Assembly: GCF_036206005.1 (NCBI RefSeq)
Contig: NZ_CP108143.1
Span: 6,353,501-6,417,500, forward strand
DNA: 64,000 nt
Direction: 5' to 3'
Source: Streptomyces sp. NBC_00178
GTDB lineage: Bacteria > Actinomycetota > Actinomycetes > Streptomycetales > Streptomycetaceae
In this document: positions 1 through 64,000 of the stretch, piece by piece
How the letters are laid out: each line of letters begins with the position of its first letter
Position numbering within the stretch: position 1 is the stretch's first letter
The notes under the pieces: generated by a model
What the model saw: only the letters and a program-made list of their open reading frames with translations
Databases searched by the model: none
Told to the model about the DNA's origin: nothing
Translations under genes and position numbers: made by a program

Positions 1-1774
1 TCATCGAGAAGTCCCCGTACTGCCTGGCCGGGAACCACAGCATCCCCATGCCGTCCACGGTGGTGGAGCTGGTGATGGAGCCGTCCGCGGTGTTCAGCCC
101 GAACTTCCCGCCACCGACCTGCTCCCACTTCGCGAGGGACGCGGCCGTGCCGTCGAAGAGCTTGGTGTAGCCCTCGTCCTGGCCCGGCTTGCCGATGCCG
201 GACTGCTTGGCCGCCTTGTAGATCTTCTTGTGCTCACGGGTGTCGACGACACCGTCGGTGAGCAGCTTGTCCAGGACCTTGTCGACGTGCTTGAGGAACA
301 GCGCGTGCGACGACCAGTCCTTCTCGTCCTCGATCAGCTCGTTGATCGTGCAGCGGTTGCCGGTGAGCCGGTTGGGGACTCCCGAGTCGACCGTTCCGAC
401 GATGACGGTGAGCCGCTCGTCGTACTCGGGGCAGTTGGGCGGCGGGACTCCGCCGCTCTCCGCGATGGTGAACGAGGACTGCTTCGCAGTGGAGGTGTTG
501 CCGGCCTTGTCCGTCGCCCGGTGGGCGAAGGTGTGGTAGCCGACACGGTCCACGATGACGGGGGTGGTGTACGCCAGGTACGGACCGCCGTCGAGGGAGT
601 ACTCGACCTTGGCCACACCCGAATCCGCGTCCGTCGCGGTGACCGTGGCCTTGGCGCTCGTGATGAACGCGCCGTCCGAGTTCTTGTCGCCCGTCACCGT
701 CACGGAGGTCACCGGCGCCGTCTTGTCCTGCGACGGCGGCTCCACGACCTTGAAGTCGGCGGACTTCTCGGCCGCCACGTTGCCCGACTTGTCGGTGGCG
801 CGGTAGCGGACGGTGTGCGAGCCCACCTCGTGCACCATGACGGGAGCGGTGTACGCCTTCCAGGCGCCGTCGGCCCCGAGGGCGTACTCGATGGTGTTGA
901 CGCCCGAGCCGGTGTCGGACGCGGTCACGGTGACCGTGGCCATGCCGAGGTACGCGCCGGAGGCGTCCTTCTCGCCCGAGACGGTCGCCGAGGTCTCCGG
1001 CGGCGTCTTGTCGTCCGTCGGGGGCGCGGCCACCGCGAAGTCGACGGACTTCTCGGCGGCGGCGTTGCCCGCCTTGTCGGTGGCGCGGTAGCGGATCTTG
1101 TGGGTGCCCACCTCGTTCACCACGACCGGCGTGGTGTACGGCTGCCACGCGCCGTCGGCCCCGACGGCGTACTCGACGGTGTCCACGCCGGAACCCGTGT
1201 CGGTGGCGGCGACGGCGACCGTCGCCTGGCCGATGTACGCGCCGTCGGCGTTCTTGTCACCGGTCACGGTCGCCGAGGTCTCGGGAGCGGCCGTGTCCTC
1301 GCCGCTGCCCTCGGTCACCGTCAGGATGCCCTGCATCGACCCGTGGCCCGGCATCGTGCAGTGGTAGAAGTACCGTCCCGGCGTCAGGGTCACCTGGACG
1401 CTGTGCTTGCCGCCCTCGGAGTCACTGGGGTTGGCCAGGATGTTGACCGCGACGTCGTTGTTGAACTCCACGTCCGACACGCTGAAGGTCAGCGTGTGCG
1501 GCATGCCCGTGGTGTTCCCGGTGGCCGCGCTGTTCTCGAACACGAGCGTCGCGGCGCCGGCCACCGCGGTCTTGGGCGCCGACAGATAGCGGTCGATGGG
1601 GTCGCCCGCGGTCCAGGTCAGGACCTGGTCGGCCGCGGCCGACGCCCGGTCGTCCTCCCGTCCGTACGCCGCTGTCGAAGCCAGCCCGAGGACCATCAGG
1701 AACGAGCCGAACAGGGCGAGCCACCAGTGTGCGGGCCCGTACCGCTGCCGGGCGAGGAGCATGGGTCGTCTCAC
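1..1774 (-). CDS. Cupredoxin / three Ig-like repeats / DUF1080 secreted protein (3' end outside window)
   Basis: The minus-strand frame is open from 1774 to the left edge, so the C-terminus is missing. Read from GTG 1774, an uncleaved or cleaved signal segment (about 17-40) is followed by a plastocyanin-like domain (about 50-155). It has the type-1 copper ligands: His in MPHTLTF (about 91) and Cys-X4-His-X2-Met in HCTMPGHGSM (about 139-147). Three tandem Ig-like (OmpL47-type) repeats of about 95 residues follow (161-440), each ending near YRATDKAGN. From about 533 a DUF1080 (3-keto-disaccharide hydrolase-like, concanavalin fold) domain begins (LFDGT, LWFPARQYGDFSM). The start overlaps the stop of the ThuA/sorbosone-dehydrogenase gene by GTGA, so the two are translationally coupled; ATG 1762 is the alternative. 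Inferred role: extracellular sugar binding or hydrolysis with electron transfer. Confidence 0.85.
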   Translation of the reverse strand, partial: MRRPMLLARQRYGPAHWWLALFGSFLMVLGLASTAAYGREDDRASAAADQVLTWTAGDPIDRYLSAPKTAVAGAATLVFENSAATGNTTGMPHTLTFSVSDVEFNNDVAVNILANPSDSEGGKHSVQVTLTPGRYFYHCTMPGHGSMQGILTVTEGSGEDTAAPETSATVTGDKNADGAYIGQATVAVAATDTGSGVDTVEYAVGADGAWQPYTTPVVVNEVGTHKIRYRATDKAGNAAAEKSVDFAVAAPPTDDKTPPETSATVSGEKDASGAYLGMATVTVTASDTGSGVNTIEYALGADGAWKAYTAPVMVHEVGSHTVRYRATDKSGNVAAEKSADFKVVEPPSQDKTAPVTSVTVTGDKNSDGAFITSAKATVTATDADSGVAKVEYSLDGGPYLAYTTPVIVDRVGYHTFAHRATDKAGNTSTAKQSSFTIAESGGVPPPNCPEYDERLTVIVGTVDSGVPNRLTGNRCTINELIEDEKDWSSHALFLKHVDKVLDKLLTDGVVDTREHKKIYKAAKQSGIGKPGQDEGYTKLFDGTAASLAKWEQVGGGKFGLNTADGSITSSTTVDGMGMLWFPARQYGDFSM

Positions 1775-4266
1775 TGAGCTGCCGCCTTCCTGGCCAGGTC
1801 TGCGGCGGCCGGGGTCGGGCCGCCGCCCTTGTAGGTCACGCGCCACAGCGCGGACTTGGAGTCGGAGGTGAAGAATCCGCGACCGTAGTCCAGGACGTAG
1901 AGCGAGCCGTCCGGGGCGAACTTCCAGTCCATCAGGTTGCGGATACCGGTCGCGCCGACCGGGATGATCTTCTTCAGGGATTCGGCGTGCGTGGGCAGGC
2001 CGCCCTTGCCGACGGTCTTCGGGTCGGTCAGCACGGCGTGGCGCGGCTGGGTGTCGTCGTAGAAGTCACCGACGAACCACTTCCCGTCCCAGTACGAGGG
2101 CCACTTGGCCTCGCTGGTGCTCGCCGCGTCGTAGCGGTACACGGGGCCGTTCATCGTGGCCTGGCCGCCGCCCTTGAGCCAGGGGAGGAGCTGCTTCTGG
2201 TCCTCGACCTTGTAGCTCGGGATGCCGTTGGCGTCACGCGGGTAGTCGACGCCGCCGCCCTGGGGCGAGTACCAGATGGTGTTCGACGTGATCGGCGGCA
2301 GCTTGACCAGGCCGTCGTTGTTCGGCGACTCGTTCCTCGGCGCGTCGCAGTTGTACCAGCCGAGCGGCTTGGACGGGTCGGGCAGGTTGCGGTCCCGGTA
2401 GGGCTGCTTGTTGCCCATGCAGTACGGCCAGCCGTGGTTGCCGGCCTTGGTGATCGCGGCGAACGTGTCGTACTTCGCCGGACCCCAGGTCGTGCTCGGG
2501 GCACCGGCGTCGGGGCCGACCCAGCCCGCGTACAGCGTGTCCGTCGACTTGTCGATGGAGATACGTGCCGGGTTGCGCACGCCCATCACATAGATCTCGC
2601 CGCGGGTCTTTCCGCCGCCCTCGTCGGGCTCCTTGCCGGTGAACAGGTTGCCCTGCGGCAGGGTGTACGTGCCGTCGTCCTCCGGGTGGATCCGCAGGAT
2701 CTTCCCGTTGAGGTTGTTGGTGTTGCCCGCGGTGCGCCGGGCGTCCGCGAAGGACACGCCCTTGTAATTCGGCTGCGGGTTGTTGCCGGAGTAACCATCG
2801 CTGAAACCGGACGAGTTGTTGTCACCGGTGGCGATGTAGAGGTTCTCCTTGGAGTCCCACGCCATGCCGCCGCCCGCGTGGCAGCAGCTGTGGATCTGGA
2901 CCGGCCAGGACAGCAGCACCTTCTCCGACGCCAGGTCCAGCTTGTTCGTGGCCTGGTCGAAGGTGAAGCGCGATACCTGACGCACCGCCATCTGCTTGTC
3001 GCGGTCGATCTTCGCGTGCGGGGTGTAGTGCAGGTACACCCAGCCGTTGGTGGCGAAGTCCGGGTCCAGCTCGATGCCGAGCAGACCCTCCTCCACCTTG
3101 ACCAGCTCGTCGCCGCCGCCCTTGTTGCCGAAGATGCTCAGCCGGCCGGCCAGGGTGACCTTCTTCGTCGCCGGGTCGTAGACGTGGATCTCACCCCAGC
3201 CCTTGCCGACGTCGGGGTTGTTCCAGTCGGTGACCACGGGCACGCTGCTGTCCGCGCCGCCGCGCCCGATGTAGAAGACCCGCCCGTCCTTCGCCGTCAC
3301 CAGGCCGTGGGGCTCGCCGATCTGGTCGTTCGCACCGGGCTGGTTGGGCTGGGTGAGGCGCTCGGCCGTGTAGTTGGAGTCGATCGTGGCCTTGCAGTCG
3401 GCCTGCGAGAGGCGGCTCGTCCAGGCCAGGGCGCCGCGCAGGTGGTCACGGAAGTCCGTCTCGGCGAAGCTCGCCGCCGTACCGCCCATGGCGGTGTAGA
3501 ACGACCGGCCGCCGTCGTAGTCGCGGCACCAGGAGACCGGGTGGTCCCAGCCGTTGGCGCTCTTGCCCGGGGTGTAGGTGAGCTCGCGGACCCGGGCCAC
3601 GGTGTGCACGGCGCCGGACGGGTTGGTCTTCCAGTTCAGCCAGGTGTCCGGACGCTTCCACTCCAGCGGGAGGTTCTTCGTCGCCGGGTGCTGCCGGTCG
3701 CCGATCTCCACGGTGGCGCGCTGGACGGCCGTGGGGCTGTCCGCCGCGGGGCGGGCGCCGACGAGGCCGGTGAACCAGTCGGAGTACGGCTCGGTGCGCG
3801 CCGCGTCGTGGATGCCGAGGAAGCCGCCGCCGGCCTCCATGTACGCCTCCAGACCCGCTTCCTGCTCCGGGTCGAGGACGTCACCGCCGCCCGTCAGGAA
3901 GACGACGGCGTTGTACTTGCCGAGCTGCTTGCCGTTGGTGAAGACCCCGGCGTCGTCGGTGGCCACGGTCTTGAACCGCCCGGCCTCCGGACCGCTGAGC
4001 CCGATCTTCTCGATGGCCGCGATCCCCGCGTCGACGGTCGGCGACTCGTCGCCGGCCGAGGCGTGGAACACCAGCACCTTGACGTTGGCCCCGCCCGGCG
4101 GCGAAGGAAGGGACAACGTTGTCGCCATCCGTTCCTTCAACCCCGGATCCGGATACGGGCTCGCGGTGGCGTTCCCGCCCAGCAGGGACGCGGTCAGGGC
4201 CCCGATCCCCACGGCCGCCGCGATACCGCGGCGCGATCTGGACCTGTGATGTGGTGTGCGCTGCAT
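1771..4266 (-). CDS. ThuA domain + glucose/sorbosone dehydrogenase-like secreted protein
   Basis: About 831 residues. An Arg-rich leader plus hydrophobic stretch (residues 5-40) suggests export. Residues about 60-275 form a ThuA (class I glutamine-amidotransferase-like, trehalose-utilisation) domain starting [15 protein letters not shown]. Residues about 300-810 form a six-bladed glucose/sorbosone dehydrogenase domain ([21 protein letters not shown] region, [21 protein letters not shown]-like blade motifs). This family oxidises sugars, some members with PQQ; the cofactor here is not shown. ATG 4266 is preferred because AGAGGGG lies 11 nt upstream, while the in-frame GTG 4278 has no room for a ribosome binding site. 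It is coupled to the downstream cupredoxin/DUF1080 gene and divergent from the small laccase. Confidence 0.9.
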
Positions 4267-4498
4267 GTGGTCACCCACCCCTCTTGGTCGCTTCTCCGGT
4301 CACACTTCCGTCACCGCACCTCTGCGGTCACTGCGACAGCGCACGAAGCTAGACCTCTTTTCGCGGCTCGCCAATAGGTATGGCAGCAATCGAACGAACT
4401 TTGTCCTGAGTGTGGATAAACGAGGTTCCCCCGGCTACCGTGTGGGCCGTCCAGGGGGTGCAGTGCGTCAGTTTCCGTATCTCAGTGGGGAGTTCGAC

Positions 4499-5488
4499 AT
4501 GGACCGAAGGACCTTCAACCGCCGGATGCTCGTGGGTGGCGGCGTCGCGGCCGCGACCGGGGTGACATCGATGTCACTGGGGGCGGTCCAGGCCACATCG
4601 GCGGAGAACCCGGCGAAGACCGCGCCCGCCGGGGGAGCCGTACGCCATCTCAAGCTGTACGCCGAGAAGCTGGCGGACGGGACCATGGGCTACGGCTTCG
4701 AGAAGGGCAAGGCGTCGGTCCCCGGCCCGCTCATCGAGATCGTCGAGGGCGACACGCTGCACATCGAATTCGAGAACACCACGGACGTCGACGCGAGTCT
4801 CCACGTCCACGGGGTGGACTACGACATCGCCAGCGACGGCACCCGCATGAACCGGAGCCACGTCGAACCCGGCGGCACGCGCACCTACACCTGGCGCACC
4901 CACGCCCCCGGCCGCCGCAAGGACGGCACCTGGCAGGCGGGCAGCGCGGGTTACTGGCACTACCACGACCACGTCGTCGGCACCGACCACGGCACCGGGG
5001 GCATCCGCAAGGGCCTGTACGGGCCGCTCGTCGTGCGCCGCAAGGGCGACGTCCTGCCCGACAAGACCATCACGATCGTCTTCAACGACATGACGATCAA
5101 CAACAAGGCGGCCCACGAGGCCCCGAACTTCGAGGCGACGGTGGGCGACCGGGTCGAGGTCGTCATGATCACGCACGGCGAGTACTACCACACGTTCCAC
5201 ATCCACGGGCACCGCTGGGCCGACAACCGGACGGGCCTGCTCACCGGCCCGGACGACCCCAGCCGCGTCGTCGACACGAAGATCTGCGGGCCCGCCGAGT
5301 CCTTCGGCTTCCAGGTCATCGCGGGCGAACACGTGGGGGCGGGGGCCTGGATGTACCACTGCCACGTCCAGAGCCACTCCGACATGGGGATGGCCGGGCT
5401 GCTGCTGGTCGCCAAGGCCGACGGCACGGTCCCCGGATACGACCCGCCGCACCACGCCGCCGAAGCGGCCGGCGAGCACGAGCACTGA
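4499..5488 (+). CDS. Small laccase (two-domain multicopper oxidase), Tat-exported
   Basis: 329 residues, the size of actinobacterial small laccases. The N-terminus [14 protein letters not shown] is a twin-arginine signal. Copper ligand motifs are all present: HVHG (about 102-105), WHYHDH (about 153-158), HTFHIHGH (about 231-237) and [12 protein letters not shown] (about 287-297), giving the type 1 and the trinuclear sites. The family oxidises phenols and reduces oxygen to water as a trimer. GGGGAG stands just before ATG 4499. The gene is divergent from the ThuA/sorbosone dehydrogenase gene over a 232-nt intergenic region and is followed by a hairpin at 5560-5600, so it is probably monocistronic. 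Confidence 0.95.
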
Positions 5489-5559
5489 CGGCCGCGGAGC
5501 TGCCGGCGCGCTCCCGCCGGGTGCGGGCCTGACGGCGGCCCGTGCGGGACGCGCCGGCG

Positions 5560-5600
5560 GTCCCGGAGGTGCGACGGGCACCCGCCCGCACCTCCGGGAC
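5560..5600. terminator. Hairpin after small laccase
   Basis: A perfect 14-bp inverted repeat (GTCCCGGAGGTGCG at 5560-5573 and its complement at 5587-5600) with a 13-nt loop lies 71 nt after the laccase stop. It has no T-run, which is usual in high-GC actinomycetes. Confidence 0.65.
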
Positions 5601-5712
5601 GCGGGCGCGGCGGGGCTGCGGTCCTCGGCGCCCGGTGCAAGACTCGGAGGGGGTGGGAACGCCCGTGCCACGAGGCGCGCGGGTACACGTGCACACGCCC
5701 GAGGAGCACACC

Positions 5713-6504
5713 ATGCTCGACCCGTCCTTCGAGACCGGCGCCCCCAACTGGATCGACCTGGGCACCCCCGACATCGACGTGGCCACGGCCTTCTACCGGG
5801 GCCTCTTCGGCTGGGAGCTGGTGCCCGGCGGCCCCGAGACCGGGGGGTACGGCACGTACCGGCTGAGGGACAGGACGGTCGCGGGCGTCATGACCGTGTC
5901 CGAGGAGCAGGGCAAGCCCGCGTGGTCCGTCTACTTCCAGACCCCCGACGCGGACGCCACGGCGCGGACGGTCGAGCAGGCAGGCGGCACCGCCGCGTTC
6001 GCTCCGATGGACGTACTGGACTACGGGCGCATGGGTGGCTTCACCGACAGTGCGGGCGCCTATTTCGGAGTGTGGCAGCCCGGCACGAACACCGGACTCG
6101 GCATGATCATGGAGCCGGGCGCACTGATCTGGTCCGAGCTCTACACCCCCGACGTGCCGGCTGCGGCCGCCTTCTTCCACACGGTCTTCGGATGGCAGAC
6201 CGGGGCGATGCAGTATCCCGGCGGCTCGTACACCATGATCCGTCCCGCCGGCACCGAGGACGACACGTCGTCGTTCGGCGGGCTCGTGCCGCTCGACCAG
6301 GCGAAGGCCGGAGCCGCGGCCGGACCGCACTGGCTGCCGTACTTCGCGGTCGAGGACGTCGACGCGACGGTCGCCGCCGCGGAGCGGCTGGGCGGCGCGG
6401 TGACGATGGCCGCCACCGACGTCCAGCAGGTCGGCCGGATCGCCGGCCTCGCCGACCCGGCGGGCGCGGCGTTCGCGGTCATCAAGCCCGCACCGATGAC
6501 CTGA
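5713..6504 (+). CDS. VOC (glyoxalase/bleomycin resistance) family protein, two domains
   Basis: 263 residues with two tandem vicinal-oxygen-chelate modules. The first (about 10-118) has WIDLGTPDIDVATAFYRGLFGWEL; the second (about 128-260) has WSELYTPDVPAAAAFFHTVFGW and ends with GLADPAGAAFAVIKP. This arrangement is typical of Streptomyces hydroxylase/glyoxalase-like proteins of unknown substrate. GAGGAG six nt before ATG 5713 fixes the start. It stands alone, downstream of the laccase terminator. No catalytic assignment can be made from sequence alone. Confidence 0.88.
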   Translation: MLDPSFETGAPNWIDLGTPDIDVATAFYRGLFGWELVPGGPETGGYGTYRLRDRTVAGVMTVSEEQGKPAWSVYFQTPDADATARTVEQAGGTAAFAPMDVLDYGRMGGFTDSAGAYFGVWQPGTNTGLGMIMEPGALIWSELYTPDVPAAAAFFHTVFGWQTGAMQYPGGSYTMIRPAGTEDDTSSFGGLVPLDQAKAGAAAGPHWLPYFAVEDVDATVAAAERLGGAVTMAATDVQQVGRIAGLADPAGAAFAVIKPAPMT

Positions 6505-6570
6505 CCGTGCACGGGCCGCCGTCAGCGATCGTTGATCACCTGTTTATCGCGACAGGGCACCGTGTCTTCC

Positions 6571-6825
6571 ATGCCGATCAACATCACGACGACCGAAGAG
6601 CTCCCCTGGCAGGAGACGGCGCTGTGCGCCCAGGCCGGGCCCGAGTTCTTCTTCCCCGCACCCGGAAGCTCCACCCGCGAGGCAAAGCAGCTGTGCAACG
6701 CCTGTGAGGGCCGTACGGCCTGCCTCGAGTACGCACTCACCCACGACGAGCGCTTCGGCGTCTGGGGCGGGCTCTCCGAGAAGGAGCGGGAGCGCATGCG
6801 CAGAGGCCGCCGCGACGCGGGCTGA
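6571..6825 (+). CDS. WhiB-family (Wbl) iron-sulfur transcription regulator
   Basis: 84 residues from ATG 6571. The four cluster cysteines are Cys19, Cys42, Cys45 and Cys51 (C-X22-C-X2-C-X5-C), followed by GVWGG (63-67) and a basic tail ERMRRGRRDAG, the complete Wbl signature. Such proteins bind a [4Fe-4S] cluster and act with the principal sigma factor on development, redox or antibiotic-resistance genes. GTG 6562 (three codons upstream, AGGG nearby) is an equally possible start. It is convergent with the chitosanase gene and has no obvious partner. Which Wbl paralogue this is cannot be decided here. Confidence 0.93.
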   Translation: MPINITTTEELPWQETALCAQAGPEFFFPAPGSSTREAKQLCNACEGRTACLEYALTHDERFGVWGGLSEKERERMRRGRRDAG

Positions 6826-6913
6826 CCGCGCACCGCACACGGCCGGGACCGCCGCGACGCGGGCCGCCGGCCGCGACCGGCTCCCGTAGCCGGGCGGCAC
6901 CTCGGCGACCCGG

Positions 6914-7822
6914 TCAGTCCAGGCGGAAGGTCTCGCCGTACACCCGCCACACCAGCGGCTTCTCCAGGCCGAGGTTTCCCGCGCGCAGGAACACCCGCTG
7001 CGCGGTGTCGATCCGGGTCGTGTCGCGCTGCACCTTCCGCGCCTTGATCGCCGACCTGCTCGCGTCGAGGAAGGCGTTCAGGTACGCCTTCTCGTCGCCG
7101 CCCTCCGCGACCGTGTCCGCGGAGGCCGTCGCGGCGTCCCGGATGCCGTAGAAGCCGTCGGCCTCGACACCGGGCCCGTGCAGCACCATCGCGTCGTAGT
7201 AGACGAACTGCCCCAGGGTGCCGAGGCCGTCCAGCTTCGCCAGCCGGACCGCGGGATCGAAGTACAGCTCGTCGCGCGTGCGGTCCTGCGCCTCCCGGAA
7301 CGCCGGTTCGCCGGCGGCCTGGTGCCACGCGTCGGTGAAGCCGGGATCCAGCCCCTCGTGCGAGTCGCTCCCGTCCACCTTGCGGAGGGCGGGGAGGAAA
7401 CGTGCGAGCGGATTGTCCGGATGGCCCTTCGTGTACGACTCGACCAGGTGCAGCATGTCGCCGGTGCCGGAGCAGAAACCGATGATCCCCGCCGTGTAGC
7501 CGGTGCCGTCGCCGATGTCGTCGATCGCCCCGTACCGGCTGCGCCAGTCCAGGGTGGACGCCTCGGCGCTGGACACCAGCCGGGACGCGGTCTCCTTCAT
7601 CGCGGGAGCGGCGAGACCGGGCGGCACTGAGGCGATCCGCTCCGCGTCCGCGGCCTCGTCCGACCCCTGTCCCGGCCGGGGCGTTGCGGTGGTCCCGCCG
7701 GTGGCTCCCGTGGCGGCCTGCCCGACCACGGTGGGCGCCTCGGAGTCGCCGTGGTTGAGCACGATCGAAGCGACGATGGCAAGGGGTGCACCGAAGAGAA
7801 CCAGACGCGTCACGGATTTCAC
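6914..7822 (-). CDS. Secreted GH46 chitosanase
   Basis: 302 residues from GTG 7822. A short basic segment and hydrophobic core (VKSVTRLVLFGAPLAIVASI) form the signal. A Thr/Pro/Gly-rich linker precedes the catalytic domain (from about 65). Glu87 in SSAEAS and Asp105 in DDIGDGTGYT are 18 residues apart, the same spacing as the acid/base pair Glu22/Asp40 of the Streptomyces N174 enzyme, and TAGIIGF follows as in GH46. The enzyme cleaves beta-1,4 bonds in chitosan by inversion. There is no good ribosome binding site before GTG 7822, so the start is less sure than the family. It follows the desaturase gene after a hairpin at 7927-7958. Confidence 0.92.
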   Translation of the reverse strand: MKSVTRLVLFGAPLAIVASIVLNHGDSEAPTVVGQAATGATGGTTATPRPGQGSDEAADAERIASVPPGLAAPAMKETASRLVSSAEASTLDWRSRYGAIDDIGDGTGYTAGIIGFCSGTGDMLHLVESYTKGHPDNPLARFLPALRKVDGSDSHEGLDPGFTDAWHQAAGEPAFREAQDRTRDELYFDPAVRLAKLDGLGTLGQFVYYDAMVLHGPGVEADGFYGIRDAATASADTVAEGGDEKAYLNAFLDASRSAIKARKVQRDTTRIDTAQRVFLRAGNLGLEKPLVWRVYGETFRLD

Positions 7823-7926
7823 GCGGACAAGAATACGTTCGGTGAGGTCGTGCGGTGCGGTGCGGCCCGACCGGACGGGCGGCCCACCCCGCCCGCCGCA
7901 CGCCCCGGAAGGGCGGTTCAGCCGAA

Positions 7927-7958
7927 GAGGCGGCACACGCCGGAGCGTGCGCCGCCTC
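7927..7958 (-). terminator. Hairpin after acyl-ACP desaturase
   Basis: Arms 7927-7940 and 7945-7958 (14 bp with one wobble pair in the minus-strand RNA) enclose a CGGA loop, 75 nt after the desaturase stop and 105 nt before the chitosanase start. It probably separates the two transcripts. Confidence 0.65.
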
Positions 7959-8031
7959 TCGCCGCGCGGTTCGGGGAGCGGCCTCCGGGCCGGGAGCGGA
8001 CCGGTCCGGAGGGTGTCGGGTCGGGCGGCCG

Positions 8032-9006
8032 TCAGCCCTGTGCGCGGGCTGCCAGTCGGGCCTTGCGTGCGGCCAGCTTCTCGTCGAACTTCGACGCCTC
8101 GCTGTCCAGGCCGCTCATGTAGAGACCGAGTTCCTCCTGGGCCTTCAGGCCCTCGGGGCCGAGACCGTCGATGTCGAGCACCTTCAGGTAGCGCAGCACC
8201 GGCTGGATCACGTCGTCGTGGTGGATGCGCATGTTGTAGATCTCACCGATCGCCATCTGCGCGGCGGCCCGCTCGAATCCGGGCATCCCGTGACCGGGCA
8301 TGCGGAAGTTGACCACCACGTCCCGGACGGCCTCCATCGTCAGGTCCGGCGCGAGCTCGAACGCGGCGGCCAGCAGGTTGCGGTAGAAGACCATGTGCAG
8401 GTTCTCGTCGGTCGCGATACGCGCCAGCATGCGGTCGCAGACGGGGTCGCCCGACTGGTGGCCGGTGTTGCGGTGCGAGACGCGGGTCGCGAGTTCCTGG
8501 AAGGCGACGTACGCGACGGAGTGCAGCATGGAGTGGCGGTTGTCGGACTCGAAGCCCTCCGCCATGTGCGCCATGCGGAACTCCTCCAGCTTGTCCGGGT
8601 CCACGGCGCGGGAGGTGAGGAGGTAGTCACGCATCACGATGCCGTGCCTGCCCTCCTCCGCCGTCCAGCGGTGCACCCAGGTGCCCCAGGCGCCGTCACG
8701 CCCGAAGAGGGAGGCGATCTCGTGGTGGTAGCTGGGGAGGTTGTCCTCGGTCAGCAGGTTCACGACGAGGGCGATCCGCCCGATGTCGGTGACCTTGGAC
8801 TGGCTGGACTCCCACGCCTCGCCGTCCTCGAAGACGCCGGGGAAGTTCCGGCCGTCGGAGAACGGGACGTACTCGTGGGGCATCCACGCCTTGGCGACCT
8901 TGAGATGGCGGTTCAGTTCCTTCTCCACCACCTCCTCCAGCGCGTACAGCAGCTGGGCGTCTGTCCACGCCTTCGAACTGCCGAGGTGGGGAGAGGTGAT
9001 CGTCAC
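8032..9006 (-). CDS. Acyl-[acyl-carrier-protein] desaturase (diiron)
   Basis: 324 residues, ferritin-like diiron family. The two E-X2-H iron ligand motifs are EEGRH (about 116-120) and DENLH (about 200-204), with outer-helix glutamates in the N-terminal VVEKELNRHLK region. The enzyme introduces a double bond into acyl-ACP with oxygen and reduced ferredoxin, making unsaturated membrane fatty acids. Start ATG 9006 is supported by CAGGAG upstream. The promoter region carries three copies of a CCTACG half-site (9030-9066), so expression is probably controlled by a TetR-type fatty-acid sensor. A hairpin follows the gene. Confidence 0.93.
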   Translation of the reverse strand: MTITSPHLGSSKAWTDAQLLYALEEVVEKELNRHLKVAKAWMPHEYVPFSDGRNFPGVFEDGEAWESSQSKVTDIGRIALVVNLLTEDNLPSYHHEIASLFGRDGAWGTWVHRWTAEEGRHGIVMRDYLLTSRAVDPDKLEEFRMAHMAEGFESDNRHSMLHSVAYVAFQELATRVSHRNTGHQSGDPVCDRMLARIATDENLHMVFYRNLLAAAFELAPDLTMEAVRDVVVNFRMPGHGMPGFERAAAQMAIGEIYNMRIHHDDVIQPVLRYLKVLDIDGLGPEGLKAQEELGLYMSGLDSEASKFDEKLAARKARLAARAQG

Positions 9007-9029
9007 GAGCGCTCCTGGGGACGGGAGAA

Positions 9030-9066
9030 TTACCTACGGCTTCGTAGGTTACGTGACCGTAGGTTA
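9030..9066. promoter_or_regulatory. Operator of the desaturase gene: three ACCTACG half-sites
   Basis: ACCTACG (9032-9038) and its complement CGTAGGT (9043-9049) form a perfect 7-bp inverted repeat around GCTT. A second copy CGTAGGTTA (9058-9066) repeats the half-site 9043-9051 with a 15-bp period. The array ends 24 bp upstream of the desaturase start and is much more AT-rich than its surroundings. The form suits a TetR-family lipid sensor; the protein is not identified here. Confidence 0.7.
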
Positions 9067-9179
9067 AGGCGGCGGTAAGGCCGCAGCCAAGCCCGGTCCT
9101 CGCACCGCTCGCTCACGTACGGTGATCAGGCCAGCTCAGTGGCCTGTGGTGGCCGCAAGACGGCCCTTTCATGCGTCTG

Positions 9180-9660
9180 CTCGCGACGCCGTTCCGGATC
9201 GATGTCGTGCAGTCCGCCGTCGTCAAGCACAGGTCATCGGTGATCCCCGGTGAGCCGAGGAGGGGACGCCGCGGCTCACCGCGACGAGCGCCCCTCGTAC
9301 CCCTCCAGGGCCGACGCCGGCCTGCGCACGCCGGACAGGTCGAGACCGTTCGTCTGCTCGTCCGGCAGGACGAGCCGCGGAGCCGGCTCGGCGGCAGCGG
9401 TGCCGCCAGTGTGGCACGCAGAAGCTCCCCTCCGGACAACGTCCCCGCGGGGGAGGTCCGAACGGCCCCCTTTGAAAAGGAAATGTGCCAGTCGGGCGCG
9501 GCGGCCGTTGTCCTCGGGCCCGGTGCGAAGCGAGCCGGATCGCGCAGCAGCCGTACGCCCTGCCCCGGCCGCAGCCGTGTGCGCGGCAGCTCGACGCGGA
9601 TCGCCTCGTCGTCCCTCACCGCCTCGACGGTCCGGTCGAGGGCCCCCGGGCGGGACGTCC
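9180..9660 (-). pseudogene. Decayed ABC-F family ATP-binding protein
   Basis: Fragments of an ABC-F ATPase can be read in three minus-strand frames. One frame has AVRDDEAIRVELP (plus coordinates about 9580-9640), the usual text before the second nucleotide-binding domain, then runs almost directly into the signature TLSGGELLRATLAA (about 9395-9445), so the Walker A region is deleted. A frame change gives PRLVLPDEQTNGLDLSGVR (about 9320-9380), a degraded Walker B LLDEPTNNLDL. A further change gives ALVAVSRGVP for ALVAVSHDVP, then GITDDL. With a lost Walker A, three frames and a damaged switch His, it cannot encode a working ATPase. It is of a different ABC-F subfamily from the intact gene at 28458. 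Confidence 0.72.
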
Positions 9661-9869
9661 GGTGTGCGCGGTGCGGTGTTCTCCGGCCGGCTCCCGGGCC
9701 GTCCGCCCGCGCTGCGCCGTCACGCCCTTGGGGGATCGCGCCTGATGACCCACCTTTTCGGGCCGTACCGCTGACGTCTGGAGAGCTTGACGTGGGCGTC
9801 GGCGAGTTCACGCCTCCGGCGCCGTACGTCCGCCTCCGGGCCGCGGTCGTGACCGACGACGACCAGGAC
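9661..9869. other. Non-coding stretch between ABC-F remnant and ssgA-like gene
   Basis: I see no credible coding frame here. The sequence may hold further decayed 5' parts of the ABC-F gene, but I could not recognise them. Confidence 0.4.
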
Positions 9870-10286
9870 TCAGCAGGCCCCGCCGAGCAGGTCCGTCAGA
9901 TCCCCGTCGAGGTCGAGGAACCGGTACTCGTCGCCCACCGGGACGAGTTCCTGAGCGCGTTTCAGGAAGCGGCGCAGCTCGGACGTCCGCACGTGCACCA
10001 TGGCGATGCCCTCGACGGCGTGGAACTCCAGCACCGTGCGGTCGTATCCGAACGGCCGCACCCTGACGTCGCCGACACCCGCGGGGGAGTCCATCCCGGT
10101 GGCCAGGAGCTCCCGGGAGAACTCCCAGGACACCTCGGTGCCTTCGAGGGTCGCCGGTGCCGGGAACGCCATGCGGACGGCGAAGGGGTCCCCGCGGTCG
10201 TAGTGCAGAGTCGCCGGCAGGGTCTCCATCCGCGGTGCGGACGCGACCATGCGGGCCTGCACGGACTGCTCGATAACGCTGGACAA
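9870..10286 (-). CDS. SsgA-like sporulation/cell-division regulator (SALP)
   Basis: 138 residues from TTG 10286, the normal size for the SsgA-like family, which is found only in morphologically complex actinomycetes and steers septum placement and wall remodelling. Family text is clear: LHYDRGDPFAVRMAF (about 27-41), EVSWEFSRELLATG, GVGDVRVRPF, and a C-terminal FLKRAQELVPVGDE segment followed by LDLDGDLTDLL. GGAG six nt before TTG 10286 fixes the start; longer in-frame ORFs upstream are not needed. It is divergent from the YCF48-like gene. Which SALP paralogue it is cannot be told. Confidence 0.88.
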   Translation of the reverse strand: MSSVIEQSVQARMVASAPRMETLPATLHYDRGDPFAVRMAFPAPATLEGTEVSWEFSRELLATGMDSPAGVGDVRVRPFGYDRTVLEFHAVEGIAMVHVRTSELRRFLKRAQELVPVGDEYRFLDLDGDLTDLLGGAC

Positions 10287-10472
10287 GACCTGCTCCCTCT
10301 CGCCTCGGACGACGGCTCCCGCCATTGGAGTAGACGACGGAACTTCCCCGTCCGTGCACTGCCCGGCAGCGTGAGCTGCGTCACCGCCGGGCCGTCCTCC
10401 CCCCGGTCGACTGCCCCGTTTCGCGCGGCGCACCCTGGACGCCCGCGGCGGGGTGGGTTAGCTTCCAGCGCC

Positions 10473-11558
10473 ATGACGGCCATGCGGAAGACGAGACTGC
10501 TGGTGGCACTGGGACTCTGCGGGGCGGCGGTGGCCGCCGCGTTCGCCGGACCGTCGGCGCAGGCGGGAGAGGTGAGGCACCGTCACGGGACGCCCGGGTG
10601 GGAGCTCACGGCCACCGGGACGGACGCACGGTTCCGCGGCCTCGCCGCCGTGGACCACCGCGCGGCCTGGGTCGCGGGGTCCGGCGGCACCGTGCTGCGC
10701 ACCGAGGACGGCGGGAGGCACTGGCGCGACGTGTCGCCGGCCGGTGGGGCCGGTCTGGAGTTCCGTGACATCGAGGCCTTCGACCGGCGCAGGGCGGTGG
10801 CCCTGGCCATCGGCGAGGGCGAGGCGTCCCGCGTCTTCCGTACGGGTGACGGGGGGAAGACCTGGACGGAGTCCTTCCGCAACGACGACCCCCGGGCCTT
10901 CTACGACTGTCTGACCTTCTTCGACAGCCGTCACGGGCTGGCGATGAGCGACCCGGTCGACGGCAGGTTCCGGATCCTGTCCACCTCGGACGGCGGCCGC
11001 AGCTGGCGGGTGCTCCCCGCCGCCGGGATGCCGGTCGCCCAGCCCGGCGAGGCGGGGTTCGCGGCGAGCGGCCAGTGTCTCGTCAGCGCGGGCGGCAGGG
11101 ACGTCTGGCTGGCCACCGGCGGCGCGGCGACCGCCAGGGTCCTGCACTCCGGGGACCGAGGGCTGACCTGGACCGAGGCGGGGCCGGGCATCCCCGCGGG
11201 GGACCCCGCGCGCGGGGTGTTCGGCCTCGCCTTCCGTGACCGGGCCCACGGCATCGCCGTCGGCGGTGACTACCGGGCCGGCCAGGCGTCGCCGGACGCG
11301 GCGGCCGTCACCGCGGACGCCGGACGGACCTGGCAGCGGGCCACCACCCCGCCGCCGGCCTACCGTTCGGGCGTCGCGTGGCTGCCGCACAGCCGCCGGT
11401 CGGCGCTGGCCGTCGGTCCCACCGGCACCGATGTCACGCGGGACGGCGGGCGCACCTGGCGGACGGTGGACACCGGTTCGTACGACACCGTGGACTGTGC
11501 CGCGGACGGCGGCTGCTGGGCCTCGGGCGAGAAGGGCCGCGTCGCACGGTTCGCGTGA
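10473..11558 (+). CDS. Secreted YCF48/BNR-repeat beta-propeller protein
   Basis: 361 residues. Residues 1-32 are a Sec signal (basic RKTR, hydrophobic LLVALGLCGAAVAAAFAG, AQA cleavage). The rest is a run of sialidase-like Asp-box and YCF48 motifs: TEDGGRHW, TGDGGKTW, TSDGGRSW, SGDRGLTW, TADAGRTW and TRDGGRTW, spaced about 45-65 residues, giving a six- to seven-bladed propeller. Related proteins are annotated as oxidoreductases, but no catalytic residues are visible. A -10-like TAGCTT lies 8 nt before ATG 10473, so the mRNA may have almost no leader. A hairpin follows at 11568-11604. Confidence 0.85.
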   Translation: MTAMRKTRLLVALGLCGAAVAAAFAGPSAQAGEVRHRHGTPGWELTATGTDARFRGLAAVDHRAAWVAGSGGTVLRTEDGGRHWRDVSPAGGAGLEFRDIEAFDRRRAVALAIGEGEASRVFRTGDGGKTWTESFRNDDPRAFYDCLTFFDSRHGLAMSDPVDGRFRILSTSDGGRSWRVLPAAGMPVAQPGEAGFAASGQCLVSAGGRDVWLATGGAATARVLHSGDRGLTWTEAGPGIPAGDPARGVFGLAFRDRAHGIAVGGDYRAGQASPDAAAVTADAGRTWQRATTPPPAYRSGVAWLPHSRRSALAVGPTGTDVTRDGGRTWRTVDTGSYDTVDCAADGGCWASGEKGRVARFA

Positions 11559-11567
11559 CACCCGGGG

Positions 11568-11604
11568 CGCCGCCGGCCGGCCGGTGCGTTGCCGGCCGGC
11601 GGCG
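11568..11604 (+). terminator. Hairpin after YCF48-like gene
   Basis: A perfect 14-bp inverted repeat (CGCCGCCGGCCGGC and complement) with a 9-nt loop begins 9 nt after the stop codon. Confidence 0.65.
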
Positions 11605-11645
11605 AACCGGCCTGCCGGGCTCCGGCCGCCTCAAGGGGCGGCCCC

Positions 11646-11651
11646 TAGACT
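11646..11651 (+). promoter_or_regulatory. -10 hexamer of nfi (leaderless start)
   Basis: TAGACT ends 8 nt before the nfi ATG. A start of transcription 6-8 nt downstream would fall on the start codon, and there is no Shine-Dalgarno sequence. Confidence 0.5.
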
Positions 11652-11659
11652 GACCCGCC

Positions 11660-12337
11660 ATGACGACCTTCCGGATGCCCGCCGACGAGGCCGAAGCCCG
11701 CGCCGTGCAGGACGCGTTGCGGCCCCGGGTGGTACTGGACGAGCCGGGGCCGCCGCCCGGCACCGGCCTCGTCACCGGGGTCGACGTGGCCTACGACGAC
11801 GAGCGGGACCTCGTGGTCGCCGCCGCCGTGGTCCTGGACGCCGCGACCCTGGAGGTGGTCGCCGAGTCGACCGCCGAGGGCCGCGTGACGTTTCCGTACG
11901 TCCCCGGGCTCCTCGCCTTCCGGGAACTCCCCGCCGTGCTGGCCGCGCTGGAGGGACTGCCCGTGGACCCCGGCCTCGTCGTCTGCGACGGATACGGCAG
12001 GGCCCACCCGCGCAGGTTCGGGCTCGCGAGCCACCTCGGCGTCCTCACCGGCCTCCCCGTCATCGGGGTGGCGAAGAACCCCTTCACCTTCCGCCACGAG
12101 GAACCGGGCCCGCTGCGGGGCGACTGGGCCCCGCTCCTGGACGGGGACGAGGAGGTGGGGCGCGCCGTGCGCACGCAGGACGGCACGAAGCCCGTGTTCG
12201 TCTCCGTCGGCCACCGCACGGATCTGGACGGGGCGTGCGCCCACACGCTCGCGCTGGCCCGGGAGTTCCGCCAGCCGGAGACCACCCGCCGGGCCGACGC
12301 GCTGTGCCGCACCGCGCTGCGGGAGGCGGTCGGCTGA
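11660..12337 (+). CDS. nfi: Endonuclease V
   Basis: 225 residues, standard length. Endonuclease V nicks DNA at the second bond 3' of deoxyinosine and so starts repair of deaminated adenine. Motifs: GVDVAYDD (catalytic Asp about 36), the strand-separating wedge region FPYVPGLLAFRELP (about 76-89), CDGYGRAHPRRFGLASHLGVL (catalytic Asp about 113) and IGVAKNPF. The start ATG has no Shine-Dalgarno sequence but a -10 hexamer lies 8 nt upstream. It stands alone between the YCF48-like gene and a small membrane protein gene. Confidence 0.96.
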   Translation: MTTFRMPADEAEARAVQDALRPRVVLDEPGPPPGTGLVTGVDVAYDDERDLVVAAAVVLDAATLEVVAESTAEGRVTFPYVPGLLAFRELPAVLAALEGLPVDPGLVVCDGYGRAHPRRFGLASHLGVLTGLPVIGVAKNPFTFRHEEPGPLRGDWAPLLDGDEEVGRAVRTQDGTKPVFVSVGHRTDLDGACAHTLALAREFRQPETTRRADALCRTALREAVG

Positions 12338-12440
12338 CGGCGGCTCCGGCGGGAGCCGGGGCAAGGGCGGGGCGGTTCTGTTGCCAACTGAGTACAAGGA
12401 CGGATGTTCCTCGTCGAACATCAGGGGCAGGCTGGTACAC

Positions 12441-12587
12441 ATGATCGACCACCGCGCACCGCAGATGAGCACCGGAACCGTACGTCTCTCCCAGCGCGGC
12501 GTCGCCGTGGGCATGACCCTGGGCGTCCTCGCGGGAGCCGCCTGGACCGTGTCCATGGTCGTCACGCTGGCGTCCTGGATGAGCTGA
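12441..12587 (+). CDS. Small single-span membrane protein, unknown function
   Basis: 48 residues (24 kept if ATG 12465 is used instead would give 40). One hydrophobic helix, GVAVGMTLGVLAGAAWTVSM, spans about residues 20-44, with a short basic N-terminus and an almost absent C-terminal tail. GGCAGG is about 8 nt before ATG 12441. It ends 29 nt before the convergent oxidoreductase gene. Codon positions are biased as in real Streptomyces genes, but no family was recognised, so expression is inferred only from the start signal and composition. Confidence 0.6.
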   Translation: MIDHRAPQMSTGTVRLSQRGVAVGMTLGVLAGAAWTVSMVVTLASWMS

Positions 12588-12616
12588 CCCCCGGGCCCCA
12601 CCCGGCCCGGTGGCGG

Positions 12617-13807
12617 TCAGCGCTCCGCCGCGACCCGGAAACGCAGTCCCGCGGCCGTGAGCCGCCCGATGAGCGCGTCGCCCATCGCCACGGCGGTCGT
12701 GACCTGGCCCGATGTCGCCGGCAAGTCGTCCAGGGCGAGTGAGAGCGCCGATTCGGCCAGCATCTTCGCCGTCTCGCCGTAGCCCGGGTCGCCGCCCGAC
12801 ACCTCGGTGAACACCCGCCGACCGCCGCCCTCCCCGACGAAGCGGACCGTGAACCAGCTGCGCCGCCTGCGCCGCTCGTCCGGGCCCGTGCCCGGCTCGA
12901 CCCGGGCCGACAGCCAGGTGCGTGCCGCGGGTATCTGGGCGGCGCACAGCAGCAGACCCACGGCCGCGGAACCGCCGAGCGCCATCGGCAGGCGCTCGAC
13001 CGAGGCGAAGTGCCGGTAGCGGAAGTCGGGTCCGTAGCGCTCCAGTGCCCGCGCCGAGCGCTCGACGACGCGCGGGTCCAGGGTGGGCAGGGGCAGCGCC
13101 CAGGTGCCCGTCTCCGGGCTGAAGTGCGGTGACCCCTGCGGGGCGCGGGCCCGGCGGCCGACCAGCCGCGGTTCGTGCAGCCTGCGTTCCCTGGCGGCGC
13201 GCAGCATCTGCGGGCCGCGCCCCATGGCGGTGAGGGCGGAGGCGAACGTACCGCCCGAGAACACGGCGTCGGTGCGTACGAAACCGTCGACGGTCAGGGG
13301 CACGCCCTCGGGAAGCTGCTGGACGGTGAAGTAGGCGCCGAGGTCGTGGGGCACGGAGTCGAAACCGCAGGCGTGCACGAGGCGGGCTCCGGTCTCGCGG
13401 GCCCGGGCGTCGTGCTCCAGATACATCCGGTCGACGAACTCGGCCTCGCCCGTGAGGTCCGCGTAGTCCGTGCCCGCGTCCGCGCAGGCGGCGACCAGCT
13501 TCTCGCCGTACCAGACGTACGGACCGACCGTGGAGGCCACCACGTGTGCCGAGCCCGCCAGTTCGCGCAGGGCCTCGTCGTCGTCGGCGTCCGCCGTCAG
13601 CAGCGGGAGGTCCGCGCAGTGCGGATGGTCCGCGGCGAGGCGGTCGCGCAGGTGTTCCAGCTTCGCGCGGCTGCGGCCCGCCAGGGCCCAGCGGCAGCCG
13701 TGCGGTGCGTGGGCGGCGAGATATTCGGCGGTGAGTGCCCCCACGAAGCCGGTAGCTCCGAAAAGGACCACGTCATAGGGGCGTTCTGCCCCGTTCTGCC
13801 TGTTCAT
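12617..13807 (-). CDS. Saccharopine dehydrogenase-like NAD(P)-binding oxidoreductase (trans-acting enoyl reductase type)
   Basis: 396 residues. The N-terminal Rossmann motif is VVLFGATGFVGALTAEYLA (about 13-31), followed by AGRSRAKLEHL, ASTVGPYVWYGEKLVAACADAGTDYADLTGE and HACGFDSVPHDLGAY, the text of the saccharopine dehydrogenase/trans-acting enoyl reductase family. In mycobacteria such a protein reduces intermediates of phenolic lipids, but in Streptomyces the substrate is unknown. GGAGG six nt before ATG 13807 fixes the start. It is divergent from the acyl-CoA operon and may share regulation with it. Confidence 0.85.
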   Translation of the reverse strand: MNRQNGAERPYDVVLFGATGFVGALTAEYLAAHAPHGCRWALAGRSRAKLEHLRDRLAADHPHCADLPLLTADADDDEALRELAGSAHVVASTVGPYVWYGEKLVAACADAGTDYADLTGEAEFVDRMYLEHDARARETGARLVHACGFDSVPHDLGAYFTVQQLPEGVPLTVDGFVRTDAVFSGGTFASALTAMGRGPQMLRAARERRLHEPRLVGRRARAPQGSPHFSPETGTWALPLPTLDPRVVERSARALERYGPDFRYRHFASVERLPMALGGSAAVGLLLCAAQIPAARTWLSARVEPGTGPDERRRRRSWFTVRFVGEGGGRRVFTEVSGGDPGYGETAKMLAESALSLALDDLPATSGQVTTAVAMGDALIGRLTAAGLRFRVAAER

Positions 13808-13919
13808 GAGTGCCTCCGCGGGGAGCCGGGTGCCGATGTGGCAGGCAGAGGTTAGCCGAGGCGTTCGTGGCGCCGTACGGCCGGGAGGGTCTCGGTGCGA
13901 GAGGATCCCGGGGGAAGCA

Positions 13920-13933
13920 ACTAAGCGCTTGCT
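13920..13933. promoter_or_regulatory. TetR-type palindrome upstream of acyl-CoA operon
   Basis: ACTAAGCGCTTGCT fits the KstR2-type consensus AnCAAGnnCTTGnT with one mismatch (T for C at position 3). It lies 83 bp before the CoA-transferase start and 113 bp before the divergent oxidoreductase start. The match to KstR2 is from memory of the motif. Confidence 0.45.
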
Positions 13934-14015
13934 CGGCCAAAAGGGTTGTGCGGAGCGCGGCCGGTTCTTAGCATCATCGATGTTACATCAGTTGTGTCAT
14001 ACCGCTGGGGGCTTG

Positions 14016-15167
14016 ATGACAACGACAGGGCACGGGTCGCGGGGCCCGCTGACCGGGGTGCGCGTCGTCGAACTGGCCGGCATCGGCCCGGGCCCGTTCG
14101 CCGCGATGCTCCTCGCGGACCTCGGCGCCGACGTGGTGCGGGTCGACCGCCCCGGGGGTTCGGTGCTCGGCATCGATCCCGCCTTCGACCTCACCAACCG
14201 CAACAAGCGTTCCGTCCTCGTCGACCTCAAGGCCGAGGACGGGCCGGCCCAGGTGCTCGGCCTCGTCGAGCGCGCCGACGTGCTGATCGAGGGCTACCGG
14301 CCGGGCGTCGCCGAACGCCTGGGGGTGGGGCCCGACGCCTGTCTGGCACGCAACCCCCGGCTCGTGTACGGGCGGATGACCGGCTGGGGCCAGGACGGGC
14401 CGCTGGCCGACCGGGCGGGGCATGACATCGCCTACATCGCCCTCAGCGGCACCCTGTCCATGATCGGCGGGTCCGGCGGGCCGCCGACCGTACCGGCCAA
14501 CCTCGTCGGCGACTACGCGGGCGGCTCGCTCTACCTGGTCGTCGGCGTGCTCGCCGCCCTCCAGCACGCCCGTACGCCGGAGGGGGCCGGCCAGGTCGTC
14601 GACGCGGCGATCGTCGACGGCGCCGCCCACCTCGCCACGATGATCCACGGCATGCTGGCGGCCGGCAGCTGGCAGGACCGGCGCGGCGCCAACCTCCTCG
14701 ACGGCGGCTGCCCCTTCTACGGCTGCTACGAGACCGCCGACGGCGGGTACATGGCGGTCGGACCCCTGGAGCCCCGGTTCTACGACGAGTTCGCCACGCT
14801 CCTGGAACTCGGCGACGACGCGCCCGACCGCGACGACCCGGGACAGTGGGAAGCGCTGCGCGCCCGCGTCACCGAGCGGTTCGCCAGCCGTACCCGCGCC
14901 GAGTGGACCGAGGTCTTCGAGGGCACGGACGCCTGTACCGCCCCCGTGCTCTCGCTCCGCGAAGCCCCCGGCCACCCTCACCTCGCCGCCCGGGCGACCT
15001 ATGTGGAACACGGCGGCCTCACCCAGCCCGCCCCCGCGCCCCGCTTCTCCGCGACGCCCGTGTCCGTCCGGAGCGGCCCCGCGCTGCCGGGGGCGGACAC
15101 CGAGGACGTCGCCGCGGACTGGGACCTGCCGGGCCTGCGGGCGCACGGGAGGGAACCGGCCCGCTGA
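14016..15167 (+). CDS. CaiB/BaiF family CoA transferase (alpha-methylacyl-CoA racemase-like)
   Basis: 383 residues of the class III CoA-transferase family. The N-terminus reads LTGVRVVELAGIGPGPFAAMLLADLGADVVRVD, then NKRSVLVDLK, DVLIEGYRPGVAERLG, and GHDIAYIALSG and DGAAHLATMIHG later. AGIGPGPFAAML is closer to alpha-methylacyl-CoA racemase than to formyl-CoA transferase, suggesting epimerisation of 2-methyl-branched acyl-CoAs before beta-oxidation. GGGGG lies 4-5 nt before ATG 14016; in-frame upstream starts lack a binding site. It leads a run with acyl-CoA dehydrogenase, thiolase and a FadB-type protein in the same orientation. Confidence 0.9.
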   Translation: MTTTGHGSRGPLTGVRVVELAGIGPGPFAAMLLADLGADVVRVDRPGGSVLGIDPAFDLTNRNKRSVLVDLKAEDGPAQVLGLVERADVLIEGYRPGVAERLGVGPDACLARNPRLVYGRMTGWGQDGPLADRAGHDIAYIALSGTLSMIGGSGGPPTVPANLVGDYAGGSLYLVVGVLAALQHARTPEGAGQVVDAAIVDGAAHLATMIHGMLAAGSWQDRRGANLLDGGCPFYGCYETADGGYMAVGPLEPRFYDEFATLLELGDDAPDRDDPGQWEALRARVTERFASRTRAEWTEVFEGTDACTAPVLSLREAPGHPHLAARATYVEHGGLTQPAPAPRFSATPVSVRSGPALPGADTEDVAADWDLPGLRAHGREPAR

Positions 15168-15239
15168 TGGAACGCTCCGCCGGACCCCGTCCGGCGCGCC
15201 CGATCTCCACCGTCAAGACATGGCTCCAGGGGGCTTGAA

Positions 15240-16382
15240 GTGCAACGGCAGATCTTCACCGACGAGCACGACGCGTTCCGCGCGACGGTCCGCACCTTCC
15301 TCTCGAAGGAGGTCCTCCCGCACTACGAGCAGTGGGAGCGGGACGGCATCGTCTCGCGCGAAGCATGGCTCGCCGCGGGGCGCCAGGGACTCCTCGGCCT
15401 CGCCGTGCCCGAGGAGTACGGCGGTGGCGGCACCACGGACTTCCGCTACAGCGCCGTGCTCGCCGAGGAGTTCACCCGGGCCGGGGTCTCCGGGCTCGCG
15501 CTCGGACTCCACAACGACATCATCGGGCCCTATCTCACCGGCCTTGCCACCGAGGAGCAGAAGCGCCGCTGGCTGCCCGGGTTCTGCAGCGGCGAGACCA
15601 TCACCGCCATCGCCATGACCGAACCGGGCGCGGGCTCCGACCTCCAGGGCATCCGCACCTCGGCCCAGGACAAGGGGGACCACTGGCTCCTCAACGGCTC
15701 GAAGACCTTCATCTCCAACGGCATCCTCGCCGACCTCGTCGTCGTCGTGGCCAGGACGACACCCGAGGGCGGCGCGAAGGGCCTCTCCCTGCTCGTCGTC
15801 GAACGCGGAGCCGAGGGCTTCGAGCGGGGCCGCAACCTGGACAAGATCGGCCAGAAGTCCCAGGACACCGCCGAGCTGTTCTTCGAGGACGTACGCGTCC
15901 CCAAGGACAACCTGCTGGGCGAACGCGACGGCGCCTTCCTGCACCTCATGACCAACCTGGCCCAGGAACGCATGGGCATAGCGGTCGCCGGCATCGCCGC
16001 CGCCGAACACCTCCTGGAGATCACCACCGACTACGTCAAGGAGCGCGAGGCCTTCGGGCGTCCCCTCTCCAAGCTCCAGCACATCCGGTTCGAGATCGCC
16101 GAGATGGCCACCGAGTGCGCCGTCACCCGGGCCTTCCTCGACCGGTGCATCGTCGACCACTCCGAGGGGACGCTCGACGCCGTGCACGCGTCGATGGCCA
16201 AGTGGTGGGCCACCGAACTGCAGAAGCGCGTGGCCGACCGCTGCCTCCAACTCCACGGCGGCTACGGCTACATGGCGGAGTACCGGGTCGCGAAGGCGTT
16301 CACCGACGGGCGCATCCAGACCATCTACGGCGGGACGACCGAGATCATGAAGGAGATCATCGGCCGCTCCCTCCTCGCCTGA
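15240..16382 (+). CDS. Acyl-CoA dehydrogenase
   Basis: 380 residues from GTG 15240, with AGGGGG about 8 nt upstream. FAD-dependent alpha,beta-desaturation of acyl-CoA. Motifs: [15 protein letters not shown] (about 123-137, flavin contact), [41 protein letters not shown] (about 265-285) and the C-terminal [33 protein letters not shown] pattern, in which the catalytic Glu is expected at TEIM. It follows the CoA transferase after 72 nt; both genes share an almost identical GGGGGCTTGA start context. Confidence 0.95.
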
Positions 16383-16471
16383 CCTCCCCGCTGCTCGGCC
16401 TCGCCGCTCCTCGCCGCTCCTCGCCGTTCCCGCTCCTCGCCGTCCCTCACCGACCCCGAAAGGCAGCTGCC

Positions 16472-17686
16472 TTGAGTACCGAAGCATTCGTCTACGACGC
16501 GATCCGCACCCCGCGCGGCCGCGGCAAGGCCAACGGCGCCCTGCACGGCACCAAGCCGATCGATCTCGTCGTCGGCCTCATCCACGAGATCCGGGGACGC
16601 TTCCCGGACCTGGACCCTGCGGCCATCGACGACATCGTCCTCGGCGTCGTCAGCCCCCTGGGCGACCAGGGCTCCGACATCGCCCGTATCGCCGCCATCG
16701 CCGCCGGGCTGCCGGACTCCGTGGCGGGCGTACAGGAGAACCGCTTCTGCGCCTCCGGCCTGGAAGCGGTCAACCTCGCCGCCGCGAAGGTCCGTTCCGG
16801 CTGGGAGGACCTCGTGCTCGCCGGTGGTGTCGAGTCGATGTCCCGCGTGCCGATGGGTTCCGACGGCGGCGCCTGGGCCATGGACCCGATGACCAGCTTC
16901 GAGACCGGCTTCGCCCCCCAGGGCATCGGTGCCGACCTCATCGCGACCATCGAGGGCTTCTCGCGGCGTGACGTCGACGAGTACGCGGCGCTGTCGCAGG
17001 AGCGCGCAGCGACGGCGTGGAAGGAGGAACGCTTCGCCCGCTCCGTCGTCCCCGTCAGGGACCGCAACGGCCTCCTCGTGCTCGGCCACGACGAGCACAT
17101 GCGTCCCGGCACCACCGCGGACTCGCTCGCCGGCCTCAAGCCGTCCTTCGCCGCCATCGGCGAGATGGGCGGCTTCGACGCCGTGGCCCTGCAGAAGTAC
17201 CACTGGGTCGAGAAGATCGACCACGTCCACCACGCGGGCAACTCGTCCGGGATCGTGGACGGGGCGGCCCTCGTCGCCATCGGGTCGAAGGAGACCGGCG
17301 AGCGCTACGGGCTCACCCCGCGTGCCCGGATCGTCTCCGCGGCAGTCTCCGGCTCCGAACCGACCATCATGCTCACCGGACCGGCTCCCGCGACCCGCAA
17401 GGCGCTTGCCAAGGCCGGGCTCACCATCGACGACATCGACCTCGTCGAGATCAACGAGGCGTTCGCCGGAGTCGTCCTGCGCTTCGTGCGCGACATGGGT
17501 CTGTCCCTCGACAAGGTCAACGTCAACGGCGGCGCCATCGCGCTCGGCCACCCCCTCGGAGCTACCGGCGCGATGATCCTCGGCACGCTCATCGACGAAC
17601 TGGAGCGCCAGGACAAGCGCTACGGCCTCGCCACCCTCTGCGTCGGCGGCGGCATGGGCGTCGCCACCGTCGTCGAGCGCCTCTGA
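16472..17686 (+). CDS. Acetyl-CoA acetyltransferase (thiolase)
   Basis: 404 residues from TTG 16472, preceded by GAAAGG at a good distance. Thiolase active-site text is complete: nucleophile in [11 protein letters not shown] (Cys about 92), NEAFAG (about 330), [15 protein letters not shown] (catalytic His about 360) and CVGGGMG (second Cys about 391). It cleaves 3-ketoacyl-CoA in beta-oxidation. It lies 31 nt before the FadB-type gene, the usual FadA-FadB order. The N-terminal [20 protein letters not shown] is typical of actinobacterial FadA. Confidence 0.96.
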
Positions 17687-17717
17687 CCGTTCCCCTTCCT
17701 ACGGAGAAGACAAGCAG

Positions 17718-19889
17718 ATGACCGAGAGCACGACCATTCGCTGGGAACAGGACGAGACCGGCGTCGTCACCCTCGTACTGGACGACCCCAACCAGTCCGC
17801 CAACACGATGAACCAGGCGTTCCGGGACTCCATCGCGGCCGTCGCCGACCGTGCGGAGGCCGAGAAGGACACCATCCGGGGCATCATCTACACCTCCGCC
17901 AAGAAGACCTTCTTCGCCGGCGGTGACCTGAAGGACATGGTCCGGATCGGCCCGGACAACGCCCAGGACGCCTTCGACGCCGGTACTGCGATCAAGAGGT
18001 CGCTGCGCCGCATCGAGACCCTCGGGAAGCCGGTCGTCGCCGCGATCAACGGAGCCGCTCTCGGCGGTGGTTACGAGATCGCGCTGGCCGCCCACCACCG
18101 CGTCGCCCTGGACGCCCCGGGCTCCAGGATCGGCCTGCCCGAGGTCACCCTCGGCCTGCTGCCCGCGGGCGGCGGTGTCACCCGCACCGTGCGGCTGATG
18201 GGCATCGCCGACGCGCTGCTGAAGGTCCTCCTCCAGGGCACCCAGTACACGCCCGCGCGGGCCCTGGAGAACGGGCTGATCCACGAGGTCGCCGCCGGGC
18301 GTGAGGAGATGCTCGACAAGGCCCGCGCCTTCATCGACGCCCACCCGGAGTCGCAGCAGCCCTGGGACGTCAAGGGCTACCGGATCCCCGGCGGCACCCC
18401 GTCGAACCCGAAGTTCGCCGCCAACCTGCCCGCCTTCCCCGCCAACCTGAAGAAGCAGCTGGCCGGCGCCCCCATGCCCGCGCCCCGCAACATCATGGCC
18501 GCGGCGGTCGAGGGCGCGCAGGTGGACTTCGAGACCGCGCAGGTCATCGAGGCCCGCTACTTCACCGAGCTGGTCACCGGCCAGGTCGCCAAGAACATGA
18601 TCCAGGCGTTCTTCTTCGACCTCCAGGCCGTCAACTCCGGTGCCAGCCGCCCCGCGGGCATCCCGGAGCGGCCGGTCCGCAAGGTGGCCGTCCTCGGCGC
18701 CGGCATGATGGGAGCCGGCATCGCCCACTCCTGCGCGCGTGCCGGAATCGACGTGGTGCTCAAGGACGTGTCCACCGAGGCCGCCGGGAAGGGCAAGGCG
18801 TACAGCGAGAAGCTCCTGGCCAAGGCGCTGTCCCGCGGCCGTACGACCGAGGCGGAGCGCGACGGGCTGCTGGCGCGCATCACCCCGACCGGTGACCCGG
18901 CCGACCTCGCGGGCTGCGACGCGGTCATCGAGGCCGTCTTCGAGGACACCGCGCTCAAGCACAAGGTGTTCGAGGAGATCCAGGGCATCGTCGAGCCCGA
19001 CGCGCTGCTCTGCTCCAACACCTCGACGCTGCCCATCACCGTGCTCGCCGAAGGCGTTGAACGGCCCGCCGACTTCATCGGGCTGCACTTCTTCTCGCCG
19101 GTCGACAAGATGCCGCTCGTCGAGATCATCAAGGGCGAGAGGACCGGTGACGAAGCCCTCGCGCGGGCCTTCGACCTGGTGCGACGCATCAAGAAGACCC
19201 CGATCGTCGTCAACGACTCACGCGGCTTCTTCACCTCGCGTGTCATCGGGCACTTCATCAACGAGGGTGTCGCGATGGTCGGCGAGGGCGTGGAGCCCGC
19301 GTCGGTCGAGCAGGCGGCGGCGCAGGCCGGCTACCCGGCCAAGGTGCTCTCCCTCATGGACGAGCTGACGCTCACCCTGCCGCGCAGGATCCGCGACGAG
19401 ACCCGCCGCGCCGTCGAGGAGGCGGGCGGCACCTGGGCCACGCACCCCGCCGACGAGGTCATCGACCGGATGGTCGACGAGTTCGGGCGGCCGGGCCGCA
19501 GCGGGGGAGCGGGCTTCTACGAGTACGGCGAGGACGGCGGCCGGGGCGCCCTGTGGCCCGGACTCCGCGAGCACTTCACCCGCCGGGACGTGGAGATCCC
19601 GTTCGAGGACATGAAGGAGCGGATGCTCTTCGCCGAGGCACTGGACAGCGTCCGCTGCCTGGAGGAGAACGTCCTCACGACCGTCGCCGACGCCAACATC
19701 GGCTCCATCATGGGAATCGGCTTCCCCGCGTGGACCGGCGGAGTGCTCCAGTACATCAACGGTTACGAGGGCGGCCTGCCCGGCTTCGTGGCGCGCGCCC
19801 AGCAGCTGGCCGAGCGTTACGGCGACCGCTTCCTGCCGTCCGCGCTCCTGCTGGAGAAGGCGGCCGGGGGCGGGACGTTCCACGACTGA
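17718..19889 (+). CDS. FadB/FadJ-type fusion: enoyl-CoA hydratase + 3-hydroxyacyl-CoA dehydrogenase
   Basis: 723 residues. An enoyl-CoA hydratase domain occupies about 5-290 (KKTFFAGGDLKDM, NGAALGGGYEIALAAHHRVA, GLPEVTLGLLPAGGG). The NAD-binding domain begins at about 320 with VAVLGAGMMGAGIAHSCARAG and continues with CSNTSTLPIT and GLHFFSPVDKMPLVEII. The C-terminal 3HCDH domains span about 500-715 (RGFFTSRVIGHFINE). It hydrates enoyl-CoA and oxidises the product for the thiolase encoded just upstream. GGAGAAG before ATG 17718 supports the start. It is the last gene of the run and is convergent with the MerR gene. Confidence 0.96.
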   Translation: MTESTTIRWEQDETGVVTLVLDDPNQSANTMNQAFRDSIAAVADRAEAEKDTIRGIIYTSAKKTFFAGGDLKDMVRIGPDNAQDAFDAGTAIKRSLRRIETLGKPVVAAINGAALGGGYEIALAAHHRVALDAPGSRIGLPEVTLGLLPAGGGVTRTVRLMGIADALLKVLLQGTQYTPARALENGLIHEVAAGREEMLDKARAFIDAHPESQQPWDVKGYRIPGGTPSNPKFAANLPAFPANLKKQLAGAPMPAPRNIMAAAVEGAQVDFETAQVIEARYFTELVTGQVAKNMIQAFFFDLQAVNSGASRPAGIPERPVRKVAVLGAGMMGAGIAHSCARAGIDVVLKDVSTEAAGKGKAYSEKLLAKALSRGRTTEAERDGLLARITPTGDPADLAGCDAVIEAVFEDTALKHKVFEEIQGIVEPDALLCSNTSTLPITVLAEGVERPADFIGLHFFSPVDKMPLVEIIKGERTGDEALARAFDLVRRIKKTPIVVNDSRGFFTSRVIGHFINEGVAMVGEGVEPASVEQAAAQAGYPAKVLSLMDELTLTLPRRIRDETRRAVEEAGGTWATHPADEVIDRMVDEFGRPGRSGGAGFYEYGEDGGRGALWPGLREHFTRRDVEIPFEDMKERMLFAEALDSVRCLEENVLTTVADANIGSIMGIGFPAWTGGVLQYINGYEGGLPGFVARAQQLAERYGDRFLPSALLLEKAAGGGTFHD

Positions 19890-19916
19890 CGTCGACGCCG
19901 GCCCCGCGGGCCGTGC

Positions 19917-20657
19917 TCACCCCTGCTCCTCGGCGGTGAACGCGGCCCGCAGTTCCTCCTTGAGCGATCGCTGGAAGGCGGTCAGCAGCGCCTGCAGCAC
20001 CATCGGCTGCATGTGGGCGGAGAGGGACTTCATCGCCTTCACGTGCTCCGGGTCCGACTCCCGCTCCCGGTAGGGGTTCCACACCTCGTCCCGGAACAGC
20101 CGCGTCAGCTCGTGGGCGGCCGACCTGGTGTGCTCCAGCAGGACCGTGCGTGCCGCCAGGATCGTCTCGTGGGCGATGGGCACGTCCAGGAGTTCCACCC
20201 CGAGCCGCAGCAGGCCCGGATCCACCCTGAGCGGCCCCCCGGGCTTCTCCGCGCGCTCCAGCACCCCCATGGCCGCCAGCCGGTCCACGTCCTGCCTGCT
20301 GAGTGTCCGGCCCGCGCGCCGCTCCAGCTCGCCGCGCTCCATGTCCTCCGCGGCGTCCGGGGCCCACGACGCCACCAGCGCGCGGTGGATCGCGAGGTCC
20401 TGCGCGCTCAGGTCGGGCGGGAGCTGCTGGAGGTAGCGTTCGATGGCGGCCAGCGTCATGCCCTGGTGCTGGAGCTCCTCGATGAGCGCCAGCCTGGAGA
20501 GGTGCGCGTGGCCGTAGTGGCCGACGCGCCGGGGGCCGATGACCGGAGGCGGCAGCAGGCCCCGGGTGCTGTAGAAGCGCACCGTACGCACCGTCACCCC
20601 CGCCCGCGCCGCCAGTTCGTCGACGGTCAGCGTCGGCTCCTCGGTCCCCGCAGCCAT
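19917..20657 (-). CDS. MerR-family transcriptional regulator
   Basis: 246 residues. The MerR winged helix is at about 9-78 (TVDELAARAGVTVRTVRFYSTRGLLPPP, GHYGHAHLSRLALIEELQHQGMTLAAI). The C-terminal 165 residues form a helical effector domain without metal-binding cysteines, so a metal sensor is unlikely; such regulators in Streptomyces often control acyl-CoA metabolism. GAGGAG before ATG 20657 fixes the start and excludes the longer frame to 20762. It sits directly after the beta-oxidation run, convergent, and is the natural candidate regulator. An inverted repeat lies upstream at 20740-20767. Confidence 0.9.
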   Translation of the reverse strand: MAAGTEEPTLTVDELAARAGVTVRTVRFYSTRGLLPPPVIGPRRVGHYGHAHLSRLALIEELQHQGMTLAAIERYLQQLPPDLSAQDLAIHRALVASWAPDAAEDMERGELERRAGRTLSRQDVDRLAAMGVLERAEKPGGPLRVDPGLLRLGVELLDVPIAHETILAARTVLLEHTRSAAHELTRLFRDEVWNPYRERESDPEHVKAMKSLSAHMQPMVLQALLTAFQRSLKEELRAAFTAEEQG

Positions 20658-20739
20658 CTCTGCTCCTCGCTCCTGCCGGCCGGTGCGCGTGTCCGCGGTG
20701 TCCCGGGGGTCTCCCGGCGGCCGGTGCGTCACCCAGGTG

Positions 20740-20767
20740 CAACAGTATTGCTGTCTCACCACTGTTG
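20740..20767. promoter_or_regulatory. Inverted repeat in merR promoter region
   Basis: CAACAGT (20740-20746) and ACTGTTG (20761-20767) form a perfect 7-bp inverted repeat with a 14-bp spacer, 83 bp upstream of the MerR start, in AT-richer DNA. Autoregulation is inferred. Confidence 0.45.
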
Positions 20768-20855
20768 TGTAAGTGTCCGGTGCCGGGGGCCCGCGACAGA
20801 TCCCGCGGTGGCGGTCCGCCTACGTGGTGCCGGGGCCGGTGTCAGTGACGGCCCG

Positions 20856-20861
20856 TACGGT
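20856..20861 (+). promoter_or_regulatory. -10 hexamer of macro-domain gene (leaderless start)
   Basis: TACGGT ends 6 nt before ATG 20868, with no Shine-Dalgarno sequence between them. Confidence 0.4.
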
Positions 20862-20867
20862 GACGTC

Positions 20868-21344
20868 ATGCCGGGAATCACGTACGTCCAGGGGGACGCC
20901 ACCGTGCCGCAGGGCAAGGGTGCCAAGATCATCGTCCATGTCTGCAACGACCTGGGCGGCTGGGGCAAGGGCTTCGGCGTCGCGCTGTCGCGCCGGTGGC
21001 CGGAGCCCGAGACCGCGTACCGACGCTGGCACCGTGAGCGCGCGGGCAACGACTTCGGGCTGGGCGCCGCGCAGTTCGTCCAGGTCGACCCGTACGTGTG
21101 GGTCGCCAACGTCGTGGGCCAGCGTGGGATACGCACCGCCGGCAGGGGTGCCCCCGTGCGCTACGAGGCGATCGCCGACGGCCTCGCCAAGGTGGCCGCA
21201 CGGGCGTCCGCGCTGGGCGCCTCGGTCCACATGCCGAGGATCGGCTGCGGGCTGGCCGGTGGCCTGTGGTCCCGGGTCGAGCCCCTGATCACGGAGCGGC
21301 TCGTGAACCGTGGGGTCGAGGTGACGGTGTACGACCACGGGTGA
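20868..21344 (+). CDS. Macro-domain protein (ADP-ribose-1''-phosphate/O-acetyl-ADP-ribose type)
   Basis: 158 residues, a single macro domain. The ligand loops are visible: ITYVQGDAT (about 4-12), VHVCNDLGGWGKGFG (about 24-38) and MPRIGCGLAGGLW (about 122-134). The N-D-X-G and G-C-G-L-A-G pattern resembles the Poa1/ADP-ribose phosphatase and YmdB-like groups. Such proteins bind or hydrolyse ADP-ribose derivatives. It has no coupled partner: MerR is divergent and a TetR gene follows after 102 nt. Confidence 0.88.
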   Translation: MPGITYVQGDATVPQGKGAKIIVHVCNDLGGWGKGFGVALSRRWPEPETAYRRWHRERAGNDFGLGAAQFVQVDPYVWVANVVGQRGIRTAGRGAPVRYEAIADGLAKVAARASALGASVHMPRIGCGLAGGLWSRVEPLITERLVNRGVEVTVYDHG

Positions 21345-21446
21345 GGGCGGTGACGGGCCGCCGGCGGTCGCGTCACAGGGACACGGGACGGGTGACTCCG
21401 TCGCGTGGCCGATAGGGTGGGGACGCCACCGCGGACGGGAGGCCCC

Positions 21447-22079
21447 ATGGCGGCACGGAGCGCTGACGAGACCCTGCTGGCCAGGGCGCTCGTCGAGATC
21501 CCACCTTCCGACGCGCTGAACGAACAGATCCTGGACGCCGCACGCGAGCAGTTCGTGACGTTCGGGCTGCGGCGCTCCACCGTCGACGACGTGGCCAAGC
21601 GGGCCAAGGTCTCGCGCGTGACCGTGTACCGGAGGATCGGCAACAAGGACGGTCTCGTCTCCGCCTGTCTGCTGCGTGAGTACCGGCGCTTCGTGGCGGA
21701 CGTCGACGAGGCCGTGGCGTCGCTGCCGACCATCGAGGACCGGCTCGTCGCCGGGTTCGTGGCCGTGCTCAAGCACATCCGCGAACACCCGCTGGTCGGA
21801 GGCCTGCTGCGGCTGGAGCCGGAGACGCTGCTCCCCTTCCTCACCCTGGAGAGCGGGCCCGCCTTCGTCGCGATGCGTGAGTACCTGGCCGACCGGCTGC
21901 GTCATGCCCAGCGGGCCGAAGGCCGCCCGGAGACGGACCCGACGCCCGTCGCCGAACTGATGGTGCGGATCACCGTCTCCTTCCTCCTCAACCCGGTGAG
22001 CTGCTTCGAGCTGGACGACGACGAACAGGTGGGCGCCTTCGCCCGGCGTTACCTGGTACCGCTGCTCAGCGTGCGCTGA
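21447..22079 (+). CDS. TetR-family transcriptional regulator
   Basis: 210 residues. The helix-turn-helix domain is at about 23-70 (NEQILDAAREQFVTFGLRRSTVDDVAKRAKVSRVTVYRRIGNKDGLV), the rest is an all-helical ligand domain. GGGAGG seven nt before ATG 21447 fixes the start, and TAGGGT at 21413-21418 may be the -10 box. The gene is convergent with the DUF2236 oxygenase gene at 22186, whose divergent promoter holds a 25-bp perfect palindrome; control of the oxygenase pair by this protein is inferred from position only. Confidence 0.92.
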   Translation: MAARSADETLLARALVEIPPSDALNEQILDAAREQFVTFGLRRSTVDDVAKRAKVSRVTVYRRIGNKDGLVSACLLREYRRFVADVDEAVASLPTIEDRLVAGFVAVLKHIREHPLVGGLLRLEPETLLPFLTLESGPAFVAMREYLADRLRHAQRAEGRPETDPTPVAELMVRITVSFLLNPVSCFELDDDEQVGAFARRYLVPLLSVR

Positions 22080-22185
22080 GCCGGCCGTGGAGCGGGTGCG
22101 GCGCCCCGAGGCACCCTCGCGCTCCTCCCACCGGGACGCTCCCGTGCAGGGCGCGTCGCGGAGAGCCGCCCGCTCCGGCGGGTCA

Positions 22186-23061
22186 TCACCTCTCTACCGG
22201 CAGGGGCTCCAGCGGACGGCTCCGTGCCCAGTGCGGGCCGAGGTCGTCGAGCCGGTAGCCGAAGGGGTAGCTGCGGGGTCTCGGCCGGGAAGGTATCCAG
22301 CGCGGCCGGGCGGGCAGCAGGCGCACCCCGTGCGAGCGGGCGCGCACGAGCCGCACCGCCGCCGCGCGCGCCCACCAGGGCTGCGCGGGGAAGCCGAGCG
22401 CCCGCAGCAGTGCTTCGTCCAGCAGGGCGAGCGAGAACCTGGCGACCAGCGGGCGCAGCGGCGCCGGATACCAGGCCGCCATGACCCGGAAGGTGGCGTT
22501 GGCGACGCGACGGTTCGCCGGGTCGTAGGCGAACATCCGGGCCTCGTAGGAGTCGAGCAGCGCCTCGAAGCCCTCGTAGGTGTCGGGGGCGCCCTCGATG
22601 CCCATCATCTCGGCCATGCGCCTCCCCACCTCCGCGAGTGCCGCGGTCTCCTGCGGGCAGAGGGGACGCCAGCCGAAGCGGTCGATCCACCGTTTGGGGC
22701 CGACCACGGTGGTGGCCAGCACGTAGAGGTAGTCCTCGTTCGGGATGCGGTACCTGCCGTGGATGCGGTTGAGGTGCCGGGCCGCAGCCCGCGCCCGCTC
22801 CGAGTCGAATCCCTCGGCCGCCATCTCGTAGCCGAAGAGGACCGTGTCGTCGTAGCGCTTCTGTCCGTTGCGCTCGAACTCCTGCGTGCGGTCGAGGAGC
22901 GAGGAGATCCTTGGCACGCCGTAGTCGCGCAGGAAGGCGACGCTGATGCCCTGACGGTAGTCCCACGGGAATTCGTACTGCGACATCAGCCGGAGTATCT
23001 CGGCGCAGTCGCGGGCTGGATCCATCCGGCGGATCTCACGCAGTCGGCTGTAGCGGCCCAT
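22186..23061 (-). CDS. DUF2236 / MpaB-type oxygenase-like protein (first of pair)
   Basis: 291 residues of the ER-bound oxygenase MpaB / rubber oxygenase Lcp catalytic-domain family, heme-dependent in characterised members. Family text includes VLFGYEMAAEGFDSERARAAARHLNRIHGRYRIPNEDYLYVLATTVV (about 85-135) and FGWRPLCPQETAALAEVGRRM. The His in NRIHGRY is a likely heme contact. GAGGAGG nine nt before ATG 23061 fixes the start; longer frames upstream cross the regulatory region. It is divergent from a second member of the same family. The substrate is unknown. Confidence 0.85.
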   Translation of the reverse strand: MGRYSRLREIRRMDPARDCAEILRLMSQYEFPWDYRQGISVAFLRDYGVPRISSLLDRTQEFERNGQKRYDDTVLFGYEMAAEGFDSERARAAARHLNRIHGRYRIPNEDYLYVLATTVVGPKRWIDRFGWRPLCPQETAALAEVGRRMAEMMGIEGAPDTYEGFEALLDSYEARMFAYDPANRRVANATFRVMAAWYPAPLRPLVARFSLALLDEALLRALGFPAQPWWARAAAVRLVRARSHGVRLLPARPRWIPSRPRPRSYPFGYRLDDLGPHWARSRPLEPLPVER

Positions 23062-23419
23062 GGTGTGCAACCTCCTCGGTGGACGGGAGCCGTTCGGGTA
23101 CGAACCCGCGGGGGAGGCCTCCGGTGCGGCCGTCACGGGCTTCGGGCGGTACGTCGGGGCGAGCAACTCGTAGCCGCAACAAGCGAGGTGATGAGTCATC
23201 ACCTCGCGAGCGTCAAAGTTACAAATACTATCGACTTGTTTCATCGGGTGCGTCAACACCGCCACCGCTGCTGTACGAGGGGCAGGGGGGTTGCAGGCGG
23301 ACAGGGCGCGGAGCGCCTGGCCGCCCGGCCTCCGCCTCGCCCGCCCTCCCGGGATCGCATACTGGAAGACACGGGGCCGCGCACAGGTCCGCGTCCCGCC
23401 GATGCCTGGGAGCACCCGC
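23062..23419. other. Divergent promoter region of the DUF2236 pair
   Basis: 358 nt without a gene. It carries a 25-bp perfect palindrome (23183-23207) and, next to it, the most AT-rich patch of the neighbourhood (about 23208-23245, including TACAAATACT and TTGTTTCAT), where one or both promoters probably lie. Confidence 0.6.
23183..23207. promoter_or_regulatory. 25-bp perfect palindrome between divergent oxygenase genes
   Basis: GCGAGGTGATGA (23183-23194), a central G, and the exact complement TCATCACCTCGC (23196-23207). The size and centre suit a TetR-family dimer or dimer pair. It is 122 bp from one start codon and 213 bp from the other. Confidence 0.75.
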
Positions 23420-24325
23420 ATGAACAGCGCAGGAGACCCCGTCCCGCCCCCGCCGGGCGGCGTCCTGTGGAGTCTCGCCGGCGACATCCGGGGCCTGCTC
23501 ATGCTGCCCGCGGCCCTCACCCTCCAGGTCGCCCACCCGGCCGTCGGTGCCGGAGTCGACGACCACTCCGTGTTCCGCACCGACCCGTGGGGGCGCGGGG
23601 AGCGGTCCCTGCGCTCGCTCCAGCTCTGGGTGTACGGGGGAGAGGAGGCCGCGCAGGAGGGGCGCAGGCTCAGAAGGCTGCACCGCACCATCCAGGGCAC
23701 CGACACCAGGGGCCGCCCGTACCACGCGCTGACGCCGTCGAACTACGCCTGGGTCCACGCCACGGGCTTTCCCGTCTACCAGCACGCCTCGCGCTACCTG
23801 GTCCGCCCGCTCACACAGGCGCAGGAGCGCGCCCTGTACCGGGAGTGGCTCCAGGTCGGCCGCGTCCTCGGGCTCAGGGACGCGGACATGCCGCCGACGA
23901 TCGAGGAGTTCTGGCCCTACTACCGGGCCATGCTGGCCGAGGAGGTGGAGGCCACGACCGTCGTACGGGAGCTGGTGGACGTGGACGCCCCGGTGCCGCC
24001 GCCCGACCGGGGGCCGCTCGCCCTGCGGCTTGTCCTACGAGCCGCGTGGCCGCTTCTGCTGCCGCCTCTCGCACGGTTCCGCCGCTTCGTCACCGTCGGA
24101 CTGATGCCGCCGGACGCCCGCGAGGCCATCGGGCTCGACTGGACTCCCCGGCAGGAGCGGCGGCTCCGGCGGTTCGGGGCGGTGGTCCGGGCGGTCGTGC
24201 CGCTGCTCCCGGAGCGGTTGCGCTACCTGCCGCGTGCCCGCTCCGCCCGTGCCGCCCGGCGGGCCGGGCAGGGGCGGTGGCGACAGGTCAGGCCGACGCC
24301 CGGCGGATCAGCTCCGTCGCAGTGA
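23420..24325 (+). CDS. DUF2236 / MpaB-type oxygenase-like protein (second of pair)
   Basis: 301 residues. The core family text is clearer here than in the divergent partner: LPAALTLQVAHPAVGAGVDDHSVFRTDPWGR (about 31-60), RRLHRTIQGTD, YAWVHATGFPVYQHASRYL (about 113-131) and EEFWPYYRAM. The His residues in AHPAV and WVHAT are conserved in the family. GGGAG seven nt before ATG 23420 fixes the start. Its 3' end overlaps the convergent LacI gene by 38 nt. Divergence from its paralogue around one palindrome suggests joint control; substrate unknown. Confidence 0.87.
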   Translation: MNSAGDPVPPPPGGVLWSLAGDIRGLLMLPAALTLQVAHPAVGAGVDDHSVFRTDPWGRGERSLRSLQLWVYGGEEAAQEGRRLRRLHRTIQGTDTRGRPYHALTPSNYAWVHATGFPVYQHASRYLVRPLTQAQERALYREWLQVGRVLGLRDADMPPTIEEFWPYYRAMLAEEVEATTVVRELVDVDAPVPPPDRGPLALRLVLRAAWPLLLPPLARFRRFVTVGLMPPDAREAIGLDWTPRQERRLRRFGAVVRAVVPLLPERLRYLPRARSARAARRAGQGRWRQVRPTPGGSAPSQ

Positions 24326-25340
24326 CGACCGACTCGGGCCATGTCCCGGTGTCGCTGTTCAGCCGCTCCATGAGCAGACGCACCATCAGCCGCCCCATGC
24401 CCTCGACGTCCTGACGGATCGTCGTCAGCGGCGGCTCGGTGGCGGCGGCCACCGACGTCATGTCGTCGAAGCCGACCACCGCCACGTCCTCGGGCACCCG
24501 TACGCCCCGCTCGCGCAGCACGCGCAGGGCGCCCGAGGCCATCAGATCGTTGGACACGAAGACCGCGTCCAGGTCGGGGTGGGCGTCCAGCAGCCCCGCC
24601 ATGGCCCGGGCCCCGCCCTCGACGGTGAAGTCGCCGTCCGTGATCAGCTCCGTCCCCGCGTCCGGAAGGACGTCGTGGTAACCGTCGATCCGGTCGAGCG
24701 CCGACGTCTGGTCACGGGGCCCGGCGATGTGCGCGATGCGCCGCCGGCCGAGCGAGACCAGATGGCGCACGGCGTCGCGTGCACCGCCTCGGTTGTCGCA
24801 GTCGACGTACGGCACGCGGGGCGCGTCCCCGGCCCCCTCGGCCGGATGCTCCGGGCGGCCCCCGTACACCGTGGGAACCCGGAACCGCCTGATGATCGAG
24901 GGCAGTTCGTCGTCCGTGTGCAGGGAGAAGGCGAGCACGCCGTCCACGTGTCCGCCGGCCAGGTAACGGGTGACGCGGTCGAAGTCGCCGCTGCCCTCGA
25001 CCAGCAGCAGTACCAGCTGCGCGTCGTGCGCGTTGAGTTCGCGGCTGATGCCCCGTATCTGGCGGGAAAAGAACGGGTCGGAGAACACCCGGAGCTCGGG
25101 TTCGTCGATGATCACCGCGACGGCGCCGTTGCGCCGGGTGACGAGCGTCCGCGCGGCGTGGTTCGGGATGTAGCCGAGTTCGTCGACCGCCTTGCGTACC
25201 TGGTCCACCAGCGGCTGGCGCACGCCCGCACCCCCGTTGACGACCCGGGACGCCGTCGCCCGGGAAACCCCGGCGCGGGCTGCCACTGCTTCCAGGGTGG
25301 GCCGAACGTCACGCTGCGGATCAGGGATCGGGTCGGGCAA
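24288..25340 (-). CDS. LacI-family transcriptional regulator
   Basis: 350 residues from TTG 25340. The DNA-binding domain is at about 14-70 (TLEAVAARAGVSRATASRVVNG, VRKAVDELGYIPNHAARTL), followed by a periplasmic-binding-protein-like sensor (VAVIIDEPELRVFSDPFFSRQIRGI, HIAGPRDQTSALDRIDGY, DAVFVSNDLMASGALRVL, VPEDVAVVGFDDMTSVAAATEPPLTTIRQD). GAGGAG six nt before TTG 25340 makes this start better than GTG 25358. It is divergent from a BCCT transporter and convergent with the DUF2236 gene. Neither neighbour is a sugar enzyme, so its regulon is not evident. Confidence 0.93.
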   Translation of the reverse strand: MPDPIPDPQRDVRPTLEAVAARAGVSRATASRVVNGGAGVRQPLVDQVRKAVDELGYIPNHAARTLVTRRNGAVAVIIDEPELRVFSDPFFSRQIRGISRELNAHDAQLVLLLVEGSGDFDRVTRYLAGGHVDGVLAFSLHTDDELPSIIRRFRVPTVYGGRPEHPAEGAGDAPRVPYVDCDNRGGARDAVRHLVSLGRRRIAHIAGPRDQTSALDRIDGYHDVLPDAGTELITDGDFTVEGGARAMAGLLDAHPDLDAVFVSNDLMASGALRVLRERGVRVPEDVAVVGFDDMTSVAAATEPPLTTIRQDVEGMGRLMVRLLMERLNSDTGTWPESVVTATELIRRASA

Positions 25341-25623
25341 GGGTCGCTCCTCGTACACGCGTGCCCCGGCGGGGAACGGCTGGAACCGGCGGGTTCGGCA
25401 CGGACGCTCCAGCCTATCCGCCCCGCCGGACGAGCAGGCGCCCGAGCCTCCCGGCCCTTCGGCTCGTACGGCAACGGCCGGTGGTTCCGCGCGAACGGCT
25501 GCCTCGAGGCGGTCACGCGGGAACGGCCGCGCGTGTACCGCTCGGCGGTCCCCGTGGATGCGCGCCGAGTGTGGTACTGCCTACGGAGAGCGAAATATTC
25601 GCATTGCCTGAAAGGTGCCATTT
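25341..25623. other. Divergent intergenic region LacI / BCCT transporter
   Basis: 283 nt without a gene. GCGAA-ATA-TTCGC (25590-25602), a short palindrome in an AT-rich patch just before the transporter's ribosome binding site, is the only notable element. Confidence 0.4.
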
Positions 25624-27360
25624 GTGTCACACGACGAGCAGAGAAGGGGTGGGCGAGGGGAGTATCTGCCGGTCACGGCCGAACTGCCCACCGATCCGCA
25701 CCACGGACGCCGTGCCTCGACCGACCGAGTGGTGTTCGGCGTCTCCGCGGTCCTCACCGTCGCCTTCGTGATCTGGGGCTCCACGGCCACCGACTCGCTG
25801 ACGGACGTGTCGGACAGTCTGCTCACCGGGCTGATCCACAACGGCGGCTGGGCCTTCATCCTGGCGGCCTCCGGATTCGTGATCTTCGCCCTCTGGCTCG
25901 CGATCAGTCGCTACGGGCGGATCTCGCTCGGTCAGGACGGGGAGAAGCCCGAGTTCCGCACGGTCTCCTGGGTGGCGATGATGTTCAGCGCCGGCATGGG
26001 TATCGGCCTGATGTTCTACGGGGTGAGCGAGCCGCTGGCCCACTTCGTCAACCCACCCCCCGGCACGCACCCCGCAGACGCCGCCGAGGCGGAGCAGACG
26101 GCGATGGCGACCACTCTCTTCCACTGGACGCTCCACCCCTGGGCGATCTACGCGGTCGTCGGCCTGGCCATCGCGTACAGCGCCTACCGCCGGCACCGGC
26201 GCCAGACCATCAGCGCGGTCTTCATCCCGCTCATCGGCGAGCGGCACTCCCACGGGGCCGTCGGCCGGATCATCGACATCCTCGCGATCTTCGCGACCCT
26301 CTTCGGCTCCGCCGCCTCGCTGGGGCTCGGGGCACTGCAGATCGGCAGCGGCTTCGAGGAACTCGACTGGATGGAGAAGACCGGGACGGGCATGCTCGTC
26401 GCGATCATCGGGGTCCTCACGGCGGCCTTCGTCGCATCGGCCGTCTCCGGTGTGGAGAAGGGCATCCAGTGGCTCTCCAACATCAACATGGTGCTCGCGC
26501 TGATCCTGGTGGTCTTCGTGTTCGTCGTCGGCCCCACCATCATCATCCTGGATCTGCTGCCCACCTCGATCGCGGCGTACTTCGGTGACCTCGCCCAGCT
26601 CGTCGGCCGGACCGAGGCGACCGGGGAGGGGGACGTCGCCGACTGGCTCGCCAGCTGGACGGTCTTCTACTGGGCCTGGTGGATCTCCTGGACGCCCTTC
26701 GTCGGGATGTTCATCGCCCGGATCAGCCGCGGCCGCACGATCCGGCAGTTCGTCGGCGGCGTGATCCTCGTGCCCAGCACGGTCAGCCTGATCTGGTTCG
26801 CGGTGTTCGGCGGCTCCGCGATCGAACTGCAGCGCAACGGGCAGCTCAAGGGCGTCGGTGACACCCCGGAGGCCCAGCTCTTCGGCGTTCTGCACGAATA
26901 CCCGATCGCCACCGTCATGAGCATCCTGGTGATGGTCCTGGTCGGCATCTTCTTCGTCTCCGGCGCCGACGCGGCGTCGATCGTGATGGGCACGCTCTCC
27001 CAGAAGGGTGTCCTCGAACCCGCCAAGTGGGTCGTCATCTTCTGGGGCGTCGTGACCGGAGCCGTCGCGGCGGTCATGCTGCTCATCGGCGACGGGCAGG
27101 GGGACGCCCTGGCGGGGCTGCAGAACTTGACCATCCTGGTGGCCGCGCCCTTCACCATCGTGATGATCGGGATGTGCGTCGCGCTCATGAGGGATCTGCG
27201 CCAGGACCCGATGATCGTCCGCAGGGAGTTCGGTGTGGAGGCGGTCGAATCGGCGGTCATCGAGGGCCACGCCAAGTACGACGGCGACTTCGAGATCCGC
27301 ATCGGCCCCGGGTCCGAGGTCACCAGCGACGAACGCCACAGGCCCGAGCCGCCCGCCTGA
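25624..27360 (+). CDS. BCCT-family transporter (betaine/choline/carnitine type)
   Basis: 578 residues, 12 predicted membrane helices. Family signatures are intact: the aromatic substrate segment WTLHPWAIYAVVGLAIAYSAYRR (about 160-182) and FYWAWWISWTPFVGMFIARISRGRTIRQFV (about 345-374). The glycine-rich helix MMFSAGMGIGLMFYGVSEP (about 120-138) contains the MGIGL text of sodium-coupled BetP-like members. It imports compatible solutes under osmotic stress or for catabolism. GTG 25624 has GAAAGG eight nt upstream; GTG 25615 is too close. The C-terminal tail is charged, as in osmosensing BetP, but short. Confidence 0.95.
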   Translation: MSHDEQRRGGRGEYLPVTAELPTDPHHGRRASTDRVVFGVSAVLTVAFVIWGSTATDSLTDVSDSLLTGLIHNGGWAFILAASGFVIFALWLAISRYGRISLGQDGEKPEFRTVSWVAMMFSAGMGIGLMFYGVSEPLAHFVNPPPGTHPADAAEAEQTAMATTLFHWTLHPWAIYAVVGLAIAYSAYRRHRRQTISAVFIPLIGERHSHGAVGRIIDILAIFATLFGSAASLGLGALQIGSGFEELDWMEKTGTGMLVAIIGVLTAAFVASAVSGVEKGIQWLSNINMVLALILVVFVFVVGPTIIILDLLPTSIAAYFGDLAQLVGRTEATGEGDVADWLASWTVFYWAWWISWTPFVGMFIARISRGRTIRQFVGGVILVPSTVSLIWFAVFGGSAIELQRNGQLKGVGDTPEAQLFGVLHEYPIATVMSILVMVLVGIFFVSGADAASIVMGTLSQKGVLEPAKWVVIFWGVVTGAVAAVMLLIGDGQGDALAGLQNLTILVAAPFTIVMIGMCVALMRDLRQDPMIVRREFGVEAVESAVIEGHAKYDGDFEIRIGPGSEVTSDERHRPEPPA

Positions 27361-27420
27361 GCCGGTGGCGGCGGCGCCGGCTCCCGCGACATCGCCGCCC
27401 CGGTGCGGACGGGCCGAGGC

Positions 27421-28344
27421 TCAGGGCACCAGCCGGGCCGCGGCGTGGGCGCACCCCCGGGCGACGGTCACGCCCGCACCACCGTGACCGTAGTTGTGCA
27501 CCAGCAGCCCGCCGCCAGGCAGTTCCTCCGCCTCGATCCGCACCCCGGCGTCCCGGGCCGGCCGCAACCCCACGCGGTGGCCGATCACACGTGCCCCGGC
27601 AATCTCCGGCCGCACCCGCGCGCAGCGCGCCACGATCTCCCCGGCCGTGACCGGGTCGGGTTCCGCGCGTTCGTCGCCGGTCTCCGCGGTCCCGCCCAGC
27701 ACCAGGCCGCCCGGCTGGGGGAAGAAGTAGGTCGTCGCGCTCGACACCGGATCCGCCCGGGTGAACCACTCGTCGATGCCAGGGTTCTCCACCACCACCA
27801 GCTGGCCCCGCACCGGGTGCACCCCGGGGTCCGGGACGAGTTCCCGGGCGCCCAGCCCGGCGCAGTTGACCACCACGGGTGCCTCCGCCGCGGCTTCGGC
27901 GAAGCCGCCCACGGTACGCCGTTCGACCACACCCCCGGCCGAGGCCAGCCGCTCCTCCAGCCAGCGCAGATGGACGGGCATGTCGATCAGCGGGAGGGTC
28001 ACCCGCAGTCCCTGGGGCACCTCGGCGACCCCGGTCAGCCCGCGGGCCCACGCCCCCAGGGCCGACAGCCGCTCGCCCCCGTGCACTCCGGCGACCATCC
28101 GCACGCCGGTCTCCCCGGGGGACGACGACAACTCCTCGTACACCCGCAGAGTGTCGAGCGACCACCTGCCGATCGATTCCTCGGGTTCGATCCGGTACGG
28201 CCACCACAAGGCACCCGCCACCGCCGAAGTGGTATCCGAGGACGCCTCCCGCGACCAGACCCGGACCCGCAGTCCCCGCTCCGCCAGCAGCAGCGCCGTG
28301 GTCAGTCCGCTGACCCCGCCGCCCACCACGATCACGTCCGCCAC
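27421..28344 (-). CDS. D-amino-acid oxidase (FAD)
   Basis: 307 residues. The FAD-binding motif VIVVGGGVSGLTTALLLAERGLRVRVW opens the protein, followed by SAVAGALWWPYRIEP (the DAAO SxxAGGxxxP-like loop), VVNCAGLGARELVPDPGVHPVRGQLV (about 160-185) and the C-terminal HNYGHGGAGVTVARGCA. These are the D-amino-acid oxidase (not D-aspartate dehydrogenase) features. The enzyme oxidises D-amino acids to keto acids, ammonia and peroxide. Start GTG 28344. It is divergent from the ABC-F gene and convergent with the BCCT gene. Confidence 0.93.
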   Translation of the reverse strand: MADVIVVGGGVSGLTTALLLAERGLRVRVWSREASSDTTSAVAGALWWPYRIEPEESIGRWSLDTLRVYEELSSSPGETGVRMVAGVHGGERLSALGAWARGLTGVAEVPQGLRVTLPLIDMPVHLRWLEERLASAGGVVERRTVGGFAEAAAEAPVVVNCAGLGARELVPDPGVHPVRGQLVVVENPGIDEWFTRADPVSSATTYFFPQPGGLVLGGTAETGDERAEPDPVTAGEIVARCARVRPEIAGARVIGHRVGLRPARDAGVRIEAEELPGGGLLVHNYGHGGAGVTVARGCAHAAARLVP

Positions 28345-28441
28345 CGCGCCACCCCGTCCTCGCTCCGCCCGCGCCCGCCGGGACCCGGGCAGGCCATGGT
28401 CGCACCGCGGTCCAGCCGGGAGAAGGGCCGCCCGGGTTCGT

Positions 28442-28447
28442 TAGGAT
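28442..28447 (+). promoter_or_regulatory. -10 hexamer of ABC-F gene (leaderless start)
   Basis: TAGGAT ends 10 nt before ATG 28458, so the transcript would have a leader of only a few nucleotides. Confidence 0.45.
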
Positions 28448-28457
28448 CGTCAGCCTG

Positions 28458-30098
28458 ATGACTGCCACTCTCGTCGCCAAGGAACTCGCCGCCGGGCACG
28501 GCGACCGCACACTCTTCGCCGGACTCGACCTCGTGGTCGCGCCCGGCGACGTGATCGGTCTCGTCGGAGCCAACGGCGCGGGCAAATCCTCGCTGCTCCG
28601 TCTGCTCGCCGGCCTCGACCGGCCGGAGGAGGGGGAGCTGCGGCTCTCGCCGCCCTCCGCCACCGTCGGCCACCTCCCGCAGGAGCCCGAACGCCGTGCG
28701 GGCGAGTCCGTGCGGGAGTTCCTGGCCCGCCGGACCGGGGTCGCCGACGCACAGACCGCCATGGACGCCGCGACACAGGCCCTGGTCGACGGAACACCCG
28801 GCGCCGACGACGCGTACTCCGAGACGCTGGAGCGCTGGCTCGCACTGGGTGGCGCGGACCTGGACGAACGCGCCGAGGAGGTGGCCGCCGAACTCGGGCT
28901 GACCGTCGGTCTCGACCTCCCCATGACGGCGCTCTCGGGCGGACAGGCGGCCCGCGCGGGCCTCGCCTCCCTGCTCCTCTCGCGCTACGACGTCTTCCTG
29001 CTCGACGAACCCACCAACGATCTGGACCTCGACGGTCTGGAACGCCTGGAGCGCTTCGTCTCCGGGCTCCGGGCCGGCACGGTCGTCGTCAGCCACGACC
29101 GCGAGTTCCTCATGCGCACCGTCACCAAGGTCCTGGAACTCGACCTCGCCCAGCAGCAGATCAATCTCTACGGCGGTGGTTACGCGTCCTACCTGGAGGA
29201 GCGCGAACGCGCCCGCACCCATGCCCGCGAGGAGTTCGAGGAGTACGCAGACAAGCGCTCCGCGCTCGAAGGCCGTGCACAGATGCAGCGGGGCTGGATG
29301 GACAAGGGCGTCAAGAACGCCCGCCGCAAGGCGACCGACAACGACAAGATCGGCCGCAAGTTCCGCAGCGAGGCCAGCGAGAAGCAGGCCGCGAAGGCCA
29401 AGCAGACCCAGCGCATGATCGAGCGACTCGACGTCGTCGAGGAGCCGCGCAAGGAGTGGGAGCTGCGGATGGAGATCGCCTCGGCTCCGCGCTCGGGCTC
29501 CGTGGTCGCCACCCTCCGCGACGCCGAGGTGGCCCGCGGCGGCTTCTCCTTCGGCCCGGCCACCCTGCAGATCGACTGGGCGGACCGGGTCGCCATCACC
29601 GGTGCCAACGGTGCCGGGAAGTCCACGCTGCTGGCGGCCCTCCTGGGGCGCCTCCCGCTGGACTCGGGCCACGCCACGCTCGGCTCGGGAGTCGTGGTGG
29701 GCGAGGTCGACCAGGCGCGCAAGCTGTTCCACGGCACGGAGAGCCTGCTGGACGCCTTCTGCGCGGCGGTCCCCGACACCGAGCCGGCCGAGGTGCGCAC
29801 CCTGCTGGCGAAGTTCGGCCTGCGCGCCGCCCACGTGCTGCGCCCCGCCACCACGCTCTCGCCCGGCGAACGCACCCGCGCCGGCCTGGCCCTGCTGCAG
29901 GGCAGGGGGGTCAACCTGCTGGTCCTGGACGAGCCCACGAACCACCTGGACCTGCCGGCGATCGAGCAGCTGGAGTCGGCGCTGGAGTCGTACACGGGCA
30001 CTCTGCTGCTGGTCACGCACGACCGGCGGATGCTGGAGGCCGTCCGCACGACCCGCCGTGTCGAGGTGGCCGACGGCAAGGTCACCGAGGCCGCCTGA
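28458..30098 (+). CDS. ABC-F family ATPase (ribosome-associated type)
   Basis: 546 residues with two nucleotide-binding domains and no membrane segment. NBD1: Walker A GANGAGKSS (about 36-44), LSGGQ (about 158), Walker B VFLLDEPTNDLDL. The inter-domain linker (about 250-325) is highly charged (KGVKNARRKATDNDKIGRK) and forms the P-site tRNA interaction motif expected of ABC-F. NBD2: GANGAGKST (about 385), LSPGERTRAGLALL, LLVLDEPTNHLDL. ABC-F proteins act on the ribosome, in antibiotic protection or translation. It differs in subfamily from the remnant at 9180-9660. A strong hairpin follows the stop. Confidence 0.95.
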   Translation: MTATLVAKELAAGHGDRTLFAGLDLVVAPGDVIGLVGANGAGKSSLLRLLAGLDRPEEGELRLSPPSATVGHLPQEPERRAGESVREFLARRTGVADAQTAMDAATQALVDGTPGADDAYSETLERWLALGGADLDERAEEVAAELGLTVGLDLPMTALSGGQAARAGLASLLLSRYDVFLLDEPTNDLDLDGLERLERFVSGLRAGTVVVSHDREFLMRTVTKVLELDLAQQQINLYGGGYASYLEERERARTHAREEFEEYADKRSALEGRAQMQRGWMDKGVKNARRKATDNDKIGRKFRSEASEKQAAKAKQTQRMIERLDVVEEPRKEWELRMEIASAPRSGSVVATLRDAEVARGGFSFGPATLQIDWADRVAITGANGAGKSTLLAALLGRLPLDSGHATLGSGVVVGEVDQARKLFHGTESLLDAFCAAVPDTEPAEVRTLLAKFGLRAAHVLRPATTLSPGERTRAGLALLQGRGVNLLVLDEPTNHLDLPAIEQLESALESYTGTLLLVTHDRRMLEAVRTTRRVEVADGKVTEAA

Positions 30099-30106
30099 CG
30101 GACGCG

Positions 30107-30140
30107 GGTCCGCCCGCCCCGGCTCCGGGGCGGGCGGACC
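30107..30140 (+). terminator. Strong terminator after ABC-F gene
   Basis: A perfect 16-bp inverted repeat (GGTCCGCCCGCCCCGG, 30107-30122, and its complement 30125-30140) followed by TTT, starting 8 nt after the stop. Confidence 0.8.
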
Positions 30141-30263
30141 TTTCGCAGGGAGGGGCGGGTCCAACCGGCTGGGGAGAAGCCCGGACGGGGAGCGGACGCG
30201 GTCGGTCCGCCGTTCCCGCACCGGTCCGGCAGCCGGTCGGTCCGCTCGGGCACGACGTCCGAA

Positions 30264-30357
30264 GCGGTGCGGGACTCCCGTCACGCCGTCCGGGCGCCTC
30301 GGCGCCCGTACCGTTGCGGGACTCCCGGCACCCCTCCGTACGCCTCAGCGCCCGGAA
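30264..30357. repeat. Imperfect 47-bp tandem duplication at the 3' end of tex
   Basis: Two copies with a 47-bp period share GCGGGACTCCCG (30269 and 30316) and a tail CGCCTC(G/A)GCGCCCG. The second copy overlaps the last codons and stop of tex; the first lies just outside. It appears to be a local duplication. Confidence 0.5.
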
Positions 30358-32798
30358 CCGCCCTTGTCTGACCCGCCGGTCAGCCCGGCGCGCCGCAGGG
30401 CGTCGGCCATCGCGCTGTTGGCCGGCGCCGCGGCGGGACGTGCCGCGCCTCCGCCACCGCCGCCCCGCCGGTCACGGCGCTGAGCGCCGCCACCCTGGCG
30501 GTTCTCCTGGCCCTGCCCCTGTCGCTGCCGTGGCGGACGCTCGCCGCCGCCCTGACCGGTCCGCTCGCCGCGCTCGCGCTTCGGGCCCTTTCCACCGCTC
30601 TGCCCGCCGCCCTGTCCGGCCGACGCCTCGTCGTCGAGCCTCAGCGACAGGGAGACCCGCTTGCGCGGGATGTCGACGTCCATGACCTTCACCCGCACGA
30701 TGTCGCCCGGCTTCACGACGTCCCTGGGCTCCTTGACGAACGTGCGCGACATCGCGGACACGTGCACGAGACCGTCCTGGTGCACGCCGATGTCGACGAA
30801 CGCGCCGAAGGCGGCGACGTTCGTGACGACCCCCTCCAGCACCATTCCCGGGGCCAGGTCGGCGAGCTTCTCGACGCCCTCCTTGAACGTGGCCGTCCTG
30901 AACGCGGGCCGCGGGTCGCGCCCGGGCTTCTCCAGCTCCTTCAGGATGTCCGTGACCGTGGGGAGACCGAACTTCTCGTCGACGAAGTCGTCCGGCCGCA
31001 GCGAGCGCAGCGTGTCCGTGTTGCCGATCAGCGAGGCGACGTCCCCGCCCGTCCGCTTCACCATCGTCCGCACCACGGGGTACGCCTCGGGGTGCACGCT
31101 CGACCCGTCCAGCGGGTCGTCGCCGCCCCGGATCCGGAGGAAGCCGGCGCACTGTTCGTAGGCCTTCGGTCCCAGCCGCGCCACGTCCTTGAGCGCCCGG
31201 CGGGAGCGGAACGGGCCGTTCGTGTCGCGGTGCGCCACGATGTTCTCGGCGAGACCGGAACCGATGCCGGACACCCGCGAAAGCAGCGGTGCCGAAGCGG
31301 TGTTGACGTCGACGCCCACACCGTTCACGCAGTCCTCGACCACGGCGTCCAGGGAACGCGACAGCTTCACCTCGGACAGGTCGTGCTGGTACTGCCCGAC
31401 GCCGATCGACTTCGGGTCGATCTTGACCAGCTCGGCCAGCGGGTCCTGCAGCCGGCGGGCGATCGACACCGCACCGCGCAACGACACGTCCATGTCGGGG
31501 AGTTCCTGCGAGGCGAACGCCGACGCCGAGTAGACCGAGGCGCCGGCCTCCGACACCATCACCTTGGTGAGCTTCAACTCGGGGTGCTTGTCGCACAGTT
31601 CGCCCGCGAGCTTGTCCGTCTCGCGGGACGCCGTGCCGTTCCCGATCGCGATCAGGTCGACCTGGTGCTCCCTCGCGAGGCGCTCCAAGGTGGCGAGTGA
31701 CTGATCCCACTTGTTCGCCGGCACGTGCGGATGGATGACGTCCGTGGCGACGACCTTGCCGGTCGCGTCCACGACGGCCACCTTCACACCCGTCCGGAAG
31801 CCGGGGTCGAGCCCCAGCGTCGCCCGGGTACCGGCCGGCGCGGCGAGCAGCAGGTCACGCAGGTTGGACGCGAAGACCCGTACGGCCTCGTCCTCCGCCT
31901 CCGTGCGCAGCCGCAGCCGCATGTCGATCCCGAGGTGCACGAGGATCCGGGTGCGCCAGGCCCAGCGCACGGCGTCGCCGAGCCACTTGTCGCCCGGGCG
32001 CCCGCGGTCGGCGACACCGAAACGCCGGGCGATCATGTTCTCGTACGACGAAGGCCCGGGCGTGTCCGACGGCTCCTCCGGTTCGAGGACCAGGTCGAGC
32101 ACGTCCTCCTTCTCCCCCCGCAGCATGGCGAGGACCCGGTGCGAGGGCAGCGCGGTGAACGGTTCGCTGAAGTCGAAGTAGTCCGCGAACTTCGCACCCG
32201 CCTCCTCCTTGCCGTCCCGCACCTTCGCGACCACCCTGCCCCGCGACCACATGCGTTCGCGCAGCTCGCCGGTGAGGTCGGCGTCCTCCGAGAAGTGCTC
32301 GGCCAGGATCGAACGGGCGCCCTCCAGGGCCGCTGCGGCGTCGGCCACGCCCTTGTCCGCGTCGACGTACGCCGCCGCCGCGACGAGCGGGTCCACGGAC
32401 GGGTCGGCCAGCAGGCCGGTCGCCAGGGGCTCCAGACCGGCCTCGCGTGCGATCTGGGCCTTCGTCCTGCGCTTCGGCTTGAACGGCAGGTAGATGTCCT
32501 CGAGCCGCGCCTTCGTGTCGGCCGCACGGATCCGAGCTTCGAGCGCCTCGTCGAGCCTGCCCTGCTCGCGTACGGAGTCCAGGACCGCCGCACGGCGGTC
32601 CTCGAGTTCCCGCAGGTACCGCAGCCGCTCCTCGAGCGTGCGCAGTTGCGCGTCGTCGAGCATCTCGGTCGCTTCCTTGCGGTAGCGCGCGATGAACGGC
32701 ACGGTCGACCCGCTGTCGAGCAAGTCGACGGCCGCCTTCACCTGACGCTCGCGTACGCCGAGTTCCTCGGCGATCCTGCCTTCGATGGACGTCGTCAC
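30345..32798 (-). CDS. tex: Tex-family S1 RNA-binding transcription accessory protein
   Basis: 817 residues from GTG 32798, where the conserved N-terminus (V/M)TTSIEGRIAEELGVRERQV begins. Domain order: Tex N-terminal helical part (1-200), YqgF/RNase H-like domain (about 325-455, TLGLDPGFRTGVKVAVVD), helix-hairpin-helix repeats (about 490-570, NTASAPLLSRVSGIGSGLAENIV), and an S1 domain (about 645-720, GMVLEGVVTNVAAFGAFVDIG). Unusually, about 85 further residues form a Gly/Arg/Gln-rich tail (RERGERTGQGGGERPPRQRQ and similar) ending in a short helical cap MADALRRAGL. Tex affects transcription and RNA handling under stress. Confidence 0.96.
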   Translation of the reverse strand: MTTSIEGRIAEELGVRERQVKAAVDLLDSGSTVPFIARYRKEATEMLDDAQLRTLEERLRYLRELEDRRAAVLDSVREQGRLDEALEARIRAADTKARLEDIYLPFKPKRRTKAQIAREAGLEPLATGLLADPSVDPLVAAAAYVDADKGVADAAAALEGARSILAEHFSEDADLTGELRERMWSRGRVVAKVRDGKEEAGAKFADYFDFSEPFTALPSHRVLAMLRGEKEDVLDLVLEPEEPSDTPGPSSYENMIARRFGVADRGRPGDKWLGDAVRWAWRTRILVHLGIDMRLRLRTEAEDEAVRVFASNLRDLLLAAPAGTRATLGLDPGFRTGVKVAVVDATGKVVATDVIHPHVPANKWDQSLATLERLAREHQVDLIAIGNGTASRETDKLAGELCDKHPELKLTKVMVSEAGASVYSASAFASQELPDMDVSLRGAVSIARRLQDPLAELVKIDPKSIGVGQYQHDLSEVKLSRSLDAVVEDCVNGVGVDVNTASAPLLSRVSGIGSGLAENIVAHRDTNGPFRSRRALKDVARLGPKAYEQCAGFLRIRGGDDPLDGSSVHPEAYPVVRTMVKRTGGDVASLIGNTDTLRSLRPDDFVDEKFGLPTVTDILKELEKPGRDPRPAFRTATFKEGVEKLADLAPGMVLEGVVTNVAAFGAFVDIGVHQDGLVHVSAMSRTFVKEPRDVVKPGDIVRVKVMDVDIPRKRVSLSLRLDDEASAGQGGGQSGGKGPKRERGERTGQGGGERPPRQRQGQGQENRQGGGAQRRDRRGGGGGGAARPAAAPANSAMADALRRAGLTGGSDKGGSGR

Positions 32799-33026
32799 GG
32801 TTCTACCGACTCGCCTTCTCGTACTGGCTGTGCTGGCTGTGCCACGGGGGTGCTCCACACTCCCGTGGGCACCTTCGCCTGCATTGTGCCGGGTCGCCGG
32901 GTGCCGTGTCGCGTGACCTCGTCGATGGCGGCCCGCCCGTCACGGTGGACAGGGCCGGCCGGGCGCTGCGGCCCTCGCCGCGGCGCGAGGTGCCGCGGCG
33001 GGGGGCCGTGCCGTACGCCCGTGAGG

Positions 33027-33890
33027 TCAGCCCCGGCCGACGAGGTCGTCCGGGAACGCGCCGGCGGAGGCCGCGGTGAACAGGAACCCGCGCGCCAGTT
33101 CGGTGAGCCGGGCCACGCCGTCGGCGCCCAGGTGCTCGTACGGCGCCGCGTCCATCCGGTCCGTGGCCTCCTCCAACTCCTCCCTGAGCGCGGTGCCCGC
33201 GTCGGTCAGGTCGCCTTCGGCGTCCAGGACGCCGCGGCTCCGCAGCCGCTCGACCGCCGCGTCCCAGTCCGTGCGCCGCCAGCCGCGCGTGGCGAGGACC
33301 CAGCGGGGTGACGTGCCCTTACCGGTCGCGGTGTGACTGACCAGGGCCTCCATCGGGTCGAGACCCGCCGAGAGCAGGGCGGCCAGGTGGCCGTCGCCGC
33401 GGTGCTCCCGCAGCAGCGTCGCCGCGTGCCAGTACGCCAGGTGCGGCTCGTCCGGCACCGCCAGGTCGGCGTGGGCCGCGTAGAGCGGACGGGCCTGGCG
33501 GGTGCAGGCCTCGGCCGCCCGCAGCGCCAGCCGGGCGGCCTCCGCCATCTCCGGGGAGGTGACGGCCTCCTCGCCCAGTACCCGGCGCAGCGTCGAGTCG
33601 GCGGCCCTCAGCCGTGCGTCGAGCGCGGCCTCAGGGGTGATCCGCGACCAGACGGAGGGCAGATGGCGGGCCACCAGCACGTGGTTGAAGTTGTAGAAGG
33701 TCGAGGTGACGGTGCCCGCGCCGACGGCGCCCAGGGCCGCGCCGCGCGAGGCGAAGTAGACGGCGCTCGGGTCCTCGATGCCGAGCTCTCCGAACTCCCT
33801 GCCGAGGTCGGGGGAGAAGTAGACGCAGGAGTGCATCGGGTTGAGGGCGTTGTGGCAGCGGCGTCCGGCGCGCGGGGGGAGAGTGCTCAT
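33027..33890 (-). CDS. SCO6745-family (SalK-like) protein
   Basis: 287 residues, matching the Streptomyces family named after SCO6745: RRCHNALNPMHSCVYFSPDLGREFGELGI (about 9-38), YFASRGAALGAVGAGTVTSTFYNFNH (about 45-70) and a C-terminal winged-helix-like segment (TDWDAAVERLRSRGVLDAEGDLTDAGTALREELEEATDRM, about 205-245) resembling MarR-type helices. Function is unknown; the name is used for lack of biochemical data. ATG 33890. It is divergent from the GlxA-type regulator, with 146 nt between the two starts. Confidence 0.88.
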   Translation of the reverse strand: MSTLPPRAGRRCHNALNPMHSCVYFSPDLGREFGELGIEDPSAVYFASRGAALGAVGAGTVTSTFYNFNHVLVARHLPSVWSRITPEAALDARLRAADSTLRRVLGEEAVTSPEMAEAARLALRAAEACTRQARPLYAAHADLAVPDEPHLAYWHAATLLREHRGDGHLAALLSAGLDPMEALVSHTATGKGTSPRWVLATRGWRRTDWDAAVERLRSRGVLDAEGDLTDAGTALREELEEATDRMDAAPYEHLGADGVARLTELARGFLFTAASAGAFPDDLVGRG

Positions 33891-34036
33891 GCCCGCACGT
33901 TACCGACTGGTTGGTACGTCCGGTACCCCAGGGGTCGCGAGGACCGTACGGCACCGGCCGCCCGGCCGCCGCATGGCAGGAAAGGTGGGAAGCTCGTCAT
34001 TGCGGCCACCGCCCGGAGCCTCGGAGACTGAGGGAC

Positions 34037-34993
34037 ATGAAGCAGCGATCCGTGCTCGTCGTCCTCTTCGACGGCGTCCAGAGTCTCGACGTGAGCGGCC
34101 CGGCGGAGGTCTTCGCCGGGGCCTCCCGGTTCCCCGGGATCTCCTACGACCTGCGGACCGCCTCGCTGGACGGCGCTCCCGTGCGCTGCTCCAGCGGGCT
34201 CACCCTCGTGCCCGACGGCACGCTCGCCGACGCCCCGGTGCCGGACCTGCTCCTCGTGCCCGGCGGCGCCGGGACCAGGACGCCGGACCCGGCCCTGGTC
34301 GACTGGCTGCGCGCCCACGCGCCGTCGGCCGGCCAGCTGGTCTCGGTCTGCACCGGCGCCCTGCTCCTGGCCGAGGCGGGCCAGCTCGACGGCCACCGGG
34401 TGACGACGCACTGGTCGGTCTGCGAGATGCTCGCGCGGACTCATCCGGCGGTCCGGGTCGACCCGGACCCGATCTTCGTGCGTGACGGAAGGCTGGCCAC
34501 CTCGGCCGGCGTGACCGCGGGGATCGATCTCGCGCTGGCGCTGGTGGAGGAGGAGCACGGCAGGCAGGTGGCGCTGAGCATCGCCCGCCACCTCGTCGTG
34601 TTCCTGCGGCGCCCGGGGAACCAGGCCCAGTTCAGTGCCCAGCTCACCGCCCAGACCGCCGCCCGCGAACCCCTGCGCGAGGTCCAGCACTGGATCACCG
34701 GGCATCCGGAGGCCGACCTCTCGGTGGAGGCGCTCGCGGCGCGGGCCAGGCTCTCGCCCCGCCACTTCGCCCGCGCCTTCCAGGCCGAGACGGGCCTGAC
34801 ACCCGGCCGGTACGTCGAGCGCGTACGCATCGAACAGGCGCGCAGGCTGCTGGAGGACACCACCGACTCGGTCGCCGGGATCTCCCGGGCCAGCGGTTAC
34901 GGCACCCCCGAGGCGTTGCGCCGCGCCTTCCTCAGGGCCCTCGGCACCGCGCCCGCCGAATACCGGCGCCGCTTCCGCTCCCAGCCCGTCTGA
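34037..34993 (+). CDS. GlxA-type regulator: DJ-1/PfpI domain + AraC helix-turn-helix
   Basis: 318 residues. The N-terminal DJ-1/PfpI domain (about 5-175) has VVLFDGVQSLDVSGPAEVFAGA, LLLVPGGAGTRTPD and the nucleophile elbow VCTGALLLAEAGQLDGHRVTTHW (Cys about 106). The C-terminal AraC domain (about 215-315) has two helix-turn-helix units (SVEALAARARLSPRHFARAFQAETGLTPGRYVERVRIEQARRLLE and GISRASGYGTPEALRRAF). GAGGG six nt before ATG 34037 sets the start. The next gene encodes a stand-alone DJ-1/PfpI enzyme, a likely target. Confidence 0.95.
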   Translation: MKQRSVLVVLFDGVQSLDVSGPAEVFAGASRFPGISYDLRTASLDGAPVRCSSGLTLVPDGTLADAPVPDLLLVPGGAGTRTPDPALVDWLRAHAPSAGQLVSVCTGALLLAEAGQLDGHRVTTHWSVCEMLARTHPAVRVDPDPIFVRDGRLATSAGVTAGIDLALALVEEEHGRQVALSIARHLVVFLRRPGNQAQFSAQLTAQTAAREPLREVQHWITGHPEADLSVEALAARARLSPRHFARAFQAETGLTPGRYVERVRIEQARRLLEDTTDSVAGISRASGYGTPEALRRAFLRALGTAPAEYRRRFRSQPV

Positions 34994-35066
34994 CCCTCCG
35001 CCCGACCACCCGCGCGACCCACGACCGGGCGGGCCCGGCACGCCCGCACCGACGAGAGGACCCACC

Positions 35067-35699
35067 ATGCAGATCGCCATCGTGCTCTTCGACCGCTTCA
35101 CGGCACTCGACGCCGTCGGTCCGTACGAGATGCTCAGCCGGGCTCCCGGTGCCGAGACCGTCTTCGTCGCCGAGCGCGCGGGTGCCGTGCGCAACGACAG
35201 CGGAAGCCTCTCGCTCGTCGCCGGCCGCACGCTCGCCGACGTACCCGACCCGGACCTGGTGATCGTGCCGGGCGGCCCGGGGCAGAGCGACCAGATGGAC
35301 AACGAGACCCTGCTCGGATGGCTGCGCACGGCGGACGCCACCAGCACCTGGACCACCTCGGTGTGCACGGGATCGCTGCTCCTCGCCGCGGCGGGGCTGC
35401 TGCGGGGCCGCAGGGCGGCCTCCCACTGGCTCGCCCTCGACGCGCTGAGCACCTACGGGGCCGAGCCCACGGGCGAACGCGTCGTCCTCGACGGCAAGTA
35501 CGTCACCGCCGCCGGTGTCTCCGCCGGCATCGACATGGGTCTCACCCTGCTCGGCACCATCGCCGGCGACGACCACGCCCGGTCCGTCCAGCTGCTGACC
35601 GAGTACGACCCGCAGCCGCCCTACGACGCGGGGTCCCCGCACAAGGCGCCTGCGTCCCTGGTCGAGGAGTGGCGTGCGAAGAGCCGGTTCACGGCGTAG
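35067..35699 (+). CDS. DJ-1/PfpI family protein (isonitrile hydratase-like)
   Basis: 210 residues. IAIVLFDRFTALDAVGPYEML (about 3-23), VIVPGGPGQSDQMDN and the elbow SVCTGSLLLAAAGLLRGRRAASHWLALD (nucleophile Cys about 98) place it near isonitrile hydratase InhA and Hsp31-like proteins; the Asp and Glu expected near the N-terminus (Asp15, Glu20 region) are present. It lies 73 nt after the GlxA-type regulator in the same direction. Its stop overlaps the convergent enoyl-CoA hydratase gene by 11 nt. Confidence 0.92.
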   Translation: MQIAIVLFDRFTALDAVGPYEMLSRAPGAETVFVAERAGAVRNDSGSLSLVAGRTLADVPDPDLVIVPGGPGQSDQMDNETLLGWLRTADATSTWTTSVCTGSLLLAAAGLLRGRRAASHWLALDALSTYGAEPTGERVVLDGKYVTAAGVSAGIDMGLTLLGTIAGDDHARSVQLLTEYDPQPPYDAGSPHKAPASLVEEWRAKSRFTA

Positions 35700-36486
35700 T
35701 CCCGGTCTCCGTCCGCCCCGTCGTCCAGGTGAAGCGGGGAGCGCGGCGCTCCAGGAAGGCGGCGACCCCCTCGGCGGTGTCGCCGCTGTCCTGCGCCTGC
35801 CGGGACCAGTACGCGTCCCGGTCCTCGCGGCCGTCGGCGAACTCCTTCGCCGCCGCCTGCGTCAGCTGCGAGCGCGAGGCCAGGATCCGGGCGAACGCCC
35901 GCACCCGGCCGTCCAGTCCGCCCGCGGGCAGGACCTCGTCGACCAGGCCGGTCCGCAGAGCCCGCTCCGTGCCGACGAGCTCGCCCGAGAACAGCAGGTA
36001 CTTGGCGGCGGCGGGGCCCACCAGCGACACCAGCCGCCGCGTGGAGGACGACGGGTAGACGATCCCCAGCTTGGCCGGGGTGACGCCGAAGGACGCGCCC
36101 TCCTCGGCGAACCGCAGGTCGCAGGCGGCCGCGAGCTGGCTGCCGCCGCCCACGCAGTAGCCGCGCACGGCGGCCAGCGTGGGCCGGGGGAAGGCCGCGA
36201 GGGCCTCCTCGGCCAGGACGGCGAGGGCCTGCGGCCGCCCGCCGGGAGCGCGGAGGGACGCGATGTCCGCTCCCGCGCAGAACGTGTCGCCCGCTCCGGT
36301 GAGCACGAGGACACGCACAGCGGAGTCGGCGGCCAGCTCCCGCAGGAGCACCGGCAGCGCCTGCCACATGCCGGAGGTCATCGCGTTGCGTTTCGCGGGG
36401 TTGCTGATGACGACGGTGGCCACGCCGTCCACGACGGTGTGCTCCAGCCGCGGCTCCGTGTGCGCCGGCCGCTCCGTGAGGTCCAT
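35689..36486 (-). CDS. Enoyl-CoA hydratase/isomerase family protein
   Basis: 265 residues of the crotonase fold. VVDGVATVVISNPAKRNAMTSGMW (about 17-40), GDTFCAGADIASLRAP (about 66-81, oxyanion loop) and VRGYCVGGGSQLAAACDLRFAEEGASFGVTPAKLGIVYP (about 104-142) are the family core. Glu is missing at one of the two usual catalytic positions (the AAACDLRF/GVTPAKLG segments read Gly/Thr where hydratases have Glu), so isomerase, hydrolase or decarboxylase activity is as likely as hydration. ATG 36486 has a -10 hexamer at 36494-36499 and no Shine-Dalgarno sequence. Confidence 0.9.
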   Translation of the reverse strand: MDLTERPAHTEPRLEHTVVDGVATVVISNPAKRNAMTSGMWQALPVLLRELAADSAVRVLVLTGAGDTFCAGADIASLRAPGGRPQALAVLAEEALAAFPRPTLAAVRGYCVGGGSQLAAACDLRFAEEGASFGVTPAKLGIVYPSSSTRRLVSLVGPAAAKYLLFSGELVGTERALRTGLVDEVLPAGGLDGRVRAFARILASRSQLTQAAAKEFADGREDRDAYWSRQAQDSGDTAEGVAAFLERRAPRFTWTTGRTETGTTP

Positions 36487-36493
36487 GCGCCGG

Positions 36494-36499
36494 ATGCTA
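36494..36499 (-). promoter_or_regulatory. -10 hexamer of enoyl-CoA hydratase gene (leaderless start)
   Basis: On the minus strand TAGCAT ends 7 nt before ATG 36486. Confidence 0.45.
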
Positions 36500-36566
36500 T
36501 CCGCAGGGCTCGAACCTATGATCAAGAAGGGGTCCCGAAGCGATCACGCACCGTCAGGAGCCGCTG

Positions 36567-37154
36567 ATGTCCGGACCCACGGCCGAGGGCAGGAAGCTGA
36601 ACCGCAGCTTCGGCGCACTGGCGCTCCTGGGCGCCCTGCTGGTCGTCGCGGGGCTCGTCGGCCTCGTCTACACGGCCGTCGCCACGCTCACCTCGATGAT
36701 CCTCTTCGGCTGGCTGCTGCTCGTCGGCGGCCTCGTCGGCCTGCTGCACGCCGTGCAGGCGCGCGGCACCCCGTACTTCTGGCTCGGTGTGGTGGTCGCC
36801 GCGCTGAACATCGCGGCCGGTGTCGTGGTCATCCGGAATCCGGTGGGGACCGCCGAGGCGCTCACGATGTTCGCCGCGCTGCTGTTCCTCACCGGGGGAG
36901 TGTTCCGGCTGGTCGGCAGCGTCGTCGTCCGGGGCCCGCAGTTCGGCTGGACCCTGCTCCAGGGTGCCTTCGGACTGCTGCTCGGGGTGCTGGTGCTCGT
37001 GGACTGGCCCCACAACAGCCTGTACGTGCTCGGCTGCTTCTTCTCGCTGGCCCTGCTGTTCGACGGGCTGGGACTGGTCGCGATCGGGGTGGGCGGGCGA
37101 CGCGTCGTCAGCATGGTGACGGAGCAGATGGCGCCCGAAGGGGACGAGAAGTAG
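36567..37154 (+). CDS. HdeD-family (DUF308) membrane protein
   Basis: 195 residues with six predicted membrane helices between about 17 and 180, arranged as three pairs (ALLGALLVVAGLVGLVYT, MILFGWLLLVGGLVGLLHA, YFWLGVVVAALNIAAGVVVI, ALTMFAALLFLTGGVFRLVG, TLLQGAFGLLLGVLVLVDWP, LYVLGCFFSLALLFDGLGLV). The D-W-P loop and the overall pattern fit HdeD, linked in E. coli to acid resistance; the role in actinomycetes is unknown. CAGGAG before ATG 36567 supports the start. It is divergent from the hydratase gene. Confidence 0.9.
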   Translation: MSGPTAEGRKLNRSFGALALLGALLVVAGLVGLVYTAVATLTSMILFGWLLLVGGLVGLLHAVQARGTPYFWLGVVVAALNIAAGVVVIRNPVGTAEALTMFAALLFLTGGVFRLVGSVVVRGPQFGWTLLQGAFGLLLGVLVLVDWPHNSLYVLGCFFSLALLFDGLGLVAIGVGGRRVVSMVTEQMAPEGDEK

Positions 37155-37301
37155 TCCATTCACCTGACGCTGTCATACCCAAACGATCAAATTGACTCCT
37201 TAATTGACCACTTACGGTCAGTGCTGCGGTCCGGACCATCCTGTTCCCGACACTCGTTACCCGATGGTCAGCGAGGTCGATTCGAGAGCGGGTGCCGGTC
37301 C

Positions 37302-37757
37302 ATGGAGAGCCGCGGGAGTGTTCCGGCCCATCCGGTGTCGTACGAGGGGGTGTGGCGCTTCACCGCCCCGGCCGTGGACGCCTCGGTGCCCCAGGCCCGG
37401 CACGCCGTGCGTGATCTGCTGAACAGACAGGGGGTGCCGGTCGAGGACGAGATCCTCCAGGGTCTGCTGCTCATCGTCTCGGAGCTCGTCACGAACGCGG
37501 TCCGGCACGCGGCCCTGCTCTCGCCCGAGCTCGCCGTCGAGGTGGCCATCGGCGCGGAGTGGATCCGGGTGTCCGTCGAGGACAACCACCCCTACCGCCC
37601 CACGGCCCTCGTCACCGACTACGGGCAGACGGGCGGCCGGGGGCTGTTGCTGGTGCGCGAGATCACCGCGGAGGCGGGAGGCACCTGCGACGTGGAGCAC
37701 ACCGCGGGCGGCGGCAAGATCATCTGGGCGGCGCTGCCCCTCACGGCACAGCTCTGA
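37302..37757 (+). CDS. Anti-sigma-factor-type ATP-binding protein (HATPase_c, SpoIIAB/RsbW-like)
   Basis: 151 residues. The GHKL nucleotide-binding boxes are present: N box LLIVSELVTNAVRHA (about 63-77), G1 VSVEDNHPYRP (about 96-106), G2 GQTGGRGLLLVREI (about 113-126). The second His-Asn pattern and lack of a receiver or dimerisation domain fit the small regulatory kinases that bind sigma factors or anti-sigma antagonists, very common in Streptomyces. A 147-nt leader region upstream holds AT-rich DNA with two TTGAC elements (about 37190-37210). ATG 37302 lacks a strong ribosome binding site. Confidence 0.87.
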   Translation: MESRGSVPAHPVSYEGVWRFTAPAVDASVPQARHAVRDLLNRQGVPVEDEILQGLLLIVSELVTNAVRHAALLSPELAVEVAIGAEWIRVSVEDNHPYRPTALVTDYGQTGGRGLLLVREITAEAGGTCDVEHTAGGGKIIWAALPLTAQL

Positions 37758-37782
37758 CCGCCCCGGCGCCCCCGTAGCCGCG

Positions 37783-38376
37783 TCACCAGCCCGCGGACGT
37801 ACCCGTCAGCTCCCGGATCGCGGGCCGCGCGGCGTCCAGCACCGTCATGAACCACGCCGAGAACGGCGCCGCCGCGTGCCGCTCCGCCAGCTCGGCGGCG
37901 CTCACGAAGGCCGTCTCCCCGACCTCCTCCGCGTCCGGCCGCAGCTCCTCCTGCGCCAGCCCGACGAACAGGTGGTTGAACTCCTGCTCGACCAGGCCCG
38001 ACACGGGATCGGGATGGTTGTAGCGGACCGTGCCCGCGGTCGCGAGCAGCGAGGGCGAGATGCCCAGCTCCTCGTACGTACGCCTGGCGGCGGCCGCGAA
38101 CGGCGCCTCCCCGGGGTACGGATGGCCGCAGCAGGTGTTCGACCAGACGCCGGGGGAGTGGTACTTGCCGAGGGCCCGGCGCTGCAGCAGCAGCCGCCCC
38201 TGCTCGTCGAAGAGGAAGACGGAGAACGCCCGGTGCAGCTGACCGGGGGCCTGATGGGCCGCGAGCTTCTCCGCGGTGCCGATGGTGGTGCCGCTCTCGT
38301 CGACCAGTTCGAGCATGATCGTGTCTGCTGTGCCGTTCGACGCGCTGTGCGCCGCGGTGGCTGGTGTGGTCGGCAT
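37783..38376 (-). CDS. idi: Isopentenyl-diphosphate delta-isomerase, type I
   Basis: 197 residues of the Nudix-fold type I isomerase, which interconverts IPP and DMAPP. Active-site text: HRAFSVFLFDEQGRLLLQRR (about 47-66), SPGVWSNTCCGHPYPGE (Cys about 84 region), ARRTYEELGI (Nudix-like helix) and EQEFNHLFVG (catalytic Glu about 132). AAGG six nt before ATG 38376 makes this start better than ATG 38382. It is convergent with the anti-sigma gene. It fits the isoprenoid genes ispG and dxs in the hopanoid cluster 20 kb further on, though it is transcribed alone. Confidence 0.96.
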   Translation of the reverse strand: MPTTPATAAHSASNGTADTIMLELVDESGTTIGTAEKLAAHQAPGQLHRAFSVFLFDEQGRLLLQRRALGKYHSPGVWSNTCCGHPYPGEAPFAAAARRTYEELGISPSLLATAGTVRYNHPDPVSGLVEQEFNHLFVGLAQEELRPDAEEVGETAFVSAAELAERHAAAPFSAWFMTVLDAARPAIRELTGTSAGW

Positions 38377-38476
38377 ACCCATCCTTCGCTTTGGTTCCCG
38401 GCCTTGTGCGCCGGACCCCTCGAGTGCGGTCAAGTCTGCCGTACAAAAGCCGCTTGTCCGCGCTTCGGGGGCTGGC

Positions 38477-38521
38477 ATGTCCGTTCCGCCGCCCGCCCCC
38501 GGAGGGCGGTGGAACGGACAT
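38477..38521 (-). terminator. Long hairpin after methyltransferase-GNAT gene
   Basis: ATGTCCGTTCC (38477-38487) pairs with its complement (38511-38521), extended inward by a G-T pair and CCGCCC/GGGCGG, giving an 18-bp stem directly after the stop codon of the minus-strand gene. Confidence 0.8.
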
Positions 38522-38525
38522 CGCC

Positions 38526-39779
38526 TCAGACGCCGAAGGCTTCCGGATAGTGGATCGTGCCCACCGGGACCTGCGCGGAATCGTCGAGCACCAACGCCAT
38601 GAACGCCTCGTCGGGCACGTCGAAACCCGGGACGATCCCGAACCGCGAGGCCGGCAGGAAGCCGAAGGCCGGGTAGTACTCGGGATGACCGAGCACCAGA
38701 ACGAGTGACTCGCCCCGCAGCCTCGCCGCGTCCAGCACCGCCCGCACCACCGCGCGGCCCGCGCCCCGGCGTTGGTGGTCCGGTGCCGTCGAGACCGGAG
38801 CCAGGGCGAGTGCGGGCGCGTCCCCGACCGTGCACCGGGTCAGCAGGGCGTGGGCCGCGACGGAACCGTCCTCCGCCTCGGCCACGTAGGAAAGACCGGG
38901 CAGCCAGGCGCCGGGATCGTCGCGCAGCGCGTCGACCAGACCGGCCTCGGCGGGCGTCGGGAACGCGGCGGCGACGACGGCGCGCACCGCGTCACGGTCC
39001 CCCGGCGCCTCCGGGCGGGTCCGCCAGCGGGGATCATGAGGCCGCAGCACATAGCCCGCGTACCCGTACTCCGTGCCGTGCCGGGCACGCACCGCGAGTT
39101 CCTCGCGGGTGGCCTCCAGCGCTCCGGCCATCCCCGGGGCCGAGGCATCGGCACCGGCGACCCGCTCGGCGAGCGGGACGTAGTACTCGTCCCAGTCGTC
39201 GTCGGGCTGCACCAGCACCCCGAGCACGTGGCAGCCCGCCGCCACGGCCGCCGCCGTGTTCCCCGCGACGGGGCGGAGCGAGGCCTGCCGGTCCCAGAAG
39301 GCGCGGGCCCCCGCCGACGGGGAGTCCGTGGTCCAGGCGCACTCGGTGATCACCAGGCAGCCGCCGGGTGCGAGGAACCGCTGCCAGTCCCTCACCGCGG
39401 TGTCGAAGCCGACGATGTAGGCGGAACCCTCCGCCCAGACGAGGTCGAAGGAGCCGTCGGCGGCATCGGGCCCGCCGAGGCCGGCCATGTCGGCCCGTAC
39501 GGTGCGGATGCGGTCATCGAGCCCCCGGGCCCGTGCGGCCTCGGCGAGCTCGTCGAGGAACGGCTGGTGCAGATCGACCGCCGTCACCCGCGCACCCGCC
39601 TCGGCGGCGAGCAGCAGAGCGGCCCTGCCCGGGCCGCAGCCCAGGTCCAGGACGCGCGGGTGTGGCGGCAGCGGGCCCGCGAGCGCGAGGAGACGCCGGG
39701 TGGTGGCATCCGATCCCGGGCTCTGCCGGGGCAGCCGGTCGTGAAGGGCGAAGAAGGCGTCGTGCATGGGGTCGGTCAA
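38526..39779 (-). CDS. Fusion of SAM-dependent methyltransferase and GNAT N-acetyltransferase
   Basis: 417 residues. Residues about 1-245 are a class I methyltransferase (motif [30 protein letters not shown], motif IV GSFDLVWAEGSAY). Residues about 262-417 are a GNAT domain (PEAPGDRDAVRAVVAAAF, VSTAPDHQRRGAGRAVVRAVLDAARLRG with the acetyl-CoA loop QRRGAG, YPAFGFLPASRFGI). This two-domain layout is known in Streptomyces, substrate unknown. Start TTG 39779 has AAGGG eight nt upstream; ATG 39767 is the alternative. A small ORF with its own ribosome binding site lies in the leader. Terminated by the hairpin at 38477-38521. Confidence 0.9.
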   Translation of the reverse strand: MTDPMHDAFFALHDRLPRQSPGSDATTRRLLALAGPLPPHPRVLDLGCGPGRAALLLAAEAGARVTAVDLHQPFLDELAEAARARGLDDRIRTVRADMAGLGGPDAADGSFDLVWAEGSAYIVGFDTAVRDWQRFLAPGGCLVITECAWTTDSPSAGARAFWDRQASLRPVAGNTAAAVAAGCHVLGVLVQPDDDWDEYYVPLAERVAGADASAPGMAGALEATREELAVRARHGTEYGYAGYVLRPHDPRWRTRPEAPGDRDAVRAVVAAAFPTPAEAGLVDALRDDPGAWLPGLSYVAEAEDGSVAAHALLTRCTVGDAPALALAPVSTAPDHQRRGAGRAVVRAVLDAARLRGESLVLVLGHPEYYPAFGFLPASRFGIVPGFDVPDEAFMALVLDDSAQVPVGTIHYPEAFGV

Positions 39780-39824
39780 CGTCGGAACCCTTGTGTGAGA
39801 GGGCTCCGGCCGGACGGCCCGGCG

Positions 39825-39905
39825 TCAGCCGAGCGGTCGGCCGGTCACCCGGAAGATGAGGAAGGACCGGTCGCTGCGCGGGGCAGCCGTCGTCGCGACG
39901 GTCAT
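39825..39905 (-). CDS. Possible 26-residue upstream ORF (leader peptide)
   Basis: ATG 39905 is preceded by GAAGGAG with a suitable spacer and encodes 26 residues (MTVATTAAPRSDRS... ending RPLG), stopping 45 nt before the TTG of the methyltransferase-GNAT gene. A -10-like TAGGGT at 39958-39963 would place it in that gene's leader. No run of regulatory codons is obvious. Translation is inferred from the start signal only. Confidence 0.4.
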   Translation of the reverse strand: MTVATTAAPRSDRSFLIFRVTGRPLG

Positions 39906-39983
39906 CGACCTCAGCTCCTTCACTCTTCACGGGCTCCGGACCCGGAGACACGCGCAGACCCTAGCACCGGGACCGGCCGGTGG

Positions 39984-40925
39984 TCAGTGGCAGAGCCGCG
40001 ACTCGTGCTCCGCGTGCCCGCTGGGCTCCAGCTGGAAGGTGCAGTGCTCGACGTCGAAGTGATGTCCGAGGCATCCCTGAAGGTCGTGCAGCACCTTCTC
40101 GTGCCCTATCGAGTCGAGCATCTCCTGGTGCACCACGACGTGGGCGGAGAGGACGGGCATCCCCGAGGTGATCGTCCAGGCGTGCAGGTCGTGGACGTCC
40201 AGGACGCCGGGCAGCGCCGTGATGTGGGCCCGCACCTTCTCCATGTCGACCCCCTTGGGAGCCGACTCCAGCAGCACGTCGAGAGTCTCCCGGAGGAGTC
40301 TGACCGTACGGGGGACGATCATCAGCCCGATCAGGAGCGAGGCGATGGGGTCGGCGGCCTGCCAGCCGGTGGCGACGATGATGCCCGCCGCCACGAGCAC
40401 CGTGACGGAGCCGAGGGTGTCGGCGACGACTTCCAGATAGGCGCCGCGCACGTTGAGGCTGTCCCGCTGCCCGCGCATCAGCAGGGACAGCGAGACCACG
40501 TTCGCGAGCAGACCAACGGCGGCGAACGCGATGGCCAGACCGCCCCTCGTGTCCGCCGGCGTCATGAAGCGTTGGACGGCTTCGAAGACCAGGTAGCCGC
40601 CGACACCCAGCAGGAGCAGACAGTTCGCGAGGGCGGCGAGGATCTCGGCGCGTGCGTAGCCGAAGGTGCGGTTGGGGCTCGCGGGCTTGTTGGCGAAGTG
40701 GATGGCCAGGAGGGCCATGCCGAGGCCCAGGGCGTCGGTCGCCATGTGGGCCGCGTCCGCGATCAGCGCCAGCGAGTCCGCGAGCAGCCCGCCGACGATC
40801 TCCATGACCATGACGCCGAGCGTGATGCCCAGGGCCACCCGGAGCCGGCCCCGGTACGCGGCGGCGGCCGTCCCCGTGGGGGGCGGTCCGCCGTGCGCGT
40901 GCCCGTGATCGTGGCCTGCCCCCAT
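39984..40925 (-). CDS. Cation diffusion facilitator (zinc/cadmium exporter type)
   Basis: 313 residues. A His-rich N-terminus (HDHGHAHGG) precedes six membrane helices. Helix II has the metal site SLALIADAAHMATDALGLGMALLA (HxxxD) and helix V the partner site GAYLEVVADTLGSVTVLVAA (DxxxD-like HxxxD variant). The cytosolic C-terminal domain (about 215-313) has HDLHAWTITSGMPVLSAHVVV and a terminal His/Cys-rich tail CLGHHFDVEHCTFQLEPSGHAEHESRLCH-type segment. It exports Zn2+ or similar by proton antiport. GGAGG seven nt before ATG 40925 sets the start. It stands alone. Confidence 0.95.
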   Translation of the reverse strand: MGAGHDHGHAHGGPPPTGTAAAAYRGRLRVALGITLGVMVMEIVGGLLADSLALIADAAHMATDALGLGMALLAIHFANKPASPNRTFGYARAEILAALANCLLLLGVGGYLVFEAVQRFMTPADTRGGLAIAFAAVGLLANVVSLSLLMRGQRDSLNVRGAYLEVVADTLGSVTVLVAAGIIVATGWQAADPIASLLIGLMIVPRTVRLLRETLDVLLESAPKGVDMEKVRAHITALPGVLDVHDLHAWTITSGMPVLSAHVVVHQEMLDSIGHEKVLHDLQGCLGHHFDVEHCTFQLEPSGHAEHESRLCH

Positions 40926-41045
40926 GAGACCGCCTCCGTAGACCCGTCGTGTCCTTCGGACAGTCGAACGCCTCTCGCCCGATGCCGCCAGTGAACTACG
41001 GGGGGCGGGTACGGGGCAACACGGCACTGAACACCGTTGTCATGT

Positions 41046-41079
41046 GCCCTGACCTGCGGAAACGTCCGCAGGTCAGGGC
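41046..41079 (-). terminator. Terminator after galE
   Basis: A perfect 15-bp inverted repeat (GCCCTGACCTGCGGA and complement) with an AACG loop, 20 nt after the galE stop on the minus strand. Confidence 0.8.
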
Positions 41080-41098
41080 GCCGACGTGGTGCGGGGTG

Positions 41099-42094
41099 CT
41101 ACGTCGCGGCGCGTGCCCCGGGGTGCAGGAGGCACCAGCCCTCCCAGGCCGACTCCACCATCTCGCGCATCCCGCGCCGGGCCGTCCAGCCCAGTTCCTC
41201 CGTCATCCGGGCGGCCGACGCGACGGCCATGGCGGCGTCCCCCGGCCGGCGTGCCTCGATCACGGGCGTCGCGGGCAGACCGGTGACCTCCAGCACCAGC
41301 TCGGCCAGCCGGCGCACCGAGACGCCCTCGCCCCGCCCGATGTTCACGGTGAGGTCCCCGCCGGTCCCGGCCGCCGCGTCCCGGTCGAGCCGTCCGGCGA
41401 CGGCGAGATGCGCGTCCGCCAGGTCGGCGACGTGGATGTAGTCGCGGACGCAGGTGCCGTCCGGCGTCGGGTAGTCGTCACCGAAGATGCGGGGCGCCTC
41501 GCCCCTCGTCAGCCGGTCGAAGAACATGGGGACGACGTTGAAGACGCCGGTGTCCGCCAGCTCCGGCTCGCCCGCGCCGGCCACGTTGAAGTACCGCAGG
41601 CAGGCCGTCGAGATGCCGTGGGCCCGGCCCGTGGCCCGGACGAGCCACTCCCCGGCGAGTTTGGTCTCGCCGTACGGGTTGATCGGCGCGCAGGGGGTCT
41701 CCTCGGTGATGAGGTCGGTGTCCGGGACGCCGTACACCGCTGCCGACGACGAGAAGAGGAACCGCCCCACACCCGCGGCGACCACGGCCTCCAGGAGCAC
41801 CGACAGCCCCGTGACGTTCTCCCGGTAGTACATCAGCGGCTTCTCGACGGATTCGCCGACCTGCTTCTTCGCCGCGAGGTGCACCACACCGGTCACCGCG
41901 TGCTCGGCCAGCACCCGGTCGACCACGGCGCGGTCGGACGCCGAACCGCGCACCAGGGTGATGTCCGCGGGCAGCCGGACGTCGATCCCGGTCGAGATGT
42001 CGTCGAGGACGACGACCCGCTCCCCGGCCTCCTTCATGGCTTTCGCCACATGTGCCCCGATGTATCCGGCTCCGCCTGTGATCAACCACGTCAT
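41099..42094 (-). CDS. galE: UDP-glucose 4-epimerase
   Basis: 331 residues, extended short-chain dehydrogenase. NAD-binding GGAGYIGAHVAKAM (about 7-20), VVHLAAKKQVGESVEKPL (about 70-87), catalytic SSSAAVYG and Y-X3-K in NPYGETKLAGE (about 140-150), and RYFNVAGA. It interconverts UDP-glucose and UDP-galactose, giving sugar donors for glycans. It is divergent from the CDP-alcohol/export operon and may supply it, although it is transcribed separately. ATG 42094 has a -10 hexamer (42102-42107) and no ribosome binding site. Confidence 0.94.
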   Translation of the reverse strand: MTWLITGGAGYIGAHVAKAMKEAGERVVVLDDISTGIDVRLPADITLVRGSASDRAVVDRVLAEHAVTGVVHLAAKKQVGESVEKPLMYYRENVTGLSVLLEAVVAAGVGRFLFSSSAAVYGVPDTDLITEETPCAPINPYGETKLAGEWLVRATGRAHGISTACLRYFNVAGAGEPELADTGVFNVVPMFFDRLTRGEAPRIFGDDYPTPDGTCVRDYIHVADLADAHLAVAGRLDRDAAAGTGGDLTVNIGRGEGVSVRRLAELVLEVTGLPATPVIEARRPGDAAMAVASAARMTEELGWTARRGMREMVESAWEGWCLLHPGARAAT

Positions 42095-42101
42095 ACGCGT
42101 C

Positions 42102-42107
42102 AGCTTA
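42102..42107 (-). promoter_or_regulatory. -10 hexamer of galE (leaderless start)
   Basis: On the minus strand TAAGCT ends 7 nt before ATG 42094. Confidence 0.45.
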
Positions 42108-42318
42108 GGCGCTGTCCGGACGCGGTTTGTGGGGCGAGGTGTTGATCGACGATGATGATCGGAAACGGCTCCGCATGATGGCCGGATCGCCCGAACGGAC
42201 CACAAACGGCCGGTGAACTCGGCCTTCCGTTCATCCGATAGCCTCAGCCGACGTGCCGCCGGCCCACCTCGGGGCCGCACTGTCGCGCGCCGTCCCCAGT
42301 GCCAAGGAGTGAGTTCGT

Positions 42319-44151
42319 CTGTCGACCGCCATCCTCACCGGTGCGCCGGTACCCGGGTCGTCGCTCGAGGACGATCTGAGGTCACTCGGCTTCGAGGTGA
42401 CTGCCGCCGCCGACGCCTCCGAGGCCGCCGAGCTGCTCGCCGCAGTCCCCGCCAACAGACGCGTCGCGCTCGTGGACCCGCGCTTCGTCGGCCACGTCCA
42501 CGCCCTCAGGCTCGGACTCACCGACCCCCGGTTCCCCGTCGCCGCGATCCCCGGAGCACTCACCGCACGGCCCGAGGCACGCGCCGCGGCACTGCGGGCC
42601 CTGCACCGGACCGTGACGCCCGTCGGAGTGGGCAGCCCCGCCCTGCCCGACGGTGCCGCGACCCCCGCCGAGGACCCCACGGTCCCCGGCCGCCTGGCCG
42701 CCGAGCTGGCCGCCGAGGGCACCGAGGTGAAGCGCCCCGAACTGGGCTCGCTCACCGCCGCGGTGCCCACCGGCCCCGAGGACCGCGGCGCCGCGCGGGC
42801 CGCGGTGGACGCGGTCGACGACGAGGCGGTACGGCTGCGCAGCGCGGTGAAGGCCCACGACGGCTTCTTCACCACCTACTTCATCAGCCCCTACTCGCGC
42901 TACATCGCCCGCTGGTGCGCCCGCCGGGGCCTCACCCCGAACCAGGTCACCACCGCTTCGCTCATCACCGCGCTCATCGCGGCCGGCAGCGCGGCGACCG
43001 GAACCCGGGGCGGTTACGTCGCGGCCGGGGTGCTCCTGCTCCTCTCCTTCGTCCTGGACTGCACGGACGGGCAGCTCGCCCGGTACTCCCTGCAGTACTC
43101 GACGATGGGGGCGTGGCTCGACGCGACCTTCGACCGGGCCAAGGAGTACGCCTACTACGCGGGCCTCGCCCTGGGGGCCGCCCGCGGCGGCGACGACGTG
43201 TGGGTGCTGGCGCTCGGCGCGATGGTGCTCCAGGCGTGCCGCCACGTCGTCGACTTCTCGTTCAACGAGGCCAACCACGACGCCGTGTCCAACACCAGCC
43301 CGACCGCCGCGCTCTCCGACAAGCTGGACAGCGTCGGCTGGACGGTCTGGCTGCGCCGGATGATAGTGCTGCCCATCGGCGAACGATGGGCCATGATCGC
43401 CGTGCTGACCGCCGTGACCACGCCTCGCATCGTGTTCTACGCCCTGCTGATCGGCTGTGCGCTGGCCGCCTGCTACACCACGGCGGGCCGGCTCCTGCGT
43501 TCGCTGACCCGCAAGGCGCAGCGCACCGACCGCGCGGCCGGGGCGCTGGCCGACCTGGCCGACTCGGGGCCGCTCGCGCAGGGCGTCGCCGCCGTGCTCC
43601 GCCGCCCGGGCGGCGGCTTCACCGCCCCGCTGCTGGCGTTCGCCGGAGCCCTGGCCGTGGTCGCCGCAGCCCTTTTCGCCCCCTACGGCGGACTGCTGAC
43701 CGTAGGTGCCGCAGTGGTCTACGCGATCCTCTCCGGCCTCGCGGTCTCCCGGCCGCTCAAGGGCGCGCTCGACTGGCTCGTGCCCCCGGTCTTCCGGGCC
43801 GCCGAGTACTGCACCGTTCTCGTGCTGGCCGCCCGCAGTGACGTGCCGCACGCCGTTCCCGCGGCCTTCGGCCTGGTTTCGGCGGTCGCCTACCATCACT
43901 ACGACACGGTCTACCGCATCCGGGGTGGCACCGGCGCACCGCCCCGGTGGCTGGTGCGCACCATCGGCGGGCACGAAGGCCGGACCCTGGTCGTGGCCGT
44001 GCTCGCCGTCGTACTGACCAGCGGTTCAGGTTTCACCACGGCGCTCACCGCGGTCGCGGCCGCCGTGGCCCTGGTGGTGCTCGTGGAGTCCATCCGCTTC
44101 TGGGTGTCCTCCTCGGCGCCCGCCGTACACGACGAAGGAGAACTCGCATGA
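42319..44151 (+). CDS. Large CDP-alcohol phosphatidyltransferase family membrane protein, apparent CTG start
   Basis: 610 residues if translation begins at CTG 42319. AAGGAG lies 9 nt before this CTG and an in-frame TGA (42310-42312) just upstream excludes any earlier start; the next standard start, GTG 42397, would remove 26 residues and has no binding site. Residues 1-190 are soluble (alpha/beta, STAILTGAPVPGSSLEDDLRSLGFEV). The catalytic motif D247-X2-D250-G251-X2-A254-R255-X8-G264-X3-D268-X3-D272 is complete. Further membrane helices and a second membrane part (about 430-590) follow. It should transfer a phospho-alcohol from a CDP-alcohol. It overlaps the next gene by ATGA. Confidence 0.88.
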   Translation: MSTAILTGAPVPGSSLEDDLRSLGFEVTAAADASEAAELLAAVPANRRVALVDPRFVGHVHALRLGLTDPRFPVAAIPGALTARPEARAAALRALHRTVTPVGVGSPALPDGAATPAEDPTVPGRLAAELAAEGTEVKRPELGSLTAAVPTGPEDRGAARAAVDAVDDEAVRLRSAVKAHDGFFTTYFISPYSRYIARWCARRGLTPNQVTTASLITALIAAGSAATGTRGGYVAAGVLLLLSFVLDCTDGQLARYSLQYSTMGAWLDATFDRAKEYAYYAGLALGAARGGDDVWVLALGAMVLQACRHVVDFSFNEANHDAVSNTSPTAALSDKLDSVGWTVWLRRMIVLPIGERWAMIAVLTAVTTPRIVFYALLIGCALAACYTTAGRLLRSLTRKAQRTDRAAGALADLADSGPLAQGVAAVLRRPGGGFTAPLLAFAGALAVVAAALFAPYGGLLTVGAAVVYAILSGLAVSRPLKGALDWLVPPVFRAAEYCTVLVLAARSDVPHAVPAAFGLVSAVAYHHYDTVYRIRGGTGAPPRWLVRTIGGHEGRTLVVAVLAVVLTSGSGFTTALTAVAAAVALVVLVESIRFWVSSSAPAVHDEGELA

Positions 44152-44885
44152 TCGGCCTCGTACTGGCTGCCGGCGCCGGACGCCGTCTGCGTCCGTACAC
44201 GGACACGCTGCCGAAGGCCCTGGTGCCCGTGGACGGCGAGAAGACGGTCCTCGACCTCACGCTGGCCAACTTCGCCGAGGTCGGACTGACCGAGGTCGCG
44301 ATCGTGGTCGGCTACCGCAAGGAGGCGGTCTACGCCCGCAAGGCCGAGTTCGAGGCCACGTACGGCGTGAAGCTGACGCTGATCGACAACGACAAGGCCG
44401 AGGAGTGGAACAACGCCTACTCCCTGTGGTGCGCCCGTGAGGTCCTGAAGCAGGGCGTCATCCTGGCCAACGGCGACACCGTGCACCCCGTCTCCGTCGA
44501 GAAGACCCTCCTGGAGGCCCGCGGCGAGGGCCGGAGGATCATCCTCGCGCTCGACACGGTGAAGAACCTCGCCGACGAGGAGATGAAGGTCATCACCGAC
44601 GGCGAGAAGGGCGTGCGCCGCATCACCAAGCTGATGGACCCGGCCACCGCGACCGGCGAGTACATCGGCGTGACGCTCATCGAGCCCGAGGCCGCCGAGG
44701 AGCTCGCCGACGCGCTGAAGGCGACCTTCGAGCGCGACCCCGACCTGTACTACGAGGACGGCTACCAGGAGCTCGTGAACCGCGGCTTCACGGTCGACGT
44801 CGCCCCCATCGGCGAGGTGACGTGGGTGGAGATCGACAACCACGACGACCTGGCCAGGGGCAGGGAGATCGCGTGCCGGTACTGA
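44148..44885 (+). CDS. NTP transferase (sugar/alcohol-phosphate nucleotidyltransferase)
   Basis: 245 residues. The nucleotidyltransferase signature MIGLVLAAGAGRRLRPYTDTLPKALVPV opens the protein; VVGYRKEAVY, ILANGDTVHPV (metal-binding Asp about 105) and GEVTWVEIDNHDDLARG close it. It is closest in pattern to LicC-type phosphocholine and inositol-1-phosphate cytidylyltransferases, which work with CDP-alcohol phosphatidyltransferases, rather than to hexose-1-phosphate enzymes. It is start-overlapped with the preceding phosphatidyltransferase gene and overlaps the following dehydrogenase gene by 13 nt, so it very likely makes the CDP-alcohol used by this operon. Substrate is inferred. Confidence 0.9.
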   Translation: MIGLVLAAGAGRRLRPYTDTLPKALVPVDGEKTVLDLTLANFAEVGLTEVAIVVGYRKEAVYARKAEFEATYGVKLTLIDNDKAEEWNNAYSLWCAREVLKQGVILANGDTVHPVSVEKTLLEARGEGRRIILALDTVKNLADEEMKVITDGEKGVRRITKLMDPATATGEYIGVTLIEPEAAEELADALKATFERDPDLYYEDGYQELVNRGFTVDVAPIGEVTWVEIDNHDDLARGREIACRY

Positions 44886-45934
44886 CCCGCCTCATCCCGT
44901 CCCCCGTCGTCGTCGACATCCGGCGCGGCGCCATGGACGACCTGGCCGGTCTCCTCGCCGACCAGCGGATCTCCGCGTCGGGCAAGCTCGCCATCGCCAT
45001 CAGCGAGGGTTCAGGGCGCGCCCTGCGCGAGAGGCTCGCCCCGGTGCTGCCCGGCGCCGACTGGTACCCCGTCACCGACGGCACCATCGACTCCGCCGTG
45101 CGGCTCGCCGACGGCATCAAGGGCAACCGTTACGACGCGCTGGTGGGCCTCGGCGGCGGAAAGATCATCGACGTGGCGAAGTACGCCGCGGCGCGCGTGG
45201 GCATGCCCATGGTCGCGGTCGCGACGAACCTCTCCCACGACGGCCTCTGCTCCCCGGTGGCCACCCTGGACAACGACAACGGACGGGGCTCCTACGGCGT
45301 CCCGACGCCGATCGCCGTCGTCATCGACCTCGACGTGATCCGCGAGGCGCCCGAACGCTTCGTGCGCTCCGGCATCGGCGACGCGGTCTCCAACATCTCC
45401 TGCGTCGCCGACTGGGAGCTCGCCCACGAGGTGCAGGGCGAGGAGATCGACGGTCTCGCCGCGGCCATGGCCCGGCAGGCCGGCGAGGCCGTGCTCCGCC
45501 ACCCCGGCGGGGTCGGCGACGACGCCTTCCTCAAGGTGCTCGCGGAGGGCCTCGTCCTGACCGGCATCTCGATGTCGGTCGCCGGCGACTCCCGGCCCGC
45601 GTCGGGCGGCTGCCACGAGATCAACCACGCCTTCGACCTGCTGTACCCGAAGCGGGCCGCCAGCCACGGCGAGCAGGTCGGCCTCGGCGCCTGCTTCGCG
45701 ATGCACCTGCGCGGTGCCCGCGAGGAGTCGCGGCACATGGCGTCCGTCCTGCGCCGCCACGGGCTGCCCGTGCTGCCCGAGGAGATCGGTTTCACCGTCG
45801 ACGAGTTCGTGCGGGCCGTCGAGTACGCGCCGCAGACGCGTCCGGGCCGCTTCACGATCCTGGAACACCTCAACCTGTCCACCGACCAGATCAGGGACGC
45901 GTACGCCGACTATGCAAAAGCCATCCATAGCTGA
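44873..45934 (+). CDS. Iron-containing ADH-family protein, sn-glycerol-1-phosphate dehydrogenase-like
   Basis: 353 residues from GTG 44873 (GGGAG upstream). NAD-binding GLGGGKIIDVAKYAA (about 92-106) and the segment ATNLSHDGLCSPVATL (about 116-131) resemble the (T)ASHDGIASP text of archaeal and AraM-type glycerol-1-phosphate dehydrogenases. Metal ligands are present: Asp in SGIGDAVSN (about 164), His in GGCHEINHAFD (about 246) and His in ASHGEQVGLG (about 264). It would reduce dihydroxyacetone phosphate, or a related ketose phosphate, to a polyol phosphate. It sits between two CDP-alcohol genes. Alternative: a different polyol dehydrogenase of the Fe-ADH_2 group. Confidence 0.87.
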   Translation: MPVLTRLIPSPVVVDIRRGAMDDLAGLLADQRISASGKLAIAISEGSGRALRERLAPVLPGADWYPVTDGTIDSAVRLADGIKGNRYDALVGLGGGKIIDVAKYAAARVGMPMVAVATNLSHDGLCSPVATLDNDNGRGSYGVPTPIAVVIDLDVIREAPERFVRSGIGDAVSNISCVADWELAHEVQGEEIDGLAAAMARQAGEAVLRHPGGVGDDAFLKVLAEGLVLTGISMSVAGDSRPASGGCHEINHAFDLLYPKRAASHGEQVGLGACFAMHLRGAREESRHMASVLRRHGLPVLPEEIGFTVDEFVRAVEYAPQTRPGRFTILEHLNLSTDQIRDAYADYAKAIHS

Positions 45935-46691
45935 ACTCCGCCCCGTCGTTCACCCCCCGGGCGTGAAGGACCGGCGCAGTGGCGAGCACTGGGCTGGTCG
46001 GCTCTACATGCGCGAGGTCTCGCTGCGCATCACCCGGCGGCTGGTGGTCACCAGGATCACACCGAACCAGCTGACCTACGTGATGACCGTCGCCGGCGTG
46101 CTCGCGGCGCCCGCCCTGCTGCTCCCCGGCATCCCCGGGGCACTGCTCGGCGTGGTCGCGGTCCAGCTCTACCTGCTGTTCGACTGCGTCGACGGCGAGG
46201 TGGCCCGCTGGAAGAAGCAGTACTCGCTGGGCGGTGTCTACCTGGACCGGGTGGCCGCGTACCTGTGCGACGCCGCGGTGCTGGTCGGCTTCGGTCTGCG
46301 TGCCGCCGACCTGTGGGGTCCGGGGCGCGTCGACTGGCTGTGGGCCTTCCTGGGCACCCTCGCCGCGCTCGGCGCGATCCTGATCAAGGCCGAGACCGAC
46401 CTCGTCGGTGTCGCCCGCCACCAGGGCGGGCTCCCGCCCGTCAAGGAGGCGGCGTCCGAGCCCCGCTCCTCCGGCATGGCGTTCGCCCGCCGGGCCGCCG
46501 GCGCGCTCAAGTTCCACCGGCTGATCCTCGGCATCGAGGCGTCGTTCGTCATCCTGGTCGCGGCCGTCCTCGACACCGTCAGGGACGACTTCTTCTTCAG
46601 CCGTCTCGCGGTCGCCGTCCTGGCGGGCATCGCCCTGCTCCAGACCGTCCTGCACCTGGTGTCCATCCTGGCGTCCAGCAGGCTGAAGTGA
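45912..46691 (+). CDS. Second CDP-alcohol phosphatidyltransferase-like membrane protein, variant motif
   Basis: 259 residues, about six membrane helices. The motif is D91-X2-D94-G95-X2-A98-R99-X8-G108-X3-D112-X3-A116: the fourth Asp, the proposed catalytic base of the family, is Ala. NQLTYVMTVAGVL (helix 1) and the rest of the fold are intact. Either the subfamily uses another base, or the protein binds but does not catalyse. ATG 45912 overlaps the dehydrogenase gene by 23 nt, and the gene ends in GTGA overlap with the glycosyltransferase gene. Confidence 0.88.
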   Translation: MQKPSIAELRPVVHPPGVKDRRSGEHWAGRLYMREVSLRITRRLVVTRITPNQLTYVMTVAGVLAAPALLLPGIPGALLGVVAVQLYLLFDCVDGEVARWKKQYSLGGVYLDRVAAYLCDAAVLVGFGLRAADLWGPGRVDWLWAFLGTLAALGAILIKAETDLVGVARHQGGLPPVKEAASEPRSSGMAFARRAAGALKFHRLILGIEASFVILVAAVLDTVRDDFFFSRLAVAVLAGIALLQTVLHLVSILASSRLK

Positions 46692-47572
46692 GCTCTCCCA
46701 TGAAACTCGGCGCGGTGATCATCACCATGGGCAACCGCCCCGAGGAACTGCGTGCCCTCCTCGATTCGGTCGCCAAGCAGGACGGTGACCGGATCGAGGT
46801 GGTCGTCGTCGGGAACGGCGCCCCCGTCCCCGACGTGCCCGCGGGCGTGCGCACCGTCGAACTGCCCGAGAACCTGGGCATCCCCGGCGGCCGCAACGTC
46901 GGCATCGAGGCCTTCGGGCCGTCCGGGGCCGACGTCGACGCGCTGCTCTTCCTCGACGACGACGGCCTGCTGCCGAACACGGACACCGCCGAGCTCTGCC
47001 GGCAGGCGTTCGAGGCGGACCCGAAGCTCGGCGTGGTCACCTTCCGCATCGCGGACCCGGACACCGGCGTCACCCAGCGTCGGCACGTGCCGAGGCTGCG
47101 GGCGTCGGACCCCATGCGCTCGTCCCGGGTCACGACCTTCCTGGGAGGCGCGAACGCCGTGCGCAGCCAGGTGATCGCGGAGGCGGGCCCGCTGCCCGGC
47201 GAGTTCTTCTACGCCCACGAGGAGACCGACCTCGCCTGGCGTGCCCTGGACGCGGGCTGGATGATCGAGTACCGCGCGGACATGGTCCTGAACCACCCCA
47301 CCACGGCGCCGTCGCGGCACGCGGTCTACCACCGCATGGTGGCCCGCAACCGGGTGTGGCTGGCCCGCCGCAACCTGCCCGCGCCGCTCGTCCCCGTCTA
47401 CACCGGGGTCTGGCTGCTGCTCACCCTTGTGCGCAAGCCCTCACTGCCCGCTCTGCGTGCATGGTTCGGTGGTTTCCGGGAAGGGTGGACGACGCCCTGC
47501 GGACCCCGCCGGCCCATGAAGTGGCGTACGGTGTGGCGGCTGACGAGACTGGGCCGCCCACCGGTGATCTGA
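46688..47572 (+). CDS. Family 2 glycosyltransferase
   Basis: 294 residues, GT-A fold. The N-terminus KLGAVIITMGNRPEELRALLDSVAKQ, the DXD-like LLFLDDDGLLP (about 82-92), FLGGANAVRS and the acceptor-side HEETDLAWRALDAGW (about 177-191) are the GT2 hallmarks. A hydrophobic segment near 240-255 (VPVYTGVWLLLTLV) suggests membrane association. GTG 46688 overlaps the preceding stop; ATG 46700 is the alternative. It would add sugar to the operon's polyol-phosphate product before export. Confidence 0.92.
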   Translation: MSSPMKLGAVIITMGNRPEELRALLDSVAKQDGDRIEVVVVGNGAPVPDVPAGVRTVELPENLGIPGGRNVGIEAFGPSGADVDALLFLDDDGLLPNTDTAELCRQAFEADPKLGVVTFRIADPDTGVTQRRHVPRLRASDPMRSSRVTTFLGGANAVRSQVIAEAGPLPGEFFYAHEETDLAWRALDAGWMIEYRADMVLNHPTTAPSRHAVYHRMVARNRVWLARRNLPAPLVPVYTGVWLLLTLVRKPSLPALRAWFGGFREGWTTPCGPRRPMKWRTVWRLTRLGRPPVI

Positions 47573-47674
47573 GAGGCTCTTCCTCTGAGAACATGAGCCG
47601 TATTCATTCGTACGGGGACCCTGTCCGCCTCGGCCGCGCCTGGCTGCGCATTGTGAAGACGAGAGTTCTTAACT

Positions 47675-48604
47675 GTGAGTGACACGACCCATGACGGAGG
47701 GATCGCACTGAGCACCCCACCGTCCGCCGACGCGGGACTCAGTCCGTCCCAGTTGGCCGAGAAGTACGGCCTGACGGTGAGCGGCGCCCGCCCCGGGCTG
47801 TTCGCGTACGTACGGCAGCTCTGGGGCCGCCGGCATTTCATCCTGGCCTTCTCGCGAGCCAAGCTGACGGCGCAGTACAGCCAGGCGAAGCTCGGCCAGC
47901 TGTGGCAGGTGGCCACGCCGCTGCTGAACGCGCTGGTCTACTTCCTGATCTTCGGGCTCATCCTCGGAACGTCGAGGGGGATGCCGCAGGAGGTGTTCAT
48001 CCCGTTCCTGGTGACGGGTGTCTTCGTCTTCACCTTCACCCAGAGTTCGGTGATGGCGGGGGTGCGCTCGATCGCGGGCAACATCGGTCTCGTCCGGGCG
48101 CTGCACTTCCCCCGGGCCTCGCTGCCCGTCTCGTTCTCGCTGCAGCAGCTGCAGCAGCTGCTGTACTCGATGATCGTGCTGGTCTCCGTGGCCGTGGCGT
48201 TCGGCAGCTATCCCAGCCTCTCCTGGCTGCTGGTCGTCCCCGCACTGGCCCTGCAGTTCCTGTTCAACACCGGCCTGGCGATGATCATGGCCAGGCTGGG
48301 CAGCAAGACCCCCGACCTCGCCCAGCTGATGCCGTTCGTCATGCGCACCTGGATGTACGCCTCGGGCGTCATGTTCTCGATCCCGGTGCTGCTCGCGGAC
48401 AAGCCGCAGTGGATCGCGAACGTGCTCCAGTACAACCCGGCGGCCATCTACATGGACCTGGTCCGCTTCGCGATGATCGACGGATACGGCGCGGACAACC
48501 TTCCGCAGCACATCTGGATAGTCGGTCTCGCCTGGGCGGTGCTGGTGGGCGTCGCGGGCTTCGTGTACTTCTGGAAGGCAGAGGAGCGGTACGGCCGTGG
48601 CTGA
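47675..48604 (+). CDS. ABC-2 type transporter permease (TagG/Wzm-like)
   Basis: 309 residues. A cytosolic N-terminus of about 65 residues precedes six membrane helices (LLNALVYFLIFGLILG, VFIPFLVTGVFVFTFTQSS, LLYSMIVLVSVAVAFGS, LSWLLVVPALALQFLF, MRTWMYASGVMFSIPVLL, IVGLAWAVLVGVAGFVYFW). It is the membrane half of a glycan exporter, of the type that moves teichoic acids or lipid-linked O-polysaccharides. GTG 47675. A 102-nt AT-richer gap separates it from the glycosyltransferase and may hold an internal promoter. It overlaps the ATPase gene by 8 nt. Confidence 0.93.
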   Translation: MSDTTHDGGIALSTPPSADAGLSPSQLAEKYGLTVSGARPGLFAYVRQLWGRRHFILAFSRAKLTAQYSQAKLGQLWQVATPLLNALVYFLIFGLILGTSRGMPQEVFIPFLVTGVFVFTFTQSSVMAGVRSIAGNIGLVRALHFPRASLPVSFSLQQLQQLLYSMIVLVSVAVAFGSYPSLSWLLVVPALALQFLFNTGLAMIMARLGSKTPDLAQLMPFVMRTWMYASGVMFSIPVLLADKPQWIANVLQYNPAAIYMDLVRFAMIDGYGADNLPQHIWIVGLAWAVLVGVAGFVYFWKAEERYGRG

Positions 48605-49382
48605 GGAATCGCCCCAGGGGCACATCCCGACCGTGATCGCGGACGACGTGCACATCGTCTACCGGGTCAACGGCGCGAGCGGAGGGAAGGGCAGCGCCAC
48701 CGCCGCGCTGAGCCGCATGATGCGCCGCGGCAAGGGGGAGCCGCGCGGTGTGCGCAAGGTCCACGCGGTGCGCGGGGTGTCCTTCACCGCCTACCGCGGC
48801 CAGGCCATCGGGCTCATCGGCACCAACGGCTCGGGCAAGTCCACGCTGCTGCGCGCCATCGCCGGCCTGCTCCCGACCGAGCACGGCAAGGTCTACACGG
48901 ACGGCCAGCCGTCGCTGCTCGGTGTCAACGCGGCGCTGATGAGCGACCTCACCGGTGAGCGCAACGTCGTCCTCGGCGGTCTCGCGATGGGCATGAGCCG
49001 GGAGGAGATCCGCAGCCGGTACCAGGACATCGTGGACTTCTCCGGGATCAACGAGAAGGGCGACTTCATCACGCTGCCGATGAGGACGTACTCCTCCGGC
49101 ATGGCGGCGCGGCTGCGCTTCTCGATCGCGGCGGCCAAGAACCACGACGTCCTCATGATCGACGAGGCGCTGGCCACCGGTGACCGCAAGTTCCGGGTGC
49201 GCTCCGAGGAGCGGATCCGCGAGCTGCGCAAGGAGGCGGGCACCGTCTTCCTGGTCAGTCACAACAACGGGACCATCCGGGACACCTGTGACCGTGTGCT
49301 GTGGCTGGAGAAGGGCGAGCTGCTGATGGACGGCGCGACCGAAGAGGTCCTCAAGGCCTACGAGCGGGAGACCGGCAAGTAG
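48597..49382 (+). CDS. ABC transporter ATP-binding protein (TagH/Wzt-like)
   Basis: 261 residues. Walker A GLIGTNGSGKSTLLR (about 75-89), the signature MRTYSSGMAARLRFSIAAA (about 160-178; TYSSGM instead of LSGGQ is typical of polysaccharide exporters), Walker B VLMIDEALATGD and the switch VSHNNGTIRD. No C-terminal carbohydrate-binding domain follows, so substrate end-recognition as in Wzt of E. coli O9a is absent. Its partner is the permease encoded just upstream. A strong hairpin after the stop closes the operon. Confidence 0.94.
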   Translation: MAEESPQGHIPTVIADDVHIVYRVNGASGGKGSATAALSRMMRRGKGEPRGVRKVHAVRGVSFTAYRGQAIGLIGTNGSGKSTLLRAIAGLLPTEHGKVYTDGQPSLLGVNAALMSDLTGERNVVLGGLAMGMSREEIRSRYQDIVDFSGINEKGDFITLPMRTYSSGMAARLRFSIAAAKNHDVLMIDEALATGDRKFRVRSEERIRELRKEAGTVFLVSHNNGTIRDTCDRVLWLEKGELLMDGATEEVLKAYERETGK

Positions 49383-49393
49383 TCGTCGCGTCC

Positions 49394-49431
49394 GCGTGGC
49401 CCCCGCCGGAACGCTCCGGCGGGGGCCACGC
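49394..49431 (+). terminator. Strong terminator between the export operon and the hopanoid cluster
   Basis: A perfect 17-bp inverted repeat (GCGTGGCCCCCGCCGGA, 49394-49410, and its complement 49415-49431) with an ACGC loop, 11 nt after the stop codon. Confidence 0.85.
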
Positions 49432-49580
49432 GCTGTCCGCCCGCGGACGTGTGCGGATGCGGGACGGACCCGGGGGCGAACTCCTCCCGGCGGATGACGT
49501 CAATCACCGCGCGTCAGGGGAACGTTGGCGGCGGACGGGGTGTTGTACCAGGGCGCGCTGCACCCCGGCGCGTCCCTGTG

Positions 49581-49602
49581 AGCTGTACAACGTAAGCTGT
49601 AC
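49581..49602. promoter_or_regulatory. Direct repeat AGCTGTAC upstream of the hopanoid operon
   Basis: AGCTGTAC occurs at 49581-49588 and 49595-49602 (14-bp period), about 200 bp before hpnC, in the intergenic region that must hold the operon promoter. A related TTGTAC lies near 49541. No regulator is known to me. Confidence 0.4.
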
Positions 49603-49734
49603 CGGTGCTGATTCGCGGCAATGTGGGGCGATACGCCCCCCGGCACATCACCCGTAGCGCGCATGTCGCACTCGGGAGGACTAACGGCGTGTCCGAAAAG
49701 GGATGTTTTGGGTCAGCAGTGTAGAACGGGAGAT

Positions 49735-49806
49735 ATGACGGCAACGATGGAAAATCTCCAGCTCCGACGGGGTTTCGCCGTCCCCGCGTCGGGTGGTACG
49801 CAGTGA
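49735..49806 (+). CDS. Possible 23-residue ORF coupled to hpnC
   Basis: ATG 49735 is preceded by CGGGAG at 5 nt and encodes 23 residues (MTATMENLQLRRGFAVPASG then GTQ). Its TGA (49804-49806) overlaps the GTG of hpnC (49803-49805) in a GTGA junction, the same arrangement as the real gene junctions of this operon. It could couple hpnC translation to its own. No homologue was recognised. Confidence 0.45.
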   Translation: MTATMENLQLRRGFAVPASGGTQ

Positions 49807-50723
49807 CCGGTACCCAGGAGGCGCGCGCCGACGCCGCCACGACCGGAACGCTCGCCAAGGCCGCGGACGAGAACTTCCCCGTGGCCCCCTTCTTCCTGCC
49901 CCGCGCCTGGCGGGACGACCTCATGGCCGTGTACGGATTCGCCCGCCTCGTCGACGACATCGGGGACGGCGACCTGCCGCCCGGCGGAGCCGACGCGCGC
50001 CTGCTCGGCCTGCAGTCCGGGCAGCAGGCGGACCGGCCGGCGATGCTGGACGCGCTCGAAGCCGACCTGAACCGCGTCTTCGCGAGCGTCGGCGACGGCC
50101 CCCGCCACCCCCTGATGCGCGCCCTGCGCCCCACGGTGCGGCGCTGCGCGCTCACCCCCGAACCCTTCCTCGGCCTCGTCGAAGCCAACCGGCAGGACCA
50201 GAAGGTCCGCCGCTACGGGACGTACGGCGAACTGCTCGCCTACTGCGAGCTCTCCGCGAACCCGGTCGGGCGGCTCGTCCTGCAGATCACCGGCACCGCG
50301 AGCCCCGAACGCATCCGCCGCTCCGACGCCGTCTGCACCGCACTGCAGATCGCCGAGCACCTCCAGGACGTCGCCGAGGACCTCGGCCGCGACCGCATCT
50401 ACCTGCCCGCCGAGGACATGGCCCGCTTCCACGTCGGTGAGTCCGAACTCGCCGCCCCCTCCGCGGGTGCGGCGGTGCGCTCCCTCGTCGCCTTCGAGGC
50501 GGAGCGCGCCGGTCACCTGCTGGAGGAGGGCATCCCCCTCGTGGGCAGTGTCCACGGCAGGCTCCGGCTGCTGCTCGCCGGATTCGTCGGCGGGGGACGC
50601 GCCGCGCTCGGCGCCGTCTCGGCCGCCGGTTTCGACGTACTGCCCGGACCACCCAAGCCCACCGCGCCGAGGTTGCTGCGCGAGGTGGGAGCCGTCCTGC
50701 GAAGAGCGCACAGAGAGGGGTGA
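49803..50723 (+). CDS. hpnC: Squalene synthase-like HpnC (hydroxysqualene synthase)
   Basis: 306 residues, trans-isoprenyl-diphosphate synthase head-to-head family. The first Asp-rich motif is RLVDDIGDGD (about 38-47) and the second EHLQDVAEDLGRDRIYLPAEDMARF (about 182-206). In the three-step route HpnC converts presqualene diphosphate to hydroxysqualene. It is the first gene of the operon with hpnD and hpnE. GTG 49803 overlaps the stop of a 23-residue ORF; no separate strong ribosome binding site is present, which favours coupling. Confidence 0.95.
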   Translation: MTGTQEARADAATTGTLAKAADENFPVAPFFLPRAWRDDLMAVYGFARLVDDIGDGDLPPGGADARLLGLQSGQQADRPAMLDALEADLNRVFASVGDGPRHPLMRALRPTVRRCALTPEPFLGLVEANRQDQKVRRYGTYGELLAYCELSANPVGRLVLQITGTASPERIRRSDAVCTALQIAEHLQDVAEDLGRDRIYLPAEDMARFHVGESELAAPSAGAAVRSLVAFEAERAGHLLEEGIPLVGSVHGRLRLLLAGFVGGGRAALGAVSAAGFDVLPGPPKPTAPRLLREVGAVLRRAHREG

Positions 50724-51673
50724 GCCGGACCATGGAGGGACAGACGACGTACATGTCGGCGCCGGTACAGGCCGCATACAGCTACTGCGAGGCCGTCACC
50801 GGACAGCAGGCCCGTAACTTCGCGTACGGCATCAGACTCCTGCCGTACGAGAAGCGGCAGGCCATGTCGGCGCTGTACGCCTTCTCCCGTCGGGTCGACG
50901 ACATCGGCGACGGCGAGCTGGATCCGGAGACCAAGCGCGTCCGGCTGGAAGGCACCCGGGAACTGCTCGACCGGATCCGCGACAAGGCGGTCGAGGAGGA
51001 CGACACCGACCCCGTCGCGGTCGCGCTCGCCGACGCCGCGCGGCGCTTCCCGCTGCCGCTCGACGGCCTCGACGAGCTCATCGACGGCGTGCTGATGGAC
51101 GTGCGCGGCGCGACCTACGAGACCTGGGACGACCTGAAGACGTACTGCCGGTGTGTCGCGGGCGCCATCGGCCGCCTCAGCCTCGGCGTGTTCGGTACCG
51201 AGGAGGGCGCACCGGGCGCCGAGCGTGCGGCCGAGTACGCCGACACCCTCGGCCTCGCGCTCCAGCTCACCAACATCCTGCGCGACGTGCGCGAGGACGC
51301 GGGGAACGGGCGCACGTACCTGCCCGCCGACGACCTGGCGAAGTTCGGCTGCTCCGCCGGATTCCAGCGGGCCACCCCGCCCCCCGGATCCGACTTCGCC
51401 GGACTGGTCCACTTCGAGGTCCGGCGCGCCCGGGCGCTCTTCGCCGAGGGCTACCGGCTGCTGCCGATGCTCGACCGGCGCAGCGGCGCCTGCGTGGCGG
51501 CGATGGCCGGCATCTACCGCCGCCTCCTCGACCGGATCGAACGCGACCCGGAGGCCGTCCTGCGCGGCAGGGTCTCGCTCCCCGGCCACGAGAAGGCCTA
51601 CGTCGCCGTGCGCGGCCTGTCGGGCCTCGACGCGCGTTACATCTCGCGCCGTACGACCAGGGGGCGCGCCTGA
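50720..51673 (+). CDS. hpnD: Presqualene diphosphate synthase HpnD
   Basis: 317 residues from GTG 50720, which overlaps the hpnC stop (GTGA); ATG 50732 is an alternative. Asp-rich motifs RRVDDIGDGELD (about 56-67) and NILRDVREDAGNGRTYLPADDLAKFG (about 184-209) are intact. YAFSRRVDD and TYETWDDLKTYCRCVAGAIGRL identify HpnD, which joins two farnesyl diphosphates to presqualene diphosphate. Its TGA overlaps the ATG of a 32-residue ORF that bridges to hpnE. Confidence 0.95.
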   Translation: MSRTMEGQTTYMSAPVQAAYSYCEAVTGQQARNFAYGIRLLPYEKRQAMSALYAFSRRVDDIGDGELDPETKRVRLEGTRELLDRIRDKAVEEDDTDPVAVALADAARRFPLPLDGLDELIDGVLMDVRGATYETWDDLKTYCRCVAGAIGRLSLGVFGTEEGAPGAERAAEYADTLGLALQLTNILRDVREDAGNGRTYLPADDLAKFGCSAGFQRATPPPGSDFAGLVHFEVRRARALFAEGYRLLPMLDRRSGACVAAMAGIYRRLLDRIERDPEAVLRGRVSLPGHEKAYVAVRGLSGLDARYISRRTTRGRA

Positions 51674-51771
51674 TGGCACGTCCCGCCCCATATGCCTGCG
51701 CCGCGCACGCAACCCCGCAGGGTTCCGGCGCGTCCCTGACTGCGACGACACGCCGAAGGGGGCAGCCATGA
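51673..51771 (+). CDS. 32-residue ORF bridging hpnD and hpnE
   Basis: ATG 51673 overlaps the hpnD stop (TGATG) and the TGA at 51769-51771 overlaps the hpnE ATG (ATGA), so the ORF exactly fills the hpnD-hpnE gap. The product is basic and Ala/Thr-rich; its GASLTATTRRRG part resembles the SLTATA text of the very short Streptomyces DUF6380 proteins, as I remember that family. It may serve only to carry ribosomes to hpnE. Confidence 0.5.
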   Translation: MARPAPYACAAHATPQGSGASLTATTRRRGQP

Positions 51772-53156
51772 ACGACCGGAGCGCACGCGCCTCCCGCGCG
51801 GTCGTCGTCGGCGGAGGCCTCGCGGGGGTCACCGCCGCGCTGCGTCTCGCCGACGCCGGCGTGGACGTGACCCTGCTCGAAGGCCGCCCCCGGCTCGGCG
51901 GTCTCGCCTTCTCCTTCCGGCGCGGCGACCTCTCCGTCGACAACGGCCAGCACGTCTACCTCCGCTGCTGCACCGCCTACCGCTGGTTCCTGGACCGCAT
52001 CGAGGGATCCCACCTCGCCCCGCTCCAGGACCGCCTCGACGTCCCCGTGCTCGACGTCGGCCGGACCGCCGGGCCGCGGCTCGGACGGCTGCGCCGCACC
52101 GGGCTGCCCGTGCCGCTGCACCTGGCCGGCGGGCTCGCCGCCTACCCGCACCTCTCGGTCGCGGAGAAGGCGGGCGTCGCCCGTGCGGCCCTCGCGCTGG
52201 GCCGGCTCGACCCCGCCGATCCGGCGCTCGACGGCATCGACTTCGCCACCTGGCTCCGCCGCCACGGCCAGTCGGCGCGTGCCATCGAAGCGCTCTGGGA
52301 CCTGGTCGGCGTCGCCACGCTCAACGCCACCGCCCCTCAGGCATCCATGGCCCTGGCCGCGATGGTCTTCAAGACCGGACTGCTCTCCGACCCGGGCGCC
52401 GCCGACATCGGCTGGGCCGCCGTGCCGCTCGGCGATCTCCACGACACCCTCGCCCGCAAGGCACTCGAATCCGCGGGCGTGCGCATCCACGTACGCACCA
52501 GGGCCGGATCGCTGTCCCGCACCGAGGACGGCCGCTGGGCCGTCGCGACGGACGGCGAGCGCTTCGAGGCGGACACCGTCGTGCTCGCCGTGCCGCAGGG
52601 CGAGACCCACCGGCTGCTGCCCGACGGTGCGCTGGACGACCCCGGCAGGCTGCTCGACCTCGAGGACGCGCCGATCCTCAACGTGCACGTCGTCTACGAC
52701 CGCAAGGTGCTGCGGAGACCTTTCTTCGCCGCACTCGGCTCACCCGTGCAGTGGGTGTTCGACCGCACCGAGTCCTCCGGCCTCCAGGGCGCGGGCCAGT
52801 ACATCGCGGTGTCCCAGTCCGCCGCGGGGGGCGAGATCGACCTGCCCGTCGCCGAGCTGCGCAGGCGCTACGTACCCGAACTGGAGCGGCTCCTGCCGGC
52901 CGCGCGCGGGGCGGGCATCCGCGACTTCTTCGTCACCAGGGAGCGCACGGCGACCTTCGCGCCCGCTCCCGGGGTGGGCCGTCTGCGGCCCGGCACGAAA
53001 ACCCGTGTCGCTGGTCTGCAGTTGGCGGGAGCATGGACCGCGACCGGCTGGCCCGCGACGATGGAGGGCGCCGTCCGCAGCGGTTTCAGCGCCGCGGACG
53101 CCGCGCTCCAGGCCCTCGGCCGGCCCCACGAACATCCGCTGCAGGAGGCGGCATGA
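51768..53156 (+). CDS. hpnE: Hydroxysqualene dehydroxylase HpnE
   Basis: 462 residues, FAD-dependent amine-oxidase-like fold. The dinucleotide motif AVVVGGGLAGVTAALRLADAGVDVTLLEGRPRLGG covers about 11-45, GDLSVDNGQHVYLRCCTAYRWFL follows, and the C-terminal FAD contact is AGLQLAGAWTATGWPATMEGAVRSG (about 417-441). It reduces hydroxysqualene to squalene, completing the HpnCDE route. GAAGGGGG lies 8 nt before ATG 51768. It overlaps the polyprenyl synthase gene by ATGA. Confidence 0.95.
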   Translation: MNDRSARASRAVVVGGGLAGVTAALRLADAGVDVTLLEGRPRLGGLAFSFRRGDLSVDNGQHVYLRCCTAYRWFLDRIEGSHLAPLQDRLDVPVLDVGRTAGPRLGRLRRTGLPVPLHLAGGLAAYPHLSVAEKAGVARAALALGRLDPADPALDGIDFATWLRRHGQSARAIEALWDLVGVATLNATAPQASMALAAMVFKTGLLSDPGAADIGWAAVPLGDLHDTLARKALESAGVRIHVRTRAGSLSRTEDGRWAVATDGERFEADTVVLAVPQGETHRLLPDGALDDPGRLLDLEDAPILNVHVVYDRKVLRRPFFAALGSPVQWVFDRTESSGLQGAGQYIAVSQSAAGGEIDLPVAELRRRYVPELERLLPAARGAGIRDFFVTRERTATFAPAPGVGRLRPGTKTRVAGLQLAGAWTATGWPATMEGAVRSGFSAADAALQALGRPHEHPLQEAA

Positions 53157-54256
53157 GCAGTACCACCGGAACAAGAGGAGAGTCTGTGACCCCGGCGAAT
53201 CCGGCTTTCGACACCGTGGCGGACACCACGGACGTCACCGCGCTTCTGGAGCGCGGAAGGGCCCTGTCAGCGCCGGTGCTGCGAGCTGCCGTGGACCGGC
53301 TGGCGCCGCCCATGGACACCGTCGCGGCCTACCACTTCGGCTGGATCGACGCCCAGGGCCGGCCCGCCGACGGTGACGGCGGCAAGGCCGTGCGCCCCGC
53401 GCTGGCACTGCTGTCCGCGGAGGCCGCGGGCGCCCCGGCGGAAGCCGGCATCCCCGGCGCCGTGGCCGTCGAACTCGTGCACAACTTCTCGCTGCTGCAC
53501 GACGACCTGATGGACGGTGACGAGCAGCGCCGCCACCGCGACACCGTGTGGAAGGTGCACGGCCCCGCCCAGGCGATCCTCGTCGGCGACGCACTCTTCG
53601 CGCTGGCCAACGAGGTCCTGCTGGAGCTCGGCACCGTGGAGGCCGGCCGCGCCACCCGCAGGCTGACCACCGCCAGCCGCAAGCTGATCGACGGTCAGGC
53701 CCAGGACATCTCCTACGAGCACCGCGAGCGGGTCACCGTCGAGGAGTGCCTGGAGATGGAGGGCAACAAGACGGGTGCCCTGCTCGCCTGCGCCGTCTCG
53801 ATCGGCGCCGTGCTCGGCGGCGCCGACGACCGCACCGCCGACACCCTGGAGGCGTACGGCTACCACCTCGGCCTCGCCTTCCAGGCGGTCGACGACCTGC
53901 TCGGGATCTGGGGCGACCCGGAGTCCACGGGCAAGCAGACGTGGAGCGACCTGCGCCAGCGCAAGAAGTCCCTGCCCGTCGTGGCCGCGCTGGCCGCGGG
54001 CGGGCCGGCGTCCGAGCGGCTGGGCGAACTCCTCGCCGCGGACGCCAAGAGCACCGATTTCGACAGCTTCTCCGAAGAGGAGTTCGCCGCGCGCGCGGCG
54101 CTCATCGAGGAGGCGGGCGGCCGCGAGTGGACCGCCGAGGAAGCGCGCCGCCAGCACGCCGTGGCCATCGAGGCGCTGCACGGTGTCGACATGCCGGAAC
54201 GGGTGCGGGCACAGCTCACCGCGCTCGCCGACTTCGTTGTCGTACGAAAGAGATGA
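53153..54256 (+). CDS. Polyprenyl diphosphate synthase (farnesyl/geranylgeranyl type)
   Basis: 367 residues. The first Asp-rich motif is LLHDDLMDGDEQRRHRDTVW (about 113-132) and the second AFQAVDDLLGIWGDP (about 243-257), with GKAVRPAL and GQAQDISYE between. The residues before the first motif (HNFSLL) suggest a short product such as farnesyl diphosphate, matching the need of HpnD. GGAGG before ATG 53153 supports the start, which overlaps the hpnE stop; the internal GTG 53187 is less likely. A 104-nt gap with a weak hairpin precedes shc. Confidence 0.95.
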   Translation: MSSTTGTRGESVTPANPAFDTVADTTDVTALLERGRALSAPVLRAAVDRLAPPMDTVAAYHFGWIDAQGRPADGDGGKAVRPALALLSAEAAGAPAEAGIPGAVAVELVHNFSLLHDDLMDGDEQRRHRDTVWKVHGPAQAILVGDALFALANEVLLELGTVEAGRATRRLTTASRKLIDGQAQDISYEHRERVTVEECLEMEGNKTGALLACAVSIGAVLGGADDRTADTLEAYGYHLGLAFQAVDDLLGIWGDPESTGKQTWSDLRQRKKSLPVVAALAAGGPASERLGELLAADAKSTDFDSFSEEEFAARAALIEEAGGREWTAEEARRQHAVAIEALHGVDMPERVRAQLTALADFVVVRKR

Positions 54257-54360
54257 TCACCATCCAGATATGACTCGCAGTCGCCGGCGGGCGCCCGATA
54301 CGGGCGTCCGCCGACGGAGACCCCAGCACAGCAGAGGACCAACTGCACGAAGGGGAAGCC

Positions 54361-56373
54361 ATGACAGCGACGACCGACGGAAGCACCGGGGCCGCGCACC
54401 TCCGCGCAGTTCCGGACGGCGATCCGACCGAACCGACCATCGCCGCGGACGACATCCTGGACGTCGCGCGGCAGGCCGCGGAGCGCTCTGTGGAGCACCT
54501 CCTCGGCCGGCAGGACGAGCAGGGCTGGTGGAAGGGGGACCTCGCCACCAACGTCACCATGGACGCGGAGGACCTGCTGCTGCGTCAGTTCCTCGGGATC
54601 CAGGACCCGGACACCCTCCGTGCGGCCGCCCGCTTCATCCGGGGCGAGCAGCTCGGCGACGGCACCTGGAACACCTTCTACGAGGGACCGCCCGACCTCT
54701 CCGCCACCATCGAGGCGTACGTCGCCCTCCGGCTGGCCGGAGACCTGCCCGACGACCCGCACATGAAGCGTGCCGCGGGCTGGGTCAGGGAGCAGGGCGG
54801 CATCGCGGAGTCCCGGGTCTTCACCCGGATCTGGCTCGCCCTCTTCGGCTGGTGGAAGTGGGACGACCTGCCGGAACTCCCGCCCGAGCTCATGTTCTTC
54901 CCGAAGTGGGTTCCGCTCAACATCTACGACTTCGGGTGCTGGGCGCGGCAGACCATCGTGCCGCTCACCATCGTGTCCGCGAAGCGGCCGGTGCGGCCCG
55001 CGCCCTTCGCGCTGGACGAGCTGCACACCGATCCGGCATGCCCGCGCCCGCCCAAACCCGCAGCTCCGGTGGTCAGTTGGGACGGGATCTTCCAGAGACT
55101 CGACAAGGCCCTGCACCTGTACCACAAGGTCGCGCCGCGCCGGCTGAGACGCATCGCCATGAACACGGCGGCGCGATGGATCATCGAGCGCCAGGAGAAC
55201 GACGGCTGCTGGGGCGGAATCCAGCCCCCGGCGGTCTACTCCGTCATCGCCCTGCACCTGCTGGGCTACGACCTCGACCACCCCGTCATGCGGGCCGGCC
55301 TCGCCTCCCTGGACCGGTTCACCGTGTGGCGCGAGGACGGCGCCCGCATGGTCGAGGCATGCCAGTCGCCGGTCTGGGACACCTGTCTCGCGACCATCGC
55401 GCTCGCGGACGCCGGCGTCAGCCCCGATCACCCCGCGCTCGTGCGGGCAGCCGACTGGATGCTCGGCGAGGAGATCGACCGGCCGGGCGACTGGTCGGTG
55501 CGCAGGCCGCAACTCGCCCCCGGTGGCTGGGCGTTCGAGTTCCACAACGACAGCTACCCGGACATCGACGACACCGCCGAAGTCGTCCTCGCGCTGCGGC
55601 GCGTCCGTCACCCCGACCCCGCCAGGGTCGAGGCGGCCATCGAACGCGGGGTCGACTGGACCCTCGGCATGCAGTCCCGCAACGGCGCCTGGGGCGCCTT
55701 CGACGCCGACAACACCAGCCCCTTCCCGAACCGGCTGCCGTTCTGCGACTTCGGTGAGGTCATCGACCCGCCCTCCGCCGACGTGACCGGTCACGTGGTG
55801 GAGATGCTCGCCGTCGAAGGCCGCGCCGGCGACCCCCGTGCCCGCCGGGGCGTCGACTGGCTGATCGCCGAACAGGAGCGCAACGGCGCCTGGTTCGGCC
55901 GCTGGGGCGTCAACTACATCTACGGAACGGGCTCGGTGGTACCCGCCCTCGTCGCGGCAGGGGTGCCGGCCGCGCACCCCTCGGTGCGACGGGCTGTCGA
56001 GTGGGTGAAGTCGGTCCAGAACGACGACGGCGGCTGGGGCGAGGACCTGCGGTCCTACCGCGAGGAGAAGTGGATCGGCCACGGCGCCTCGACCGCCTCC
56101 CAGACCGCCTGGGCGCTCCTCGCGCTCCTGGCCGCCGGGGAGCGCGAGACCCGCTCCGTGGAACGCGGCGTCGCCTGGCTGGCCGAGACCCAGCAGGCCG
56201 ACGGATCCTGGGACGAGCCGCACTTCACCGGCACCGGATTCCCCTGGGACTTCTCCATCAACTACCACCTCTACCGTCAGGTGTTCCCCCTCACCGCCCT
56301 GGGCCGGTACGTGTACGGCGATCCCTTCGCCACCGCCTCCGGCATCGGTGCCGGCACCGGTGAAGGAGCCTGA
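54361..56373 (+). CDS. shc: Squalene-hopene cyclase
   Basis: 670 residues, the double alpha-barrel triterpene cyclase. The catalytic D-X-D-D is in YPDIDDTAEV (about 399-408). QW-type repeats are visible along the protein (QDEQGWWKGDL, QENDGCWGG, QSRNGAWGAFD, QERNGAWFGRWG, QNDDGGWGED, QQADGSWDE). It cyclises squalene to hopene and hopanol at the membrane through a hydrophobic channel segment near the LFGWWKW/FFPKW region. AAGGGGAAG before ATG 54361. The next gene, hpnG, follows immediately. Confidence 0.97.
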   Translation: MTATTDGSTGAAHLRAVPDGDPTEPTIAADDILDVARQAAERSVEHLLGRQDEQGWWKGDLATNVTMDAEDLLLRQFLGIQDPDTLRAAARFIRGEQLGDGTWNTFYEGPPDLSATIEAYVALRLAGDLPDDPHMKRAAGWVREQGGIAESRVFTRIWLALFGWWKWDDLPELPPELMFFPKWVPLNIYDFGCWARQTIVPLTIVSAKRPVRPAPFALDELHTDPACPRPPKPAAPVVSWDGIFQRLDKALHLYHKVAPRRLRRIAMNTAARWIIERQENDGCWGGIQPPAVYSVIALHLLGYDLDHPVMRAGLASLDRFTVWREDGARMVEACQSPVWDTCLATIALADAGVSPDHPALVRAADWMLGEEIDRPGDWSVRRPQLAPGGWAFEFHNDSYPDIDDTAEVVLALRRVRHPDPARVEAAIERGVDWTLGMQSRNGAWGAFDADNTSPFPNRLPFCDFGEVIDPPSADVTGHVVEMLAVEGRAGDPRARRGVDWLIAEQERNGAWFGRWGVNYIYGTGSVVPALVAAGVPAAHPSVRRAVEWVKSVQNDDGGWGEDLRSYREEKWIGHGASTASQTAWALLALLAAGERETRSVERGVAWLAETQQADGSWDEPHFTGTGFPWDFSINYHLYRQVFPLTALGRYVYGDPFATASGIGAGTGEGA

Positions 56374-56377
56374 CCCG

Positions 56378-57034
56378 GTGCAGGGCGCGGAGGATCCGCC
56401 CCCCGGCCCGGCCACACCGCTGCTGATCGCCTGCGCGCTCGGCATCGAGCGCCTCGCCCTGCGCACCGGCAGGCGGGGCGACGCGCCGGGCCCGGTGAGC
56501 GTCATCAGCACGGGGATGGGCCCCCGGGCGGCGGAGAACGCCGTCCGGGCCGCCCTCGGGCGCCACGGGGCCGGGGGCACGGCGGTCATCGCCTCCGGTT
56601 TCTGCGCCGGTCTCGCACCCGGCATGCACCCCGGCGACCTGGTCGTGGCGGAGGAGACCCGCGACGCCTCGGGCACGACGGCCTGCGCGGGCACCGGCGT
56701 GCTCGTCGACGCGCTGACCAGGGCGGTGCCGGGCCGGGCCGTCCACACCGGCCCGCTGGCCGGCTCCGCGCACGTCGTCAGGGGCCCCGAGCGGGCCGGT
56801 CTGCTGGCCACCGGTGCCATCGCCGTCGACATGGAGTCCGCGGCCACACTCCGCACCGCCCTGCGCACCGGCCCCCGTCCTGTTGCGGCCGTACGGGTGG
56901 TCGTGGACGCTCCAGAGCATGAGCTCGTCCGTATCGGCACGGTCCGCGGTGGAATATCGGCATTCCGCGTTCTTCGTGCTGTGCTTCCGGCTTTCCATGA
57001 ATGGCACCGATCTTTGTTGCTCCCCAGGAGGTGA
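56378..57034 (+). CDS. hpnG: Hopanoid-associated phosphorylase HpnG
   Basis: 218 residues of the purine-nucleoside/MTA phosphorylase fold: VISTGMGPRAAENAVRAAL (about 43-61), VIASGFCAGLAPGMHPGDLVVAEETRD (about 70-96) and AVDMESAATLRTAL (about 150-163). HpnG removes adenine from adenosylhopane to give a ribosyl (phosphoribosyl) hopane. AAGGAG nine nt before GTG 56378 favours this start over in-frame GTG 56348 and 56360, which lie inside shc. It ends 6 nt before hpnH. Confidence 0.92.
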   Translation: MQGAEDPPPGPATPLLIACALGIERLALRTGRRGDAPGPVSVISTGMGPRAAENAVRAALGRHGAGGTAVIASGFCAGLAPGMHPGDLVVAEETRDASGTTACAGTGVLVDALTRAVPGRAVHTGPLAGSAHVVRGPERAGLLATGAIAVDMESAATLRTALRTGPRPVAAVRVVVDAPEHELVRIGTVRGGISAFRVLRAVLPAFHEWHRSLLLPRR

Positions 57035-57040
57035 GCCCAG

Positions 57041-58060
57041 ATGGCCATGCCGCTCCGTCAGTCCATCAAGGTTGCGACGTATCTTTTCGAGCAGAAACTC
57101 CGCAAGCGGGAGAAGTTCCCGCTGATCGTCGAGCTGGAGCCCTTGTTCGCCTGCAATCTGGCATGCGAGGGCTGTGGCAAGATCCAGCACCCGGCCGGCG
57201 TGCTCAAGCAGCGCATGCCCGTCGCGCAGGCTGTGGGTGCCGTGCTCGAATCAGGTGCTCCCATGGTGTCCATCGCCGGGGGCGAGCCCCTGATGCACCC
57301 GCAGATCGACGAGATCGTGCGTCAGCTGGTGGCGAAGAAGAAGTACGTCTTCCTCTGCACCAACGCCATGCTGATGCGCAAGAAGCTCGAGAAGTTCACC
57401 CCGTCGCCCTACTTCGCCTTCGCCGTGCACATCGACGGGCTGCGTGAGCGGCACGACGAGTCCGTCGCCAAGGAAGGCGTCTTCGACGAGGCGGTGGAGG
57501 CGATGAAGGAGGCCAAGCGGCGCGGCTTCCGGGTGACGACCAACTCCACCTTCTTCAACACGGACACCCCGCAGACCATCATCGAGGTGCTGAACTTCCT
57601 CAATGACGACCTCAAGGTGGACGAGATGATGATCTCGCCCGCCTACGCCTACGAGAAGGCCCCCGACCAGGAGCACTTCCTGGGCGTCGAGCAGACCCGG
57701 GAGCTCTTCAAGAAGACCTTCGCGGGCGGCAACCGCCGTCGCTGGAGGCTCAACCACTCCCCGCTCTTCCTGGACTTCCTGGAGGGCAAGGCCGACTTCG
57801 ACTGCACGGCCTGGGCGATCCCCAACTACTCCCTCTTCGGCTGGCAGCGGCCCTGCTACCTGATGAGCGACGGGTACGTGCCCACCTACCGCGAGCTCAT
57901 CGAGGAGACCGACTGGGAGAAGTACGGCCGCGGCAAGGACCCGCGCTGCGCCAACTGCATGGCGCACTGCGGCTACGAGCCCACCGCGGTGCTCGCCACC
58001 ATGGGATCGCTGAAGGAATCCCTGCGAGCGGCGCGCGAGACCATCGGCGGGAGCCGGTGA
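57041..58060 (+). CDS. hpnH: Adenosyl-hopene transferase HpnH (radical SAM)
   Basis: 339 residues. The radical-SAM cluster motif is [10 protein letters not shown] (Cys at about 38, 42, 45), followed by [12 protein letters not shown] (about 76-87) and a C-terminal SPASM-like cysteine group in [12 protein letters not shown] (about 305-316). HpnH adds the 5'-deoxyadenosyl radical to diploptene, giving adenosylhopane. AGGAGG before ATG 57041 is strong. It sits 6 nt after hpnG and 4 nt before ispG. Confidence 0.97.
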
Positions 58061-58064
58061 CGTC

Positions 58065-59234
58065 ATGACCACTGGAGAACCGGTCGCCCTGGGCCTCCCC
58101 GGACTGCCGGCCCGGCCGCTCGCGGTGCGCCGCCCCTCGCGGCGCATCCAGGTCGGGTCGGTGGCGGTCGGTGGGGACGCACCTGTGTCGGTGCAGTCGA
58201 TGACGACGACGCGGACGTCGGACATCGGTGCGACGTTGCAGCAGATCGCGGAGCTGACGGCTTCGGGGTGTCAGATCGTGCGGGTGGCGTGTCCGACGCA
58301 GGATGACGCGGACGCGTTGGCGACGATCGCGAGGAAGTCGCAGATCCCGGTGATCGCGGACATTCATTTCCAGCCGAAGTACGTGTTCGCGGCGATCGAC
58401 GCGGGGTGTGCGGCGGTGCGGGTGAATCCGGGGAACATCAAGCAGTTCGACGACAAGGTGAAGGAGATCGCGAAGGCCGCGGGCGATGCGGGCACCCCGA
58501 TCCGGATCGGTGTGAACGCCGGCTCGCTGGACGCGCGACTCCTGAAGAAGTACGGGAAGGCGACGCCGGAGGCTCTGGTGGAGTCGGCCCTCTGGGAGGC
58601 GTCGCTGTTCGAGGAGCACGGGTTCCGGGACATCAAGATCTCGGTGAAGCACAACGACCCGGTCGTGATGGTGAACGCCTACCGTCAGCTGGCCGCGCAG
58701 TCGGACTATCCCCTCCACCTGGGCGTGACCGAGGCGGGTCCCGCGTTCCAGGGGACGATCAAGTCGGCGGTGGCGTTCGGTGCGCTGCTCTCCGAGGGGA
58801 TCGGGGACACGATTCGCGTCTCGTTGTCGGCTCCTCCGGCGGAGGAGGTCAAGGTCGGTCTGCAGATCCTGGAGGCGCTGAACCTGAAGCAGCGGCGCCT
58901 GGAGATCGTGTCCTGCCCGTCGTGCGGGCGGGCGCAGGTGGACGTCTACAAGCTGGCGGACCAGGTGAGTGCGGGCCTTGAGGGTATGGAGGTCCCGTTG
59001 CGGGTCGCGGTGATGGGCTGTGTGGTGAACGGTCCGGGTGAGGCGCGTGAGGCCGATCTGGGTGTGGCGTCCGGGAACGGCAAGGGTCAGATCTTCGTGA
59101 AGGGCGAGGTCATCAAGACCGTCCCGGAGTCGAAGATCGTGGAGACCCTGATCGAGGAGGCCATGAAGATCGCGGAGGGTATGGAGGAGGCGGGAACCCC
59201 CAGCGGGGTCCCCGCCGTGACCGTGAGCCGATAA
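58065..59234 (+). CDS. ispG: 4-hydroxy-3-methylbut-2-en-1-yl diphosphate synthase IspG
   Basis: 389 residues, [4Fe-4S] enzyme of the MEP pathway. [21 protein letters not shown] (about 41-61), [15 protein letters not shown] (about 97-111), VRVNPGNI and the cluster cysteines in SCPSCGR (about 284-290) and [11 protein letters not shown] (about 324-334) are all present. From about codon 40 to the end the gene uses NNG codons (gcg, gtg, acg, tcg, ttg) far more than its NNC-rich neighbours, while the first 40 codons look like the neighbourhood. That points to gene conversion from a second ispG. It is 4 nt after hpnH. Confidence 0.97.
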
Positions 59235-59260
59235 CAGGACCGAAGAGAGGGGGCCCGGTT

Positions 59261-61171
59261 ATGACGACGCTGGAATCCATCAAGGGGCCGCAGGACCTGA
59301 AGGCGCTGAGCCTGCCGGAACTCGGTGAACTCGCAGAGGAGATCAGAGCGTTCCTCGTCCGCGCGGTGGCGCGGACGGGCGGTCACCTCGGCTCCAATCT
59401 CGGAGTGGTCGAGCTGACCGTCGCCCTGCACCGGGTCTTCGACTCGCCCGGGGACCGCATCCTGTGGGACACGGGGCACCAGAGCTACGTGCACAAGCTG
59501 CTGACCGGGCGACAGGACTTCTCCAAACTGCGGAGCAAGGGCGGCCTCTCCGGCTACCCCTCCCGCGAGGAGTCCGAGCACGACGTCATCGAGAACTCCC
59601 ACGCGTCGACCGTGCTCGGCTGGGCCGACGGCCTCGCCAAGGCCAACGAGGTGCTCGGACGCCCGCAGCACGTCGTCGCGGTCATCGGGGACGGGGCCCT
59701 CACCGGCGGCATGGCGTGGGAGGCGCTCAACAACATCGCCGCGGCGGGCGACCGCCCGCTCATCGTCGTGGTGAACGACAACGAACGGTCCTACGCCCCG
59801 ACCATCGGCGGACTCGCCGGCCACCTCGCGACCCTGCGCACCACCGACGGCTACGAGCGCTTCCTGTCCTGGGGCAAGGGCGTGCTCCAGCAGACGCCCG
59901 TCATCGGGCAGCCGCTGTACGGATCCCTGCACGGCGCCAAGAAGGGTTTCAAGGACACCTTCGCACCCCAGGGCATGTTCGAGGACCTCGGTCTCAAGTA
60001 CGTCGGCCCCGTCGACGGACACGACACCGCAGCGGTCGAGGCGGCCCTGCACCGGGCCAAGCGCTTCAAGGGGCCCGTGCTCGTGCACTGCATCACCGAG
60101 AAGGGCAGGGGCTATCCGCCCGCCCTGGCCGACGACGCCGACCGCTTCCACACCGTCGGCCGGATGGACCCCCTGACCTGCGCGCCGCTCGTCGTACCGG
60201 CGGCCCCCTCCTGGACCTCGGTCTTCGGCGACGAGATCGCGGAGATCGGCGCCGTCCGCCCGGACGTCGTCGCGATCACCGCGGCGATGCTGCACCCCGT
60301 GGGACTGACCAGGTTCGCCGAGGAGTTCCCCGACCGGATCTGGGACGTCGGGATCGCCGAGCAGCACGCCGCCGTCTCGGCCGCGGGTCTGGCCACCGGC
60401 GGGCTCCACCCGGTCGTCGCCGTGTACGCCACCTTCCTCAACCGGGCCTTCGACCAGCTCCTGATGGATGTCGCCCTGCACCGGTGCGGCGTGACCTTCG
60501 TGCTGGACAGGGCCGGTGTCACCGGCGTCGACGGGCCCTCCCACAACGGCATGTGGGACATGTCCGTACTCCAGGTCGTCCCCGGCCTGCGCATCGCCGC
60601 GCCGCGTGACGCCGACCGGCTGCGCGAGCAGCTCCGCGAGGCCGTGGAGGTCGACGACGCACCCACCGTGATCCGGTTCCCCAAGGCGGCGGTGGGGGAG
60701 TCCGTCCCGTCTGTCGGGCGGATCGGCGGGATGGACGTCCTGCGCCAGGACCCGGAGGCCCAGGTCCTGCTCGTGGCCGTCGGAGCGCTCGCCCCCGTCT
60801 GCCTGGAGGCGGCCGACCTGCTTGCCGGGGCGGGAGTCCGCTGCACCGTGGTCGACCCCCGCTGGGTCAAGCCCGTCGACGCACAGCTGCCCGCCCTCGC
60901 CGCGCGGCACGCGGTCGTGGCGGTGGCCGAGGACAACAGCCGCTCGGGGGGCGTCGGCTGGGCGGTCGGGCAGGCGCTCCGGGACGCCGCCGTCGACGTA
61001 CCGCTGCGGACGTTCGGGATCCCCGAGCAGTTCCTCCCCCACGCGGGGCGCGAGGAGGTGCTGGCGGACATCGGGCTCACCCCGGTGGAGATCGCGGGAC
61101 GCATCGCCGCGGTACTGGAGCGCCGCGGCGCGGTGGAGGAGCGGGACACGCCGAAGGAGCCCCGGGCATGA
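59261..61171 (+). CDS. dxs: 1-deoxy-D-xylulose-5-phosphate synthase
   Basis: 636 residues, transketolase fold. The thiamine-diphosphate loop [18 protein letters not shown] (about 146-163), [20 protein letters not shown] (about 41-60) and the second-domain [19 protein letters not shown] (about 416-434) are typical. It condenses pyruvate and glyceraldehyde-3-phosphate, the first and flux-controlling MEP step. GAGAGGGGG before ATG 59261. With ispG it gives the hopanoid operon its own precursor supply. The C-terminus overlaps hpnO by ATGA. Confidence 0.97.
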
Positions 61172-62562
61172 CGGACGAACGGCCGGGCTTCGACCTGGCG
61201 CGGCTGCTCGCCGAACGAGGAGCCGAACGCTACGAGCTGCACACCCGCCACCTCAACCACCAGCTGCCGCGGATGCTGCGCACCATCGGCTTCGACAAGG
61301 TCTACGAGCGGGCCGAGGGCGCGTACTTCTGGGACGCCGAGGGCAACGACTACCTGGACATGCTCGCCGGGTTCGGGGTCATGGGCCTGGGCCGCCACCA
61401 CCCCGTCGTACGCAGGGCCCTGCACGACGTCCTGGACGCCTCGCTCGCCGACCTCACCCGCTTCGACTGCCAGCCGCTGCCCGGACTCCTGGCCGAGAGA
61501 CTGCTGGTGCACAGCCCGCACCTGGACCGTGTGTTCTTCGGCAACAGCGGGACCGAGGCGGTCGAGACCGCGCTGAAGTTCGCCCGGTACGCCACCGGCA
61601 AGCCGCGGATCCTCTACTGCACCCACGCCTTCCACGGGCTGACGACGGGGTCGCTCTCGGTGAACGGCGAGAAGGGGTTCAAGGACGGCTTCGCACCCCT
61701 GCTGCCGGACACGGCCATCGCACTGGGCGACCTCGACGCACTGCGCCGCGAGCTGAAGCGCGGGGACGTGGCCGGGCTCATCGTGGAGCCGATCCAGGGC
61801 AAGGGCGTGCACGCCGCGCCTCCCGGTTTCCTCCGGGAGGCGCAGGAACTGCTCCGCCGGCACAAGGCCCTGCTCATCGTCGACGAGGTGCAGACGGGAC
61901 TCGGCAGGACCGGGGACTTCTACGCCTACCAGCACGATGAGGGGGTCGAGCCCGACCTCCTCTGCGTCGCGAAGGCGCTCTCCGGCGGATACGTCCCCGT
62001 GGGTGCGACGCTCGGGAGGGACTGGATCTTCAAGCGCGTCTACTCCTCCATGGACCGGGTCCTCGTCCACTCCGCGAGTTTCGGATCCAACGCCCAGGCC
62101 ATGGCCGCCGGGCTCGCCGTCCTCTCCGTGATGGAGCAGGAGGAGACCGTCGCGAACGCCCGCCGCACCGGCGACCTGCTGCGCGACCGGCTCGCGGCCC
62201 TGGTCGGGCGCTACGAGCTGCTGCACGAGGTACGGGGGCGGGGGCTGATGATCGGGATCGAGTTCGGCCGGCCGTCGTCCCTCCGGCTGCGCAGCCGCTG
62301 GACGATGCTGCAGGCGGCCCGCAAGGGACTGTTCGCGCAGATGGTGGTGGTGCCGCTGCTGCGCAAGCACCGCATCCTCACCCAGGTCTCCGGCGACCAC
62401 CTGGAGGTGATCAAGCTGATTCCGCCCCTGGTCATCGGGGAGCCGGAGGTGGAGCGCTTCGTGACCGCCTTCACCGCGGTCATGGACGACGCGCACAGCG
62501 GCAACGGGCTGATGTGGGACTTCGGCCGGACACTGGTGAAACAGGCCGCCGTCAATCGCTGA
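61168..62562 (+). CDS. hpnO: Class III aminotransferase HpnO (aminobacteriohopanetriol formation)
   Basis: 464 residues, ornithine-type PLP aminotransferase. [18 protein letters not shown] (about 130-147, phosphate and PLP contacts), [20 protein letters not shown] (about 236-255, Asp holding the pyridine N) and [17 protein letters not shown] (about 268-284, Schiff-base Lys). Position after shc, hpnG and hpnH identifies it as the enzyme that aminates ribosylhopane to aminobacteriohopanetriol. It is the last gene of the cluster; a 74-nt region with a perfect operator follows before the next gene. Confidence 0.92.
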
Positions 62563-62584
62563 ACCCGGCTCCGCCCGTCTTTTG

Positions 62585-62613
62585 CCCCTGAGGCAATAAA
62601 GTTGCCTCAGGGG
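62585..62613. promoter_or_regulatory. Operator/promoter palindrome of the XRE-cupin gene
   Basis: CCCCTGAGGCAA (62585-62596), spacer TAAAG, and the exact complement TTGCCTCAGGGG (62602-62613). It lies 23 bp before the XRE-cupin start codon, and its AATAAAG centre can act as a -10 region. Autoregulation by the XRE-cupin protein is inferred. Confidence 0.75.
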
Positions 62614-62636
62614 AAAGTTCCTGGCCCAATGGGGGC

Positions 62637-63251
62637 ATGAATCCTCCTGACGGAGGGGTGGCCGACGACCTTCCGGGCGTCGCCCCACGCCTGCGCGAGC
62701 TGCGCCGCGACCGCGGTCTCACCCTGGAGAGCGCCGCCGCGCGGGCGGGACTCTCCCCGGCCCACCTCTCCCGGCTCGAGACCGGGCGCCGCCAGCCCTC
62801 GCTGCCGATGCTGCTCGGTCTCGCCCGGATCTACGGTACGACCGTCTCCGAGCTCCTGGGTGAGATGCCGCCGGAACGTGACGCGATCGTCCGTGGCGGA
62901 CCGATCGACGACGCACTCGGCGACGGGTCCGGCGGCTGGCTCTACCGGCAGGCCGGCGGCTCGGGACGCGCCATGCAGGCGCTGCGCGTCCACGTCCCCC
63001 ACGGCACCGAGAGCGAACTCGTGCGCGTCCACCCCGGCGAGGAGTGGCTGTACGTCCTCGACGGGCGGCTGCGGGTCGTGCTCGGGGAAACCGTGCACGA
63101 CCTCGGCGTGGGCGACAGCGCCCACTTCGACTCCCTCACCCCGCACCGGATCGCGGCGCTCGGCCGCGGCGGGGCGAGCCTGCTGTTCGTCCACACACTG
63201 CTCCAGAGCCCGGCCGCCGAGCTGTGCCTCGGCCCCGCGGTCCGGCTCTGA
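62637..63251 (+). CDS. XRE-family regulator with C-terminal cupin domain
   Basis: 204 residues. The helix-turn-helix is at about 17-72 (LRELRRDRGLTLESAAARAGLSPAHLSRLETGRRQPSLPMLLGLARIYG). The cupin fold is at about 105-185 (SELVRVHPGEEWLYVLDGRLRVVLGETVHDLGVGDSAHFDS). The usual metal-binding His pair of cupin motif 1 is not present (HPGEEW keeps one His and a Glu), so ligand sensing without a metal is possible. GGGGG before ATG 62637. A perfect palindrome covers its promoter. The next gene encodes a small membrane protein, a common partner of such regulators. Confidence 0.92.
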   Translation: MNPPDGGVADDLPGVAPRLRELRRDRGLTLESAAARAGLSPAHLSRLETGRRQPSLPMLLGLARIYGTTVSELLGEMPPERDAIVRGGPIDDALGDGSGGWLYRQAGGSGRAMQALRVHVPHGTESELVRVHPGEEWLYVLDGRLRVVLGETVHDLGVGDSAHFDSLTPHRIAALGRGGASLLFVHTLLQSPAAELCLGPAVRL

Positions 63252-63337
63252 TCCCACGTATCGTTCCCGCTTCGGCCGCTCATGGAGGCCGCAGTGCCGT
63301 CGCTCCGGTCTCCCAGGGGCCGCAAGGAAGGGCTGAC

Positions 63338-63517
63338 ATGTCCGATTCCGAGTACTACGACCCGCTCACCCCGCGCCCCCGGCCGGGGGACGACGGGGAC
63401 ACACAGGAGCGGCGGATGCCCCGAGGGGTCGTCATCCGGCTCATCGCCTACCTGGTGGCAGGACACGTCGTCGCGGCCTTCCTCTTCCTGCTCTTCACCG
63501 TGGCGGGCAAGGGCTGA
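63338..63517 (+). CDS. Small DUF6126-like membrane protein
   Basis: 59 residues. An acidic, Pro-rich N-terminus (SDSEYYDPLTPRPRPGDDGD) is followed by ERRMPRGVVIRLIAYLVAGHVVAAFLFLLF, one membrane helix at about 32-54. The pattern (E/Q)RR-PRG-VIRL-Y-V-GH--AAFLFLLF matches my memory of DUF6126, found beside XRE-cupin regulators in Streptomyces. AAGGAAGGG eight nt before ATG 63338. It lies 86 nt after the regulator gene and probably shares its transcript. Function unknown. Confidence 0.82.
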   Translation: MSDSEYYDPLTPRPRPGDDGDTQERRMPRGVVIRLIAYLVAGHVVAAFLFLLFTVAGKG

Positions 63518-63529
63518 GAGCCGACTGCC

Positions 63530-63565
63530 GGCCCTGCCCGTCTCCCACCACGGCCGGGCAGGGCC
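63530..63565. terminator. Bidirectional hairpin between convergent genes
   Basis: GGCCCTGCCCG (63530-63540) and its complement (63555-63565) with a 14-nt loop, between the DUF6126-like gene and the convergent phosphatase gene. Confidence 0.65.
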
Positions 63566-63578
63566 CGTCCCGTCGCCG

Positions 63579-64000
63579 TCAGGCGCCCTCGACGAGGCGC
63601 CCACGCAGCTTCTCGCGCGTCTCGTGGCTGATCTTCAGCCCTTCGAGGAGGTAGCGGTCGGTGCTGCCCCAGGTCTCCTCGATCGTGGCGAACGCCGCGT
63701 CGAGATATTCGCGGTGGGCGCCGAAGAGCGGATTGAGCAGCTCCATGACCTCCTCCGACATGCCCACCGGAGACGTGTCGCTGCGGTGCACCTTGTAGCG
63801 GCGGTGGGCGTCGTTGGACTTGAGGTAGTCGGCCTCGATGGCCTCCTTCTCGACGCCGACCGCGAGCAGCGAGACCGCGACCGACAGGCCCGCCCGGTCC
63901 TTGCCCGCGGCGCAGTGCATGAGTGCGGGGACGCTGTCCTCGGCCAGCGCGTGCAGGACCCGGCTGTGCTCGGCCGTCCGGTCCGTGATGATCGAGCGGT
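63579..64000 (-). CDS. Tyrosine-protein phosphatase (5' end outside window)
   Basis: The last 140 or so codons are present; the N-terminus lies beyond the right edge. The phosphatase loop is ALMHCAAGKDRAGLSVAV, that is HC-X5-R with GKDR, typical of the Y_phosphatase3 (MptpB-like, lipid or tyrosine phosphatase) group. Upstream RSIITDRTAEHSRVLHALAED and downstream IEADYLKSNDAHRRY and YLDAAFATIEETWGS fit the same group. The nucleophile is the Cys of HCAAGKDR. Regulation is not visible because the promoter is outside the window. Confidence 0.92.
   Translation of the reverse strand, partial: RSIITDRTAEHSRVLHALAEDSVPALMHCAAGKDRAGLSVAVSLLAVGVEKEAIEADYLKSNDAHRRYKVHRSDTSPVGMSEEVMELLNPLFGAHREYLDAAFATIEETWGSTDRYLLEGLKISHETREKLRGRLVEGA

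Follow-up and report, generated by a model that had tools for sequence, protein, structure and literature searches.

A seven-gene Streptomyces operon as a possible alternative to TagD in the supply of CDP-glycerol

In Bacillus subtilis, CDP-glycerol made by TagD from sn-glycerol-3-phosphate (PMC7086022) feeds polymerases of the PF04464 (TagF) type, and the exporter is TagGH. Bacillus also has AraM, a bacterial glycerol-1-phosphate dehydrogenase (G1PDH) that acts with PcrB in a pathway to archaeal-type ether lipids. In the archaeon Archaeoglobus, the pathway to glycerophosphoinositol, a soluble solute, involves a CDP-glycerol donor and CDP-alcohol phosphotransferases with a cytidylyltransferase-like domain (AF2299/IPCT-DIPPS), and in A. 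fulgidus it reportedly prefers glycerol-1-phosphate. The pneumococcal Gtp1-3 pathway, in which a reductase and a cytidylyltransferase yield a CDP-glycerol much as we propose below, makes CDP-2-glycerol and provides glycerol-2-phosphate for the capsule; it is not known to include a CDP-alcohol phosphotransferase. In Actinobacteria, clear LtaS orthologues are said to be lacking and a shared TagF-type route is favoured (PMC3196553).

Layout and protein families of the operon

All coordinates given here are positions in the window, the whole 64,000-nt stretch of Streptomyces DNA that was analysed. Inspection of its open reading frames identified seven genes, g1 to g7, all on the forward strand. 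The junctions from g1 to g5 are overlaps of 4, 13, 23 and 4 nt, g5 and g6 are separated by 102 nt, and g6 and g7 overlap by 8 nt. Downstream of g7 lies a perfect 17-bp inverted repeat with a 4-nt loop and no T run (49394..49431), a probable terminator judging by its sequence. A galE gene of the UDP-glucose 4-epimerase type (41099..42094, reverse strand; PF01370, 192.7 bits; start placed by eye) is divergent. The codirectional overlapping genes, the terminator repeat, the divergent galE and the domain assignments of the sequence-only reading were thus all found again in the sequence and with Pfam and NCBIfam, and no operon gene scored above its NCBIfam cut-off among the matches listed. That reading did not include a PHO-box-like site, a downstream hopanoid cluster (49803..56373, forward strand; hpnC, hpnD, hpnE, polyprenyl synthase and squalene-hopene cyclase, named by eye) or the loss of the fourth signature aspartate in g4.

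The product of g3 (44873..45934, +) matches PF13685 (Fe-ADH_2) and reaches 236.9 bits against the NF002022 G1PDH cut-off of 413, so that we call it G1PDH-like and not an equivalog. Its best relatives in the PDB are 3ce9 (157.7 bits; deposited as a glycerol dehydrogenase), 4rgq (139.6), 4rfl (139.5), 5fb3 (130.5) and 9h4x (91.3); the remaining glycerol dehydrogenases, at 64.2 bits or less, fall well behind the G1PDH group. D170, H248 and H265 align with the archaeal G1PDH of M. jannaschii; H248, H265, D123 and R241 are invariant in 12 sequences, and D170 is kept in 11 of them, with Glu in the other. The protein has the Asp-His-His metal site and the SHDG and SRPxSG segments. By sequence, g3 is therefore of the G1PDH type, a putative reductase of dihydroxyacetone phosphate (DHAP) to the sn-1 product.

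For g2 (44148..44885, +), the best phmmer match is LicC (1jyk), followed by an inositol-1-phosphate cytidylyltransferase (4jd0). Foldseek with the predicted model (pLDDT 75.7) also ranks LicC first (1jyl/1jyk), with RmlA close behind and a small margin over hexose-1-phosphate enzymes. An NNxYS-type segment is found in 38/48 homologues and is missing in 10, nine of these at no more than 39% identity. We classify g2 as LicC-type by nearest sequence and fold, with CTP use and substrate putative.

The first gene, g1 (42319..44151, +), starts at a CTG (42319) behind AAGGAG, the first listed start being the GTG at 42397. Its product consists of an N-terminal region with no Pfam match, a CDP-alcohol phosphotransferase domain (PF01066, 39.7 bits) and, on the C-terminal side, DUF5941 (PF19365, 313.8 bits). 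The N-terminal region is probably a degenerate cytidylyltransferase-like domain; in a distant homologue (L155), PF12804 occupies this region. The nearest PDB sequence is 4o6m (AF2299), and the top Foldseek match is 4o6n (E 5.3e-6, TMt 0.53, rmsd 9.6; model pLDDT 73.8). The donor pocket of AF2299 holds CDP-glycerol (PMC4634129). The D1xxD2G1xxAR...G2xxxD3xxxD4 signature of g1 is complete, including the fourth aspartate.

The product of g4 (45912..46691, +; PF01066, 33.5 bits), likewise nearest to AF2299, had been taken for a second CDP-alcohol phosphatidyltransferase, but it is no ordinary one. Among the motifs of the loci that fit the search pattern, the D4 position is Ala (as in this locus) in 69 and His in 28 of the 97 g4 motifs, never Asp, versus Asp in 96/96 motifs of the other transferases of the same loci. 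In a PIP synthase, changing D4 to N nearly abolishes activity (PMC4634129). We regard g4 as a homologue, by Pfam, of the class I CDP-alcohol phosphotransferases without classing it as a catalytic member; an aspartate-less protein at this place is an added mechanistic puzzle.

The remaining genes encode a family 2 glycosyltransferase, conserved in position across loci (g5, 46688..47572, +; start GTG 46688 or ATG 46700; PF00535, 43.2 bits), a TagG/Wzm-type ABC permease (g6, 47675..48604, +; PF01061; NF050109 best at 59.1 bits against a cut-off of 380) and a TagH/Wzt-type ABC ATPase (g7, 48597..49382, +; NF010066 TagH, 177.7 bits against 320). Neither g6 nor g7 reaches the curated TagGH cut-offs; they are 63.5% and 75.3% identical, respectively, to exporter paralogues (L170) beside the PF04464 genes of this genome.

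Conservation, possible phosphate control and the TagF/TagD distribution

The best 80 of 571 related loci are nearly all from Streptomyces (exceptions L044, L060 and L108) and hence sample near relatives only; within them, the g1-g7 order is kept in 75/80, galE lies upstream in 54/80 and hpnC follows in 74/80. Of the 36 g3 stretches that we selected outside Streptomycetaceae, 31 have g2 and 29 have a CDP-alcohol-transferase motif. None of these 36 contains hpnC/D/E or shc, and we reject a function tied to hopanoids. In three loci (L144 and L156 of family f7, L154 of f76), g2-g3 lie near Wzm/Wzt genes and GlfT2- or Glf-like genes, called by eye with Pfam run on two L144 proteins only. Because Glf was not found in the present genome, galactofuranan is not generalised as the operon product.

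Between galE and g1 lies a PHO-box-like direct repeat (42197..42218, reverse strand), a candidate PhoP site by sequence, which agrees with 10/14 positions of the PHO-box consensus and is not significant alone. Across 75 upstream regions (the window and 74 of the best 80 of 571 loci; 6/81 were dropped, their start or upstream sequence not being usable), 60 score at least 11/14, compared with 3.0% of 1500 Markov shuffles. GTTCA is reported as the PHO-box half-site, and SCO6753, by position the counterpart of g2, carries a PHO box and is altered in a phoP mutant (PMC4173021).

A possible role for g2-g3 emerges from the distribution of TagF-type polymerases in 394 genomes of the class, 100 with and 294 without g3; scoring in the class searches covered the best first-look candidates only, so that some genes may have been missed. 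PF04464 occurs in 96/100 genomes with g3 (two calls, G656 and G663, marginal at E about 6e-11) and 64/294 without, or, by genus, in 33/34 versus 28/103. Strong TagD (109-205 bits, our own threshold, placed where the scores show a gap; the curated cut-off is passed by just 4/394 genomes) occurs in 0/100 versus 30/294 genomes and, among those with TagF, in 0/96 with and 21/64 without g3. Relatedness among genomes inflates these tests. Counted by genus, the TagD exclusion has p 0.02; both genes occur in a single genus, in different genomes. Weak TagD-like proteins are found in 21/96 genomes with both TagF and g3, and 43/160 genomes with TagF have neither g3 nor strong TagD. In Streptomycetaceae, g3 is present in 59/61 genomes, and the two without it are among the three without PF04464, the third (G012) having g3.

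TagF lies near g3 in 3/36 of the selected stretches (L128, L154, L157) and in L171, L172, L173 and L175, which were chosen for TagF proximity or as second copies; of the three second g3 copies, that of L176 is not near TagF and that of L173 is without g2. The present genome has five PF04464 genes about 3.4 Mb from the operon, a weak TagD-like protein (L166; 65 bits against a cut-off of 165.4) and a second IspD-like protein (154 bits), a CDP-ribitol candidate with counterparts in 16/61 Streptomycetaceae genomes. From the TagF co-occurrence, the TagD exclusion and the TagF genes near some g3 loci, we infer that g2-g3 probably stand in for TagD and that the enantiomer may be the sn-1 form.

A proposed route and its rivals

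At a little under an even chance, we propose that g3 and g2 make CDP-glycerol in place of TagD and supply both g1 and the TagF-type polymerases, under PhoP control. The g3 product would reduce DHAP to glycerol phosphate, probably sn-glycerol-1-phosphate, and g2 would join it to CTP, the pair serving as a non-homologous replacement for TagD in many actinomycetes. The membrane enzyme g1 would pass glycerophosphate from CDP-glycerol to a lipid- or glycan-bound acceptor, g5 would glycosylate the product and the TagGH-like g6-g7 would export it, and CDP-glycerol would also reach the teichoic-acid polymerases of the genome; g4 might act on an acceptor that needs no catalytic base (a phosphate) or be a non-catalytic partner of g1. 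PhoP control would fit because the product would hold phosphate. The scheme of the sequence-only reading, in which a polyol phosphate is made, activated with CTP, transferred, glycosylated and exported, is supported by homology, and its glycerol-phosphate version gains from the TagF/TagD distribution and from AF2299, which among solved structures is the closest to both g1 and g4.

The main rival, although we consider it unlikely, is that g2-g3 are a TarI-TarJ analogue, g3 reducing a pentulose phosphate and g2 activating the ribitol phosphate (or another polyol) for PF04464 ribitol-type polymerases. PF04464 does include ribitol-phosphate transferases, the same co-occurrence data fit, and g2-type enzymes accept varied phospho-alcohols; yet g3 is nearest to G1PDHs, g1 and g4 to a CDP-glycerol enzyme, and a separate CDP-ribitol candidate exists, albeit in just 16/61 genomes. 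Similarly improbable is that the operon does not feed TagF and serves solely a product of its own, which would be a glycerophospho-glycolipid with a possible link to a hopanoid developmental stage. The location of g1 and g4 within the operon, the adjoining hopanoid genes in Streptomycetaceae and the absence of PF04464 in 4/100 class genomes with g3 and in G012 agree with this, against which stand the TagF and TagD patterns, TagF near g3 in several loci and the lack of hopanoid genes in the selected stretches elsewhere. An ordinary surface-glycan cluster, in which g3 would be an unrelated dehydrogenase of polyols or sugars and g2 a nucleotidyltransferase for hexose-1-phosphates, seems less probable still: the families are broad, the NCBIfam cut-offs are not reached among the matches listed and RmlA is close by fold, but the nearest relatives of g2 and g3 and their frequent pairing with a CDP-alcohol phosphotransferase argue otherwise. 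Use of glycerol-1-phosphate for ether lipids, which the homology of g3 and a report of all three archaeal lipid genes, GGGPS included, in Streptomyces species (PMC6431249) might suggest, we reject as highly improbable, since the PcrB/GGGPS family was found in 0/61 Streptomycetaceae genomes with positive controls and the pathway needs neither g2 nor g1.

A further step beyond the favoured CDP-glycerol route is possible but doubtful: in streptomycetes, as in several further families of TagD-less actinomycetes, glycerol teichoic acids might be built from sn-glycerol-1-phosphate, the enantiomer found in archaea, by a phosphate-controlled path from DHAP through glycerol-1-phosphate to CDP-1-glycerol. 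The TagF-like polymerase Cps7D accepts pure CDP-1-glycerol, whereas Cps3D rejects it (PMC8262930). The resulting teichoic acids would have the opposite handedness to the wall polymer of Bacillus, and a bacterial G1PDH would serve something besides lipid synthesis.

Comparison with described systems

If true, the proposal would explain the source of CDP-glycerol in actinomycetes without clear TagD and what bacterial G1PDHs other than those of Bacillus do, and a glycerol-phosphate polymer with the chirality of lipoteichoic acid could arise without LtaS. The idea that a bacterial polymer based on glycerol-1-phosphate would in itself be new does not stand, as Bacillus lipoteichoic acid contains glycerol-1-phosphate derived from phosphatidylglycerol (PMC7086022); a wall polymer made through a G1PDH and activated as CDP-1-glycerol would be. 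The operon, presented earlier as undescribed, is so only in function, because a Streptomyces G1PDH was already among the aligned sequences of a phylogeny from 2016 (PMC5059525) and the synteny is in print. Streptomyces synteny clusters 14531, 14532 and 14538 (2026), very probably the present locus, comprise a nucleotidyltransferase, a CDP-alcohol transferase, GT2, tagG, tagH, araM and crtB, and the passage describing them links them no further than to teichoic acid biosynthesis and secondary metabolism, with the TagD/TagF pattern, the PHO box and the missing aspartate outside that passage (PMC13118837). Among the matches listed from the open-licence literature, we found none on the operon function or on a link between G1PDH and teichoic acids in actinomycetes.

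Another parallel is CpgD of Caulobacter, a cytidylyltransferase whose CDP-C3 product is the donor for an anionic lipid of the envelope, although with phosphoglycerate, a sphingolipid and a Gram-negative host (PMC12275187). In comparison with TagD-TagF, the present genome shares the PF04464 polymerases and a TagGH-like exporter, but has G1PDH-like and LicC-like enzymes and no strong TagD. AraM is a dehydrogenase of the same type as g3, whereas the operon adds a cytidylyltransferase and a CDP-alcohol transferase in a family where PcrB was found in 0/61 genomes. The Archaeoglobus pathway resembles the proposed route in its CDP-glycerol donor and in having a CDP-alcohol phosphotransferase with a cytidylyltransferase-like domain, probable in g1. 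The operon has, in addition, a glycosyltransferase, DUF5941, an ABC exporter and a transferase homologue in which the catalytic aspartate is missing.

Operon layout and conserved core

Gene calls, overlaps and domains bear out the operon proposed in the sequence-only reading, with seven co-directional genes (g1-g7) at 42319-49382 on the forward strand, overlapping by 4, 13, 23 and 4 nt within g1-g5 and by 8 nt between g6 and g7. Domain searches identify g1 as a CDP-alcohol phosphotransferase joined to DUF5941, g2 as a nucleotidyltransferase, g3 as Fe-ADH_2, g4 as another CDP-alcohol phosphotransferase, g5 as GT2, g6 as an ABC-2 permease and g7 as an ABC ATPase. The divergent galE was recovered by domain search and the 17-bp inverted repeat 3' of the operon in the window sequence, both as first described. 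DUF5941 also occurs as a free-standing 213-aa protein (L149, 11056-11697, minus strand), and is thus a separable partner of the transferase. Adjoining the locus, at 39984-41027 on the minus strand, is a cation diffusion facilitator-like gene, by position zitB (SCO6751), which encodes a Zur-activated zinc exporter (PMC5472717).

Of 61 Streptomycetaceae genomes, 59 carry g3; a class-wide draw of 394 genomes yields 100 with it at E <= 1e-30. Among the best 80 of 571 relatives obtained in a scan of genome contigs, 75 loci carry g1-g7 in order and 74 have hpnC 3' of the operon; the remaining loci are truncated or lack one gene. The co-occurrence of all seven genes holds among near relatives, but is reduced outside the family mainly to g2, g3 and the CDP-alcohol-transferase motif. 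In 36 stretches of 9 to 19 kb, hand-chosen from non-Streptomycetaceae matches, g2 was found in 31, the motif in 29, and g5-, g6- and g7-like genes in 16, 11 and 12, respectively; hpnC/D/E and shc were found in none of the 36. Given these counts, the conserved core consists of g2, g3 and a CDP-alcohol transferase, and the association with hopanoid genes is local.

Predicted enzymes of the operon

Against the glycerol-1-phosphate dehydrogenase (G1PDH) model, g3 scores 236.9 bits, below the cut-off of 413; its closest solved structures are 3ce9 and G1PDHs, far above other glycerol dehydrogenases. Across 12 homologues, H248, H265, D123 and R241 do not vary, and D170 is retained in 11. LicC is the closest match to g2 both by sequence and by predicted fold (model pLDDT 75.7), with RmlA near behind in the latter comparison, and a LicC-like NNxYS segment is found in 38 of 48 g2 homologues.

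The closest solved relative of both g1 and g4 is AF2299, to which the g1 model aligns over 416 columns (E 5.3e-6, TMt 0.53, rmsd 9.6) and which accommodates CDP-glycerol (PMC4634129). The fourth signature aspartate of CDP-alcohol transferases is described as the likely base, and asparagine in its place nearly abolishes activity (PMC4634129). At this position, the g4 motifs have alanine (69/97) or histidine (28/97), compared with aspartate in 96/96 other CDP-alcohol transferases of the same loci. A 17-sequence alignment shows no variation at the remaining signature positions of g4, which is therefore not a decaying gene. One guess is that g4 would act on a phosphate acceptor, for which no base is needed; another is a non-catalytic role beside g1.

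TagF, TagD and a proposed supply of CDP-glycerol

We propose that the operon would supply CDP-glycerol derived from sn-glycerol-1-phosphate (G1P), the chirality being itself part of the proposal. The teichoic acid polymerase family TagF (PF04464) is present in 58/61 Streptomycetaceae genomes, and both g3-less genomes belong to the three without it. In the class draw of 394 genomes, PF04464 (E <= 1e-10) was detected in 96/100 genomes with g3, two of these hits being marginal, versus 64/294 without (33/34 versus 28/103 by genus). A search for TagD, the usual CDP-glycerol enzyme (TIGR01518, E <= 1e-12), yielded a strong group of 109-205 bits in 30 genomes, 4 of them above the curated cut-off, and weak hits of 50-86 bits in 47 further genomes, the boundary between the two being ours. 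None of the 100 g3-containing genomes of this draw encodes a strong TagD. Among TagF-containing genomes, strong TagD occurs in 0/96 with g3 versus 21/64 without (by genus p 0.02); g3 or strong TagD is present in 117/160 genomes with TagF versus 13/234 without, and 43 of the 160 have neither; this pattern, in which the tests are inflated by the relatedness of genomes, is that expected if TagD were replaced by g2-g3. PcrB, of the GGGPS family associated with archaeal-type ether lipids, was detected in 0/61 Streptomycetaceae genomes, with positive controls, and AraM-based lipid synthesis has been taken as restricted to Bacillales (PMC8262930).

Three of the 36 stretches from beyond the family (L128, L154 and L157) contain PF04464-like genes; in L128, which belongs to another class than the window, the distance to g2 is about 0.1 kb. 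In two Streptomycetaceae loci (L171, L172) such a gene is divergent from g1, and of three second g3 copies examined, those in L173 and L175 are near TagF genes and that in L176 is not; L171-L173 and L175 were chosen for TagF-proximal coordinates or as second copies and serve as examples, not as a rate. By eye, all three second copies lie between rne-like and rplU/obg-like genes, with g2 present in L175 and L176; it was not found in L173. The Streptomyces genome under study carries five PF04464 genes at 2.94-2.95 Mb, and the adjoining exporter is 63.5% identical to g6 and 75.3% to g7.

Alternatively, CDP-ribitol could be the product of g2-g3, and other donors may serve some of the TagF enzymes, because this genome also encodes other cytidylyltransferase-like proteins. 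A weak TagD-like protein (65 bits) adjoins a 250-aa CDP-alcohol phosphotransferase (both at 732-1956 of L166, the C1:5745427 region), possibly forming another CDP-alcohol pair, and a second IspD-like domain, which we take to mark a CDP-ribitol candidate, lies at C1:2459953-2460642 (154 bits, in a 525-aa frame). Second IspD-like domains occur in 16/61 Streptomycetaceae genomes; weak TagD-like matches were seen in other actinomycetes, too. As to G1P-based supply, tolerance of CDP-1-glycerol among polymerases is not universal, Cps7D being reported to accept it and Cps3D to reject it (PMC8262930).

Possible phosphate control and relation to known systems

With the PHO-box consensus, which we take to be GTTCACC-n4-GTTCACC, the best match within 350 nt 5' of g1 reaches the threshold of 11 or more of 14 in 60/75 upstream regions versus 3.0% of 1500 shuffles; the window's own match, 10/14, is not significant alone. 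In S. coelicolor, zitB is SCO6751 (PMC5472717) and the hopanoid genes are SCO6759-71 (PMC2374992); since these flank the locus, we infer by position that g1-g7 correspond to SCO6752-6758, with g2 as SCO6753 and g3 as SCO6754. SCO6753 is a predicted PhoP target that has a PHO box and is changed in the phoP mutant (PMC4173021).

In two other families, g2-g3 lie near Wzm/Wzt-like genes (in L144 within 5455-18432), together with genes resembling GlfT2 (L144, L156), UDP-galactopyranose mutase (L144, L154) and sulfotransferases (L144, L156), assigned by eye, with Pfam searches of two L144 proteins; these three loci resemble a mycobacterial-type galactan locus. In another actinobacterial family outside the window's class, distant g2-g3 pairs (L131, L132, L134, L135) are near a gene resembling type I phosphodiesterase (PF01663) and mostly also a sugar-phosphate transferase (PF02397; by eye, Pfam for L131 only).

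The synteny of the operon was printed in 2026 (PMC13118837), and a Streptomyces G1PDH was included in a 2016 phylogeny (PMC5059525). Bacillus lipoteichoic acid has glycerol-1-phosphate units, derived from phosphatidylglycerol (PMC7086022), and Actinobacteria are said to be without clear LtaS orthologues (PMC3196553). Within the literature searched, the following appear to be new: the TagF/TagD distribution, the proposed G1P-based supply of CDP-glycerol, the occurrence of a PHO-box-like site in different species, and the transferase that lacks the aspartate. We rate the operon as a variant of the CDP-polyol/teichoic acid kind.
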